Shown: positions 1-43,733 of the stretch, piece after piece
Layout: every line of letters starts with the position of its first letter
Numbering within the stretch: position 1 is the first letter of the stretch
IMG/VR virus record: IMGVR_UViG_3300042691_026070
Location: 1 to 43,733 of that record
Source of the DNA: a virus
DNA length: 43,733 nucleotides
Reading direction: 5' to 3' (one strand)
Translations under genes and position numbers: made by a program
Notes under the pieces: generated by a model
What the model was told of the DNA's origin: nothing
Database searches by the model: none
What the model saw: the letters and a program-made list of their open reading frames with translations, nothing else

Positions 1-196
1 CCTCGCGCTCCAGCGTCTTGGCGCTTGCGCCCGCGTCCACCACCACCTCGACCAGCTCCACGTCGTAGAGGTCGGCGTAGAGCTGCACCTTGGCGCGCTG
101 CGCATCCAGGCTGATGCCGGTGTCGGCTTGCTTGTCGGTGCTCACGCGCAGGTACGCGACGGCGCGGGTGCGGGTGGTGGTGGTGCTGCGGGTCAT
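1..196 (-). CDS. Serine recombinase (integrase/resolvase family), N-terminal part, cut by the window edge
   Basis: The minus-strand frame starts at the ATG at 194-196, six bases after a strong GGAGG, and stays open to the window edge, so only about 65 N-terminal residues are visible. After a Thr/Arg-rich start the protein reads AVAYLRVSTDKQ followed by GISLDAQ. This is the catalytic-serine motif (the Ser of RVS) and the following Q/D segment of the resolvase/invertase N-terminal domain. Large serine recombinases integrate phage genomes by attP x attB recombination; small ones are resolvases or invertases. The length needed to tell these apart lies outside the window. It is expressed from its own family promoter (P1, 221-249). 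The family call is firm from the motif; the integrase role is inferred from the temperate-phage context. No attP could be recognised. Confidence 0.82.
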   Translation of the reverse strand, partial: MTRSTTTTRTRAVAYLRVSTDKQADTGISLDAQRAKVQLYADLYDVELVEVVVDAGASAKTLERE

Positions 197-220
197 GCTG
201 GCCTCCTGCTGACACCACAG

Positions 221-249
221 GTGTAACACCTGCGCGGTTACCCGCGCAA
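221..249 (-). promoter_or_regulatory. P1, promoter of the recurrent phage family, in front of the recombinase
   Basis: On the minus strand, -35 TTGCGC (244-249), 17 bases, -10 TTACAC (221-226), then TGTCAGCAG (206-214) where the RNA should begin. The -10 is inside a perfect 15-base palindrome, CAGGTGTTACACCTG (218-232), which could be an operator. An A-tract (TAAAAAG, 262-268) lies upstream and contains the stop codon of the preceding gene. The predicted leader is only about 20 bases and carries AGGAGG. Confidence 0.7.
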
Positions 250-265
250 GGTGGTGGTCTGCTTT

Positions 266-562
266 TTACCGCCACGCGCTCGTGCGGTCGCACCAGCGGT
301 GCGCGTCCGCGACCTCCGCGTCGGTGGCCTCACGGGCCACCCGCACGGGCAGCAGCGTCTCGTCCACGCACCGCTGCTCGTCGGCCTGCAGGCGCTCCAG
401 CAGCTGCGCGTGCGCCTCGCGCCCCTTGGCCTCCTGCACCGGGTCCGGCTGCAGGAACGCCCACACCATCAGTGCGCCCAGCAGGCCGAACGGCGCGGCC
501 ATGGCGACGTTAGCGACCACGTACACGGCGCCGTCCAGCACCTTGGAGACAGCGCGGTTCAT
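266..562 (-). CDS. Small predicted single-pass membrane protein, unknown function
   Basis: 98 residues. The start is the ATG at 560-562, which overlaps the stop of the upstream 64-aa gene as ATGA, so the two are translationally coupled. Residues of about 12-37 form one hydrophobic segment (YVVANVAMAAPFGLLGALMV) followed by a charged, helical C-terminal part with two cysteines. No known family is recognised. The stop codon TAA lies inside the A-tract of promoter P1. It is expressed with the 64-aa gene from P2. Confidence 0.6.
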   Translation of the reverse strand: MNRAVSKVLDGAVYVVANVAMAAPFGLLGALMVWAFLQPDPVQEAKGREAHAQLLERLQADEQRCVDETLLPVRVAREATDAEVADAHRWCDRTSAWR

Positions 563-753
563 GCGTGCACCGCGTCGCTGTCGGCGAACACGACGTAGCT
601 GGTGCCGTCCCACAGGAACGTGCAGCTGCTGCCGTCGGGCAGCACCACCTTGATCTCCACGGTGGCGCCGTGGTTCACGACGCTGATCACCTCGTTAGGC
701 AGGACGTTGGTGCTGTCGTAGAAAGAACGCATCATGCTGAACAGGCTGGACAT
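559..753 (-). CDS. Small conserved-looking protein, unknown function
   Basis: 64 residues, ATG at 751-753 preceded by AAGGAGG seven bases upstream. The sequence is mixed and looks like a small beta-rich fold (VEIKVVLPDGSSCTF, then LWDGTSYVVFAD). It is not obviously membrane-bound. It is the first gene behind promoter P2, and its stop overlaps the start of the next gene by ATGA. No family recognised. Strong ribosome site, coupling and a dedicated promoter make it a real gene. Confidence 0.65.
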   Translation of the reverse strand: MSSLFSMMRSFYDSTNVLPNEVISVVNHGATVEIKVVLPDGSSCTFLWDGTSYVVFADSDAVHA

Positions 754-796
754 TGTGGCCTCCTTGCGGCGGTGTGCCGCGCTGCTGACATCATGG

Positions 797-825
797 GTGT
801 AACACGGTCGCGGTTAGACACGCAA
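797..825 (-). promoter_or_regulatory. P2, promoter of the recurrent phage family
   Basis: Minus strand: -35 TTGCGT (820-825), 17-base spacer containing TAACCG, -10 TTACAC (797-802), TGTCAGCAG at 782-790. The A-tract TAGAAAAG (840-847) lies upstream and includes a stop codon. Just after the predicted start the leader can fold the small hairpin GCGGCACACCGC (769-780), followed by CGCAAGGAGG. Drives the two-gene unit 559-753 / 266-562. Confidence 0.7.
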
Positions 826-844
826 GGTGATGGGCAGGACTTTT

Positions 845-907
845 CTACTGCTCGCCAGCAGCCCGTGCTGCCAGCGCGCCCCACAGCGCATCCACCACCC
901 GCTTCAC
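845..907 (-). CDS. Possible 20-residue peptide gene coupled to the 57-aa gene
   Basis: A GTG at 905-907 overlaps the stop of the preceding gene as GTGA and opens a 20-codon frame (KRVVDALWGALAARAAGEQ after the start) ending in TAG, inside the A-tract of promoter P2. It could form one amphipathic helix. No ribosome site other than the overlap. The GTGA junction is the same kind used by many certain genes here, but such a short frame can arise by chance. Confidence 0.25.
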   Translation of the reverse strand: MKRVVDALWGALAARAAGEQ

Positions 908-1077
908 CGCGCGCCGCCACTACGCTCGCGCGCCACCTCGCGGCACACCCGTTCCAGCCGGGCGCTGGCGGCCTCGCGCTCGGCGATGATGCGCGCTGCG
1001 CACTGCGCCACAGGTCCATTCCCACGTGCAATCTCGCGCAGTTCGCTGGTGCTCTGATTGGACAGCTCGTTGTTCAC
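904..1077 (-). CDS. Small helical protein, unknown function (GTG start)
   Basis: 57 residues beginning at GTG 1075-1077, seven bases after AAGGAGG in the leader of promoter P3. The sequence (NELSNQSTSELREIARGN, then Cys- and Arg-rich AARIIAEREAASARLE) is charged and helical, like many small phage early proteins. No family recognised. The dedicated family promoter and ideal ribosome site decide in favour of this frame over the longer overlapping frames on the same strand. Confidence 0.55.
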   Translation of the reverse strand: MNNELSNQSTSELREIARGNGPVAQCAARIIAEREAASARLERVCREVARERSGGAR

Positions 1078-1120
1078 TTTGACCTCCTTGCGGCGGTATG
1101 CCGCACTGCTGACACCACGG

Positions 1121-1149
1121 GTGTAACACGGGCGCGGTTAGGCACGCAA
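1121..1149 (-). promoter_or_regulatory. P3, promoter of the recurrent phage family
   Basis: Minus strand: -35 TTGCGT (1144-1149), 17-base spacer with TAACCG, -10 TTACAC (1121-1126), TGTCAGCAG at the predicted RNA start (1106-1114). The upstream A-tract TAAAAAAGTT (1162-1171) contains the stop codon of the primase-helicase gene. The leader has the hairpin GCGGCATACCGC (1093-1104) and AAGGAGG, almost the same as the P2 leader. Confidence 0.7.
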
Positions 1150-1168
1150 GGGGAACGGCAGAACTTTT

Positions 1169-3196
1169 TTACTGCCCGCCAGCAGCCTGCGCTGCCAGCG
1201 CGGACCCGCGCCCAGCACGCCCTGCCGGTGTGCCCTCCCAGGTGTCGGCGTACACGCAGCTCTCCGGGTCGTAGAACTGCACCACGCGGGCGCCCTGCAG
1301 GCCGAACTCGCTGCGGCACTTGTCCACGTGCACGGCTGTCGCCGGGTGCTGTACCGCCCTGCCGGGCAGGATGCGCTCCACCACGATGCCCACGTGCGCG
1401 TCCTGCCGGATTGCGCTTGCGCCCTTGAGATCGCCCAGCATCACGCGCCGCTGCTGCGTCACTGACAGGTTGTTCGGGTGACAGATCAGCACGATGCAGA
1501 CATCGCGCTGCACGGCAAAGACAGCCATTTTCCGCACGGCGTCCTCGATTGCGCGGCGCTCGTCCTCTGCGCCGGTCACAAGGAACCCCAGGTGGTCCAC
1601 CACAGCGACGCGCACGCCGCGCCGCCGCACAGCGTAGCCCACCGCCTCCAGCACCTGCTGCACGCCCAGCTCGCCATAGTGATCCAGCACGTAGATCGGC
1701 AGCTGACCCAGCTGCGCCATCGCCCCGCGCCGCTCGTGCTCGCTGGCGTGCGAGAAGTCGCCGCCCAGCTGGGCGCGCAGCAGCTTCTGCACCGTGCCGA
1801 TGGGGCGCTGCTCGAACGACGTGAGCATCACCGGCACGCCGCGCAGCGCCTGCTCGCGCGCCACCCACGTCGTCCACGAGGTCTTTCCCGCTGCCGTGTC
1901 ACCCGTGACCACCACGAGGCCGGGCCGCCAGCCGCCCAGCGCCTCGTCCAGCTTGGCGCTGCCCGTCGGCAGCCCGCGCAGCTCTGCAGGGCGCTGCACC
2001 AGCTGCTCGATGGCGTCGGCGTAGCTGTCCACGCGCACCAGCTTCACGTCCAGCATCGGCGCTGCCGCGTCCAGCGCGGCGTGCACCGTGCGCTGCCCGA
2101 CGCAGGCGGCGAGGCAGTCGGCGGCGTCCTTGGCCGGCAGCTTGACCCTGCTGCACCGCTCGCGCCCCAGCTTGGCCGCCAGCGCCTGCGCGCCCTGCTC
2201 CCCCGCGTCGTCGGCGTCGTAAGCCAGCAGAAAGCTGCGGTAAGGCTCCAGCACGTCCAGCCACTCGTCCAGCCACGTGCCAGCGCCAGCCGTGCCCGTG
2301 ACCACGTTGGCCCGCAGCCCGTACTGCCACAGGGCCAGCACGTCCAGCTCGCCCTCGGTGACCACCACCTCACTGTCCGGCGAGCCGTCCAGCTGGTGCA
2401 CACCGAACAGCGTGCTGGCCGCGCCTGGGCATCGCAGGTAGACCTTTTTCACCTGCCCCGCCTTGCACCGCTCACAGCCTGTGCCGCCACAGCGCAGGCA
2501 GGTGCCCGGCACGCTGCGGAATCGCACGTTCATCGCCTCGCCCTTGGCATCCAGCACGGGCAGCGCCACGTACTGCTCCAGCACGCGCCCGTCGCTGGCG
2601 CGCACGAGGTGCGCCCCGACGCGCCAGTGCCGCAGCGTTTCCTCGCTGAACCCGCGCCCCTGCAGGTAGGCCAGCACCTGCGCGCCGTCAGCTGACCACA
2701 GGGCGGCCTCGCACTCTGCAGGCAGCTCGGGCCGCCACCCGAACGGGCCGCCCTGCTGCGGCGTGGCCGCTGGCGGCGCTACGGGCGCCCTGGGCGCGGC
2801 CTGCGCCTGCGGGGCAGGTGTGGGCAGCCTGCGCACCGCAGGCGCGCCCCTGGAGGCTGTAGCGCGCCCCGCGTCGTCGGCGGCGCACCAGCCCTGCGCC
2901 GCGCACCGCTCACGTAGCTGCGTGCGCTGCTCGGGTGACAGCTCACGCAGCCGCCCGCCCAGCCAGCCCAGCGCCAGCAGGTCGGGCACGTCGCCCGACG
3001 CATCGCACCGGAAGCACCGCCAGCCCTGGCCGTCCGTGCGCGCCCCGAGCGGGCCGCGCCTGTCGTCGCCGCCGCGCTGCTCGGCCTTGCACGCTGGGCA
3101 GGGTGTCAGCCCCGCGCCGCGCGTTGCCCGCAGGCCCACCGCCTGCGCCGCCTGCGCCACCGTGGCGGCGCCCTTCACCTCGTCAATCCAGCCCAC
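1169..3196 (-). CDS. Bifunctional DNA primase-helicase (zinc finger, TOPRIM, DnaB-type ATPase)
   Basis: 675 residues. The domains follow the T7 gp4 / Twinkle order. An N-terminal zinc finger has Cys pairs at 33/36 and 61/64. A TOPRIM primase domain spans about 277-340 (VVVTEGELDVLALW, then YDADDAG). A RecA/DnaB-type helicase domain has Walker A GDTAAGKT (432-439), Walker B AVVDH (531-535) and an ICHP motif (571-574). Between zinc finger and TOPRIM, at about 233-244, is a DnaJ-like knuckle CLRCGGTGCERC. It would unwind the fork and lay down primers. The start chosen is GTG 3194-3196, with GGAGG seven bases upstream, overlapping the previous gene by 14 bases; longer starts run deep into that gene. 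It is the last gene of the replication operon. Confidence 0.9.
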   Translation of the reverse strand: MGWIDEVKGAATVAQAAQAVGLRATRGAGLTPCPACKAEQRGGDDRRGPLGARTDGQGWRCFRCDASGDVPDLLALGWLGGRLRELSPEQRTQLRERCAAQGWCAADDAGRATASRGAPAVRRLPTPAPQAQAAPRAPVAPPAATPQQGGPFGWRPELPAECEAALWSADGAQVLAYLQGRGFSEETLRHWRVGAHLVRASDGRVLEQYVALPVLDAKGEAMNVRFRSVPGTCLRCGGTGCERCKAGQVKKVYLRCPGAASTLFGVHQLDGSPDSEVVVTEGELDVLALWQYGLRANVVTGTAGAGTWLDEWLDVLEPYRSFLLAYDADDAGEQGAQALAAKLGRERCSRVKLPAKDAADCLAACVGQRTVHAALDAAAPMLDVKLVRVDSYADAIEQLVQRPAELRGLPTGSAKLDEALGGWRPGLVVVTGDTAAGKTSWTTWVAREQALRGVPVMLTSFEQRPIGTVQKLLRAQLGGDFSHASEHERRGAMAQLGQLPIYVLDHYGELGVQQVLEAVGYAVRRRGVRVAVVDHLGFLVTGAEDERRAIEDAVRKMAVFAVQRDVCIVLICHPNNLSVTQQRRVMLGDLKGASAIRQDAHVGIVVERILPGRAVQHPATAVHVDKCRSEFGLQGARVVQFYDPESCVYADTWEGTPAGRAGRGSALAAQAAGGQ

Positions 3197-4268
3197 GGTC
3201 GCCTCCGTCCAGCAGGTGCGCCACGTGCTCAGGGTTGAGCAGCTGGTACACGTTGTCCCCGTCGTCGTGCCGCTCCACCACGGCAATATCGGCGCCGTAC
3301 CCGCGCAGTTCGCTGATGCGGCTGGAATACTTCAGCGCCAGCTCGGCCAGCTCGTGCGTGCGCACGCCCTCGGCGCCGCGCCGCACGAACAGCTGCAGCA
3401 TGGCGGCGCACTGTGCCGCCAGCCTGGGCGGGCGCGGGTCCGGGCTGGTGGTGGTGCCCGCCGGGCCGCGCCGCCGGTACGCTGCCAGCGGCCCCAGGTC
3501 CGTACCATCGCCGCCCGCTGCCGGCTGCTGCCGCGCCACCCACTGCTCCACCAGCTGCAGGCGGTCGGCCAGCTTGCCGAGGCGCAGCAGGTTGTCCAGC
3601 CCGAGGTACGTCCTGCGCTGGTCGTTCTGCCCGCGCCAGAACCGGGCGGCTGGCTCGTCGGCCTCGTAGGCGAACGCCACCAGCTGCACCAGCTGATCGG
3701 CGGTGGCCTGCTGCAGCGCCGCGCGCACCTGCCGCTGCACAGCCTCAGCCAGCACACACGCGCCGGGTCGTGCCTGCCGGTCGCGCCACGCCGCCCACAC
3801 GCGCTCCACGTCCTGCGCTGCGCTGGGCGGGGCCTGCCGCACCAGCCCCCAGCTGCGCGGGCTTGCGCGCTTGCCCTCGGCAGCGGTGGCTGGGCGCCCC
3901 AGCTGCCGCTCCAGCAGGCCCAGCACCACGTCGCGCGGCGGGGCTGGCCGGTCACTGCACCGGGGCAGCGCCAGCGCACCCGTGGCCGGCTGGTCCTCGT
4001 GCTGCCGCACCAGCCACGCCCACGTGCGCCCATCCTGCGCCCACAGCGCCAGCAGCTGCGCCTGCTCCAGCCGGCGCACCACGGCCACCGCGTCCAGGCG
4101 CTCAGCCCCGAGCGGCAGCAGCGGCACCAGCTGCGCGCTGTCCACCTGCACGATGCCATCCCTGTCGGCCTCCGCAGTCAGGAACAGCAGCACCAGCCGC
4201 TGCTGGGCGTCCAGCAGCTGCACCCTCGCATCCCCCCACCACGTCGCACGCAGCACCACGTCGCGCAT
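3183..4268 (-). CDS. Replication initiator / helicase-loader-like protein (tentative)
   Basis: 361 residues, ATG at 4266-4268 with AGGAGG six bases upstream. The N-terminal ~110 residues resemble a winged-helix domain of phage replisome organisers (helices around VQLLDAQQRLVLLFLTAEAD, then a wing with DGRTWAWLVRQHEDQ). The middle is Ala/Arg-rich helix and linker. The C-terminal ~80 residues look like a second winged helix (MLQLFVRRGAEGVRTHELAE ... ISELRGYGADI) ending in a histidine- and Asp-rich tail. The position directly before primase-helicase and after SSB fits an initiator or loader. No catalytic motif is seen. The function is inferred from fold pattern and context, not from a recognised family. 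Confidence 0.5.
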   Translation of the reverse strand: MRDVVLRATWWGDARVQLLDAQQRLVLLFLTAEADRDGIVQVDSAQLVPLLPLGAERLDAVAVVRRLEQAQLLALWAQDGRTWAWLVRQHEDQPATGALALPRCSDRPAPPRDVVLGLLERQLGRPATAAEGKRASPRSWGLVRQAPPSAAQDVERVWAAWRDRQARPGACVLAEAVQRQVRAALQQATADQLVQLVAFAYEADEPAARFWRGQNDQRRTYLGLDNLLRLGKLADRLQLVEQWVARQQPAAGGDGTDLGPLAAYRRRGPAGTTTSPDPRPPRLAAQCAAMLQLFVRRGAEGVRTHELAELALKYSSRISELRGYGADIAVVERHDDGDNVYQLLNPEHVAHLLDGGDRGLD

Positions 4269-4299
4269 ACCTGCCTCCTGCTGTCAGCGCACACGACAA

Positions 4300-4329
4300 C
4301 GCCCACCCGGTGCTGACTCCGGGTGGGCG
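4300..4329 (-). terminator. Strong hairpin between SSB and initiator genes
   Basis: Perfect 11-base inverted repeat CGCCCACCCGG / CCGGGTGGGCG with an 8-base loop, just after the SSB stop codon. On the minus strand it is followed only by TTGTCGTG, with no T-run, so it may be a weak terminator, an attenuator or an RNA-stability element rather than a full stop. Confidence 0.5.
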
Positions 4330-4341
4330 CGTCGGTGCAGG

Positions 4342-4917
4342 TTAGAACGGGATGTCTTCGTCCTGCGGGTAGCCGCCACCAGCGCCGCCACCCGGCGCGG
4401 GGCGCCCGCCGCCACCACCGCCCGCCGCGCGCTTGGCCTTGCCCTCGCGGCACCACTGCTCGGCCTCGTTGATGGTGTCCTCCATCGCCTCGGTGACCTC
4501 GCCGCCGAACAGCGCGAACTCCTGCACCTTGACGCGGGTCTTGCCGTTGTACGTGTCCTCGGCCAGCGTCACCCACAGCGGGCGGCGGGTGAGCACCGCC
4601 CAGGTGGCCTCGGGGTCCAGCGCGTCCCAGGGCGCGGTCTGCCCCAGTGCCTTGGCCAGCTGCTGCACGCGCCACGCGGCGCGCTGCGTCAGGGTGAGCG
4701 TGTCGTAGAACAGCCCGCGCACGTCGGCGCCGTGGCCCTCGGGGTCGTCCACCACGCACCAGCGGGCGTCGATCTTGTCGTTGCCGGCGTTGCTCTTGCC
4801 GTACTCGATGTCGGCGCACCACACCAGCTTCCGACCGGGCCGCACGTCCGGGCGCCGCTTGCCACCACCACCACCACCACCCGCGCTCGGCGCGTTCGGG
4901 TCAATCACGAATGACAT
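4342..4917 (-). CDS. ssb: Single-stranded DNA-binding protein, phage DUF669-like
   Basis: 191 residues, ATG 4915-4917 behind AGGAGG. A glycine-rich N-terminus is followed by a core of about residues 28-150 (LVWCADIEYGKSNAGNDKID, later WVTLAEDTYNGKTRVKVQEF), matching the pattern of phage DUF669 proteins next to recombination ATPases. The C-terminus is a Gly/Pro-rich linker ending DEDIPF, the classic acidic SSB tip that docks replication and repair partners. It lies between the Sak4-like ATPase and the initiator. Sak4-type annealing ATPases are known to work with their cognate SSB, which fits this pairing. Confidence 0.8.
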   Translation of the reverse strand: MSFVIDPNAPSAGGGGGGGKRRPDVRPGRKLVWCADIEYGKSNAGNDKIDARWCVVDDPEGHGADVRGLFYDTLTLTQRAAWRVQQLAKALGQTAPWDALDPEATWAVLTRRPLWVTLAEDTYNGKTRVKVQEFALFGGEVTEAMEDTINEAEQWCREGKAKRAAGGGGGGRPAPGGGAGGGYPQDEDIPF

Positions 4918-4944
4918 GCTATCCTCCTGCTTTTAGCGTTGTTT

Positions 4945-5763
4945 TCACTGTGCCGTGCGGCGGCGCCGCGCCGGCTGGTTCGGGTCCGGGGCCTCGGTGC
5001 GGGCGGGCGTGGCCGGCGCCTGCACCACAGGCGGCTGCTCGCCGTTGAGCTTGGCCAGCCACACCGACAGGTTCGGGGCCTCCACCGCGTCCAGGCCGGG
5101 CAGCCCCTTCGTCAGCAGGGTCGGCGGCCCCTGCAGCAGCACGCGGTGCTGCACCGACACCGTGCCATCGTCGGCCTTCACGCGGTCGCGGTACACGTAC
5201 CCGACGAGCGAGAAGTAGCCCGCGATCTCGTTAGGCAGCTTCTTCCCGTCGAAAGCGGGCTGCGTGAACCGCTGCCCGGTGCCCTCGTCGTTGTCGCTGG
5301 CCGCCAGCGCGATGCAGACCACGTGGAACGGGAGGTCGCGCACCGTGCGCACCAGCTTGCGCATCCGGTCGGTGAGCGTGCCCCAGTCCTGCAGGCTGAA
5401 CGCCTCGCCGCCCGGCTGCCCCTTGCGGCTGGCGATGATCTCGTCCCGCAGCATCCGCTGCAGCTCGGTCAGGCTGTCCAGCACGATGGTCTGGCACCCG
5501 GTTTCCTTGGCCAGCGAGCCGTCCAGCGCGGCCTTGAAGAACGCGCGGACGGTGTCCATGTCGCTCGCCTGCACCACCACGGCGTCCGGGTTCGCCGCCT
5601 TGATGGTCGGCAGGCCGTTGGCCTCGGTGAGCAGGTAGCACGGGCGCGGCGCAGTGCTGGCTGCGTGCGTCTTGCCTGCGCCGCTGTCGCCGTACAGCAG
5701 CGCCTTCACCTTGACTTCCTGGGCGGCCATCTCACCCACACGGGACCAGTTCAGAACGGACAT
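4945..5763 (-). CDS. RecA-like recombination ATPase, Sak4/AAA_24 type
   Basis: 272 residues, start ATG 5761-5763 with AGGAGG upstream; the frame is open much further, but that part is a shadow of the nuclease gene. Walker A GDSGAGKT is at 25-32 and Walker B TIVLDS at 92-97. The protein is a minimal RecA core (KVKALLYGDSG, TIVLDSLTELQ, DLPFHVVCIA) of the single-strand annealing type known in phages, with a disordered Pro/Arg-rich tail of about 35 residues. It overlaps the upstream nuclease gene by 13 bases and precedes the SSB gene. Together these three form a phage recombination module. Confidence 0.85.
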   Translation of the reverse strand: MSVLNWSRVGEMAAQEVKVKALLYGDSGAGKTHAASTAPRPCYLLTEANGLPTIKAANPDAVVVQASDMDTVRAFFKAALDGSLAKETGCQTIVLDSLTELQRMLRDEIIASRKGQPGGEAFSLQDWGTLTDRMRKLVRTVRDLPFHVVCIALAASDNDEGTGQRFTQPAFDGKKLPNEIAGYFSLVGYVYRDRVKADDGTVSVQHRVLLQGPPTLLTKGLPGLDAVEAPNLSVWLAKLNGEQPPVVQAPATPARTEAPDPNQPARRRRTAQ

Positions 5764-7175
5764 TCCACACCTCCTGCCGCCTCTTTTGCGGCCTGCACGT
5801 TGATCTGCTTCACGGTGTCCGACGTGAGCCAGCGCACGGGCGCCCGCTGGTCGAACACCGCCCGCCCCTCGGGGCTGTCCTGCTGGCAGATGCCGGTGAA
5901 CGGGCAGCTGCCGCCCGGCTGCCGGCACAGCGGCACGCGCGGCCACTGCGCCGCCACCGCCTCGTCGTCGGCCACCGTGCCGCCGGCACCCGTGGCGGTG
6001 CCCACCGCCGACCGCCGCCAGCCCGACAGCCGCACCGCCTCGGCGTACAGCTCCACCTCGTAGCGGCGCAGCTGCTCGGGCAGGTAGCGACCGAACTCGC
6101 GGTGATACAGGCTGCCGTCCACGCTCTCGCGCAGGTGCTGCAGCAGCTCCCGCAGCGCCTGCAGCTCGTCCGGCTTGTAGCGGGCCGCGTCCTCGGTTGC
6201 GAGCACCGCATCCATCACCCAGCTGGGCACCCGCTGGCGCTTGTCGGTGCTCAGCTTGCCGCTGGCCAGCCGCTTCGGGTCGCGCTGGTGCCCGCTGCTG
6301 GCCACGTCCCACACGTAGCCCTCCACCTGCCGACCATCGCCCCAGCGACCCGTGCCCGTGAGATACCACAGGGCGCGCAGGTAGCCGGGCAGCTGGGTGT
6401 CCAGGCCCAGGTTCTCGCCATAGGTGGCCGGGCTGGCGCTGGTCTTGGTCTCCCACAGCCACAGGTTCCCGCTGCGGCGGTTCGCCACCACCGCGTCCAG
6501 CTGCGCCAGCTGGAACCACGGCAGCACCACCTCCTGCACCTGCCCCGCCGCGTCGCCAGCGCCGGCCAGCCGCCAGCCCTCTGCCGTCTGCACCACGGGC
6601 ACCCGGCTGCGGTACGGCTCGCCCGTGCGCGGGCTGGTGATCGGTGCCGCCACAGGCAGCTCGGTCGCCAGCACCTGCCAGTCGTCGCGCAGGCCCTGCC
6701 CGTACACGTGCAGCCAGCCCTGCACCGCCCGGCGCAGGCGGTCCACCTCGCCCTCCACGCCGCCCTCGTCGGGGTCGTACACCTCGGGCGTGGCCCGCAG
6801 CTGCTGTGCCACGTACTCCACCGCGCCCAGCCCCGTGCCGCCGCACAGCGGGCACGCGCTGTCGGCGCCGCCGCAGTGCAGGCAGCGGTCCAGCCCCTCC
6901 ACGGGGTACAGCTCCCCGTCGTGGTGCTGGTGCCAGCCCAGCACGCGCTCCATCACAGCGTGGTACGCGCTTCCGAACCGCATCGCCCCGCTGGCCTCGC
7001 CACGCAGGCCGGTGCCGTACTCGTACCACCACCGACGCGGGCACCACGCAGCCCGGCGCTCGGAGTTCGTCAGGACCATCGCCCCAGGCGGCAGGCCCAC
7101 CACACCGCTCTCGTACCTGGGCGCAAGCGTTGCCGCCGCCCGGAACCGCTGTCTCTGTCTGCTGACACGCTGCAT
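5751..7175 (-). CDS. Cas4/RecB-like PD-(D/E)XK nuclease with iron-sulfur cysteines
   Basis: 474 residues from ATG 7173-7175, which has AGGAGG seven bases upstream; an in-frame GTG at 7229 is a weaker alternative. The nuclease core has RFGSAYH (His72), QLDAVV (Asp227) and LWETKTS (Glu242, Lys244). A cysteine at 45 and a C-terminal cluster C417, C424, C430 (CRQPGGSCPFTGIC) match the [4Fe-4S] arrangement of Cas4 and AddB nucleases. Between them is an insertion with a DnaJ-like zinc knuckle, CLHCGG ... CPLCGGTG (98-114). It probably resects DNA ends for the downstream Sak4-like ATPase and SSB. First gene of the replication/recombination operon. Confidence 0.82.
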   Translation of the reverse strand: MQRVSRQRQRFRAAATLAPRYESGVVGLPPGAMVLTNSERRAAWCPRRWWYEYGTGLRGEASGAMRFGSAYHAVMERVLGWHQHHDGELYPVEGLDRCLHCGGADSACPLCGGTGLGAVEYVAQQLRATPEVYDPDEGGVEGEVDRLRRAVQGWLHVYGQGLRDDWQVLATELPVAAPITSPRTGEPYRSRVPVVQTAEGWRLAGAGDAAGQVQEVVLPWFQLAQLDAVVANRRSGNLWLWETKTSASPATYGENLGLDTQLPGYLRALWYLTGTGRWGDGRQVEGYVWDVASSGHQRDPKRLASGKLSTDKRQRVPSWVMDAVLATEDAARYKPDELQALRELLQHLRESVDGSLYHREFGRYLPEQLRRYEVELYAEAVRLSGWRRSAVGTATGAGGTVADDEAVAAQWPRVPLCRQPGGSCPFTGICQQDSPEGRAVFDQRAPVRWLTSDTVKQINVQAAKEAAGGVECPF

Positions 7176-7250
7176 GAACACCTCCTGCACCGGCTGCGCG
7201 CCGGCTGTGCTGTAGTAAGCGGGCACCACCTAACCCGCACACCGTAATCG

Positions 7251-7256
7251 CTGGCG
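7251..7256 (-). promoter_or_regulatory. Candidate -10 element (TACGGT) for the replication operon
   Basis: Minus strand GCGATTACGGTG lies 76 bases upstream of the nuclease gene and resembles GCGATACGGTG in front of the glycosyltransferase gene (41061-41070), with one extra T. No matching -35. The 7176-7350 gap otherwise holds only a hairpin and no supportable gene. Confidence 0.25.
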
Positions 7257-7298
7257 CTGGTGGTGTCGCGCCAGAACTTGTCCGCATCGCGCACCGCA

Positions 7299-7334
7299 GC
7301 GCCCTGCGCCACCCGACAGGGTAGTGCAGGGCGC
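7299..7334 (-). terminator. Hairpin after the 195-aa gene
   Basis: Nine-base perfect arms GCGCCCTGC / GCAGGGCGC, with a smaller inner ACCC/GGGT pairing in the loop, directly after the stop of the gene at 7351. No T-run follows on the minus strand, so termination is only partly supported. Confidence 0.4.
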
Positions 7335-7350
7335 CCGCGCTGCCGGGCTG

Positions 7351-7938
7351 TCAGGCGGCGCGACGCAGCACCACCACGAACCCGCCCGGCTCGGCCTTGT
7401 CGCTGCGGGTAGACACCTCGTAGCCCGCCGCCATCGCAGCCAGACCACCGCGCATCGTCTTGCCCCAGTTACAGCGGTTGTTGACATAGGCGGCGGTCCA
7501 GCCGCACTGCATGAGCACCGCGCTACCGAGGACCAGAAAATCACCGTCGCGCATCGCGGCATCCGCCGCCGCCTGCAGCATGGCCACGTGCTTATCGCTG
7601 GCCTTGACCGCGCCGCGCGTCACTGTAGCGGCGGCCACCTGCGCGTCCACCAGCGCCATCAGCTCGGCGGCGGTGGCGGCCTCGGCAGCCACACGGGCGG
7701 CCTCGGCGGCGGCGCGCTCGTCGGCCAGCGCCTGCAGGGCAGCGGCCACCGTGCGGGGCGTGATGGCGGCGGTGAAGCCCGCCTCGCGGAGCGCCTGCAC
7801 GCGCACAGCATAGGCGCGCAGGTCGGCGGCCTTCCAGCCCTCGAAGCGCAGGACGCTGGCCACTCCCACGTCCGCAGCGTTGTCGGCGAGGAAGGTCTTG
7901 AGCGCGGAGACGGTAACGGTGGCGAGGTCGGTGGTCAT
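7351..7938 (-). CDS. Unknown helical protein under promoter P4
   Basis: 195 residues, ATG 7936-7938, with AGGAGC upstream (CAGGAGCAAGACCACA before the ATG). The first ~60 residues resemble a small helical domain (ALKTFLADNAADVGVASVLR). Residues 60-100 are an Ala/Glu-rich coiled coil. The C-terminal third is mixed alpha/beta with cysteines (LMQCGWTAAYVNNRCNWG). No signal peptide and no known family. Its leader, including a GGGCGCAGCGCCC hairpin and the CAGGAGCAAG ribosome site, is nearly the same as that of the MoxR gene at 15800-16936, suggesting the two leaders are duplicates and similarly controlled. Confidence 0.65.
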   Translation of the reverse strand: MTTDLATVTVSALKTFLADNAADVGVASVLRFEGWKAADLRAYAVRVQALREAGFTAAITPRTVAAALQALADERAAAEAARVAAEAATAAELMALVDAQVAAATVTRGAVKASDKHVAMLQAAADAAMRDGDFLVLGSAVLMQCGWTAAYVNNRCNWGKTMRGGLAAMAAGYEVSTRSDKAEPGGFVVVLRRAA

Positions 7939-7995
7939 TGTGGTCTTGCTCCTGTGGTGGGTGCGGGCGCTGCGCCCTTGCTGCTGACCCCACTA

Positions 7996-8022
7996 CAGTA
8001 ACCGCTCGCCGGTTAGCGGCAA
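7996..8022 (-). promoter_or_regulatory. P4, promoter of the recurrent phage family
   Basis: Minus strand: A-tract GAAAAAGTCC upstream, -35 TTGCCG (8017-8022), -10 TTACTG (7996-8001), with GGTCAGCAG at the predicted start (7981-7987). Spacer is 15 bases (16 if TACTGT is used). The TAACCG-to-TTAC distance of 8 bases is conserved. The leader hairpin GGGCGCAGCGCCC is at 7965-7977. Confidence 0.65.
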
Positions 8023-8086
8023 GGACTTTTTCTTCGTGTGCATCATCTTTTTCTTCGATCAGCGACAGCACGGCATCCTGGCGCAG

Positions 8087-9565
8087 CTACCCGTGCAGCG
8101 CCCTGCGCAGGGCGTCCACTGCGTGCGCGCGCGGCACGGGTGGCGGCGCGTCGATGCCCAGCGCCTCGCGGTATGCCTGCTCACGCGCACGCCACTGGCC
8201 CCGGAACGGCGTCGGGTCCACCACGTCCACCACGACGGGCTGCGCCTTGCCGTCCGCAGTGCGCATGACCCGCCCGATGCGCTGCACCGCTCGCCCTGCC
8301 GCCCGCCCGGTGCTGGCCACGATCACGCAGTCCAGAACCGGCACGTCCAGGCCCTCGTCGGCCAGCTGCGTGGCCACCAGCACCTGCAGCTGCCGTGCCC
8401 GCAGCTGCCGCAGCTGTCCGGCCCTCGCGTCCTTGTGCGTGGCGCTGGTGGCATCCGCAGCAGCTACGTCGCGGGCGCGCAGGTGGGCGGCCAGCTGCTG
8501 CGCCTGCTCCACGCGCGGCACCAGCAGCAGCGTGGTGCGCCCAGCCCGCGCCGCGACCGTGGCCAGCTGCAGGAGCAGCTCGTGCCGCTCGGGGTCGTCC
8601 ACCAGCTGCTGCACGGCGCGCCCGATGACCAGCTGGCCCCTGGCGGTGGTGCACGCCTGCAGGTCGATGCGCGCCGCGCTGAACACCGGCAGGATGGCGG
8701 GCTGCATCAGATAGCCGCCCGCCAGCAGCTGCTGCGTGGTGACCTCGTACAGCTGCTCGCCCAGCGCCAGCTCCAGCATGACGCGCAGCCCGTCGCCGCG
8801 CTCGGGCGTGGCCGTCACGCCCCACCTGTGCCGCGCTGGCACACGGTCGAGCAGCCCCCGGAACGTGGAGGCAGGCGCGTGGTGGCACTCGTCCAGCACC
8901 ACGGCGCCCGCACTGGTCAGCATCGCGTGCGCGGCGGCGCCCACCCGCGCCAGGGTCTGCACCATCGCCACCGCGACCTCGGGCCGCCCGTCGGGCGCCC
9001 AGCCCAGCGGCGCCAGCCGGGCACTGCCACCAGCCACCACCCGCACCCGGCAGCCCCAGCTGCGCAGCAGGCGCGCCCACTGCTCCAGCAGGTCGTGGGT
9101 GTGCACCAGCACCAGCCCAGGCTCGCCGCACGCCACCAGCGCGCTGCAGGCGATCACGGTCTTTCCGGCGCCGCAGGGTGCGACCACGTGGCCCTGCACG
9201 CCGAAAAGCATGGCCTCAACGGCATCACGCTGGTACGGGCGCAGCTGCACCGGCAGGTCGTCCAGCGCCACCCGGCGCACGGCACGGCTCACCACGTCGC
9301 TGCTCCAGCCCAGGTCGGCCCCGTGCAGCGCCGCCTGCTGGCGCACCAGCTTGACCGCACCACGTGGCACGTGCAGCCAGTCGCCCCGCTGCTCCCACAG
9401 CGGCAGCAGCGCAGGCAGGTGCGCGGCTGAGATACCCGCGCGTGACATCTGCTCGCGCTCGGGGTTCGGGACCGTCACCAGCGCCTGCACCGCCTGCAGA
9501 AACCGCAGCGGCAGCCCCTCGGTGTGGAGCGCCAGCGTGGCGGAGACGTGTGCGGCGTTCGTCAT
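8087..9565 (-). CDS. Superfamily 2 DNA helicase, XPB/UvsW-like
   Basis: 492 residues. Helicase motifs are in order: Q-like LRPYQRDAV (108-116), Walker A APCGAGKT (129-136), DECHH (225-229), TATP (251-254), then motif VI GRAVQRIGRVMR at about 450. This is the pattern of Ssl2/XPB- and T4 UvsW-type helicases, which remodel forks and recombination intermediates. The N-terminal ~100 residues form an extra domain of unknown type. The ATG 9563-9565 lacks a visible ribosome site, unusual in this genome, so the true start could differ. It is divergently transcribed from the primase-like gene at 9755. Confidence 0.88.
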   Translation of the reverse strand: MTNAAHVSATLALHTEGLPLRFLQAVQALVTVPNPEREQMSRAGISAAHLPALLPLWEQRGDWLHVPRGAVKLVRQQAALHGADLGWSSDVVSRAVRRVALDDLPVQLRPYQRDAVEAMLFGVQGHVVAPCGAGKTVIACSALVACGEPGLVLVHTHDLLEQWARLLRSWGCRVRVVAGGSARLAPLGWAPDGRPEVAVAMVQTLARVGAAAHAMLTSAGAVVLDECHHAPASTFRGLLDRVPARHRWGVTATPERGDGLRVMLELALGEQLYEVTTQQLLAGGYLMQPAILPVFSAARIDLQACTTARGQLVIGRAVQQLVDDPERHELLLQLATVAARAGRTTLLLVPRVEQAQQLAAHLRARDVAAADATSATHKDARAGQLRQLRARQLQVLVATQLADEGLDVPVLDCVIVASTGRAAGRAVQRIGRVMRTADGKAQPVVVDVVDPTPFRGQWRAREQAYREALGIDAPPPVPRAHAVDALRRALHG

Positions 9566-9580
9566 GGTCGTGGTGGTAGA

Positions 9581-9646
9581 GGGGGCCGGCTGCGTACCGC
9601 AGGAGCACAGTGTCAGCAGCGCAGGAGGAGCGCGCAGCCGGCCCCC
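9581..9646. repeat. Long inverted repeat in the divergent helicase/primase intergenic region
   Basis: Perfect 14-base arms GGGGGCCGGCTGCG (9581-9594) and CGCAGCCGGCCCCC (9633-9646) flank a 38-base loop holding TGTCAGCAG and an AGGAGG. The 9566-9754 gap holds no gene. This is the main divergent point of the left half and starts a primase-like gene, so it is a candidate origin or control hairpin. No iterons or AT-rich unwinding element are visible. Confidence 0.55.
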
Positions 9647-9754
9647 GTCCCGTTCTTAGGCCCGATGGGTGCTGGAAGCACACCGCCGGGCTAAAACCGG
9701 GGTGCCGGGCAGCACCACCACGTGCGCCCGGCTGCCACCACCACGGACGAACGC

Positions 9755-11302
9755 ATGGTGACCTCACCCGCATACCACGCTGCCAGCGTGGTGTCGAGCC
9801 TGTCGCTCCCACCTGACGAGCTGGCCCGCGCCGGCCAGCGCCTGCAGGCGGCGCTGCGGGCCGCAGCAGCCAGCACGGGCGCCCTGGGCGTCGGCACACG
9901 GGCCGCCCTGTACGGCTGGGCGGTGCAGCTGCGCGCTGCGCAGGCCCTGCCCTGCGGGCGCTGGTACGTGGAGAGCTGCCCCAGCTACGTGGCCACCGTC
10001 GAGGGCTGCACGCGCTGGGCTGCCGCTGTGGCGTGGCGTGCCCTGGGCGCGGCGGTCGGGTGGGTCGAGGCGCCCACCGCGCTGGCCCGCAGCCTCGGCG
10101 CCCGGCTGCGCCGGCTGGTGTGGGGCAGCCGGTACGGGCGCCACCTGCTGCTGGAGCCGTGGCAGCTGGCCGCCCTGCGCGCGGTGGCTGGTGCGGCAGC
10201 AGCACCACAGGGTGAGCACCGGGTGCCCGCTGCCGCAGCCCTGCGGCGCCTGCGGGCCGGTGCGCGCACGGCCACCGTCCACTGCCCGCTGCACGACGAC
10301 CGCACGCCGTCGCTGGTGCTGTGGGCGTCCGGCGGGGCGCAGTGCATGGCCTGCCAGCTGGAGGATGGCCCACCGCGCTGGGCGTGGCTGCCTGCCGGCG
10401 ACGGGCAGCACGTGCGGCTGCTGCCGGCTACGGGCGCGAGCACCGCAGGAACCCGCACCAGCACGGCGCCTGCACCCTGCCGGTACAATAAAAGCCCCCC
10501 TATGCGCCCCGCACCAGCACCTGCTGGCCCTGTGGGCGGGTGCGTAGCCCGTGGCCCGGTGCACAGCGGGCACGTCACCGCGCTGCTCCGGGCACACACC
10601 GACGCCGCAGGCCACACCCGCACGTGGCGCACACCGGGCGCACGCGCAGCTGGTGGCGTGCTGGCCGCGCTGGTGCGCGCTGATGCGGCCAGCCGCACGC
10701 AGGCGGCCCGCGACCGCGCACACGACGCTGCGCTGTTCGGGGCTGGGCTGCCGGCGCGGGCGGTCCTGCCCGACCGCCTGCTCTCGGTGTCAACGATGGG
10801 CCGCCCGCCCGGTGCCGGCTGGGCCACGCCGCAGGTGCCGCGCTGCCAGCTGTGGGTGCTGCTGGACTTGGACGACGTGCAGCTGCCAGCAGACACCAGC
10901 GGGCTGGGCGCGGCGCTGGCGGCGGTGGTGGCGTCCGACGCGGAGGCCAGCGGGCGCTGCGCCGTCGTGCGCACCGGGCCGACCGGGCTGCAGGTGTGGG
11001 TGGAGCTGGCGCACGCCCGGCACAGCGCGGCCACGTGGCACCAGCAGCCGGCGGTGCGCGCGTGGCACGCTGCGCTGGGCGCGCGGGTGCTCGCTGCGGC
11101 GCACGCGCACGGCGCACAGGGCGGCCACGCTGACGCCAGCGCCTGCGCGGCTGGACGCTTCGGGCGTCGGCCCGGCTGGCGGCTCGTGGACGGCGCGCCC
11201 TACAGGGCGCACCTGCTGCACGTCACGCCGCCACCGCCTGCCGCAGCTTGTTCACCAGAACCACCTCCAGCTGGCGCGCTTCCACCTCCCACGGGCGGGT
11301 GA
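9755..11302 (+). CDS. Primase-like replication protein: CHC2-type zinc finger plus possible AEP/PrimPol half
   Basis: 515 residues, one of only two rightward genes. Codon use follows G/C third positions in this frame. The N-terminal half contains a zinc motif HCPLHDDRTPSLVLW ... CMAC (C177, H180, C197, C200), the CHC2 pattern of primases. A Pro/Ala linker rich in rarer codons (about 235-260) leads to a second half with LWVLLDLDDV (D371, D373, D374) and VVRTGPTGLQVWVEL, then GRFGRRPGWRL near residue 467. The DxD plus downstream strand pattern suggests an archaeo-eukaryotic primase fold, but this is inference. Ribosome site weak; an in-frame GTG at 9722 is possible. Its 3' end overlaps the convergent protease gene by 80 bases. 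Confidence 0.65.
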   Translation: MVTSPAYHAASVVSSLSLPPDELARAGQRLQAALRAAAASTGALGVGTRAALYGWAVQLRAAQALPCGRWYVESCPSYVATVEGCTRWAAAVAWRALGAAVGWVEAPTALARSLGARLRRLVWGSRYGRHLLLEPWQLAALRAVAGAAAAPQGEHRVPAAAALRRLRAGARTATVHCPLHDDRTPSLVLWASGGAQCMACQLEDGPPRWAWLPAGDGQHVRLLPATGASTAGTRTSTAPAPCRYNKSPPMRPAPAPAGPVGGCVARGPVHSGHVTALLRAHTDAAGHTRTWRTPGARAAGGVLAALVRADAASRTQAARDRAHDAALFGAGLPARAVLPDRLLSVSTMGRPPGAGWATPQVPRCQLWVLLDLDDVQLPADTSGLGAALAAVVASDAEASGRCAVVRTGPTGLQVWVELAHARHSAATWHQQPAVRAWHAALGARVLAAAHAHGAQGGHADASACAAGRFGRRPGWRLVDGAPYRAHLLHVTPPPPAAACSPEPPPAGALPPPTGG

Positions 11303-11696
11303 GGTAGGGCAGCTCGGCCAGCACGCCCAGCTCGGCGCCTTCCCAGCGCGCGTGCAGCTTGCCGTCCGACTTCCACTTGCGGTATTGCAGGCGCCCGCTG
11401 GCGGCCTGCTGGACGTGGACCAGCTCGTGCGCGAGGTCGGCCAGCTGATCAGCCAGACTGCGCTCGCGGTGCAGAACCACCGTGAACTCCTTGCTGGCGG
11501 CGCTGCCGTTCGTTGGCAGGAACGCGCAGGCGGCGGTGCCGTCGTCCAGCTTGGTGGCGCGCACCTCGATGCGAATGGCCAGCGTGTTCGCAAGCCGAGT
11601 GCTCATCAGCTCGCTGAGGAAGAAGCGCGCGGCGCGCTCCAGCACCTCGTGGTTCTTGTCGCCGCCGCGCTGAAGGATGGTGATCTTGGTGGCCAT
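11223..11696 (-). CDS. Zinc metalloprotease-like protein (HExxH)
   Basis: 157 residues, ATG 11694-11696 just after CAGGAGCAGC. The central LAHELVHVQQ has the HExxH zinc motif (H90, E91, H94), and about 40 residues later YLTRPWEVEA supplies the likely third ligand (E137 or E139). This arrangement, HELVH followed by a PWE-E-A motif, is that of small SprT/zincin-like proteins known from several phages. No signal peptide, so it acts in the cytoplasm; substrate unknown. It has its own family promoter (P5) and is a one-gene unit convergent with the primase-like gene. Confidence 0.75.
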   Translation of the reverse strand: MATKITILQRGGDKNHEVLERAARFFLSELMSTRLANTLAIRIEVRATKLDDGTAACAFLPTNGSAASKEFTVVLHRERSLADQLADLAHELVHVQQAASGRLQYRKWKSDGKLHARWEGAELGVLAELPYLTRPWEVEARQLEVVLVNKLRQAVAA

Positions 11697-11720
11697 GTGC
11701 TGCTCCTGCTGACACCACAG

Positions 11721-11749
11721 GTGTAACACCCTGCCGGTTACAGGCGCAA
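11721..11749 (-). promoter_or_regulatory. P5, promoter of the recurrent phage family
   Basis: Minus strand: -35 TTGCGC (11744-11749), 17-base spacer with TAACCG, -10 TTACAC (11721-11726) in a near-palindrome, TGTCAGCAG at 11706-11714. The A-tract TAGAAAAATG (11763-11772) includes the stop codon of the RecU-like gene. Short leader without hairpin, as at P1 and P7. Confidence 0.7.
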
Positions 11750-11769
11750 GCGGATCAGCAAACATTTTT

Positions 11770-12315
11770 CTACGGGTGCGGGGAAAGGCGCGGCAGGTGC
11801 CCGTCCACGGGGCAGAACTGCACGCCCAGCTGGTGCAGCTGCGGGAAGCTGACGCTGGCGCTGCCCCGTGGCAGGTCGCGGCCAGTCTCTGCGGCCTCGT
11901 GCCATCGCTCCCACACCGGGCGCAGCCGCTGCCACGGCAGCACCCACTGCGTGCTGCTGGGCTGGTGGCGCAGCAGCACCACGCCCAGCCCGCCCTGCGC
12001 CTCCCACGCGGTCAGGCGGCGCGCCTGATGCGGGTGCAGCTTGGCCAGCTGCCAGCGGTCGGCCACGCAGTCTTTCGCCTCGGCGGCCACCGCAAGGCCA
12101 GCCGCCAGCAGGACGTAGTCGGGCGGCCCTTCGGTGGCGTACACGGCCACGAACTGCCCACCCGACAGCGAGCGCAGGATGCGCATCGGCGGCGGTGTAC
12201 GCAGCACCACCGCCTGCCCACGCGCCTCATACCGCGCGTGCCACAGCTCCAGCAGCTGCTCCCAGCCGCGCCCTCGGTTCGCGTGGCTGGTGCTGGTGCT
12301 GGTGCCGCGCGTCAC
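11770..12315 (-). CDS. RecU-like Holliday junction resolvase
   Basis: 181 residues from GTG 12313-12315, which overlaps the stop of the HTH gene as GTGA. Conserved RecU features are visible: NRGRGWEQLLE near the start, LRTPPP, the catalytic PPDYV (D66), AAEAKDC (E79, K81), and LHPHQARRL (93-101), where RecU has a conserved HQ. RecU-type enzymes cut four-way junctions before packaging or during recombination. Length is close to the usual 170-200 residues. The stop codon TAG is embedded in the A-tract of promoter P5. Third gene of the P6 operon. Confidence 0.8.
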   Translation of the reverse strand: MTRGTSTSTSHANRGRGWEQLLELWHARYEARGQAVVLRTPPPMRILRSLSGGQFVAVYATEGPPDYVLLAAGLAVAAEAKDCVADRWQLAKLHPHQARRLTAWEAQGGLGVVLLRHQPSSTQWVLPWQRLRPVWERWHEAAETGRDLPRGSASVSFPQLHQLGVQFCPVDGHLPRLSPHP

Positions 12316-12629
12316 GCTGTGCGCTGGCGGCGCAGCTGGCCCAGGTACACGCCATCGGGGCGGATCACCAGCTGCTTCCGGCACAGGTGGCACAGCAGCA
12401 GCAGCGCCGACCAGGGCGGGACACGGCCATCCGTGCCGGTTTTCCACTGGCTGAACAGCTGCGGGCGCACGCCCAGCAGCGCGGCCAGATCCTTCGATCT
12501 CGTGCCAGGGTTGCGCTGGTGCCACTCGGCAGCCAGATCGGCGAAAGCCTGCACCAGCGGCAGCGTGCCGCCGCCCTGCAGCTCGCGCAGCAGCTGCACG
12601 TCCGGGTTCTGCTCGTGCTCGTCGTTCAT
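12312..12629 (-). CDS. Cro/CI-type helix-turn-helix protein, likely regulator
   Basis: 105 residues, ATG 12627-12629, overlapping the sigma-like gene stop as ATGA and preceded by GGAGG. After an acidic start, the centre reads SKDLAALLGVRPQLFSQWKTG (about 45-65), a clear XRE/Cro-type helix-turn-helix. A second helix pair with CHLC follows and the C-terminus is basic. It may repress or tune the phage promoters, several of which carry a palindrome over the -10. It is sandwiched between the sigma-like and RecU-like genes, so it would be made together with them. Confidence 0.7.
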   Translation of the reverse strand: MNDEHEQNPDVQLLRELQGGGTLPLVQAFADLAAEWHQRNPGTRSKDLAALLGVRPQLFSQWKTGTDGRVPPWSALLLLCHLCRKQLVIRPDGVYLGQLRRQRTA

Positions 12630-13099
12630 GCTGCACCCTCCAGGCGCGCGCGCAGGCGCGCCACACGGCGACGGGCGCTGAACGGCGCGCACCCGCACGC
12701 CGCGCCCAGGTCCTCACCCGTCAGTCCATCGGCGGCGGCCAGCGCCGCCTGCCACTCGTCCGGGCGCGCCAGCCGGCGGGCCTGTGCCGCCAGCACCCAC
12801 GCCTCAGCTGTCGGCGCGGCGACCGGGTGGGCGGCGTCCTCCAGCTCGTCCTCCTGCAGCCGCCGACGGCGCTGGTCCAGCATGGCGCTACGCACCGCGC
12901 GCGCCTGCCACCAGACCCAGGTGGACGGCTTGGCCACCGCGCCGTCGTACACGCGCCACCGCTCCACCAGCCGCACCAGCAGTGCGCTGTGCAGGTCGTC
13001 GGCGTCCAGGCCAGTGCCGCTCGACACGCGCCACGCGGCGCACCGCACCACCTGCGCGTGCTGCAGGACCCATCCCCAGGCTTCGCTATGCTCGCTCAT
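12626..13099 (-). CDS. RNA polymerase sigma-factor-like protein
   Basis: 157 residues, ATG 13097-13099 behind AAGGAGG. Residues of about 20-80 match sigma-70 region 2: DADDLHSALLVRLVERW (acidic core-binding helix), YDGAVAKPSTWVWWQARAVR with the aromatic melting segment, then LDQRRRR. An acidic linker (about 82-95) leads to region 4-like helices with LTGEDLGAACGCAPFSARRR (126-145) as the -35-reading helix-turn-helix. Size is typical of compact ECF-type sigma factors. It is the first gene of the P6 operon, and P6 belongs to the promoter family it might recognise. Some phage terminase small subunits also carry helix-turn-helix domains, but region 2 argues for sigma. Confidence 0.65.
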   Translation of the reverse strand: MSEHSEAWGWVLQHAQVVRCAAWRVSSGTGLDADDLHSALLVRLVERWRVYDGAVAKPSTWVWWQARAVRSAMLDQRRRRLQEDELEDAAHPVAAPTAEAWVLAAQARRLARPDEWQAALAAADGLTGEDLGAACGCAPFSARRRVARLRARLEGAA

Positions 13100-13137
13100 C
13101 TGTCCTCCTTGCGGCTGTGCCGCTGCTGACTGTTACC

Positions 13138-13165
13138 GTGTAACCGCCCGGCGGGTAGCGCGCAA
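13138..13165 (-). promoter_or_regulatory. P6, family promoter of the sigma-like operon
   Basis: Minus strand: -35 TTGCGC (13160-13165), 16-base spacer with TACCCG in place of TAACCG, -10 TTACAC (13138-13143), AGTCAGCAG at the predicted start (13122-13130). The stop codon of the RmlC-like gene is one base from the -35, so the usual A-tract is absent. Leader hairpin GCGGCACAGCCGC (13111-13123) and AAGGAGG. Confidence 0.65.
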
Positions 13166-13166
13166 G

Positions 13167-13799
13167 CTACCCGTCACGGCTGCGGCGCCATTCGTAGCCC
13201 TTGCCCACCGCAGGCCCTGCGTGCGCGTCGCGCCGCCACTCGTCGGTGCCGTCGTACTCGTGCGACACGGCGTTCAGCACGTGCGCCTCGCCGTAGCCGG
13301 GCAGCGCCATCCACCCGTGCGCCCAGCCGGGCGGCACCACCACCTGCGCGGGGTTCCGCTCCGGGTGCAGCACCACCTCGTGCACGGGCGGCAGGGCGTA
13401 GCCCAGCCGGGTGGCTCGGTCGTGTGCGCGCAAGTCGTACAGGGCCAGCAGCACGGCGCCGCGCAGCACCGTGAAGCGGTCGGACTGCTGCGCGTGCAGG
13501 TGCCAGCCCTTGACCACGCCCTCGGCGGTGGTGCTGGCGTAGACCTGCGCCACCTCGCCACGGCGCGGCAGCTGCACCTCGCCGGGCAGGCGCTCGCGGT
13601 GCCAGCTGACGCGGTGCAGCTCCACCAGGGCGCCGCGCGCGTCCACGTGCCAGCGCAGCGGGCGCACCTCGACCGGATGGGCGTGCCACGGCTCCGTGCC
13701 GCCCAGCGTGCGCACCACGGGCAGCGGGTGCTGCTGCGGGCTGGTGGCCCAGCGGGTGTAACCCTGCGCCTCGTAGATGGTTGCGATGTCGTCGTTCAT
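13167..13799 (-). CDS. RmlC-like cupin: dTDP-4-keto-6-deoxyhexose 3,5-epimerase family
   Basis: 210 residues, ATG 13797-13799 with AGGAGG upstream, overlapping the previous gene as ATGA. After about 40 extra residues, the RmlC pattern appears: PLRWHVDARGALVELHR (48-63), WHLHAQQSDRF (99-109, the family His...Q), VLRGAVLLALYDLR, and VVVPPGWAHGWMAL (153-166). RmlC converts dTDP-4-keto-6-deoxyglucose toward dTDP-L-rhamnose, the step before RmlD. An RmlD-like gene lies 4.5 kb upstream in the same orientation. Substrate is inferred; related cupins act on other dTDP-ketosugars. Confidence 0.75.
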   Translation of the reverse strand: MNDDIATIYEAQGYTRWATSPQQHPLPVVRTLGGTEPWHAHPVEVRPLRWHVDARGALVELHRVSWHRERLPGEVQLPRRGEVAQVYASTTAEGVVKGWHLHAQQSDRFTVLRGAVLLALYDLRAHDRATRLGYALPPVHEVVLHPERNPAQVVVPPGWAHGWMALPGYGEAHVLNAVSHEYDGTDEWRRDAHAGPAVGKGYEWRRSRDG

Positions 13800-14215
13800 G
13801 GCCTGTCCTCCTGTCGAATGCGTGGCAAAAGCTCGATGCTGGGCGCGTAGCCGTACAGGCGCGTCCACAGGTCGCGCAGCGTGCCGTACACTGCGCCGCT
13901 GGCCTGCCCGGCGCGCTGCTCCAGCACGTGCCACAGGGCGGCGTCCACCGCGCCCTGCGCTGCGTAGCGTGCGAACAGCTCGCGCAGGCGCGGGTCCAGC
14001 GCAGCCCAGCGGGTGCCCCACAGCAGCAGGCGCTGCTGCTGCTCTGCGGTCAGCCCGTCGTGGCCCGCCAGGGACAGCCGGGCGGCCTCCACCAGCGCGC
14101 CCGCAGGCGGCCACCAGCCTGCCAGGGCCTGCAGGCGGGCACAGGCGGCCAGCACCTGCGCCGTGGCCGCCACAGGGTGCTGCGGCACCGGGCCGCCAGG
14201 GCTACGGGATCGCAC
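13796..14215 (-). CDS. Unknown helical protein between VWA and RmlC-like genes
   Basis: About 139 residues from GTG 14213-14215, overlapping the VWA gene end by 14 bases; a later GTG is also possible since no clear ribosome site decides the start. The protein is helical with many Leu, Trp and Arg (LLLWGTRWAALDPRLRELFA). Its stop overlaps the next start by ATGA. No family recognised. Coupling to the VWA gene on one side and the epimerase on the other suggests expression from P7 as a three-gene unit. Confidence 0.6.
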   Translation of the reverse strand: MRSRSPGGPVPQHPVAATAQVLAACARLQALAGWWPPAGALVEAARLSLAGHDGLTAEQQQRLLLWGTRWAALDPRLRELFARYAAQGAVDAALWHVLEQRAGQASGAVYGTLRDLWTRLYGYAPSIELLPRIRQEDRP

Positions 14216-15674
14216 CGGCCACCACCTGCCCGTCGTTGCGTGCCGCTGCGGTGTCGAGGTCCACCGTGTGGTCGGCCAGCTGCGTCACAGCGTGGCCCAG
14301 GCTGCCGCCGCCCACCGTGAGCGCGAACACCCGCAGGCCGTCCGCCTTGGCGGCGTGCAGGCGGTCCATCACCGCCACGGGCGCGTCGGCGTGGCCGTCG
14401 GTGACCAGCACGAGGTCGGCGCGCTCACGGGTCACGCCGTCCTCCAGCTCCAGGGCGGCCAGCAGCGGCGGCGCGAACTGCGTGCCGCCGGACGGCGTGC
14501 TGCTGGCCACGTGCAGGGCCACGTCGGCGCAGCCGCCCATCGCCACCGCCTGCGCGACGTTGTGCACGTCGTGCCGCCACGCGGTGCCCTGCGCGTCCAG
14601 CCGCACCACGTAGCGCACCGCGCCGTTGAACCCGATCACCGTGCAGGCGCGACGCTCGCGGGCGGCGGTGCCCAGGCAGGCCAGCGCCACCGCAGCGGCC
14701 CACAGGCTGCGCTCACCCTCCATGCTGCCGCTCTCGTCCAGCAGCACCACCACGGGGCCGCGCCCCTTCGGCACCTGCCCGACCACGTGGTACTGCTGCA
14801 GGCGGCGGTCGGCCAGCTTGGCCAGCTGCACGCGGCGCAGGCGCGGGTGGCGCAGCAGGCCCAGCTCGGTGGGCAGCGCGCGGGGCAGGTCGCCGCCGAT
14901 GGTGGTGCCGACCAGCGTGTCCGCGCCCAGCTCGTCGCGCACCTTGCGCCCGTCGCTGGCGAGGCGGCGCAGGCGGCCCGCCAGCTTCATCACCCGGCGC
15001 AGGCGGTCGTCGCTGCTAACGCGCTCGGCCAGCGCCATGCGCGCGGTGCCGTCCTGCTGGTGCTGCGCGGGCGTGCCGCCCAGGCCCGGCGCCAACCCTT
15101 CCATGCCGTCCGCCGCTTCGGCGGCAGCCTGCGCTGCGTCGCCGCAGGCGCCCCGCAGCGCGCGGCGCAGGGCGCCGTCAGCGTCGGCAGCCGGGCCGCG
15201 CTGGGCGCGCCCCTGGGCGGCCTGCTGCGCCTGCTGGCGCTCCTGCTCGGCCACCTGCGGCAGCGCGCCCGCCACACCGCGCACCAGCCGGGCGGTGGCC
15301 AGCGCAGCGAGGTCCGGGTCGCCCGCCACCTGCGCCTGCAGCTGCGCGTACTCGGGCAGCTGCTGCAGCTGCGCGTGCACGCGCGCCACCAGCTCGGTGT
15401 CCGGCGCGGGCTTGTCCAGCACAGCGGCGTCGCTGGCGTCGTAGAGGCCGGCGAACACCTCGCGGGCGGTGGCGGTGGCCAGCGTGTCCAGGCGGCGCGC
15501 CTCAACGGCGTCGGCGGACTTGGCGTGCGCGCGGTACGCGCTGCTCAGGGCGTTCCGGGCGCTGCGCAGCGTGTCGCTGCTGCCCTCGCGGGTGGTGTAG
15601 AGATAGTCGGCCCAGCGGGACACGGCGCGGGTGGCGTCGGTGTGGCGGGCGGTGGTGTAAGCGGCTGCGGTCAT
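14202..15674 (-). CDS. VWA-domain protein, CobT/CoxE/ViaA type
   Basis: 490 residues, ATG 15672-15674 behind GGAGG. The N-terminal ~300 residues are helical and charged, with a Gln/Ala-rich stretch (about 140-190). The C-terminal von Willebrand A domain starts at VVVLLDESGSM with an intact metal site (D313, S315, S317), T398 in SGGTQF and D426 in LVLVTDGHAD. Such proteins pair with MoxR-type AAA+ ATPases as substrate adaptors for metal insertion or remodelling. The MoxR gene is immediately upstream, which makes a partnership very likely. Own family promoter (P7). Confidence 0.85.
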   Translation of the reverse strand: MTAAAYTTARHTDATRAVSRWADYLYTTREGSSDTLRSARNALSSAYRAHAKSADAVEARRLDTLATATAREVFAGLYDASDAAVLDKPAPDTELVARVHAQLQQLPEYAQLQAQVAGDPDLAALATARLVRGVAGALPQVAEQERQQAQQAAQGRAQRGPAADADGALRRALRGACGDAAQAAAEAADGMEGLAPGLGGTPAQHQQDGTARMALAERVSSDDRLRRVMKLAGRLRRLASDGRKVRDELGADTLVGTTIGGDLPRALPTELGLLRHPRLRRVQLAKLADRRLQQYHVVGQVPKGRGPVVVLLDESGSMEGERSLWAAAVALACLGTAARERRACTVIGFNGAVRYVVRLDAQGTAWRHDVHNVAQAVAMGGCADVALHVASSTPSGGTQFAPPLLAALELEDGVTRERADLVLVTDGHADAPVAVMDRLHAAKADGLRVFALTVGGGSLGHAVTQLADHTVDLDTAAARNDGQVVAGAIP

Positions 15675-15698
15675 GGTGTCCTCCTGCTGACGGTTAGT

Positions 15699-15727
15699 GT
15701 GTAACACCTGCGCGGTTAGGGGCGCAA
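15699..15727 (-). promoter_or_regulatory. P7, family promoter of the VWA gene
   Basis: Minus strand: -35 TTGCGC (15722-15727), 17-base spacer with TAACCG, -10 TTACAC (15699-15704), CGTCAGCAG at 15684-15691. The usual A-tract is replaced by the T-run of the MoxR terminator. Confidence 0.7.
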
Positions 15728-15738
15728 GGTGCGCACGC

Positions 15739-15774
15739 AAAAAAAGGACACGCCCGCTGCGACGAGCGGGCGTG
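15739..15774 (-). terminator. Rho-independent terminator of the MoxR gene
   Basis: Perfect 10-base stem AGCGGGCGTG / CACGCCCGCT (15749-15774) with a 6-base loop, followed on the minus strand by TCC and seven T residues (15739-15745). It ends 11 bases before the -35 of P7, so terminator and promoter are fused. Confidence 0.85.
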
Positions 15775-15799
15775 CTGCGCCTGCAGGCGCTGCTGCGCG

Positions 15800-16936
15800 C
15801 TACCCTGCCAGCCCGCTGCCCAGCCCGCTGGCGGCCATGAAGCGCCGCGCCAGCCCCTTGCGCAGCTCTGCCACCTGGGCGTGGCAGGCGGCCACGTCCA
15901 CGTCGGCCAGCCCCAGGCCCACCAGCTCGGCCTCCACCGCCTTGATGCGCTGCAGGGCGCGCGCGCCGTCGGCGCCCACGTCCTTCACGGCGTCGTAGAC
16001 CTCGCGGGCGCTGTCGGCCAGCTTCGTGGCGGCGGCCAGCTTCGGGGCGGCGACGGCCAGCACGGTGGCCAGCACTGCCGGGCGCTGGTCGTGGCGGTGC
16101 CACACGCTGTCGGCCAGCACCAGCAGGTCGCGCGCGGTGGCGGTGGTGCGCCCGTCCAGCGCGGCGCTGGCCTGCAGCAGCCGCACCATCCCGCGCAGGC
16201 GGCGGTCGCTGACGGTGATGCCGTTGTCGGCGGCCAGCTTGTCGGCCACGTCGCACAGCAGCTCCAGCACGTCCTGCGGCACCACCACGTCGCGCACCGC
16301 CTGCTGCAGCACCTGCACCGCGTCGGGCGCCAGCTTGGCCGTCACCACCTGCGCGGGGTCGGCGGCGGTGAGCAGGGCCAGCCGGCCAGCGCGGGTCGGC
16401 ACGTACTGCGTCCAATAGCGCAGCGTGAAGCGGTCGTAGAGCGCCTCCAGGCTGGCGTCCTCGGGGTACTCGTTGCTCGCACCCACGCACAGCTCCAGCG
16501 GCAGCTGCAGGCGAGCGGTGCCGTTGTCGAACTGGCGCTCGTTGAGCACCGTGAGCAGGCTGTTCAGGATGGCGCTGTTTGCCTTGAACACCTCGTCGCA
16601 GAACGCCACCGTGGCGGTCGGCAGGTAGCCCTGCACGGCGCGCTCGTACCGGCCCGCGTCCAGCGCGGCGAGGTCGTAGGGGCCGAACAGCTCCTCGGGC
16701 GCGGTGAAGGCGGTCAGCAGTCGCTGGAAGTAGTCGCCGCCCAGGGCGCTGGCGAACACCTGGGTCACCAGCGACTTGGCGGTGCCGGGAGGCCCCAGCA
16801 GCAGAACGTGCGTGCGGGCCAGCAGCGCGAGCAGCAGCCCGTCAATCTCGGCGTCGCGGGCGACGAAAGCGCCCTTCATCTGGCTGCGGAGGGTAGCGAG
16901 CTGCGTGCGGGCGGTGTCGATGGTGGTGGTGGTCAT
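15800..16936 (-). CDS. MoxR-family AAA+ ATPase
   Basis: 378 residues, ATG 16934-16936 behind CAGGAGCAAGG. AAA+ motifs: Walker A GPPGTAKS (48-55), the MoxR-typical AFTAPEELFGPYD (76-88), Walker B ATVAFCDEVFKAN (108-120), sensor 1 GASNE (152-156), arginine-finger region LYDRF (166-170), then the lid. MoxR ATPases work with VWA proteins as chaperones or metal-chelatase motors; CobS-like versions are known in phages. Flanked by the VWA gene and a 360-aa unknown gene, each with its own P-family promoter. Ends in a strong terminator. Confidence 0.88.
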   Translation of the reverse strand: MTTTTIDTARTQLATLRSQMKGAFVARDAEIDGLLLALLARTHVLLLGPPGTAKSLVTQVFASALGGDYFQRLLTAFTAPEELFGPYDLAALDAGRYERAVQGYLPTATVAFCDEVFKANSAILNSLLTVLNERQFDNGTARLQLPLELCVGASNEYPEDASLEALYDRFTLRYWTQYVPTRAGRLALLTAADPAQVVTAKLAPDAVQVLQQAVRDVVVPQDVLELLCDVADKLAADNGITVSDRRLRGMVRLLQASAALDGRTTATARDLLVLADSVWHRHDQRPAVLATVLAVAAPKLAAATKLADSAREVYDAVKDVGADGARALQRIKAVEAELVGLGLADVDVAACHAQVAELRKGLARRFMAASGLGSGLAG

Positions 16937-16989
16937 GGCCTTGCTCCTGCGGTGGTGGTGGTGGGCGCTGCGCCCTGCTGACAACGCTA

Positions 16990-17018
16990 CGCTAACCGGG
17001 CAGCGGTTAGGGGCGCAA
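16990..17018 (-). promoter_or_regulatory. P8, family promoter of the MoxR gene
   Basis: Minus strand: -35 TTGCGC (17013-17018), 17-base spacer with TAACCG, -10 TTAGCG (16990-16995; TAGCGT with 18), TTGTCAGCAG at the predicted start (16975-16984). Leader hairpin GGGCGCAGCGCCC (16963-16975) is shared with P4. Confidence 0.7.
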
Positions 17019-17043
17019 GGTGTGCGCCAGCAGAAAGGCAAAG

Positions 17044-17084
17044 AAAAACGCAAGCGGCGCACCGGGTGATGCCCGATGCGCCGC
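17044..17084 (-). terminator. Rho-independent terminator of the 360-aa gene
   Basis: Arms GCGGCGCA / TGCGCCGC with an inner CGGG/CCCG pairing (17054-17084), followed on the minus strand by TTGCGTTTTTCTTT. Lies just before P8. Confidence 0.75.
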
Positions 17085-17105
17085 GCTGGTGCGGGTTCCC
17101 GGCGG

Positions 17106-18188
17106 TTAGGCGGCCTGCGCCTCCATCGCGCTGGCCAGCGCCTCCACCAGCGCCTCGCGGTCGGTGGGCTGCTCGCCGCTGCCCAGGGCGTCCCACAGCG
17201 TGCCCAGCTGCGTGGCGCTCATGGCGCGCAGGGCGGCGCGGCGCGCCTGCTGCGGGCTGGCGGCGGGCGCGGCGGGCTGGTCGGCCTTGCGCGCAGCACC
17301 GCGCGCGTCGGCCTCGGCGTCCTTGTCCGCGATGATGTCCTCGGCCAGCGCGCGCATCTCAGCCACGTCCGCCTCGATGTCCTCCACCGCCACCTGCAGG
17401 GCCTCGCGGTACAGCGCGGCGCGCTGGGCGATGCTGGCGAACCGGGCCAGCACGTGCTCCTGCGTGTCGCTGCGCACGCGCTTGGCCATGTCGCGCCAGC
17501 CCTCGATCTGCGCCTGCAGCTCCTGCAGGTCGTTGCGCAGCTCGGTGCGGCTCGCCTCGGCCAGCGGCGCCTCCCAGCCCTGCGCCGGCTGCACCTGCGC
17601 CACGTGCACGCGGAAGGTGTCCAGGCCCGCCAGCGCGCGCTGGGCGTCCTGCACCGGGCCGCAGGTGACGTGCGGCACCACGTGCATCCCGCGCCGCAGG
17701 GTGAAGCTGCGGGCGCGCTCCAGCGCCGGCACCACCAGCAGGTCGCGCACCGCGTTGCCGTCGAGGTACGTGGCCAGCTCGCCCGCGTTGGCGCGCAGCG
17801 TGGCGGCCTCGTGCGTCAGCCCCGTGGTGTGCCACGCGCGGGCCACCTTGTCCCACACCAGCTCGTCGGTGGGCAGCTTGGCCACGCGCTCGCGGGCCTG
17901 CTGGGTCAGCGTCAGCAGGTTGACGACGATGAAGCTGTCGTCCTCGTGCGCGATGGCGGCCTCCATCGTCACGCGCTTGCCCTGGTGCACGCGGAACTCG
18001 CGCACCGCCTGCCGCACCGCGTCGGTGGCGTCGATGTCCTTGACGGTGTCCGGGTCGCCGCCGCTGGCGGCCACGCGGGCGCGCAGGTCGGCGGGCGTGA
18101 TGGCGGTGCCGCTGAACTCCCACCACACCAGGGAGGCAAGGCCGGCGGTGACGTTGTCGAGGCGGTCGGTGGTCTGAACGAGGGTCAT
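17106..18188 (-). CDS. Unknown 360-aa protein, probable third member of the MoxR/VWA cassette
   Basis: 360 residues, ATG 18186-18188 with AAGGAGAGACACC upstream. The N-terminal half is mixed alpha/beta (SLVWWEFSGTAITPADLRAR, later AVREFRVHQGKRVTMEAA). Residues of about 190-310 are a long helical coiled-coil region (RNDLQELQAQIEGWRDMAKR). The C-terminal ~35 residues form a small helical domain (MSATQLGTLWDALGSGEQP) after an Ala/Pro linker. No enzyme motif and no family assigned with confidence. Contiguity with MoxR and VWA genes, a matching promoter and its own terminator suggest a partner or target of the ATPase. Confidence 0.7.
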   Translation of the reverse strand: MTLVQTTDRLDNVTAGLASLVWWEFSGTAITPADLRARVAASGGDPDTVKDIDATDAVRQAVREFRVHQGKRVTMEAAIAHEDDSFIVVNLLTLTQQARERVAKLPTDELVWDKVARAWHTTGLTHEAATLRANAGELATYLDGNAVRDLLVVPALERARSFTLRRGMHVVPHVTCGPVQDAQRALAGLDTFRVHVAQVQPAQGWEAPLAEASRTELRNDLQELQAQIEGWRDMAKRVRSDTQEHVLARFASIAQRAALYREALQVAVEDIEADVAEMRALAEDIIADKDAEADARGAARKADQPAAPAASPQQARRAALRAMSATQLGTLWDALGSGEQPTDREALVEALASAMEAQAA

Positions 18189-18242
18189 GGTGTCTCTCCT
18201 TGCGGTTACTGCTGACAGCGGTGCACCGGCACCGTGCCAACG

Positions 18243-18271
18243 GTATAACCGCGTCGCCGTTAGGCGCGCAA
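18243..18271 (-). promoter_or_regulatory. P9, family promoter of the 360-aa gene
   Basis: Minus strand: -35 TTGCGC (18266-18271), 17-base spacer with TAACGG, -10 TTATAC (18243-18248), the best consensus -10 of the set, in the palindrome CGGTTATACCG. Here TGTCAGCAG (18209-18217) is 19 rather than 6 bases downstream of the -10, the one exception in the family. Confidence 0.65.
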
Positions 18272-18290
18272 GCGAGACAGCCAGAAAAAG

Positions 18291-18998
18291 TTAGACACGC
18301 CGCCAGCTGGTGTCGCGTGGCTGCACTGGAAGGCCCTTTGACACTGCATCCTGCGATGATGCGATCACGCGCTGCAGCGCCGGGTGGGCAGGGTAGCGGG
18401 CGGCCAGCAGCTGCGCGGGCGTGACGGCACACGGGCCGCCCAGCTCCACCAGCCGCTCCAGCTGGTGCGCGGGGTAGCCCGCCCAGGTGCCCAGCAGCGG
18501 CACCAGCTCGTCCAGCCAGCAGCGGTGAGCCACGCTGTAGCCGTTGACCCACTGCCAGCCTGCCGCCTGCTCGGGCGTGGTGAACGCCACGCGCGCCACG
18601 TAGCCGCCAGCCAGCAGCACCAGCTGCTCGGCCACGAGCTTGGCGGCAGCGTACACGCCCGCGCCGTCCTGCCGCAGCACTGCGTGCACGTAGTCGGTGC
18701 TCACGTACAGCAGCGGCACGCGCACGGAGGCGGCGGCGTCGATGGCGTACTGCGTGGACAGCACCGTGTCCCGCACGCAGCTGCCGGGCTGGCGCTGTGC
18801 GCCGGGCACGTCGGTCCACGCGGCCAGGGCCAGCACCCGGTCGGGTGCCGCAGCCTGCACGGCTGCCTGCACGGCGCCACGGCAGGACCAGTCCAGCTCG
18901 GCGCGCGGCGGCGCCAGCACCTCGTGGCCACGGTCGCGCAGCCAGGGCACCAGCTCGCGCCCCAGGCGCCCGCCACCGCCGCTGACCAGCACCCTCAC
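18291..18998 (-). CDS. RmlD-like dTDP-4-dehydrorhamnose reductase
   Basis: 235 residues from GTG 18996-18998, overlapping the previous stop as GTGA with AAGGA upstream. A Rossmann start VRVLVSGGGGRLGREL carries the NAD(P)-binding glycines. LALAAWTDVPGAQ (56-68), YVSTDYVHAV (98-107) and the catalytic pair Tyr116/Lys120 in VYAAAKLVAE are in the places expected for RmlD short-chain reductases. It is about 50 residues shorter than usual, mainly at the C-terminus. It would finish dTDP-L-rhamnose (or a relative) after the RmlC-like enzyme. Odd position: it directly follows the lysis genes. Confidence 0.78.
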   Translation of the reverse strand: MRVLVSGGGGRLGRELVPWLRDRGHEVLAPPRAELDWSCRGAVQAAVQAAAPDRVLALAAWTDVPGAQRQPGSCVRDTVLSTQYAIDAAASVRVPLLYVSTDYVHAVLRQDGAGVYAAAKLVAEQLVLLAGGYVARVAFTTPEQAAGWQWVNGYSVAHRCWLDELVPLLGTWAGYPAHQLERLVELGGPCAVTPAQLLAARYPAHPALQRVIASSQDAVSKGLPVQPRDTSWRRV

Positions 18999-19396
18999 GG
19001 TACGTCCTTGCACGCGCCCTGCAGCGCCTGCAGCATCAGCGCCTCCACGGCGCGGCATTCGGGCCGGTTCGCGGTGCTCTGGCCGAACTGCAGGCAGGTG
19101 GCCCAGGCGCACTCGGGGCTGCGCGGGTTGCCGCCCGCATCGCGCCGGCACTGCACGGGCACCTGCGCCAGCTCGCTGCGCAGCTCGGCGTCCAGCACCA
19201 CGGGGCGCCCGGCTGCCTCCACGATCTGCACCTGCCCCGCCTGTAGCGCGGCCAGGGTGCGGCCTTGCTCGGCCAGCACGTCGGCCTGCGCCTCCAGCGC
19301 GGCGGCGCTGCTGTCGGGCCGCAGGCCCCAGCCCGCCCCGAACCCTGCGCCCAGCGCGGCCACCACCGCGATCGCTACCCACGTCACCGGGTCCAT
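18995..19396 (-). CDS. Putative spanin-like membrane protein (i-spanin type)
   Basis: 133 residues from ATG 19394-19396, chosen for GGGAG five bases upstream; an ATG at 19409-19411 overlapping the endolysin stop as ATGA is the alternative. One N-terminal membrane helix (VAIAVVAALGAGFGAGWGL) is followed by a helical, Gln/Glu-rich periplasm-type region (LEAQADVLAEQGRTLAALQA), then a Cys-containing tail. This layout and the location after the endolysin fit an inner-membrane spanin, but no outer-membrane partner is seen. Confidence 0.5.
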   Translation of the reverse strand: MDPVTWVAIAVVAALGAGFGAGWGLRPDSSAAALEAQADVLAEQGRTLAALQAGQVQIVEAAGRPVVLDAELRSELAQVPVQCRRDAGGNPRSPECAWATCLQFGQSTANRPECRAVEALMLQALQGACKDVP

Positions 19397-19407
19397 GCGT
19401 ACTCCCG

Positions 19408-20214
19408 TCATGCTGCCGGCAGCGCCAGCAGGCGCGGCCAGACCGTTTCATCGGCGCGCAGTGCCAGGGCCACCGCGTCGCTGTCGGACACGCCCAGCGC
19501 GCTGGCCAGCGCGAGCCTGGACCGCCCGCCCCACAGCCCGTCGATCTGCCCCAGGTCGTACCCGGCACGCACCAGCAGCGCCTGCGTCACGCTGGCCCAG
19601 CTGGTGCCCGCTCCAGCGTGACCCACCAGCAGCGCACCAGCGAACGCCGCCTGCGCGTAGCCCAGCCGTGCGAGCACGCCGTGCAGGTCGCCCCAGCAGT
19701 CGAGGTGCCACGCCTCGCTGGCGCGCTCGTCGGGCGCACGGATCACAGGCGCCCAGCCCAGCGGGCGCGCAAGCTCCCACAGCCGGTCCAGCTGCCGGTC
19801 AGCAGGCACGCCAGGGAACCGCAGCGCGCCCAGGTCAACGTCGATGGCGCGCCCAGCGTTGTGCATCGACCTGCCCGGCACCGCCACGAAAGCGGGCTTC
19901 ATGCTGGCGCTGTCGAAGCCGGGCGAACCGGGCGCAGGCTTGCCTGCAGCCACCCACCTGTCGTATCTGGCACGTGCAGCCTGCTGCGTGGCCACGTCGC
20001 GGTGCAGCTCGGTCACGCGGAAGTCGCCACCTGCAGCCAGCACCGCCTCGTGCAGCGCCAGCAGGGCGGCAGCGGTGGCTGGTGTGGCCAGCCCAGCACG
20101 CCCCAGCTGCGCGAGAGGGCGCAGGTCGGCGCGCGGGCCGCCAGTGCCGCCACGCTGGCCGTAGCTGGACAGGATCGCGGCGTCTACGCGCACGAGTGCG
20201 ACGGGTGTGGTCAC
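19408..20214 (-). CDS. Endolysin: M15-type peptidase with C-terminal peptidoglycan-binding-like domain
   Basis: 268 residues from GTG 20212-20214, which overlaps the holin stop as GTGA and follows GGAGG. The M15 (VanY / L-Ala-D-Glu endopeptidase) signature is intact: GRSMHNAGRAIDVDL supplies His118 and Asp125, and ASEAWHLD supplies Glu167 and His170. Residues of about 200-245 (VTQALLVRAGYDLGQIDGLW, then SRLALASALG) match a PG_binding_1-like repeat. It would cleave cell-wall peptides for lysis. Holin upstream and spanin-like gene downstream complete the cassette. Confidence 0.87.
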   Translation of the reverse strand: MTTPVALVRVDAAILSSYGQRGGTGGPRADLRPLAQLGRAGLATPATAAALLALHEAVLAAGGDFRVTELHRDVATQQAARARYDRWVAAGKPAPGSPGFDSASMKPAFVAVPGRSMHNAGRAIDVDLGALRFPGVPADRQLDRLWELARPLGWAPVIRAPDERASEAWHLDCWGDLHGVLARLGYAQAAFAGALLVGHAGAGTSWASVTQALLVRAGYDLGQIDGLWGGRSRLALASALGVSDSDAVALALRADETVWPRLLALPAA

Positions 20215-20648
20215 GGGGCCTCCACGGGCGGTTCGGGCGGTGGCAGCGGGGCCTGCGGCGGCGGCACCGCGCGCGTGCCAAAATAGTACGAAAACACCAT
20301 CAGGCACGTGTCTTTCACGAATGCCAGGATGCTGCTGTGGTCGGCATCGTTCAGCAGGCTGGTGTCCGGCCCCGCCACCAGCAGGTCGGCCACGAAAGCG
20401 CCCACCACCAGCGCCACCATCGTCGTCACGAACTGCGTCAGCGCGGCGTGCTCGTCGCGGCTGCGCTGGTAGATGCGCGCCACGGTCCACAGCACACCGC
20501 CGATGATGGCGATGCACAGCGTGATGGCCAGCAGCGCGCCGCCCGTGGTGTCGTAGAGGCTCGGGTAGCTGCGGGGCGCAGGCGGCACAGGCTGCAGCAC
20601 CGCCTGCTCGGGCGGGATGTCTGCCTCCATCTGCCAGCTGTCTGCCAC
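20211..20648 (-). CDS. Putative holin
   Basis: About 145 residues from GTG 20646-20648 (GAGGG upstream); ATG 20628-20630 is an alternative. Three hydrophobic segments: ALLAITLCIAIIGGVLWTV, FVTTMVALVVGAFVADLLVA and a weaker ILAFVKDTCLMVFSYYFG, with a charged loop between and a Pro-rich tail. Placement directly before the endolysin supports a holin, although the sequence is longer than many. Its stop overlaps the endolysin start. Confidence 0.65.
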   Translation of the reverse strand: MADSWQMEADIPPEQAVLQPVPPAPRSYPSLYDTTGGALLAITLCIAIIGGVLWTVARIYQRSRDEHAALTQFVTTMVALVVGAFVADLLVAGPDTSLLNDADHSSILAFVKDTCLMVFSYYFGTRAVPPPQAPLPPPEPPVEAP

Positions 20649-20655
20649 GTTGCCC

Positions 20656-20874
20656 TCACGCGCCCCGCTGTACCACGCGCACCGCCCACGTGCTGTGCGC
20701 GGGCGCAGGTGCAGGTGCAGGCGGCGCAGCGCCGGCAGGTGCTGCACGTGGCGCAGGCGCGGCGCCCACCGCCGGGGCAGGCACCGGGGCGGTCTGCAGC
20801 TCTTCGCGGGCGGCGCGCACGTCCTCGCGCGCGGTCAGAACCAGGGCCAGCAGCTGCTCGCGGGCGGACATCAT
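20656..20874 (-). CDS. Small Ala/Pro-rich protein, unknown
   Basis: 72 residues, ATG 20872-20874 overlapping the previous stop as ATGA. An N-terminal helix (REQLLALVLTAREDVRAARE) is followed by an Ala/Pro low-complexity stretch (about 29-60) and a short basic end. No family recognised. Lies inside the lysis region. Confidence 0.5.
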   Translation of the reverse strand: MMSAREQLLALVLTAREDVRAAREELQTAPVPAPAVGAAPAPRAAPAGAAPPAPAPAPAHSTWAVRVVQRGA

Positions 20875-21173
20875 GGCAGGCGCTCCAGCGTTGTGTGCAT
20901 CTGCTGCAGGGACTGGTCCACGCTGACGAGGCGCTGGTCGATCCTTGCCAGCAGCTGCCCGTCGGCGCGCTGGTGCTGCTCCAGCTGGGCCACGCGCGAC
21001 ACCAGCTGTGCACCCTCGGTGCGGTCGCTCACCGTTTTCAGCTCGTCCATCCGGCGGTGCAGCGCGGCGATATGCTCGCGGGTCCTGTCGCTGGCGCGCA
21101 CCCACACGCGCTCCAGCGTGACCAGGGCGGACAGGGCAAGGCCCGCCCAGCCCACCGCCTCGTCCGCCGTCAC
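20871..21173 (-). CDS. Small membrane-anchored coiled-coil protein, XhlA-like in layout
   Basis: 100 residues from GTG 21171-21173, overlapping the previous stop as GTGA. One N-terminal hydrophobic helix (VGWAGLALSALVTLERVWV), then a heptad-rich coiled coil (LVSRVAQLEQHQRADGQLLA, DQRLVSVDQSLQQM). Similar layouts occur in holin-associated proteins such as XhlA, but there the membrane helix is usually C-terminal, so the relation is only suggestive. Confidence 0.5.
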   Translation of the reverse strand: MTADEAVGWAGLALSALVTLERVWVRASDRTREHIAALHRRMDELKTVSDRTEGAQLVSRVAQLEQHQRADGQLLARIDQRLVSVDQSLQQMHTTLERLP

Positions 21174-21478
21174 GGCTGCACCCGGCGCCGTGCAGGCGGT
21201 AGGGCCTCGGCGGGCGGCGTTGCCGCAGCCGCTGCCGTAGCGACGGCAGGCGCCGCTGCTGCGTCGGTGGCGGGCACCTCGCGCCCCTCCACCACGTAGC
21301 GCAGGTCTGCCTGCCGCAGTGCAAGGCTGTGCACGTCCACGTCGGGGTGCTCGGGGTCGTTGACCCCACGCACCGCCAGCAGCACCACCATCCCCTGCAG
21401 GAACGGGTGCTGCACCAGCGAGGCGGCGCGCAGCGTCACCTCGCCGGTAGGGCTGGCCCAGCGGACGAGCACAGCCAC
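21170..21478 (-). CDS. Small protein downstream of the fibre gene, unknown
   Basis: 102 residues from GTG 21476-21478, four bases after the fibre gene stop. The first ~70 residues form a beta-rich domain (VRWASPTGEVTLRAASLVQH, VVLLAVRGVNDPEHPDVDVH); the last 30 are Ala/Pro low complexity with a basic end. It may be a small tail accessory. Ribosome site weak; translation probably coupled to the fibre gene. Confidence 0.5.
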   Translation of the reverse strand: MAVLVRWASPTGEVTLRAASLVQHPFLQGMVVLLAVRGVNDPEHPDVDVHSLALRQADLRYVVEGREVPATDAAAAPAVATAAAAATPPAEALPPARRRVQP

Positions 21479-21482
21479 GGCG

Positions 21483-22802
21483 TCAGCCCAGATAGTTCGC
21501 AGTGATCACGTCACCCACGGTCGGCGCGGTGCCGCCCAGGGTGACGCGGGTCTTGCTGGTGCCGGTGTTCCGGTCCACCACGAACTCGCCCTCGCCGGGC
21601 GTGCTGGCCACGGAGAGCAGCAGCTGGCCGTTCAGCGCCACCATCACGCCAGGGTAGAACTCGCTGCGGATGTCCTGCGACAGATCGTAGGCCAGCGCGG
21701 TGCCGCCGGTGAAGCTCTGCGCGTAGGGCCGGAACCCAGCCTTGGCGAGCGTCACGGCGTTGTCGGCGATCTTGCCCGTGACCACCGCGCCGCTGGCCAG
21801 CTGCGTGGTGCCCACGCCACCGTCGGCAATCTTGACGCCCGTGGCGCTCTGGCCCAGGGTGCCGCCGTCGAGCAGCAGGGTGACGAACCCGCTGCCGTCC
21901 ACCTGCACGCCGTTGGTCGCCTTGACCGCCAGCGCGCCGGACGAGAACTCCAGGCCCTTGTTCGCGGCAAGGCCAACGGAAAGGCCGTCGCCATCCTTGA
22001 TGATGCCGCTGTTCGCCTTGATGCGCACCTGCAGGCCGTTGCTGTCCGCGATCAGGCCGGGGTTGCTGGCGTTCAGCTTCAGCTGGACGCTGTCGGACAG
22101 CACCTGCACGCCGTTGCTGGTGTTCACCGACAGGGTGTTCCCCGTCTTGGCAAGCCCGTCACCGGCGACAATGCTGGCGGCACCAGTGAACTGAACGAAC
22201 GTGATGGCCGTGCTGCCCAGCGTCACAGCGTCGTTCGTGCACACCCACCCGGTGTCCGCGTTGCCCGTGCCCTCGCTGACGAAGATGGCGGCGCTCGGGA
22301 ACTCGCTGCCGGCGTCGAGGTCGGCAGCGCGCGAGGCGGCACCGGACGCGGGCGCCACGTACACGCCGTTTTGGCTGCCCGTGGACTGGCCGATCAGCAG
22401 GATGCGGTCGCCGGCCACCAGCGTCACGCCGTCCACAGTCTGCCCCGCCGCCAGCGCCGTGCTGATGTCCACGTTGGCGGTGGCCACCACGCGGGCGGGC
22501 TGCTTCCACTTGATGCCCTGCGCCACGCCGTCCACGTAGGACTTTGTCGCCACGTCGTCGGACGCGCTCGGGGCTGCAGCGCGCAGGGTGCCGCTGGTGA
22601 AGCTCCACGTGCCGGTCAGGTCCGCCTTGGCGGCGGTCACGGCGTTGGCCGCGAGCTTTCCGGTGGTGACGTTGAGATCAAGGATGGCGGCGGTATCCAC
22701 CGCATCGTTCGCGAGCTTGCCGGCGGTGACGGCGTTGTCAGCCAGCTTGCCGGTGGTGATGCTGAGGTCTGCGAACTGCCGGGTAACGAACTGCAGGGCC
22801 AT
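21483..22802 (-). CDS. Tail fibre protein with repeated TGKLAxNAVTxxK motifs
   Basis: 439 residues, ATG 22800-22802 with GGAG upstream. The N-terminus repeats the phage fibre motif (ITTGKLADNAVTAGKLANDA, VTTGKLAANAVTAAK), and the same signature recurs near the end (VTGKIADNAVTLAK). Between lie DDVATKSYVDGVAQG, typical of phage fibre collars, and beta-helix-like repeats (GLQVRIKANSGI, GVQVDGSGFV). The final ~60 residues form a distinct C-terminal domain. It is probably a trimeric host-contact fibre. No chaperone is recognised next to it. Confidence 0.8.
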   Translation of the reverse strand: MALQFVTRQFADLSITTGKLADNAVTAGKLANDAVDTAAILDLNVTTGKLAANAVTAAKADLTGTWSFTSGTLRAAAPSASDDVATKSYVDGVAQGIKWKQPARVVATANVDISTALAAGQTVDGVTLVAGDRILLIGQSTGSQNGVYVAPASGAASRAADLDAGSEFPSAAIFVSEGTGNADTGWVCTNDAVTLGSTAITFVQFTGAASIVAGDGLAKTGNTLSVNTSNGVQVLSDSVQLKLNASNPGLIADSNGLQVRIKANSGIIKDGDGLSVGLAANKGLEFSSGALAVKATNGVQVDGSGFVTLLLDGGTLGQSATGVKIADGGVGTTQLASGAVVTGKIADNAVTLAKAGFRPYAQSFTGGTALAYDLSQDIRSEFYPGVMVALNGQLLLSVASTPGEGEFVVDRNTGTSKTRVTLGGTAPTVGDVITANYLG

Positions 22803-22848
22803 GACTGCTCCAGGCGGGTACGTGGTGGGTGCGGTGCTGGTGGCCCGT

Positions 22849-23223
22849 CTACGCAGGTCGGTACGCCACCTCTATACCGCTCGGCGGCGCTGGCGTGAAG
22901 GGGAGGGTGAACGTGGTGGACGAGCTTTCGGTGAAGTCGGTTAGGCGCAGGCGCTGCCCGCTGTCGTACACCTGCAGGCTGCCGGGATAGTACGCAGCAG
23001 GCACGGTGAATACTGTGCGCACGCCGTCCACCTGCGCGGTTAGGTCGGCGCGCAGCAGCGCGGCGCGCACGGCGCGCGTGGCCACCACCACCGCGCCAGT
23101 GTAGTCCTGGGCGGGGCTGGGCGCTGTGGCCGCCTGCAGCAGCGGGTCCGGGTTGTCCTCGGTGGTCCAGTAGACCAGCACGCCGTCGCTGGTGCGGCGC
23201 GCGCGGTTCACGTACTGCAGCAC
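22849..23223 (-). CDS. Small tail-tip or fibre-associated protein
   Basis: 124 residues from GTG 23221-23223 with GGGGAGG upstream. Beta-rich sequence with VDGVRTVFTVPAAYYPGSLQ, YDSGQRLRL and TTFTLPFTPAPPSGIEVAY, a pattern seen in small beta-sandwich tail domains that bind fibres or glycans. No specific family assigned. Between two structural genes. Confidence 0.6.
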   Translation of the reverse strand: MLQYVNRARRTSDGVLVYWTTEDNPDPLLQAATAPSPAQDYTGAVVVATRAVRAALLRADLTAQVDGVRTVFTVPAAYYPGSLQVYDSGQRLRLTDFTESSSTTFTLPFTPAPPSGIEVAYRPA

Positions 23224-23233
23224 GGTGCCTCCC

Positions 23234-24055
23234 CTATTCGATCCGCAGGCCGGCGAAGCCCACGATGCCCAGGTCGTCAGGGTCGCTGGCGTCCACGAGG
23301 TCGGCGTGCAGCTCGTACACGCGCGAGCTGGACCGCAGGTTGCCCGGCTGCGTGCCAACGGTCAGGCCCGCGCTAAGCACAGCCACGGGCGCAGCCCCCG
23401 TGCGCGCCACCACAGCACCCGTCACGTACTCGGCATCGCCCACGTTCCACAGCCGGACCCGCACCTGCCACCCGCCGGCAGTGCTGAGCACGGCCTGCAG
23501 GCGCACCGTGCGCCCGGCAGGGTAGTCGGCAGGGTTCCACGGCACGGCAGCCAGCACGCGCACGCCGTCGCGGTCTGTTACCAGCTGCTGCCCGCACCAC
23601 ACCATCGGCTGATGCAGCGGCGCCTGCACGTAGCTGGGCAGCTGTCCCGCACCCTGGCTCGCCAGCACGCGGCCAGCCGCGCCGACGGCAAGGCGCGCCC
23701 ACGTGCCCTGCGCGTCGCGCACCAGCAGGTCGCCCGTGGTCTGCCCGGCGACGCCTACAGCCAGCCCCAGCGCGCCACCAGGGCCTCCATCGGACAGGGT
23801 GAGGCCGGCGCCTGCCGCCAGCACCCGCTCTGCGGTCAGCCCCGCGCTCGCCCCGAGAACCACGTAGCTGGCATCGGTGGGCGCACCGCCGCCCTGCCCC
23901 CCTGACACGAGGTCGAACGACAGCGTCGCCGGGTTCCACGACAGCGTGCTGCCCTGTGCGGTCTGCCCCGTCGCGCTCGCTCCCAGCTTGGGAGCGTGGC
24001 CCGCAAGGTTCAGCAGCGCGATGCGCTCGGCGGGGCTACCCGGTGCGCCTGCCAT
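23234..24055 (-). CDS. Tail structural protein, fibre-like
   Basis: 273 residues. ATG 24053-24055 has GGAGG six bases upstream and overlaps the previous stop as TGATG; a GTG one codon earlier is possible. The N-terminal half is Gly/Ala-rich with short beta repeats (ASYVVLGASAGLTAERVLAA, GDLLVRDAQGTWARLAVGAA), common in fibre shafts. The second half is a beta-sandwich-like domain (WQVRVRLWNVGDAEYVTGA). Probably a tail-tip decoration. Confidence 0.65.
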   Translation of the reverse strand: MAGAPGSPAERIALLNLAGHAPKLGASATGQTAQGSTLSWNPATLSFDLVSGGQGGGAPTDASYVVLGASAGLTAERVLAAGAGLTLSDGGPGGALGLAVGVAGQTTGDLLVRDAQGTWARLAVGAAGRVLASQGAGQLPSYVQAPLHQPMVWCGQQLVTDRDGVRVLAAVPWNPADYPAGRTVRLQAVLSTAGGWQVRVRLWNVGDAEYVTGAVVARTGAAPVAVLSAGLTVGTQPGNLRSSSRVYELHADLVDASDPDDLGIVGFAGLRIE

Positions 24056-25716
24056 CACTGGCCTCCGTCGCTGGCTGCGCTGGCTGCGGTGCGGCTACCA
24101 CCGCCCAGCGCCGAATAGCGCGCCCACACGCGCAGTCCCAGGGTGCAGGCGGACGTGGTGAAGGTGATGGCCTCCACGGTAGCCGGCTGCTGCGTCCAGC
24201 CAAACTCGGGGTCGGTGAGCAGCACAGTGTCCCCGCGCCGCAGCTGCAGCAGCACCACCGTCGCGGCGGTGTAGTCCACGCGGTAGCTGGGCAGCGCGGT
24301 GTGCTCCACCAGCCAGTCCACCACCGCCTCGGCCACCTGCTGTTCCTGCACCCACAGCGACTCGATCACGTCGCCCTGGCGCTCGCCCACCATCTGCCTG
24401 CTCTGCGCGCACAGCACGCTGTTCGTGGCATCCCGCTGCACGACGCCCGTGTAGGTGTCGGCCAGCGGGTCATAGCCGTACTGCATCGTGAAGGTGTTCC
24501 GCAGGTCGGCGCGCGGTGTCTCCTGAACCAGCCCTGCACGGTCCACCAGCGGCCACTGCCCGGCGACCAGTGCGGCCACAGGGTCCGCCCGCCGGTCGGT
24601 CACGATCGGCCCGTAGCCGCCCGCCTCCCACACCATTGACACCATCGGAAAGCTGGCCAGCAGCTCGCCCTCTATAAACGCCAGCGTGGTGGTATTGCTG
24701 GCCCCGCCAGCGTTGACAGCGCACCGCGCCGTCAGACGGGCGCCCAGCTTGGCCTGCGCCTCGGCGAACAGGCCAGCGGCTGCACCACCTGCCCCGAGTG
24801 TGGTGTAGCTCTCCACCAGCGCGCGCACGATGTCTGCAGGGTTGCCCGTCGTGGCACCACCGCTCACAGCCACGTACACCGCCTCGTCCCCGGAAAAACC
24901 CGCAGCCCCGCCCGTGAACTCCAGGCGGGTGTACGCTTCGCCCAGGCTGTCCACTGCTGCCACGCGCTGCCACGGGTAGAACATCGACGCGCTGCCGTAT
25001 GCGGTGCCGTCCACGTACACCGTGTCAATGTCGAGGTGCCCGTGACACACGGCATAGGCGGGCGTGGTGGCGCTTGCCTCCACCAGCACCGCAGGGAGCG
25101 GCCCGTATTCGGGCAGCACCACCGCCAGCCGTGCGCCTGCGCTGTCGGCGGGTAGGGTAGCGATGCGCTGGGTGGTCAGCACGTATGGCGGCAGCTGCGT
25201 GTCCGAGCTGGCCACGGGGTCGGACACAGTGCACGCCACCTGCTGCGTGCCGGCCCCGAACGCCACCTCGTCCAGATCGCCCCGGATCAGCACGATGCGC
25301 TGGTCATAGTCGCCATCGGGCACCTGCAGCGACACCTCGGCCACGCCCGACAGCATCCGGCCTGCCGCGATCAGCTGCGCGGCGTTCACAAGCCCGTTCG
25401 GCAGCGTCACGGCCAGCGTCTTGGCGCTGCTGCCGCCTTGCCCCAGCCGATACTCCAGCGTGATGCTGATGTCGTCGGACAGCACGCCGTGCCACTGCTG
25501 CACCTCCCCGGTGAGGCCGCTGCGCGTGGCCAGCGGGCGGTTCGCCACGCGCACCACGTGCTCGTCCCCGAACACCAGCTCCACGCACACAGCCAGCCGC
25601 AGCAGCTGCGGGTCGCGCCGCAGCACGCCCTGCCAATAATCGCTCACGAGGCCGCGCCCGCCGAAACGTGCCGCGTTCCACCGTGTAAACGCAGGGTGCT
25701 GCAGGAAAAGGCTCAC
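24055..25716 (-). CDS. Tail tip / baseplate hub-like protein (tentative)
   Basis: 553 residues from GTG 25714-25716, overlapping the previous stop as GTGA in a GAGGAGGAGG context. Beta-rich throughout, with segments such as VRVANRPLATRSG, ISITLEYRLGQGGSSAKTLA and RGDTVLLTDPEFGWTQQPAT. The last third, with many aromatic and Thr residues, resembles minor tail proteins that form the hub below the tape measure. No enzyme motif. The role is inferred from size and gene order. Confidence 0.6.
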   Translation of the reverse strand: MSLFLQHPAFTRWNAARFGGRGLVSDYWQGVLRRDPQLLRLAVCVELVFGDEHVVRVANRPLATRSGLTGEVQQWHGVLSDDISITLEYRLGQGGSSAKTLAVTLPNGLVNAAQLIAAGRMLSGVAEVSLQVPDGDYDQRIVLIRGDLDEVAFGAGTQQVACTVSDPVASSDTQLPPYVLTTQRIATLPADSAGARLAVVLPEYGPLPAVLVEASATTPAYAVCHGHLDIDTVYVDGTAYGSASMFYPWQRVAAVDSLGEAYTRLEFTGGAAGFSGDEAVYVAVSGGATTGNPADIVRALVESYTTLGAGGAAAGLFAEAQAKLGARLTARCAVNAGGASNTTTLAFIEGELLASFPMVSMVWEAGGYGPIVTDRRADPVAALVAGQWPLVDRAGLVQETPRADLRNTFTMQYGYDPLADTYTGVVQRDATNSVLCAQSRQMVGERQGDVIESLWVQEQQVAEAVVDWLVEHTALPSYRVDYTAATVVLLQLRRGDTVLLTDPEFGWTQQPATVEAITFTTSACTLGLRVWARYSALGGGSRTAASAASDGGQ

Positions 25717-28700
25717 ACCTCCTCCTCAAACGTTACCGACAGGTCGCCCACCTGCTCCCAGCGGGACAGCGTGGTGTCGTACCGCCACCCGGCGTTCGCC
25801 AGCTCCGTGGAGTCGCGGAACCGGGCGTAGAGCATCGCACGGCTCTGCTGCTGGTCGTCGGTACACAGCACCAGCGGCTGCGCGCCGTAGAGGCCCAGGT
25901 GCCGCACGGTAGCGCGGAACGCCTCGCGCCACCGCTGCACGTCGCCCTCACTGGTGCCCGTGATGGTCCGGCGCGGCTGGCCCGCCACGTATGCGGTGCG
26001 GGCGCCGCTGACAGCGGTGGTCAGCTGCACGTTGCCCGCCTGCGCATCCGTGCCCCGCCAGTCCAGCGGGACGGTGATGGGCAGCGTCATGCCGGCCACC
26101 ACGCTGCCGATGCGCCAGTAGCCCTCGGGCGGTGCGCCCTGCACGGCGTCCGCCGGAATGGTGATCCGCAGGTAGCGCGGGAAGTCGTTGTCGGCGCGCC
26201 GGGTGCCCGACCCGGTAGGGTCCGCGATGCAGCGCACGCCCAGCGGGTAGTCATCGAACGCCAGAAGGTGCCGGTCGGCCCAGATGTCCAGTGTCACACC
26301 GCTGGTGATGCCGTAGCTGAAAAGCCCCTGCGTCAGACCTGCAAAATGCAGCGTATCCCCGTGGTTCGTTGCGATGCGAACGATGCTCGGGTTCGTGCTG
26401 AGCGGGTGCACCTGTGCCCGGCAGTAGTGACCCGCCAGCTCGCCGTCCTGCCACTGCGCCGCCTGGGCGGCGTTGACCCGCACGCTGCTGCTGGCCAGCG
26501 CCTGCGATTGCAGCGTGGCCACGTACCTGCGCCCGTCCACGTACAGCCGCGACGGTGCCGACAGCCCTGCATCGTCTCCGTACTCCAGCACCAGATACCG
26601 GCTGTTCGTGCCCACCACAGCCAGCGCGCTGTGCCGGAAGCGCAGCACCTCGCTGCTGGCTGCAGCCCGCTGCGCGTCCAGCAGCAGCTGCTGCTCCGCA
26701 CCCGTGGTGCTGCGCCACTCGCTCTCGGGGCTGGGCGTAGCCAGCTGGTCGCCACCGAACTCGTACTGCACCGGAGCGGTGAACGTGTCCCCGTCGAAGC
26801 CACCGCCGCCGCCCCAGCGGACAGCCACAGCCTGCGCCACCTGCTGCGGTTCACTGCTGGCCAGCCAGCCGCGCAGGTCGGCGGGCAGGCTGGGCGCATA
26901 CTGGCCCAGCGGCTCCACGCGCGACCACCACGCCTCGCGCCACTCGTGCGTGAAGCTGGCCGCCGCCAGCGCGGACACGTGCCCCCACTCCACCCGCTGA
27001 AACGCGGACGCCAGGACACCGCTGGCAAGCGTCAGCGCACCCGTGCTGGACCACGTGCTGTCGCCAGCGCGCGCCCAGGCAAGGTCGGCACGCACAGTGC
27101 CGCCCTGCTGGTCCAGGGCCACGCGGAAGTCGTACCACGTGCCCGTGGTGATGCCCGCCAGCACGCCCGGCTGCGACAGAAACAGCGTAGACACGGCATT
27201 CACGTCGTAGATGCCGACACGCCCATCGTCGGACAGGTGCACGCCCACCGCCACCGACAGGCCGGCGCTGCTGAGCGCCTGCAGGCTGGCGCCCCAGCGC
27301 GGTGCACGCATGGCGGGCGCGGACACGGCAGACGGCTGGCTTCCGCCCGACCCTGCGGTGGCACGGGTGGTCCAGCCCAGCACGCCGCCATCGCCCATGA
27401 ACTGCGTGACCGCCGCAGCGGCCTGCGACACGCTGAACGCCAGCCGGCTGGTGGTGCCGGTGGTGATCTGAATGGCGTCGGTGGCCCACGTGAGCAGCGG
27501 TGTGCCAGCGAACGACGCGCCCCAGGGCGTGAACGCGCTCGCGCCAGAATACGCTGGCGGCCCGTACTGCGCCGACCAGTAGTTCGTGAACATGCTGCCC
27601 AGCTCGTCCGTGAGCACGCTGGCAGCACGGTGCACCGGGCGGCGGCTGTAGCCGCTCCAGTATGCAAGCGTGCCGGGCTTCCAGTCGGCGAAGCCGGTGC
27701 CCGTCTCCCGGTCAATACCACCCGCCAGCAGGCCCAGCCGGTCGCCCAGCCACGCCAGCGTGCCGCCTTTCGGGCCGTAGCGCATTGACCCGGTGTGCCC
27801 GAGGATGTCGTCGCCCCACAGCAGCCACTCCCCCACACGCGGCGCGCTGCTGCTCCACCCAGCCTGCAGCCGGTCCACAGGGATCAGGAAGCTGTAGCTC
27901 CCGAAACGGTTAGCCCCTGCCCCGTTGTCGGTGTGCACCAGCAGGTAGACATAGGCCCCGCCGCGCGCCAGGAACACCGCCTTGCTGTTCCCGACCGCAG
28001 GGAGCAGCCCGACAGTGAACCCACCCTGCGCCCAGGCGCCGTCACGGCTTGCGAACTCGTACCGCCACGTTCCCGACGCCAGGGCACGCACACGGAAGAA
28101 CGCGCCGTCCACGGTGCCCAGGCCCACGATGGCGTTCAGCTCCTGGGCGTTGAAGCTGTCGCCGTTGGAGAGGTCGTCCAGGCCATCCGGCTCGGTCACC
28201 GAGGCGCCCCAGGTTGCGCCCCTGTCGGCGCTGTAGAGGCTGGCGATGCCCTGCGTGGCCGTGCTGCCCAGCCACAGCTCCAGGCGCAGCCAGTCGCCGC
28301 TCACAGCGGCGCGCAGGCTGAACACCTGATGGGTCTGCCCGTACACGCGCGACACGATGCCGCTGGTGGCCAGCCGCCACGTGGCGCCACCGTCCTGGCT
28401 GGTCAGCATGTCCACGTCGTAGGACGCAGGCGCACCTGCAGGGTCCGGCACGTAGCTGTAGAACCACCGCAGGCTGCCGTCCGGCAGCTCCACGATCGCG
28501 CTGTAGCCGGACACGGAGGGCAGCCGCCCCACAGGCGGCGAATAGCTGGCGGTGGTGTAGCCGGTCGCAGGGTCTGCCACGCTGGCGCTGCGGTACGCGA
28601 TGTCGAACACCGTCGTCCCGCTGCGCAGCCGCACAGCGACCACCCGGTTGAACACCGACGAGAAGCACAGCGCATAATGACCGGCCACCGCCTTGGCAGT

Positions 28701-29150
28701 GCTCCACGGGTGGTGCGCCTGCAGCTGGTAGCGCAGGTCGTGCGCGCCGCGCGTCTGGCTGCTGGCGTCGGCCTCGTACCGCCAGCCCCACTCGGCCCCC
28801 TCGAACAGCCCACCCGTGGACAGCAGCTGCAGCACCAGCCCTGTGGGGCTGGGCTGCGGCGTGCCGGGTGTGGTGTCCCACGCGCCCCCGAGGAACGGCA
28901 GCAGGTCGCCCTCGTTGGACGATGCCGGGTAGGCTGTGCCCATCCGCGCGCCGCGCTGGCTGGTGGCGGACGACAGCACGTTGCTGCGCATGGCAGCGTC
29001 CTGCGTCAGCAGGAACGCGCGCGGCTCTGCCCGGTCTGCTGGCAGGTCGCGGTCTGCCCACACCACCGACGCCACCGCGCCGAACGCGGTGCCGCGCGTG
29101 GTGCCGGTGTGAACGACGGCTGCGACGCCGCCTGCAGCGGTTACACCCAT
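25713..29150 (-). CDS. Large tail spike/fibre-like protein with BNR (Asp-box) repeats
   Basis: 1145 residues, ATG 29148-29150 overlapping the previous stop as TGATG. At least two Asp-box motifs typical of sialidase-type beta-propellers are visible (SQDGGATW and SADRGATW), in a region of about 200-420. Two concanavalin-like segments may follow (about 580-770), and the C-terminal ~350 residues look like tail-binding domains. It could bind or cut surface polysaccharide. Catalytic residues of a neuraminidase cannot be confirmed by eye. Alternatively a purely structural minor tail protein. Confidence 0.65.
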   Translation of the reverse strand: MGVTAAGGVAAVVHTGTTRGTAFGAVASVVWADRDLPADRAEPRAFLLTQDAAMRSNVLSSATSQRGARMGTAYPASSNEGDLLPFLGGAWDTTPGTPQPSPTGLVLQLLSTGGLFEGAEWGWRYEADASSQTRGAHDLRYQLQAHHPWSTAKAVAGHYALCFSSVFNRVVAVRLRSGTTVFDIAYRSASVADPATGYTTASYSPPVGRLPSVSGYSAIVELPDGSLRWFYSYVPDPAGAPASYDVDMLTSQDGGATWRLATSGIVSRVYGQTHQVFSLRAAVSGDWLRLELWLGSTATQGIASLYSADRGATWGASVTEPDGLDDLSNGDSFNAQELNAIVGLGTVDGAFFRVRALASGTWRYEFASRDGAWAQGGFTVGLLPAVGNSKAVFLARGGAYVYLLVHTDNGAGANRFGSYSFLIPVDRLQAGWSSSAPRVGEWLLWGDDILGHTGSMRYGPKGGTLAWLGDRLGLLAGGIDRETGTGFADWKPGTLAYWSGYSRRPVHRAASVLTDELGSMFTNYWSAQYGPPAYSGASAFTPWGASFAGTPLLTWATDAIQITTGTTSRLAFSVSQAAAAVTQFMGDGGVLGWTTRATAGSGGSQPSAVSAPAMRAPRWGASLQALSSAGLSVAVGVHLSDDGRVGIYDVNAVSTLFLSQPGVLAGITTGTWYDFRVALDQQGGTVRADLAWARAGDSTWSSTGALTLASGVLASAFQRVEWGHVSALAAASFTHEWREAWWSRVEPLGQYAPSLPADLRGWLASSEPQQVAQAVAVRWGGGGGFDGDTFTAPVQYEFGGDQLATPSPESEWRSTTGAEQQLLLDAQRAAASSEVLRFRHSALAVVGTNSRYLVLEYGDDAGLSAPSRLYVDGRRYVATLQSQALASSSVRVNAAQAAQWQDGELAGHYCRAQVHPLSTNPSIVRIATNHGDTLHFAGLTQGLFSYGITSGVTLDIWADRHLLAFDDYPLGVRCIADPTGSGTRRADNDFPRYLRITIPADAVQGAPPEGYWRIGSVVAGMTLPITVPLDWRGTDAQAGNVQLTTAVSGARTAYVAGQPRRTITGTSEGDVQRWREAFRATVRHLGLYGAQPLVLCTDDQQQSRAMLYARFRDSTELANAGWRYDTTLSRWEQVGDLSVTFEEEV

Positions 29151-30187
29151 CAGCTCGCCCCGTACCGCAGCGCAAGGTTATCGAGGTCGGCGGCGGCCCA
29201 CCCGCTGCCACCCGGCTTGTCGGTGCGCAGCAGGCTGCACAGCCCGCCACCCGCAGGCATCGCCGTGCCAGCGCCCGACGCCGTGCTGCCGCCCAGCGCC
29301 ATGCCGGCGGTGCCGGTGGGCAGCAGGCCATCGCCCGCCGCTGCCACGTCCACCTGCACGGCCAGCACCGCAGGCGAGGTCCACGCGGCGTTGACCGCCG
29401 TGCGGTTCTGCAGGTTCACCTGCACCGTGCTGGCGGTGGCGGTGGCGGTGAACGCGGCATCTGCCGCGTCCTCCAGGGCCTGCCAGTTCGTCGCCGCGCC
29501 GCTGGGCACCCACGTTCCATTGATGTCGTCGGCGTTCGGGCGCAGGCCCTGCACCCACGTCTGCGCCGTGATGGCATCGGCAGACGACCCGTAGACCACC
29601 GTGTGGTCGTGGTACACCGCCGCGCCAGCACCCGTGACGGGCGCGCCCCAGCGAACGCTATCCACCGCGTCGGCGGTGGTCTTGGCGGTGGAACGGCTGA
29701 GCACCTGCACGCCGTCCAGCCACAGGGTCACGGTCACGGTTCCGCCCGCAATCGCCCACCGCGCAGCCAGCCGCTTCCACTGGTTCGGCTGCAGGATTGC
29801 GCTGGTGGTGCCCACTGTGACGCCGTTGTGCTTCACGGTGAGGCGCGTGCTGGCGGCAGTGTCTGCAGCGTACACGCCCACCACCTCCAGCCCACCCGTG
29901 TCGTACACCGCCAGCAGCGGCACCGCCGATGCGCCGTCGAACGGCTGCACCACGCGCACGGTGCTGTTCACGCCGCCGCCGCTGGGTGCGGAAAACAGCG
30001 GGGCGCTGCGCAGCCAGCTGCCCGCTGTGAGGGAGAGCGCAGTGTCGCCGCCACCGTACCCGCCGGGGTGCTGGTGGAACACGGTGCGCTCGTCGGGGTC
30101 TGCCGTGCCGGAACTGGCCCACGCACCGTTCGTGTAGGACGCGATTTTGGCGCGGACCTCCCATCCCCATGCCCACACGATAGCCAT
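29150..30187 (-). CDS. Tail protein with LamG/concanavalin-like jelly roll
   Basis: 345 residues, ATG 30185-30187 behind AGGAG, nine bases after the tape measure stop. The centre (WKRLAARWAIAGGTVTVTLW, then LDGVQVLSRSTAKT) has the strand pattern of a LamG/concanavalin-like carbohydrate-binding domain. A second beta domain (TVQVNLQNRTAVNAAWTSPA) follows. It is the first gene after the tape measure, so it might be a distal tail or tip protein. Confidence 0.6.
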   Translation of the reverse strand: MAIVWAWGWEVRAKIASYTNGAWASSGTADPDERTVFHQHPGGYGGGDTALSLTAGSWLRSAPLFSAPSGGGVNSTVRVVQPFDGASAVPLLAVYDTGGLEVVGVYAADTAASTRLTVKHNGVTVGTTSAILQPNQWKRLAARWAIAGGTVTVTLWLDGVQVLSRSTAKTTADAVDSVRWGAPVTGAGAAVYHDHTVVYGSSADAITAQTWVQGLRPNADDINGTWVPSGAATNWQALEDAADAAFTATATASTVQVNLQNRTAVNAAWTSPAVLAVQVDVAAAGDGLLPTGTAGMALGGSTASGAGTAMPAGGGLCSLLRTDKPGGSGWAAADLDNLALRYGAS

Positions 30188-30195
30188 GCGCTCTC

Positions 30196-33100
30196 CTACG
30201 GCGTGAACCTGCCACGGTCGAACCCGACGTGCACGCCCGCCCGCAGTGTAGTGCGTCGCAGCTCCTGCTGCAGCCTCGGCGCGTCACCACGCCGTTCCGC
30301 CGCGAACAGCGCCTCGTCCAGCGTGCGCCCGTTGGCCTGCACCACCACGCGCAGCTGCTGGGCGCCAGCGCCCGCCGCCGGGCCTGCGCTTGCGCCTGCG
30401 GTCATGGCCGTGGCCGCCTGCAGCATGGCGCTGGCGAGGCCGGCAGCTGCCGGCACCTCCAGCTCGCCCGGCAGGTAGCCGCGCGCAGCTGGCGCCAGCC
30501 CGTTGGCCAGCTGACCCTGCATCGCATCCAGGGCCTGCTGCAGCAGGTCCGCCGGGCGCTGGGCGGCGATGATGTAGTCGCCGGGTGCGAACCGGGCGGC
30601 CATGCCCTCGGCGCCCGCCTTCACCGCGCCGGGCGTGTCGCCGAACGAGGCTGTATCTGCCTTGCCGAGCGTGAAAATCTCGGCCAGCACGTCGCGGAAG
30701 AACTGCACCAGCGCCTGCAGCCCGTCCACCACGGCCTGCCCGATACCCTGACCCAGCGACACCAGCGCCTGCCCCACAGCCACCAGCAGGCCGACAGTGA
30801 CCTCGTACAGAATGGTGGGCAGCGCCTTGATAATAGCGGGAACAAGCTCGGTGATAAACGACACCACCAGCGTCGGAATAAGCCCTATCAGCGCCGTCAC
30901 AATCTGTGGCAGCGCGTTCGCCACGCCGCCGATAATAGCAGGGATCAGGCGGATAATCGCCACCAGCAGCTGCGGCAGCATGGTCACGATGCTGGTGATC
31001 AGCTGCGGCAGCATGGCGACCAGGGCGACCACGATATCGGTTATCGCCAGCAGCAGCGCCTCGATAATGCTGGGCAGCTGCAGCACCAGCTCCTGCACCA
31101 GCAGAACGACCGCCTGCAGCAGCGCCTCGACAATCTGCGGCATCATCTGCACCACGGCCAGCACCAGCCGGGGCAGCTCCTGCAGCAGCACCTGCAGCAC
31201 CTGCAGCGCACCCGCGACCAGGGCCTGCACGATGCTCGGCAGCTGCTGCACCACCACCTGCACGACAGCGATGGCCGCATCCACCAGCGCAGGCACCAGC
31301 GCCTGCACCACCTGCACGAGCAGCTGCACCAGCTGCGGGATGGCGCGCGCCACGGCGTCCACCAGCACCGGCAGCAGGTCCACCAGGGCCAGCACCGCCT
31401 GCAGCACCGCAGGCAGCGCGGCCTGCAGCGCCTGCAGCACCGCGCCCACAATGGCCGGCAGCTGCTCCAGCAGCGCCTGCACCACCACGCCCAGGCTGTC
31501 CGCCAGCGCCTGCACCACCACGGGCACAGCGGCCACCAGCGCCTGCACCAGCTGGCCCACCACACCCGCGAGGGAGCCAGCCAGCTGCGGCAGCGCCGCA
31601 GCGAACTGCGCCACCAGCGCCGGCAGCTCGTCGGCCAGCGCCTGCAGGGCAGCGGGCGCGGCGTCCACGAACGTCGCCAGCAGGTCGCTCGCGCCAGCCA
31701 CCAGCTCCTGCACGTACTGCGCCGCCCCCTGGGCGGCGGTGGCGGGCAGGTCGGCCAGCGCGGTCTGGTAGTCCTCGGGCGACAGCTCGCCAGCGGCCAG
31801 CTGCGCCTGCAGGTCGGCAGCCTCAGCCAGCCCGCTCTGCGCTGCGGCCACGGCATCCCGCAGCCCGAACGAGAATCCGGTTAGCTGCGCGAACAGGTCG
31901 GTGACACGCTGCACGGCGCCAGCGATGCCGCGCCCGATGGCGGTGGCCACAGTCGCAGCCGCACCCGCCACGGTGCGCAGCGCGGCGGCCATGCGCTCGC
32001 TACCCTGCTCGGTGTCGCCCACTGCGCCAGCGTTGGCGTCGGCGATGGCCTGCGTGTAGTACGCGATCACCGCCTCACGCTCGGCCAGCTGGTCCTCGCC
32101 CAGCCGCGCCAGCATGGCGTCGCGTTCCCGCTCCAGCTCCAGCACCTTGCGGTTTTCGCCGGCAGTGAGCAGCACCACCTCGTCGGACAGCTGCTGCTTC
32201 TGGCGCAGAATGCGCTGGTCATACACAGCGTTGATCTGGGCCACCTGGGCGGCGGTGGCCTCGCTGGCGTCGGCCAGCGCGCGCAGGCGCTCCAGCTCGA
32301 TCTGGTCCAGCGCGTTCATGCGCTGCTGCGCGTCCTCCAGCTGCAGCTGCTCGATGGTGGCGTTGATGTCGGCGTACCGCTCGCGCACGCGCTGCTGCGC
32401 CTCGGCGGCCTCCACCTGCTCCAGCAGGGTGCGCGCCTGCAGGAAGCGCACCAGCACGTCCATTCGCTCGGCGCTGCCGCGCTCGTACAGCGCCAGCTCT
32501 TGGTCGAACTCCAGCTGCAGGGCAGCCCGGCGCGCGTCGCGGCGGGCCTGCAGCTCGGCGGCCTCGCGCTCGCTGGCGGTGCGCCCTGCGGCCAGCAGTG
32601 CGGCCTGCAGCTGGTTGACCAGTCCCTGCTGGTCCTGCTGCTGCTGCCGGGCCGCATCGGCGCGCACCAGCGCCACCACCCGCGCACGCTCGCGCTCGGC
32701 TGCGGCCACCTTGGCAGCCTGCGCGCCATAGGCTTTCACCTCCGCATCGAACACCCGCGCCAGCTCGGCCAGCTGCGCCGCCAGCTCCAGGGCCGCCTGC
32801 TGCGTAGCGCCTGCCTGCCGCCGTGCGATGGCGTCCTCCACGCGCTCCACCGCCCGCAGCCGGGCCTCGTAGGCGCGCACGGCCTCGTCGGCGCTGCGCT
32901 TGGCTGCACCACCTGCAGCGGTGTCGGCGTCCGCCATGCGGCCCGCAGCGCCCGCTGCCAGCGTGGCAGCGATCTCCTTCTTGGCCAGCTGGTTCGCGGC
33001 CACCTGCGCGCCCTGCGCCAGCCCGTCCATGCGGGCGCGCGCGGTGTCTACCTGCCGCGCCAGCTCCCCGGCGCGCAGCCGGGCCTCCTCGATGCTGCCG

Positions 33101-35115
33101 GCCAGCCCCTTGATCTGCGTGCTGTACGCCACCGTTGCCTGCCCGCCGGCAGCCGTGAACGTGTCGTAAGTCTTGATCGCGGCGTTGTAGCGGTCCAGCT
33201 CGCGCGACAGGCGCGCCACCTCGGCCTGCGCCGCCCCCTGCGCGGCACGCAGCGCACCGGCAGCCCCCTCAGCCTGCGACGTGGCGTCATACTGCAGCTG
33301 CAGGGCGGTGGCGTGGTCCAGCACCACCTGCGTACCGTTCAGCGTGGCGGCGAACAGCTCACCGCTGGCCAGCCCCGCCTCCACCGCGCTGGGCGACAGG
33401 GCCTGCAGCCGGGCAAGCTGCTGGTCGAGGGTGCCGTTCAGCGCGCCCTCGGCCTGCAGCTGCAGCTCCAGCTGCGACAGGCGCACCGCCTGCTGCTGGG
33501 CCAGCGCATCAGCTGCCGCGCGTTGCGTGGCGGCTCGCGCGTCCTGCTCTGCCGCCAGCTGGGCCTCGGCAGCGCGCAGCCGTTCGGCCTGCGCCTCGGC
33601 GGCGGCGCTGGTGGTGGTGAAGTAGATGAGCGCAGCGACAAGCGTGCCCACCGCCGCCACCACAGCGTAGATGCCGCCCGTGGCTGCGGTCAGCGCCGTC
33701 ATCACTGCGCGGATGCCGCCGGCCATGCCGCTCAGCGCCGTGATGCCGCCCTGCACCGCCACCACGAACGTCCGCACACGGTCTGCCACCCACACGGCGA
33801 GCATGGCTTTTCCGACCGCCACAATCGCCGGCAGCCACCGCACGAACAGGCCCAGCAGCTCGACCACCGTGCTGGCAAGGTCCGCGAACCCGACAGCGAT
33901 GGCCTGCCGGTTGGCGCGCAGGTAGTCGGTGACTTGCACCAGCAGCGCGGAAAAGTCGGCGCCGCTGCCGGACAGCCGCCCGAACTGCGCGGCCACGTAT
34001 GCCACTGTGGCGGCCACCTCGTCCAGCAGGCCGGCGAGCGGCCCCTTGAAGCTGTCGAACACCGACAGCATAAGTTCCTCGGTCGCGCCAGACACCTGCT
34101 CCAAGCGGGCGCTAACCGTGTTCGTCATTGTGTCGTAGAGCTGCTGCGTGCTACCCGTTGCCTCCTGCATCGCGTCCAGCAGCGAGTAATAGTTAGTCGA
34201 GCCGTCCGCGAACGCCCGCGCAATCTGTGCCACGTTGGCGCCGCTGCGGCTGCCGAACACTGCGATCGCGTCGCTGGTGGTGATGCTGGCCTTGCCCACC
34301 GTTTCCATGATCTCGGCGAAGCTGTGCAGCTCGGGGTTCACCTGCTGCACGGTGATGCCGTACTTGGCCAGCACACCCTCGGCCTTGTCCGTTACGTCAG
34401 ACACCGCCTCCAGCGCGCTGCGGAAGTTCGTGCCCGCCATGCTGCCTTCCAGGCCCAGGTCGCGGAACAGCGACACCGCAGCCGTGGTCTGCTCCAGCGA
34501 CATGCCGAAGCCGGCGCCAGCGGTGCCGGCGTACTTCATGGCCTCCGTCAAGCTGGAAACGTCCAGCAGGCTGTTGTTCATCGCGGTGCTGAACACGTCC
34601 GCGACGCGGGTGGCGTCGGTGGCCTCCAGGCCGAACTGCGCGAACGTGGACGCCATCAGGCCGGTGCTGGTGGCGAGGTCGGTGCCCGCTGCGGCGGCCA
34701 GCAGCAGGGCCGGCTGCGTGGCGGTCAGGATCTGCGCAGGCGACAGGCCGGCAGCTGCCAGCTCCTGCATCGCCACGGCGCTCTCGGTGGCCGAATACTT
34801 GGTCGTGGCCCCCAGCTCGCGGGCCTTCTTCTCCAGCGCGGCCATCTCGGTCGTGGTGGCGCCAGCCAGCGCGCCTACCTTCGTGAACGCCGCCTCAAAG
34901 TCGCTTCCGGTCTGCACGGTCTTGACGCCGAACGCAGCCAGCGCGGCGCCCAGGCCGGCGACGGAACCCGCCACCACGCCGTCCATCGTCTGCGCGAAGC
35001 TGCGCCCCGTGGCCTGCAGCTGCTCCAGGGCGGCGGTTGCCCCCTTGATGCCGCCACGGAACTGGCTGTCCTCCAGCCCCAGCTCCACCAGTAGCTTGCC
35101 GATGGTGCTCGCCAT
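30196..35115 (-). CDS. Tail tape measure protein
   Basis: 1639 residues, ATG 35113-35115 with CAGGAGCGGAGC upstream. The N-terminal TP901-type core (about 50-360) has ARELGATTKYSATESAVAMQ, AGTAGAGFGMSLEQTTAAVS and a SFAEIMETVGKASITTSDAI segment. Hydrophobic helices near 410-500 are probably membrane-active. A long Ala/Gln/Arg coiled-coil region spans about 530-1000. From about 1155 to 1445 lies a hydrophobic array in which Pro recurs mostly at multiples of 11 residues (MLPQLITSIVTML, PQLLVAIIRLI, PAIIGGVANAL), a known tape measure periodicity. The length implies a tail of roughly 250 nm. Confidence 0.92.
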   Translation of the reverse strand: MASTIGKLLVELGLEDSQFRGGIKGATAALEQLQATGRSFAQTMDGVVAGSVAGLGAALAAFGVKTVQTGSDFEAAFTKVGALAGATTTEMAALEKKARELGATTKYSATESAVAMQELAAAGLSPAQILTATQPALLLAAAAGTDLATSTGLMASTFAQFGLEATDATRVADVFSTAMNNSLLDVSSLTEAMKYAGTAGAGFGMSLEQTTAAVSLFRDLGLEGSMAGTNFRSALEAVSDVTDKAEGVLAKYGITVQQVNPELHSFAEIMETVGKASITTSDAIAVFGSRSGANVAQIARAFADGSTNYYSLLDAMQEATGSTQQLYDTMTNTVSARLEQVSGATEELMLSVFDSFKGPLAGLLDEVAATVAYVAAQFGRLSGSGADFSALLVQVTDYLRANRQAIAVGFADLASTVVELLGLFVRWLPAIVAVGKAMLAVWVADRVRTFVVAVQGGITALSGMAGGIRAVMTALTAATGGIYAVVAAVGTLVAALIYFTTTSAAAEAQAERLRAAEAQLAAEQDARAATQRAAADALAQQQAVRLSQLELQLQAEGALNGTLDQQLARLQALSPSAVEAGLASGELFAATLNGTQVVLDHATALQLQYDATSQAEGAAGALRAAQGAAQAEVARLSRELDRYNAAIKTYDTFTAAGGQATVAYSTQIKGLAGSIEEARLRAGELARQVDTARARMDGLAQGAQVAANQLAKKEIAATLAAGAAGRMADADTAAGGAAKRSADEAVRAYEARLRAVERVEDAIARRQAGATQQAALELAAQLAELARVFDAEVKAYGAQAAKVAAAERERARVVALVRADAARQQQQDQQGLVNQLQAALLAAGRTASEREAAELQARRDARRAALQLEFDQELALYERGSAERMDVLVRFLQARTLLEQVEAAEAQQRVRERYADINATIEQLQLEDAQQRMNALDQIELERLRALADASEATAAQVAQINAVYDQRILRQKQQLSDEVVLLTAGENRKVLELERERDAMLARLGEDQLAEREAVIAYYTQAIADANAGAVGDTEQGSERMAAALRTVAGAAATVATAIGRGIAGAVQRVTDLFAQLTGFSFGLRDAVAAAQSGLAEAADLQAQLAAGELSPEDYQTALADLPATAAQGAAQYVQELVAGASDLLATFVDAAPAALQALADELPALVAQFAAALPQLAGSLAGVVGQLVQALVAAVPVVVQALADSLGVVVQALLEQLPAIVGAVLQALQAALPAVLQAVLALVDLLPVLVDAVARAIPQLVQLLVQVVQALVPALVDAAIAVVQVVVQQLPSIVQALVAGALQVLQVLLQELPRLVLAVVQMMPQIVEALLQAVVLLVQELVLQLPSIIEALLLAITDIVVALVAMLPQLITSIVTMLPQLLVAIIRLIPAIIGGVANALPQIVTALIGLIPTLVVSFITELVPAIIKALPTILYEVTVGLLVAVGQALVSLGQGIGQAVVDGLQALVQFFRDVLAEIFTLGKADTASFGDTPGAVKAGAEGMAARFAPGDYIIAAQRPADLLQQALDAMQGQLANGLAPAARGYLPGELEVPAAAGLASAMLQAATAMTAGASAGPAAGAGAQQLRVVVQANGRTLDEALFAAERRGDAPRLQQELRRTTLRAGVHVGFDRGRFTP

Positions 35116-35131
35116 GCTCCGCTCCTGCCGC

Positions 35132-35137
35132 ATCGTA
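35132..35137 (-). promoter_or_regulatory. Candidate late -10 element before the tape measure gene
   Basis: Minus strand GCGATACGATGCG: TACGAT fits TAnnnT, 17 bases upstream of the tape measure ATG. One of four GYGATACnnTG elements in front of late genes. No shared -35. With so short a leader, RNA from here would be close to leaderless, which lowers confidence. Confidence 0.3.
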
Positions 35138-35168
35138 TCGCGGCGGCGCGCTACACGGGGCGCGCGGG

Positions 35169-35447
35169 CTACACCACGTCAACGGGCAGGCCCAGCGCGG
35201 CCAGCCGTGTGGCCACGTCGCCCTGCGGCGCCGCGCTGGTGGGTGCAGTGTCGGCCTGTGCCGGCGCTGTAGCCGCGCGGGCGCGGGCGGGCTTCTTGAC
35301 CTTGCCGCCCAGCGCAGTGCTGACAGCCTGCAGCACGATGTTCGCCTGCTCGGCTTTGTAGGCCACCACGCAGCGCGTCACCACGTGCAGCTGCTGCCAC
35401 GACAGGCCCAGCACGTCGTCCAGCGTCCAGCCGGACGCCCACAGCAT
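35169..35447 (-). CDS. Tail assembly chaperone, second frame (GT-like), possible -1 frameshift product
   Basis: 92 residues if ATG 35445-35447 is used. The frame is open well upstream, reading LTIDQLEQGLGMLWASGW across that ATG, in the -1 frame of the preceding chaperone gene. The helical WTLDDVLGLSWQQLHVVTRC followed by a basic, Ala/Pro-rich tail is the kind of short T-domain made by frameshifting just before tape measure genes in lambda-like phages. No canonical slippery heptamer is visible (only GGGGC and Gly/Val-rich codons), so independent initiation is not excluded. Confidence 0.65.
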   Translation of the reverse strand: MLWASGWTLDDVLGLSWQQLHVVTRCVVAYKAEQANIVLQAVSTALGGKVKKPARARAATAPAQADTAPTSAAPQGDVATRLAALGLPVDVV

Positions 35448-35476
35448 CCCCAGCCCCTGCTCCAGCTGGTCAATCG

Positions 35477-35950
35477 TTAGGCGGGCTTCACCACCGCCGC
35501 CCCTGCGGCCAGCACCTGCACTCCCTGCCCCAGCCTCCGCACGAACCGCTCCGAAAAAGGGACGAGGGACACAGCCAGCTCCTCGATCGGCAGCACGTCC
35601 AGCGGGTCACGCCCCTGCAGCGCCTCGGGGTACGCTGCCGTGAATGCCTTGCCCAGCAGGTCGGCCACCTGCTCGTCGGTGGCCAGCTGCACCACCGCGT
35701 CCACCAGCCCTGCGGTGCCAGTGCCGCGCACCAGCCCGATGGCGTTGCCCAGCTGCGGCAGCTCGGCCAGCGTCTTGATGTGGCGGAACACCTGCACCTG
35801 ACGGCGCGCAGGGATTGCGCCGGGCAGGGTTACCTGCTGCCCGTCCACGGTGCGCACCTGCACCTGCTCGGGCGGCACCAGCTTGTCCAGCAGGGCGGAC
35901 AGCTGGTGGGTGAAGTCGGCGGCGGGCTGGGTGTCGGTCTGGTCGGGCAT
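35477..35950 (-). CDS. Tail assembly chaperone, first frame (G-like)
   Basis: 157 residues, ATG 35948-35950 with GAGG five bases upstream; an in-frame GTG two codons earlier is possible. Helical protein (HQLSALLDKLVPPEQVQVRT, QVFRHIKTLAELPQLGNAIG, LGKAFTAAYPEALQG). Position between tail tube and tape measure and the -1-frame partner identify it as the G-type chaperone that coats the tape measure during tail assembly. The N-terminal region up to about residue 45 includes a beta element. Confidence 0.75.
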   Translation of the reverse strand: MPDQTDTQPAADFTHQLSALLDKLVPPEQVQVRTVDGQQVTLPGAIPARRQVQVFRHIKTLAELPQLGNAIGLVRGTGTAGLVDAVVQLATDEQVADLLGKAFTAAYPEALQGRDPLDVLPIEELAVSLVPFSERFVRRLGQGVQVLAAGAAVVKPA

Positions 35951-35977
35951 AGGCACCTCGTGGTGGGCGTCGGGCGC

Positions 35978-35983
35978 ACTGTA
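35978..35983 (-). promoter_or_regulatory. Candidate late -10 element before the tail chaperone gene
   Basis: Minus strand GCGTGATACAGTGCG: TACAGT with an extended TG one base upstream (TGATACAGT), 28 bases before the chaperone ATG and just after the hairpin that follows the tail tube gene. No clear -35. Confidence 0.4.
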
Positions 35984-36008
35984 TCACGCTGGAGCGCCCA
36001 CACGCACG

Positions 36009-36043
36009 AACGGCGCAGCGGGCTGCGCACCCGCCGCGCCGTT
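36009..36043 (-). terminator. Hairpin after the tail tube gene
   Basis: Long stem AACGGCGC-A-GCGGG / CCCGC-C-GCGCCGTT with one mismatch and a 7-base loop, directly after the tail tube stop codon. Downstream on the minus strand only TTCGTGCGTGTG, so probably an attenuator or 3' stabiliser of the abundant tail tube mRNA. Confidence 0.6.
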
Positions 36044-36058
36044 ACCCGCCTGTCAGGG

Positions 36059-36610
36059 TCAGAGCTGGCGCTCGATCTTGAGCAGCTGCACGCGCGGCGC
36101 CAGGGCGTTCCCGTTCCAGTCGGTCGCGGAGCGGAGCGCGGTGTAGGAATACTCGAACTGGTGCTCATCCTGGCCCAGCGGCAGGTTCAGCCCCATGTCC
36201 GACGTGGCTTTCCACAGGTACACGTTCATCGTGTTGCCGGTGACAGCCATGTAATGCTGCACGTGCAGGGCGCACTGCGTCACGATCGGGTCGCCACCGA
36301 AGCTGAACGTCTCCGCGCTGCCGGAAACGGTGGTGGTGCCGGCACCCATCGCCCGCGCAAAATTGTCGAAGTTCCACTCGATGCCGGTGACGGTGAGCTT
36401 GGCACCCTGGGTCTGCGAAAAGTTGTAGACCGGGATCTTGGGGTTGCCCTGGGAGATGTACCGCTTTTCGCTGGTGATCTCGATGCTCACACCGTCCTCG
36501 GTGATGCTGCCCACGTCCACGGTGGGCGTGGCGCCAGCGACGCCCAGGTAGAGCACGGCAGGGCCGAAGCTGATGTCGTTGGTGGTGACGGTAGGGACGT
36601 TGAACGGCAC
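36059..36610 (-). CDS. Major tail (tube) protein
   Basis: 183 residues from GTG 36608-36610, with AGGAGG five bases upstream. Beta-rich sequence with VTTNDISFGPAVLYLGVAGA, DVGSITEDGVSIEITSEKRY, KLTVTGIEWNFDNFARAMGA and YSYTALRS, the pattern of siphovirus tail tube subunits. Position is right: after the tail terminator and before chaperones and tape measure. Codon use and flanking late -10 elements and hairpin suggest high, separately controlled expression. Confidence 0.85.
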   Translation of the reverse strand: MPFNVPTVTTNDISFGPAVLYLGVAGATPTVDVGSITEDGVSIEITSEKRYISQGNPKIPVYNFSQTQGAKLTVTGIEWNFDNFARAMGAGTTTVSGSAETFSFGGDPIVTQCALHVQHYMAVTGNTMNVYLWKATSDMGLNLPLGQDEHQFEYSYTALRSATDWNGNALAPRVQLLKIERQL

Positions 36611-36676
36611 GGGTGCCTCCTGGCTTTTGCGTGTGTGGCACCGCTGCGCCTTCCGGCGTCTCCTGCGGACCTGCCC

Positions 36677-36682
36677 AGGGTA
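36677..36682 (-). promoter_or_regulatory. Candidate late -10 element before the tail tube gene
   Basis: Minus strand GCGTGATACCCTGGG: TACCCT with extended TG (TGATACCCT), about 67 bases before the tail tube GTG. The same GTGATAC core as at 35983. No clear -35. Confidence 0.4.
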
Positions 36683-36702
36683 TCACGCAGCAGCGCGGCG
36701 GT

Positions 36703-37044
36703 CTACGGGCGGCGGCTGTCCTCCAGCCGGTTGCGCTGCCCGCAGCGCCGGCAGGGCACCTCCACCGTGCCGCCCGCGCCAGGGCGCACGTAGCAGATGA
36801 AGTCCTTGTACCGCACCCGCAGCTCGTCGGCCCGCTCGTCGTAGATGCCCAGCCGGGCGGCGCAGCTGGTGCAGCTCCACACGGTGTCGCGCATCGTGGT
36901 CGTGGCGTCGTCGTCGCCGCCGCTGCCAGCACCTGCTGCTGCCACCACAGCCAGCTGCCCGGTCAGCGCCTGCAGCGCCGTGTCCAGCTCGTGCAGTGCG
37001 ACCTCCAGGCGCTGCAGGCGCGCCTCAACGGTCTGCAGGGCCAT
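36703..37044 (-). CDS. Zinc-ribbon protein with N-terminal coiled coil (Com-like layout)
   Basis: 113 residues, ATG 37042-37044 with GGAGG upstream. The N-terminal ~40 residues form a coiled coil (VEARLQRLEVALHELDTALQ). After a Gly/Asp linker comes a two-knuckle zinc ribbon, CTSCAARLGIYDERADEL ... CRRCGQRNRL. The four cysteines resemble Mu Com-type zinc fingers, which bind RNA, but this is only similarity of layout. Overlaps the preceding zinc-ribbon gene by 20 bases. Confidence 0.65.
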   Translation of the reverse strand: MALQTVEARLQRLEVALHELDTALQALTGQLAVVAAAGAGSGGDDDATTTMRDTVWSCTSCAARLGIYDERADELRVRYKDFICYVRPGAGGTVEVPCRRCGQRNRLEDSRRP

Positions 37045-37234
37045 GCCGCACCTCCAGCCGCACGCTGCGGCCACACGTGCCGCAGCACAGCGTGGCGTCG
37101 TTGGTGCCTGCGCCGCGCGCTCGGCCCACCGTGGCCGTGCCCGGCAGCCTGCCCAGGTCGCCGCCACACTGGCACCGCAGGCGCAGTGCTGGCCCGGCGG
37201 GTGCGTTTCCTGCTGTCCAGTCCTGTGTTCTCAC
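37025..37234 (-). CDS. Small zinc-ribbon protein
   Basis: 69 residues from GTG 37232-37234, overlapping the tail terminator stop as GTGA with AGGAG upstream. Cysteines LRCQCGGDLGRL and CCGTCGRSVRLEV form a probable zinc ribbon with short strands. The next gene encodes a second zinc ribbon, so the pair may be a duplication. No family assigned. A longer frame exists upstream but has no ribosome site. Confidence 0.6.
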   Translation of the reverse strand: MRTQDWTAGNAPAGPALRLRCQCGGDLGRLPGTATVGRARGAGTNDATLCCGTCGRSVRLEVRHGPADR

Positions 37235-37668
37235 TGTCCGCTCCTGTAGCCGGTGCGCACCGCCCACTGCCCGCGCGCGTAGTACGCACGGGCCACCTCG
37301 TTCCAGCCCTGGTCGGGGCGCTCGCTCTCCACGCAATACCCGGCGACCGGGATGCCGTCCCGGCGCAGCAGCTGGTGCTGCAGGGCCACGGTGCAGGCAT
37401 CGTAGATGCGCAGCGCCTCGCCGCCGCTGTCGCGGCTGTAGGCGTACACGTCCACCGTGGCGAGCTGGTACGTGCTGGTCGGGCTGATGCGGCCCGCCAC
37501 CACGTCCAGCACCACCAGCGGGTATTCCACCGTGCGGTCGTCGGGCGTCTGAATGTGCGCGCCGTGGATGTGGCCGCCCACCAGTGCAGCGACGCCAGCG
37601 TCTGCCAGCAGGTGCGAACGGAGCAGCAGCTTCAGCTGCTCGATGCTGGGTGCGGGGCTAAGCGGCAT
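37231..37668 (-). CDS. Tail terminator / tail completion protein (DUF3168-like)
   Basis: 145 residues, ATG 37666-37668 behind GGAGG. Helical start SIEQLKLLLRSHLLADAGVA, then strands HIHGAHIQTPDD and YPLVVLDVVAGRISPTSTYQ, a central LATVDVYAYSRDSGGEALRI and a C-terminal basic strand. This alpha/beta layout and size match tail terminator proteins of lambda gpU / HK97 type that cap the tail tube. Neighbours agree: HK97 gp10-like gene upstream, tail tube downstream. Confidence 0.7.
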   Translation of the reverse strand: MPLSPAPSIEQLKLLLRSHLLADAGVAALVGGHIHGAHIQTPDDRTVEYPLVVLDVVAGRISPTSTYQLATVDVYAYSRDSGGEALRIYDACTVALQHQLLRRDGIPVAGYCVESERPDQGWNEVARAYYARGQWAVRTGYRSGQ

Positions 37669-38206
37669 CGGGGCCTCCACCACCGAAACGGATGCCGGCC
37701 TGCGTGCGTAGCTCGGCACCCATGACCAGCACGAACGCCCGCAGCATGGCGGGCCGCACGTGCGGCGCGCTGACGGTAGCCCACAGCACGTCACGCGGCA
37801 GCATGACGCGCGTGCCCTCCACCACCCACCGCACGTGCGGCGGCACGTTGTCCCACCAGCCCAGCCGGTAGAACGGGCGGCTGCCACCACCAGCGCCGCC
37901 AGCCCGGAACTTGACCTCGCCGCGCAGCGCGCTGGCCATGCGCCCGGTGCGGGTGTGCACCACGTGCGTTTCGCCAGGGTGCACGCGGATCGCCCCGTGC
38001 CGCTTGGCATACGGGTGATCCATGCGCCGCAGCTGCGCGAGCGTGTGGTCGGTGCGCGTGAGGTTGGCGTAGACCGCACCCTTGGCGACCTCGCCCGCCT
38101 TGCCCATCGCGCGGCCTGCCGCTTCGCGCAGCACCCGGTCGGACAGCTGGCGCAGGTTGATCACCGTCGCCTCGATGCCCACCACGCTGGTCTTGTCGCG
38201 CGCCAT
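37658..38206 (-). CDS. HK97 gp10-like neck/minor structural protein
   Basis: 182 residues, ATG 38204-38206, only a few bases after the glycosyltransferase stop; ribosome site GGGGG is weak. Helical N-terminus (NLRQLSDRVLREAAGRAMGK, AGEVAKGAVYANL), then RTGRMASALRGEVKF and a basic middle, typical of the HK97 gp10-like family of head-tail joining proteins (helix, then TGRLxxSI-like motif). Directly precedes the tail terminator gene. Confidence 0.7.
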   Translation of the reverse strand: MARDKTSVVGIEATVINLRQLSDRVLREAAGRAMGKAGEVAKGAVYANLTRTDHTLAQLRRMDHPYAKRHGAIRVHPGETHVVHTRTGRMASALRGEVKFRAGGAGGGSRPFYRLGWWDNVPPHVRWVVEGTRVMLPRDVLWATVSAPHVRPAMLRAFVLVMGAELRTQAGIRFGGGGPDAA

Positions 38207-38209
38207 GCG

Positions 38210-43733: not shown

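Follow-up and report, generated by a model that had tools for sequence, protein, structure and literature searches.

Phage-encoded sigma factors are known from a few model phages, and those that have been characterized act mainly on middle or late genes (phiEco32 gp36 and 7-11 gp47, PMC8948821; T4 gp55, PMC2988020). The phiEco32 protein gp36 lacks region 4 and reads a single element, tAATGTAtA, and gp47 of phage 7-11 (SaPh711_gp47) reads GTAAtg-(16)-aCTA (PMC8948821). In T4, late promoters are recognized by gp55, and gp33 acts as a mimic of region 4 (PMC2988020). For 7-11 it was suggested in an earlier analysis that host as well as phage promoters drive the sigma gene (PMC4331800), which is a precedent for the positive feedback loop that a sequence-only reading had suggested for the locus described here. 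According to that reading, a sigma-factor-like gene stands behind P6, a member of the promoter family that its product may read.

The stretch of DNA that was analyzed, referred to as the window, is a viral record of 43,733 bases with 72% GC and nearly all of its genes on the minus strand (Table 1). It is a fragment, and the capsid and other head genes of longer relatives fall outside it. The sigma gene has an ATG start and a strong ribosome binding site. Judged from profile and structure-database alignments, its 157-aa product is almost certainly a genuine member of the sigma-70 family with a small two-domain layout, made up of region 2 (residues 12-79) and a region-4-like part (about 113-154) only, with neither region 1.1 nor region 3. 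The Pfam profile Sigma70_r2 (PF04542) matched residues 12-79 with 27.6 bits (cut-off 24) and was found in all six homologues scanned; the copies in G001, G004, G012 and G017 exceeded the cut-off. The sigma70-ECF profile TIGR02937 aligned end to end (residues 16-154, model positions 13-162 of 165, E 6.8e-7; E 2.4e-9 for the best homologue), yet the window protein stayed under the curated cut-off (29.1 vs 42.9 bits), and we therefore file it as a sigma-70 family protein with ECF layout and not as a certified ECF sigma factor. The best PDB sequence match was the ECF factor SigE (9m9d; residues 10-153, E 3.8e-5), with a gap-free alignment in region 2.3 (KPSTWVWWQARAVRSAMLD in the window protein, QPGTFEGWLHRITTNLFLD in SigE). 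For region 4 there was no separate Pfam match; the TIGR02937 and SigE alignments reach residues 153-154, and the region-4 helix PFSAR(R/K)RVARL is nearly invariant, even at 35% identity. The region 2- and region 4-like parts that had been read from the sequence alone are supported, firmly for region 2 and less so for region 4.

The sigma gene and the gene that follows it overlap by 4 bases (ATGA), stop codon on start codon. The 105-aa product of the second gene had been described as a Cro/CI-type HTH protein, and the profiles point weakly the same way: HTH_3 was detected in 6 of 7 homologues, with all matches weak and under the cut-off (best E 0.003), and HTH_31 gave a weak match of 0.008. Alignment searches with the sigma and HTH proteins led to one common set of seven viral contigs, which includes two near-duplicate pairs; a further contig, G017, the eighth, carries proteins with 35% (sigma) and 40% (HTH) identity to those of the window. 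Sigma and HTH genes are direct neighbors in each of these eight relatives. The phage group with this pair, the window included, ranges from 46 to 72% GC.

No match to the sigma protein was obtained by tblastn over 50,697 named phage records, and the capsid and major tail proteins had no match among phage records; no cultured member of the group was found. Among the bacterial genomes searched there were no relatives of the sigma protein, and the promoter pattern gave only single chance matches of at most 10.5 bits, so neither a prophage nor a host was identified. No tRNAs were found. In G004 (L025, 12054-14456), genes resembling QueC, QueD, FolE and QueE of 7-deazaguanine synthesis were recognized by eye, hinting that the phage DNA is perhaps modified.

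Table 1. Positions of the genes, promoters and palindromes in the window
Feature	Positions	Strand	Basis or remark
Sigma-70-family gene (ECF layout, regions 2 and 4)	12626..13099	minus	157 aa; profile and PDB matches
Cro/CI-like HTH gene	12312..12629	minus	105 aa; weak profile matches, pair conservation
RecU-like Holliday junction resolvase gene	11770..12315	minus	third gene behind P6; profile match
P6	13123..13166	minus	-35 TTGCGC, spacer 17, GTTA at -14..-11, GTCAGCAG
Palindrome GGGTAGC-TTGCGC-GCTACCC over the P6 -35	13153..13172	minus	kept in G004, G006 and G007
Palindrome GTTAC-ACG-GTAAC over the P6 -10	13132..13144	minus
Class I promoter, serine recombinase	206..250	minus	pattern score
Class I promoter, 64-aa orphan	782..826	minus	pattern score
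Class I promoter, 57-aa orphan	1106..1150	minus	pattern score
Class I promoter, 195-aa gene, then exonuclease, Sak4-like, SSB-like and primase/helicase genes	7981..8023	minus
Class I promoter, metallopeptidase-like gene	11706..11750	minus	pattern score
Class I promoter, VWA gene	15684..15728	minus	pattern score
Class I promoter, MoxR ATPase	16975..17019	minus	pattern score
Class I variant, 360-aa gene	18209..18272	minus	insert before GTCAGCAG
Class I promoter, 126-aa ORF among late genes	41142..41184	plus	pattern score
Class II element, tape measure gene	35132..35141	minus	GCGATACGAT
Class II element	35978..35987	minus	GTGATACAGT
Class II element, major tail gene	36677..36686	minus	GTGATACCCT
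Class II element, glycosyltransferase-like gene	41061..41070	minus	GCGATACGGT

The promoter family to which P6 belongs, here called class I, is real. Its layout is CTTGCG-N(1-4)-TAAC-N10-TTA-N10-GTCAGCAG, and the window holds nine core sites and one variant. The window sites scored 40-49 bits, and none was above 8 bits in block-shuffled controls. Six contigs together gave 34 core sites of 35-50 bits, compared with at most 10 in shuffles; for these 34 the distances from TAAC to TTA and from TAAC to GTCAGCAG were fixed by the search pattern, and neither TTGCG nor the A-tract was required. In 29 of the 34 sites, TTGCG precedes the TA by 16 or 18 bases, and in one site it is absent; the remaining four are P6 sites with a spacing of 17, which no other class I site shares. 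Most sites have a plain A-tract, similar to an UP element, at about -50 to -55. The T at -7 of sigma-A promoters is present in 10 of the 34 (mostly GC-rich) sites. Class I is confined to the early side; in G004, no site of the structural half exceeded the threshold.

The eight-base motif GTCAGCAG stands at about +1 to +8 of all class I sites, presumably at the start of the early transcripts, and in the variant at 18272 its sequence is kept despite the displacement by the insert. The ORF of 126 aa with its class I promoter (41142-41594, plus strand) lies amid minus-strand structural genes. An ECF-type reading of the sites, with TAACC as -35 and GTC as -10, was rejected, as it would require a spacing of about 22 and as GTCAGCAG is displaced in the 18272 variant. 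Among the genes that had been assigned to the regulon, MoxR and RecU were confirmed and the VWA gene fell just under the profile cut-off. The recombinase gene is truncated where the window ends and was recognized by eye, and the supposed zinc protease is weakly supported (DUF6782, E 0.002).

Sigma is indeed the first gene behind P6, its ATG following the GTCAGCA by 24 nt, and the palindromes that had been described over the -10 are in place. P6 itself is atypical within the family. The four P6 sites with TTGCG have no upstream A-tract, carry TACCC instead of TAACC, and possess the palindrome over the -35 as well as a further half-site GTAAC. At the P6 position of G001 there is no TTGCG, and the -10 is TATACT. 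No TTGCG-plus-TAAC signal was recognized upstream of sigma in G012 and G017. A conserved positive feedback loop through class I is therefore not supported.

Relatives of lower GC bear on what reads class I. G017, a contig of 71 kb with 46% GC that is syntenic with the window, has TTGTTC-17-TATAAT before the VWA gene, TTGCTT-16-TATTAT before the 360-aa gene, TATTAT with TAACC before MoxR, and TTGTTA-17-TATATT and TTGCAA-17-TACACT before other early genes. In the four of these promoters other than that of MoxR, TAAC is kept about 15 bases before the -10. In G001 (64% GC) one class I member reads TTGACT-18-TACACT. Such a drift towards the sigma70 consensus in low GC is expected if the host housekeeping sigma factor reads class I. 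A canonical sigma70 search over the genomes gave no clear excess vs shuffles, and sigma70-like scores in G017 were as frequent in antisense as in sense intergenic matches (16 vs 16); such scores are not uncommon at 46% GC, and what counts for the argument is that they occur together with TAAC before orthologous genes. TAAC is not a sigma70 element; this half-site is best explained as half of a putative phage operator, and the co-produced HTH protein is its likely candidate ligand.

In lambda, phiC31 and L5, the repressor has one operator that is shared by many early promoters. The locus resembles these phages in having a 17-bp palindrome over the -10 of many early promoters and a small HTH protein as putative ligand; it differs in that the HTH protein is made together with a sigma factor.

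A second element, G(T/C)GATAnnnT or more closely G(T/C)GATAcagT, which the sequence-only reading had not described, came to light when the intergenic gaps among the relatives' structural genes were inspected. This class II comprises 25 sites before late genes, as a single element with no conserved -35, and occurs at orthologous positions in the window, G004, G001, G009 and G012. A blind Gibbs search of late upstream regions recovered it (score 91 vs 36 for shuffled sequences). At the start of the late operon in relatives, the ATG follows the element after 5-6 bases, a leaderless arrangement, and TGCGCA arrays lie upstream of two late promoters. In G017 and G018, both 46% GC, several orthologous late sites keep the core (ATGATACATT, CTGATACAGT, GTGATACAGT/GTGGTACAGT), and several orthologous late promoters hold TAC(A/G), with C and not T at the third base of the -10. 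The late core was not enriched over the whole late region of G017 (20 vs 17.5), and the support for class II from the 46% GC phages is modest.

The analogy with known phage sigma factors and the drift of class I led us to the reading, the most likely of those weighed but put forward tentatively, that the sigma-HTH pair works as a switch from early to late genes and not as a loop of positive feedback. As its basis we infer host reading of class I, binding by the HTH protein and reading of class II by the phage sigma. P6 would drive the sigma and the Cro/CI-like protein together, early in infection. Class I would most likely be read by the host housekeeping sigma through the TTG(CG) and TA(nnnT) elements; the rigid palindrome TAAC-N10-TTA, which covers the spacer and the -10, would be the proposed phage operator that these promoters share for the HTH protein. 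The phage sigma would then redirect the host core polymerase to the G(T/C)GATAcagT promoters before the structural genes, and by this analysis class II is more likely to be its target, as the better candidate of the two classes. Several observations count against parts of this scheme, among them the modest class II signal in the 46% GC phages. The nearly invariant region-4 helix predicts a -35, which class II lacks. Class II, written as TGnTAnnnT, could itself be an extended -10 promoter of host sigma-A; TANNNT adjoining ORFs is an ordinary pattern in Deinococcus-Thermus (PMC12340547). The T at -7 is missing in most GC-rich class I sites, unlike the preference of sigma-A. A wider claim is doubtful, namely that one early operon holds both halves of the switch, with the HTH protein shutting every early promoter through the shared operator and sigma opening every late one, as a cassette conserved in a group of 46-72% GC in which no cultured phage was found.

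The sequence-only reading, in which sigma reads class I including its own P6 as an early or middle feedback regulon and leaves the late and divergent promoters to host sigma, now appears unlikely. It would account for the region-4 helix, as only class I has a conserved -35, for the GC-rich class I members without the -7 T, for the resemblance of the late TGnTAnnnT elements to the sigma-A type, and for the co-occurrence of sigma and class I in those GC-rich contigs in which the early region is present. It is weakened by the near-canonical sigma70 promoters of G017 at the same early genes and by the G001 promoters, TTGACT-18-TACACT and the TATACT at sigma itself. The atypical P6, with no similar signal recognized before sigma in G012 and G017, speaks against the self-feedback, and the separate late class is a more usual kind of phage-sigma target. 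The replication genes would moreover depend on a phage factor for whose first synthesis the window offers no clear host promoter. Potential sigma-less controls were set aside, G009 and G013 because they are fragments without the sigma locus and G020 because it is too distant.

About as unlikely is a third explanation, that host sigma-A reads both classes, class I with its -35 and class II as an extended -10 aided by activators at the TGCGCA arrays, and that the phage sigma either acts on a third set not seen here or alters the transcription of the host. G at -14, T at -12 and A at -11 are common to both classes, T at -7 is kept in class II, and the arrays before two late promoters and the leaderless spacing at the late operon start would fit; no third promoter set tied to sigma was found, and constitutive expression of structural genes would be out of the ordinary. 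A degenerate sigma, such as a decoy or anti-host factor, that has lost the ability to support initiation would agree with the TIGR02937 score below the curated cut-off and the missing region-4 Pfam match, but is very unlikely given that regions 2 and 4 are strongly conserved among homologues whose identity ranges between 35% and 87% and whose genes keep the same partner.

The region between the helicase and a plus-strand primase-like gene (9566-9720) contains a long hairpin with a stem of about 14 bp, in which compensatory changes were observed in 5 phages, with 6 pairs changed on both sides; in G012 a hairpin was seen by eye at the same place. Its conserved loop, CCTGCGCTGCTGACACTGTGCTC, contains the reverse complement of GTCAGCAG. 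The hairpin had no Rfam match and is possibly an origin or an RNA element. At about 9600-9720, a divergent promoter-like pair (CTATAAC/CTATGAT in G007) surrounds the inverted repeat GGTGTGC-N4-GCACACC and is a possible third promoter class. The primase-like gene (9722-11302, plus strand) had no Pfam match; it has a CHC2-like zinc motif, CPLHDDRTPSL...C.AC, is conserved in the relatives, and is transcribed against its neighbors, being co-directional in G012 only.

Returning to the early-to-late switch, its candidate sigma shares features with each of the described factors. SaPh711_gp47 of 7-11 is likewise a phage sigma; it joins the host core polymerase, as the sigma of the window may do, and reads bipartite phage-specific promoters. 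In 7-11 the bipartite promoters precede late genes, whereas here the bipartite set precedes early genes and looks host-like. The single -10-like element without a -35 in class II resembles the late or middle/late elements of phiEco32 gp36 and T4 gp55. However, gp36 has no region 4 homology and gp55 uses the separate gp33, whereas the sigma of the window has a conserved region-4-like helix. With bacterial ECF factors such as SigE (9m9d) it shares the two-domain layout, the P-x-T-W/F-x-x-W...D spacing of region 2 and, probably, the HTH of region 4; it differs in being distant in sequence, phage-encoded beside an HTH gene, and under the TIGR02937 cut-off.

This phage group offers a sigma factor with the ECF layout, whose gene is consistently paired with an HTH gene, and two clean promoter classes across related contigs. 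Comparison of the GC-rich phage with its low-GC relative can help to separate host-type from phage-specific promoters.

What the first reader, a model, noticed from the sequence alone, without database searches (positions are those of the whole stretch)
14202..18271. Three-gene MoxR / VWA / unknown cassette, each gene with its own matching promoter
A 360-aa coiled-coil protein, a MoxR ATPase and a VWA protein with an intact metal site are contiguous. All three have P-family promoters, and the first two end in real terminators. MoxR-VWA pairs are known chaperone or metal-chelatase machines, but a phage version with a third dedicated partner and separate promoters is unusual. It is flanked by RmlC- and RmlD-like genes. 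It may be an undescribed phage remodelling, anti-defence or takeover system.
Basis: partly seen in the sequence, partly recalled or inferred. Interest (0 to 1): 0.72.

Follow-up and report, generated by a model that had tools for sequence, protein, structure and literature searches.

The report
Three-gene AAA+ machine of mobile DNA
Three neighbouring phage genes (a MoxR-type motor, its VWA partner and an unstudied DUF6744 protein) form a conserved set that recurs on viruses, plasmids and integrated elements, in part beside DNA recombination genes, and probably encode an undescribed motor complex that works on the element's own DNA replication or repair.

Summary
The window is a tailed-phage contig with VWA (14202-15674), MoxR (15800-16936) and a 360-aa protein (17106-18188) contiguous on the minus strand. 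Each gene has its own matching promoter-like site; the first two end in hairpin terminators. The same operator dyad occurs at six other sites, so it is not private to the trio.

The 360-aa protein is a divergent DUF6744 (PF20529) relative. DUF6744/MoxR/VWA recurs as a module: 63 of the best 80 IMG/VR MoxR loci carry all three (58 within 6 kb), as do six of six annotated plasmid loci opened and, starting from DUF6744, 24 of 32 fetched bacterial regions.

In a quarter to a third of trio loci an exonuclease follows VWA, usually with a Sak4- or Rad52-type annealase; none of 54 DUF6744-free chromosomal MoxR-VWA loci shows this.

I read it as a MoxR-vWA ternary AAA+ remodelling machine with DUF6744 as third subunit, serving replication or recombination of mobile DNA. 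The module is well supported; the DNA role is inferred from neighbours, and anti-defence is not excluded. MoxR-vWA ternary systems are a known kind; this third subunit and setting are undescribed in the papers searched.

The parts
17106..18188 (-). 360-aa protein, divergent DUF6744 relative: N-terminal alpha/beta domain (about residues 14-200), three-helix coiled coil (206-303), C-terminal three-helix SAP-like tail (312-359)
   Evidence: Pfam PF20529 E 6e-4 alone (below cut-off); profile-profile prob 97.3, E 2.7e-11 over 275 columns; AlphaFold2 pLDDT 93.6
15800..16936 (-). MoxR AAA+ ATPase, 378 aa, RavA-like core, shorter than RavA
   Evidence: Pfam bpMoxR E 2e-59; family profile matches RavA chains E 2e-87; Walker A/B intact
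14202..15674 (-). VWA protein, 490 aa, C-terminal VWA domain with intact MIDAS
   Evidence: Pfam VWA_2 E 9e-6; invariant S315, T398, D420 and nearly invariant D313 across 12 aligned sequences
18243..18271 (-). promoter-like site of the DUF6744 gene (TTGCGC-N17-TTATAC with TAAC-N9-GTTA dyad)
   Evidence: dyad 9 observed in the window, 0 in 100 shuffles
16990..17018 (-). promoter-like site of moxR (TTGCGC-N17-TTAGCG with dyad)
15699..15727 (-). promoter-like site of the VWA gene (TTGCGC-N17-TTACAC with dyad)
17054..17084 (-). terminator after the DUF6744 gene
15748..15775 (-). terminator after moxR
5751..7175 (-). PD-(D/E)XK exonuclease of the phrog_1218 family, the family that follows VWA in part of the relatives (here 7 kb downstream); associated, not a core part
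11770..12210 (-). Holliday-junction-resolvase-like gene, nearby non-structural gene; associated only
   Evidence: PHROG phrog_843 E 3e-13

Best explanation
The trio encodes a three-subunit AAA+ remodelling machine carried by mobile DNA. Shown: the three genes form a conserved, co-inherited module; MoxR has an intact ATPase core of the RavA type; VWA has an intact metal-dependent peptide-binding site; DUF6744 is the recurring third family; and in part of the loci the module sits directly before an exonuclease-annealase pair. Inferred: MoxR forms a hexameric motor, VWA is its adaptor, and DUF6744 is the dedicated client or targeting subunit, which in this phage lineage carries an extra SAP-like tail that could touch nucleic acid. 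Using ATP, the machine would load, mature or dismantle nucleoprotein complexes during recombination-dependent replication or repair of the element's DNA.
For: Forward test: of the 80 best IMG/VR MoxR loci, 63 carry all three genes, 58 of them within 6 kb and 62 of 63 on one strand. Reverse test from PF20529: 24 of 32 fetched bacterial regions have both partners. Six of six annotated plasmid loci that I opened and Moorella phage MTATph1 carry the trio. DUF6744 distances follow MoxR (r 0.79) and VWA (r 0.83) about as closely as MoxR follows VWA (0.84); 0 of 2000 permutations each, 61 loci.

DNA link: same-strand exonuclease within 3 kb after VWA in 16 of 61 viral trio loci, Sak4-like annealase in 11 of 61; exonuclease in 4 and Rad52-type annealase in 6 of 13 chromosomal trio loci; each in 8 of 24 reverse-test loci (two of these are the same contigs as L154 and L171 of the chromosomal set); 0 of 54 DUF6744-free chromosomal MoxR-VWA loci (families named). 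Two different annealase families hold the same place. In the window no dyad lies between 18.3 and 41.1 kb, where the structural genes are.
Against: All functional evidence is neighbourhood. The exonuclease-annealase pair is present in a minority of trio loci, and 2 of 18 viral loci counted as DUF6744-free also have it (one of them, L065, proved to have a cut DUF6744 at the contig edge). The neighbour profiles were built from trio loci, so they may miss other exonucleases in the controls, and recombination genes are common in phages. In a sample of 143 neighbour ORFs from 29 viral trio loci only 2 matched PDDEXK_1 and 2 AAA_24, no more than amidase, DNA ligase or DnaB. Of the 29 fetched reverse-test regions longer than 4.1 kb, five have DUF6744 without the partners (L229, L230, L233, L234, L254). 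On divergent pairs only the distance correlations fall to 0.42-0.62. The N-terminal domain of DUF6744 has no clear structural relative. No physical interaction was tested.
Confidence: 0.45

Rival explanations
1. Anti-defence or host-takeover machine: the AAA+ complex dismantles a host complex that attacks incoming DNA (for example a RecBCD/AddAB-type nuclease or a restriction complex). Its place in recombination operons would resemble lambda gam or P22 abc.
For: Found on phages, plasmids and probably integrated elements, which share the need to survive host nucleases. Anti-nuclease genes sit in recombination operons of known phages (recalled, no call). DUF6744 varies strongly between distant loci (mean column identity 22% over 45 sequences), which would also fit a factor that meets different hosts.
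Against: No direct evidence. PADLOC gave nothing for the window trio; of five homologues only two MoxR proteins gave weak hits, at the P-loop (that library lists defence, not anti-defence). No anti-defence library was searched.
Confidence: 0.22
2. Virion-assembly chaperone, as for Acidianus two-tailed virus p618/p892: the MoxR-VWA pair folds or extends tail proteins.
For: The only viral MoxR-VWA pair for which I saw biochemistry has this proposed role (PMC4124505, passages); a similar role was proposed for group 2.2 jumbo phages (PMC7824862, passages).
Against: The trio is on plasmids and on Myxococcota regions with ParB, RadC and, in part, conjugation genes. In the window its promoter motif is not seen in the structural block.
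Confidence: 0.12
3. Cobaltochelatase-like (CobS/CobT) auxiliary enzyme that boosts host cobalamin synthesis, as proposed for viral cobST.
For: Viral AAA+/VWA pairs are reported as widely encoded cobST (PMC8651126, passages).
Against: The MoxR profile matches RavA; no CobS or CobT Pfam model appears for the window proteins at E up to 0.1. HVTV-1's annotated AAA protein does not match the trio's MoxR profile.
Confidence: 0.04
4. A conflict (defence) system carried as cargo by mobile elements, like the VMAP, iSTAND, FtsH and beta-propeller MoxR-vWA systems.
For: Same two core parts plus a third subunit (PMC7159879, section 22 and passages).
Against: No effector domain found in the three window proteins; no PADLOC match for the window trio.
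Confidence: 0.1

Closest known systems
RavA-ViaA (E. coli)
   Same: MoxR core of the RavA type (profile E 2e-87 over positions 11-333); a separate VWA protein (ViaA's layout is recalled)
   Different: MoxR here is 378 aa against about 500 for the RavA chains; a third DUF6744 gene is added; set on mobile DNA, in part with recombination genes
MoxR-vWA-centric ternary systems (VMAP, iSTAND, FtsH, beta-propeller; PMC7159879)
   Same: MoxR plus vWA plus a third conserved protein; Walker A of the form GXXXTAKS as often in the FtsH and beta-propeller types (section 22)
   Different: Third protein matches DUF6744 and no model of those systems; no beta-propeller, peptidase or effector domain found in the window proteins
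Acidianus two-tailed virus p618/p892
   Same: Virus-borne MoxR ATPase with a VWA partner that stimulates it (PMC4124505, passages)
   Different: Virion component in an archaeal virus; 28% identity over about half of MoxR; I did not search those genomes for DUF6744
Bacillus phage 0305phi8-36 orf66/orf63 and cyanophage CL131 MoxR-VWA pairs
   Same: Phage MoxR-VWA pairs (PMC2147016, passages). The CL131 pair lies next to dnaN
   Different: No PF20529 match in the whole CL131 record, where an LPD29 protein stands before MoxR. The contig of 0305phi8-36 length, L091, shows none within the 19 kb held

Membership tests
DUF6744 (PF20529) | profile match over the curated cut-off | tested here: not met
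   19.3 bits against 27 for the window protein; 16.9-24.2 bits for four close relatives. So it is a relative of the family, not a member by Pfam's rule
DUF6744 (PF20529) | homology along the length to accepted members | tested here: met
   hhalign of the window clade (5 sequences) against seven annotated or over-cut-off DUF6744 proteins: prob 97.3, E 2.7e-11, 275 columns
MoxR AAA+ ATPases, RavA type | AAA+ core with Walker A, Walker B and lid | tested here: met
RavA-ViaA system | RavA insert (LARA) domain | tested here: inconclusive
   The family profile aligns to RavA only up to chain residue about 337, and the window protein is 378 aa against about 500; no structure of it was predicted
vWA co-chaperones | MIDAS residues DxSxS, T, D | tested here: met
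MoxR-vWA-beta-propeller ternary system | beta-propeller fused to vWA and in the third component | tested here: not met
   No propeller family in any of the three proteins at E up to 0.1; the model of the third protein is alpha/beta plus coiled coil
VMAP, iSTAND and FtsH ternary systems | VMAP, inactive STAND or FtsH third component | tested here: inconclusive
   The third protein's only Pfam match at E up to 0.1 is DUF6744; I did not check which VMAP or iSTAND models Pfam holds, nor compare with those proteins directly
Cobaltochelatase CobS-CobT | CobS and CobT families with CobN partner | tested here: not met
   No CobS or CobT model at E up to 0.1 (that Pfam holds such models is recalled); CobN was not sought
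Acidianus-type tail chaperone | virion component acting on tail proteins | not testable with these tools
   Needs particle proteomics

The most novel reading that the evidence does not exclude
DUF6744-MoxR-VWA is a fifth class of MoxR-vWA ternary machine, spread across phages, plasmids and integrated elements of several phyla, and the first one dedicated to DNA: it acts on exonuclease-annealase complexes of recombination-dependent replication, either as their loader or recycling motor, or to strip host recombination nucleases from the element's DNA.
Probability: 0.4. Interest if true: 0.78.

Novelty: new variant of a known kind. Interest (0 to 1): 0.6.

Why it matters
MoxR-VWA pairs turn up again and again in phage genomes and are set aside as 'chaperones' or 'cobST'. 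Here one group proves to be a three-part set that many unrelated mobile elements carry, with a third subunit of unknown function and telling genetic company. That makes the role of a class of viral AAA+ proteins testable, and suggests an ATP-driven remodelling step in mobile-element recombination that is not described in the papers searched here.

Tried and rejected
Promoter motif private to the trio: rejected; six of nine dyad sites lie elsewhere.

A dedicated fourth partner: not found. Among 143 neighbour ORFs of 29 viral trio loci 76 Pfam families matched; the table of the 25 commonest shows none in more than two ORFs.

Known defence system: no PADLOC match for the window proteins; the only hits, on two homologous MoxR proteins, were weak and at the P-loop (IetA E 5e-4, MkoA 0.005, mad8 3e-4).

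Known fold for DUF6744: no PDB match at E up to 0.001 for the whole model or for the N-terminal domain predicted alone. VIA-align rows to CorA, ribosome recycling factor and BAG domains cover chiefly the helical bundle (Z up to 11, in the range the tool calls common for bundles). For the N-terminal domain the best rows are Z 5.9 or less (EF-G, RnlA, AMPK), which I treat as unresolved. The SAP-like reading of the tail rests on one row (4qoz_B, Z 6.4, rmsd 2.0, 49 residues), on a recalled location of the SAP domain in that chain, and on a tail that most aligned DUF6744 proteins lack. Sequence search of the DUF6744 profile against PDB chains gave nothing better than E 0.06.

DUF6744 relatives in annotated phages by sequence: none from the window protein; only Moorella phage MTATph1 itself from its own protein.

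LPD29 as the usual substitute for DUF6744: not seen; in the loci held at that point the CL131 protein matched only itself and Geobacillus virus E3.

Rfam: no match in the window. tRNA: none. Host of the window phage: not determined.
Full report
WHAT IS THERE. The window is a 43.7-kb virus record of about 73% GC. Of 40 ORFs that pass a codon-bias filter 36 are on the minus strand, with a tape-measure protein at 30196-35133 and primase/helicase, exonuclease and helicase genes in the first 9 kb. The finding's three genes lie in transcription order DUF-like (17106-18188), MoxR (15800-16936), VWA (14202-15674). Intergenic gaps are 169 and 125 nt; VWA overlaps the next ORF by 14 nt. Flanking RmlD- and RmlC-like genes are confirmed. 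They recur in close relatives (RmlD in L005, L006, L007 and L008; RmlC in L005 and L006), so they look like lineage neighbours; the trio's wider relatives were not checked for them.

REGULATION. Each trio gene has a promoter-like site TTGCGC-N17-TTA with a TAAC-N9-GTTA dyad spanning the spacer. The dyad occurs nine times in the window and in none of 100 dinucleotide shuffles. A plain sigma-70 consensus scan of 12000-21000 found no promoter, so the evidence is recurrence, not the textbook consensus. The other six dyads start at 224, 800, 1124, 7999, 11724 and 41150. Those at 11724, 1124, 800 and 224 have the full layout on the minus strand; the one at 41150 has it on the plus strand, against the direction of the genes; the one at 7999 has the dyad alone, 77 nt before a gene start. 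None lies between 18.3 and 41.1 kb, where the structural genes are. Relatives L022, L025 and L026 keep a comparable site before each trio gene whose upstream region is held; L023, L028 and L029 show the dyad before two of the three genes; L027 has another operator with a similar TTGCGC-like element; L031 and L035 show no such site (for L023 DUF6744, L028 moxR, L029 VWA and L031 DUF6744 my automatic start choice was probably wrong, so these say nothing). Two terminators are supported by folding. So 'each gene with its own matching promoter' holds as a motif, but the motif is phage-wide.

THE THIRD PROTEIN. Alone it matches Pfam DUF6744 below the cut-off (E 6e-4). Profile-profile comparison of its clade with seven DUF6744 proteins gives E 2.7e-11 over 275 columns. 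AlphaFold2 on an alignment of 51 sequences gives pLDDT 93.6: an alpha/beta N-terminal half, a three-helix coiled coil, and a short helical tail. BFVD returns four viral proteins at E below 1e-9, one from halovirus HVTV-1. HVTV1_25, which has that entry's length, matches the family profile at E 4e-31. In HVTV-1 it lies about 15 kb from the AAA/VWA pair, and viruses of that family are reported to encode the pair as CobST (PMC8651126, passages), so HVTV-1 is not a clean example of the trio. No solved structure is clearly similar.

CO-OCCURRENCE, FORWARD. A MoxR profile built from six trio members was scanned against IMG/VR: 110 relatives, best 80 kept. With first profiles 63 of 80 had DUF6744 at E below 1e-3 and 79 of 80 had VWA. 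With the larger family profile 64 of 80 have DUF6744 (63 at E below 1e-10), 63 of 80 have all three, 58 within 6 kb; order D-M-V 44 plus one mixed-strand, M-V-D 11, M-D-V 5, D-V-M 1, V-M-D 1. Some of the 80 are near-identical contigs. The query favours trio MoxRs, so this is not a frequency among all MoxRs.

CO-OCCURRENCE, REVERSE. PF20529 over its cut-off was found in 12 of 398 genomes of the phylum of Alicyclobacillus, 3 of 396 of the phylum of an Actinomycetota MAG, and 22 of 193 of the phylum of Anaeromyxobacter. These calls list 44 places over the cut-off; I fetched 32 regions covering 33 of them and left out 11: three whose loci were already known to hold the trio (L102, L111, L118), seven weak or partial matches, and one full match (G875). 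Both partners were found in 24 of 32 regions; of the eight misses three are contigs under 4.1 kb (L225, L226, L253) and five are L229, L230 (a broken frame), L233, L234 and L254. In PLSDB, 20 plasmids hold a relative of the Moorella DUF6744; I opened seven loci, one unannotated. In the other six MoxR-like and VWA-like genes lie beside DUF6744, in the order D-M-V in Brevibacillus, Alicyclobacillus and Pseudanabaena and M-V-D in Streptomyces, Nocardia and Rubrobacter (in three of the six the VWA gene is annotated only as hypothetical, and the alignment shows the metal-site residues).

CO-INHERITANCE. In 61 non-redundant loci pairwise distances of DUF6744 correlate with MoxR (0.79) and VWA (0.83), close to MoxR with VWA (0.84), 0 of 2000 permutations each. 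On divergent pairs only the values fall to 0.42, 0.58 and 0.62. Shared ancestry of the elements contributes to this.

COMPANY. Clustering of neighbours in 72 non-redundant trio loci gave an exonuclease family in 16, a helicase in 10, an AAA_24 family in 8, DNA polymerase beta clamp in 6 and Rad52-type in 5 (families). PHROGs names AAA_24 as Sak4-like annealing protein, the gene after it, weakly, as single-strand-binding protein, the next as replication initiation, and the exonuclease as phrog_1218, the family of the window's own exonuclease. Position control: same-strand exonuclease within 3 kb after VWA in 16 of 61 viral trio loci (some redundant), 2 of 18 viral loci then counted as DUF6744-free, 4 of 13 chromosomal trio loci, 8 of 24 reverse-test loci, 0 of 54 DUF6744-free chromosomal MoxR-VWA loci (43 of these 67 loci have 3 kb of sequence after VWA). 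The profiles come from trio loci, the chromosomal control is mostly housekeeping DNA and so is lenient, and the viral control is small. In a separate Pfam scan of 143 neighbour ORFs from 29 viral trio loci no family exceeded two members. In 16 Myxococcota regions a Rad52-type family occurs in 8 and the nuclease in 7, and ParB-type and RadC-type families in 7 each (four ParB and two RadC members were confirmed by Pfam); two of 82 scanned neighbours match conjugation coupling models, so some of these regions are probably integrative elements.

WHAT IT PROBABLY IS. A MoxR-vWA ternary machine on mobile DNA with DUF6744 as third subunit. That the three work together I put at about 0.85; that the task is replication or recombination of the element at about 0.45. 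Plasmid and island copies argue against a virion role as the general function, though it is the role proposed for the one viral MoxR-VWA pair with biochemistry that I saw (Acidianus two-tailed virus; PMC4124505, passages). Anti-nuclease action is the strongest rival.

WHAT IS KNOWN. Phage and virus MoxR-VWA pairs are in print: Bacillus phage 0305phi8-36 (PMC2147016, passages), jumbo phages (PMC7824862, passages), haloviruses (PMC7911831, passages; PMC8651126, passages); cyanophage S-CREM1 has a MoxR (PMC9964418, passages). MoxR-vWA ternary conflict systems are described in PMC7159879 (section 22 and passages). No paper in the held library contains DUF6744 or PF20529. Searches joining MoxR with phage, vWA, ViaA, Rad52 or CobS terms listed none whose title or abstract start describes this triple, but several of these listings showed only the top part (15 of 56, 10 of 47, 12 of 22 and 8 of 119 papers). 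Most subscription papers, and bioRxiv preprints as such, are outside that library.

Noticed in passing
window 224, 800, 1124, 11724 (minus-strand layout), 41150 (plus-strand layout), 7999 (dyad alone): Six further TAAC-N9-GTTA dyads outside the trio; five share the TTGCGC promoter layout, followed by a conserved GTCAGCAG shortly after the -10. This looks like a phage-wide regulon, possibly run by the sigma-70-region-2-like (12626-13099) or HTH-like (12312-12629) gene. The 41150 site points against the gene direction.
   Followed up: partly
L054, L068, L071, L072, L075, L079, L087, L090, L093, L100 and other viral loci without DUF6744: Most viral MoxR-VWA loci without DUF6744 form a coherent group: a protein of about 297 aa that looks by eye like a reverse transcriptase lies after VWA in 11 loci, a protein of about 195 aa with Cys pairs lies just before MoxR in 9, and a roughly 2000-aa protein in 10 (L071 and L072 are near-identical).
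   Followed up: no
L010:758-1600 (Aphanizomenon phage CL131) and L021:6992-10135 (Geobacillus virus E3): In CL131 an LPD29 protein takes the place of DUF6744 before MoxR-VWA, followed by dnaN; its relative in Geobacillus virus E3 is a 1047-aa protein without annotated MoxR or VWA in the stretch shown.
   Followed up: partly
hits H3-H8: Records named Campylobacter phage A11a/A18a and two short Escherichia/Salmonella phage records carry a MoxR at the same identity values (43.4% or 41.9%) as two Salmonella-named records, which suggests host DNA in those deposits.
   Followed up: no
L027 upstream of DUF6744, MoxR and VWA: A relative 57-66% identical in the three proteins has a different repeated promoter motif (TTGCGC/TTGCAA followed by TGTAC) before the same three genes, as if operator and regulator had changed together.
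   Followed up: no
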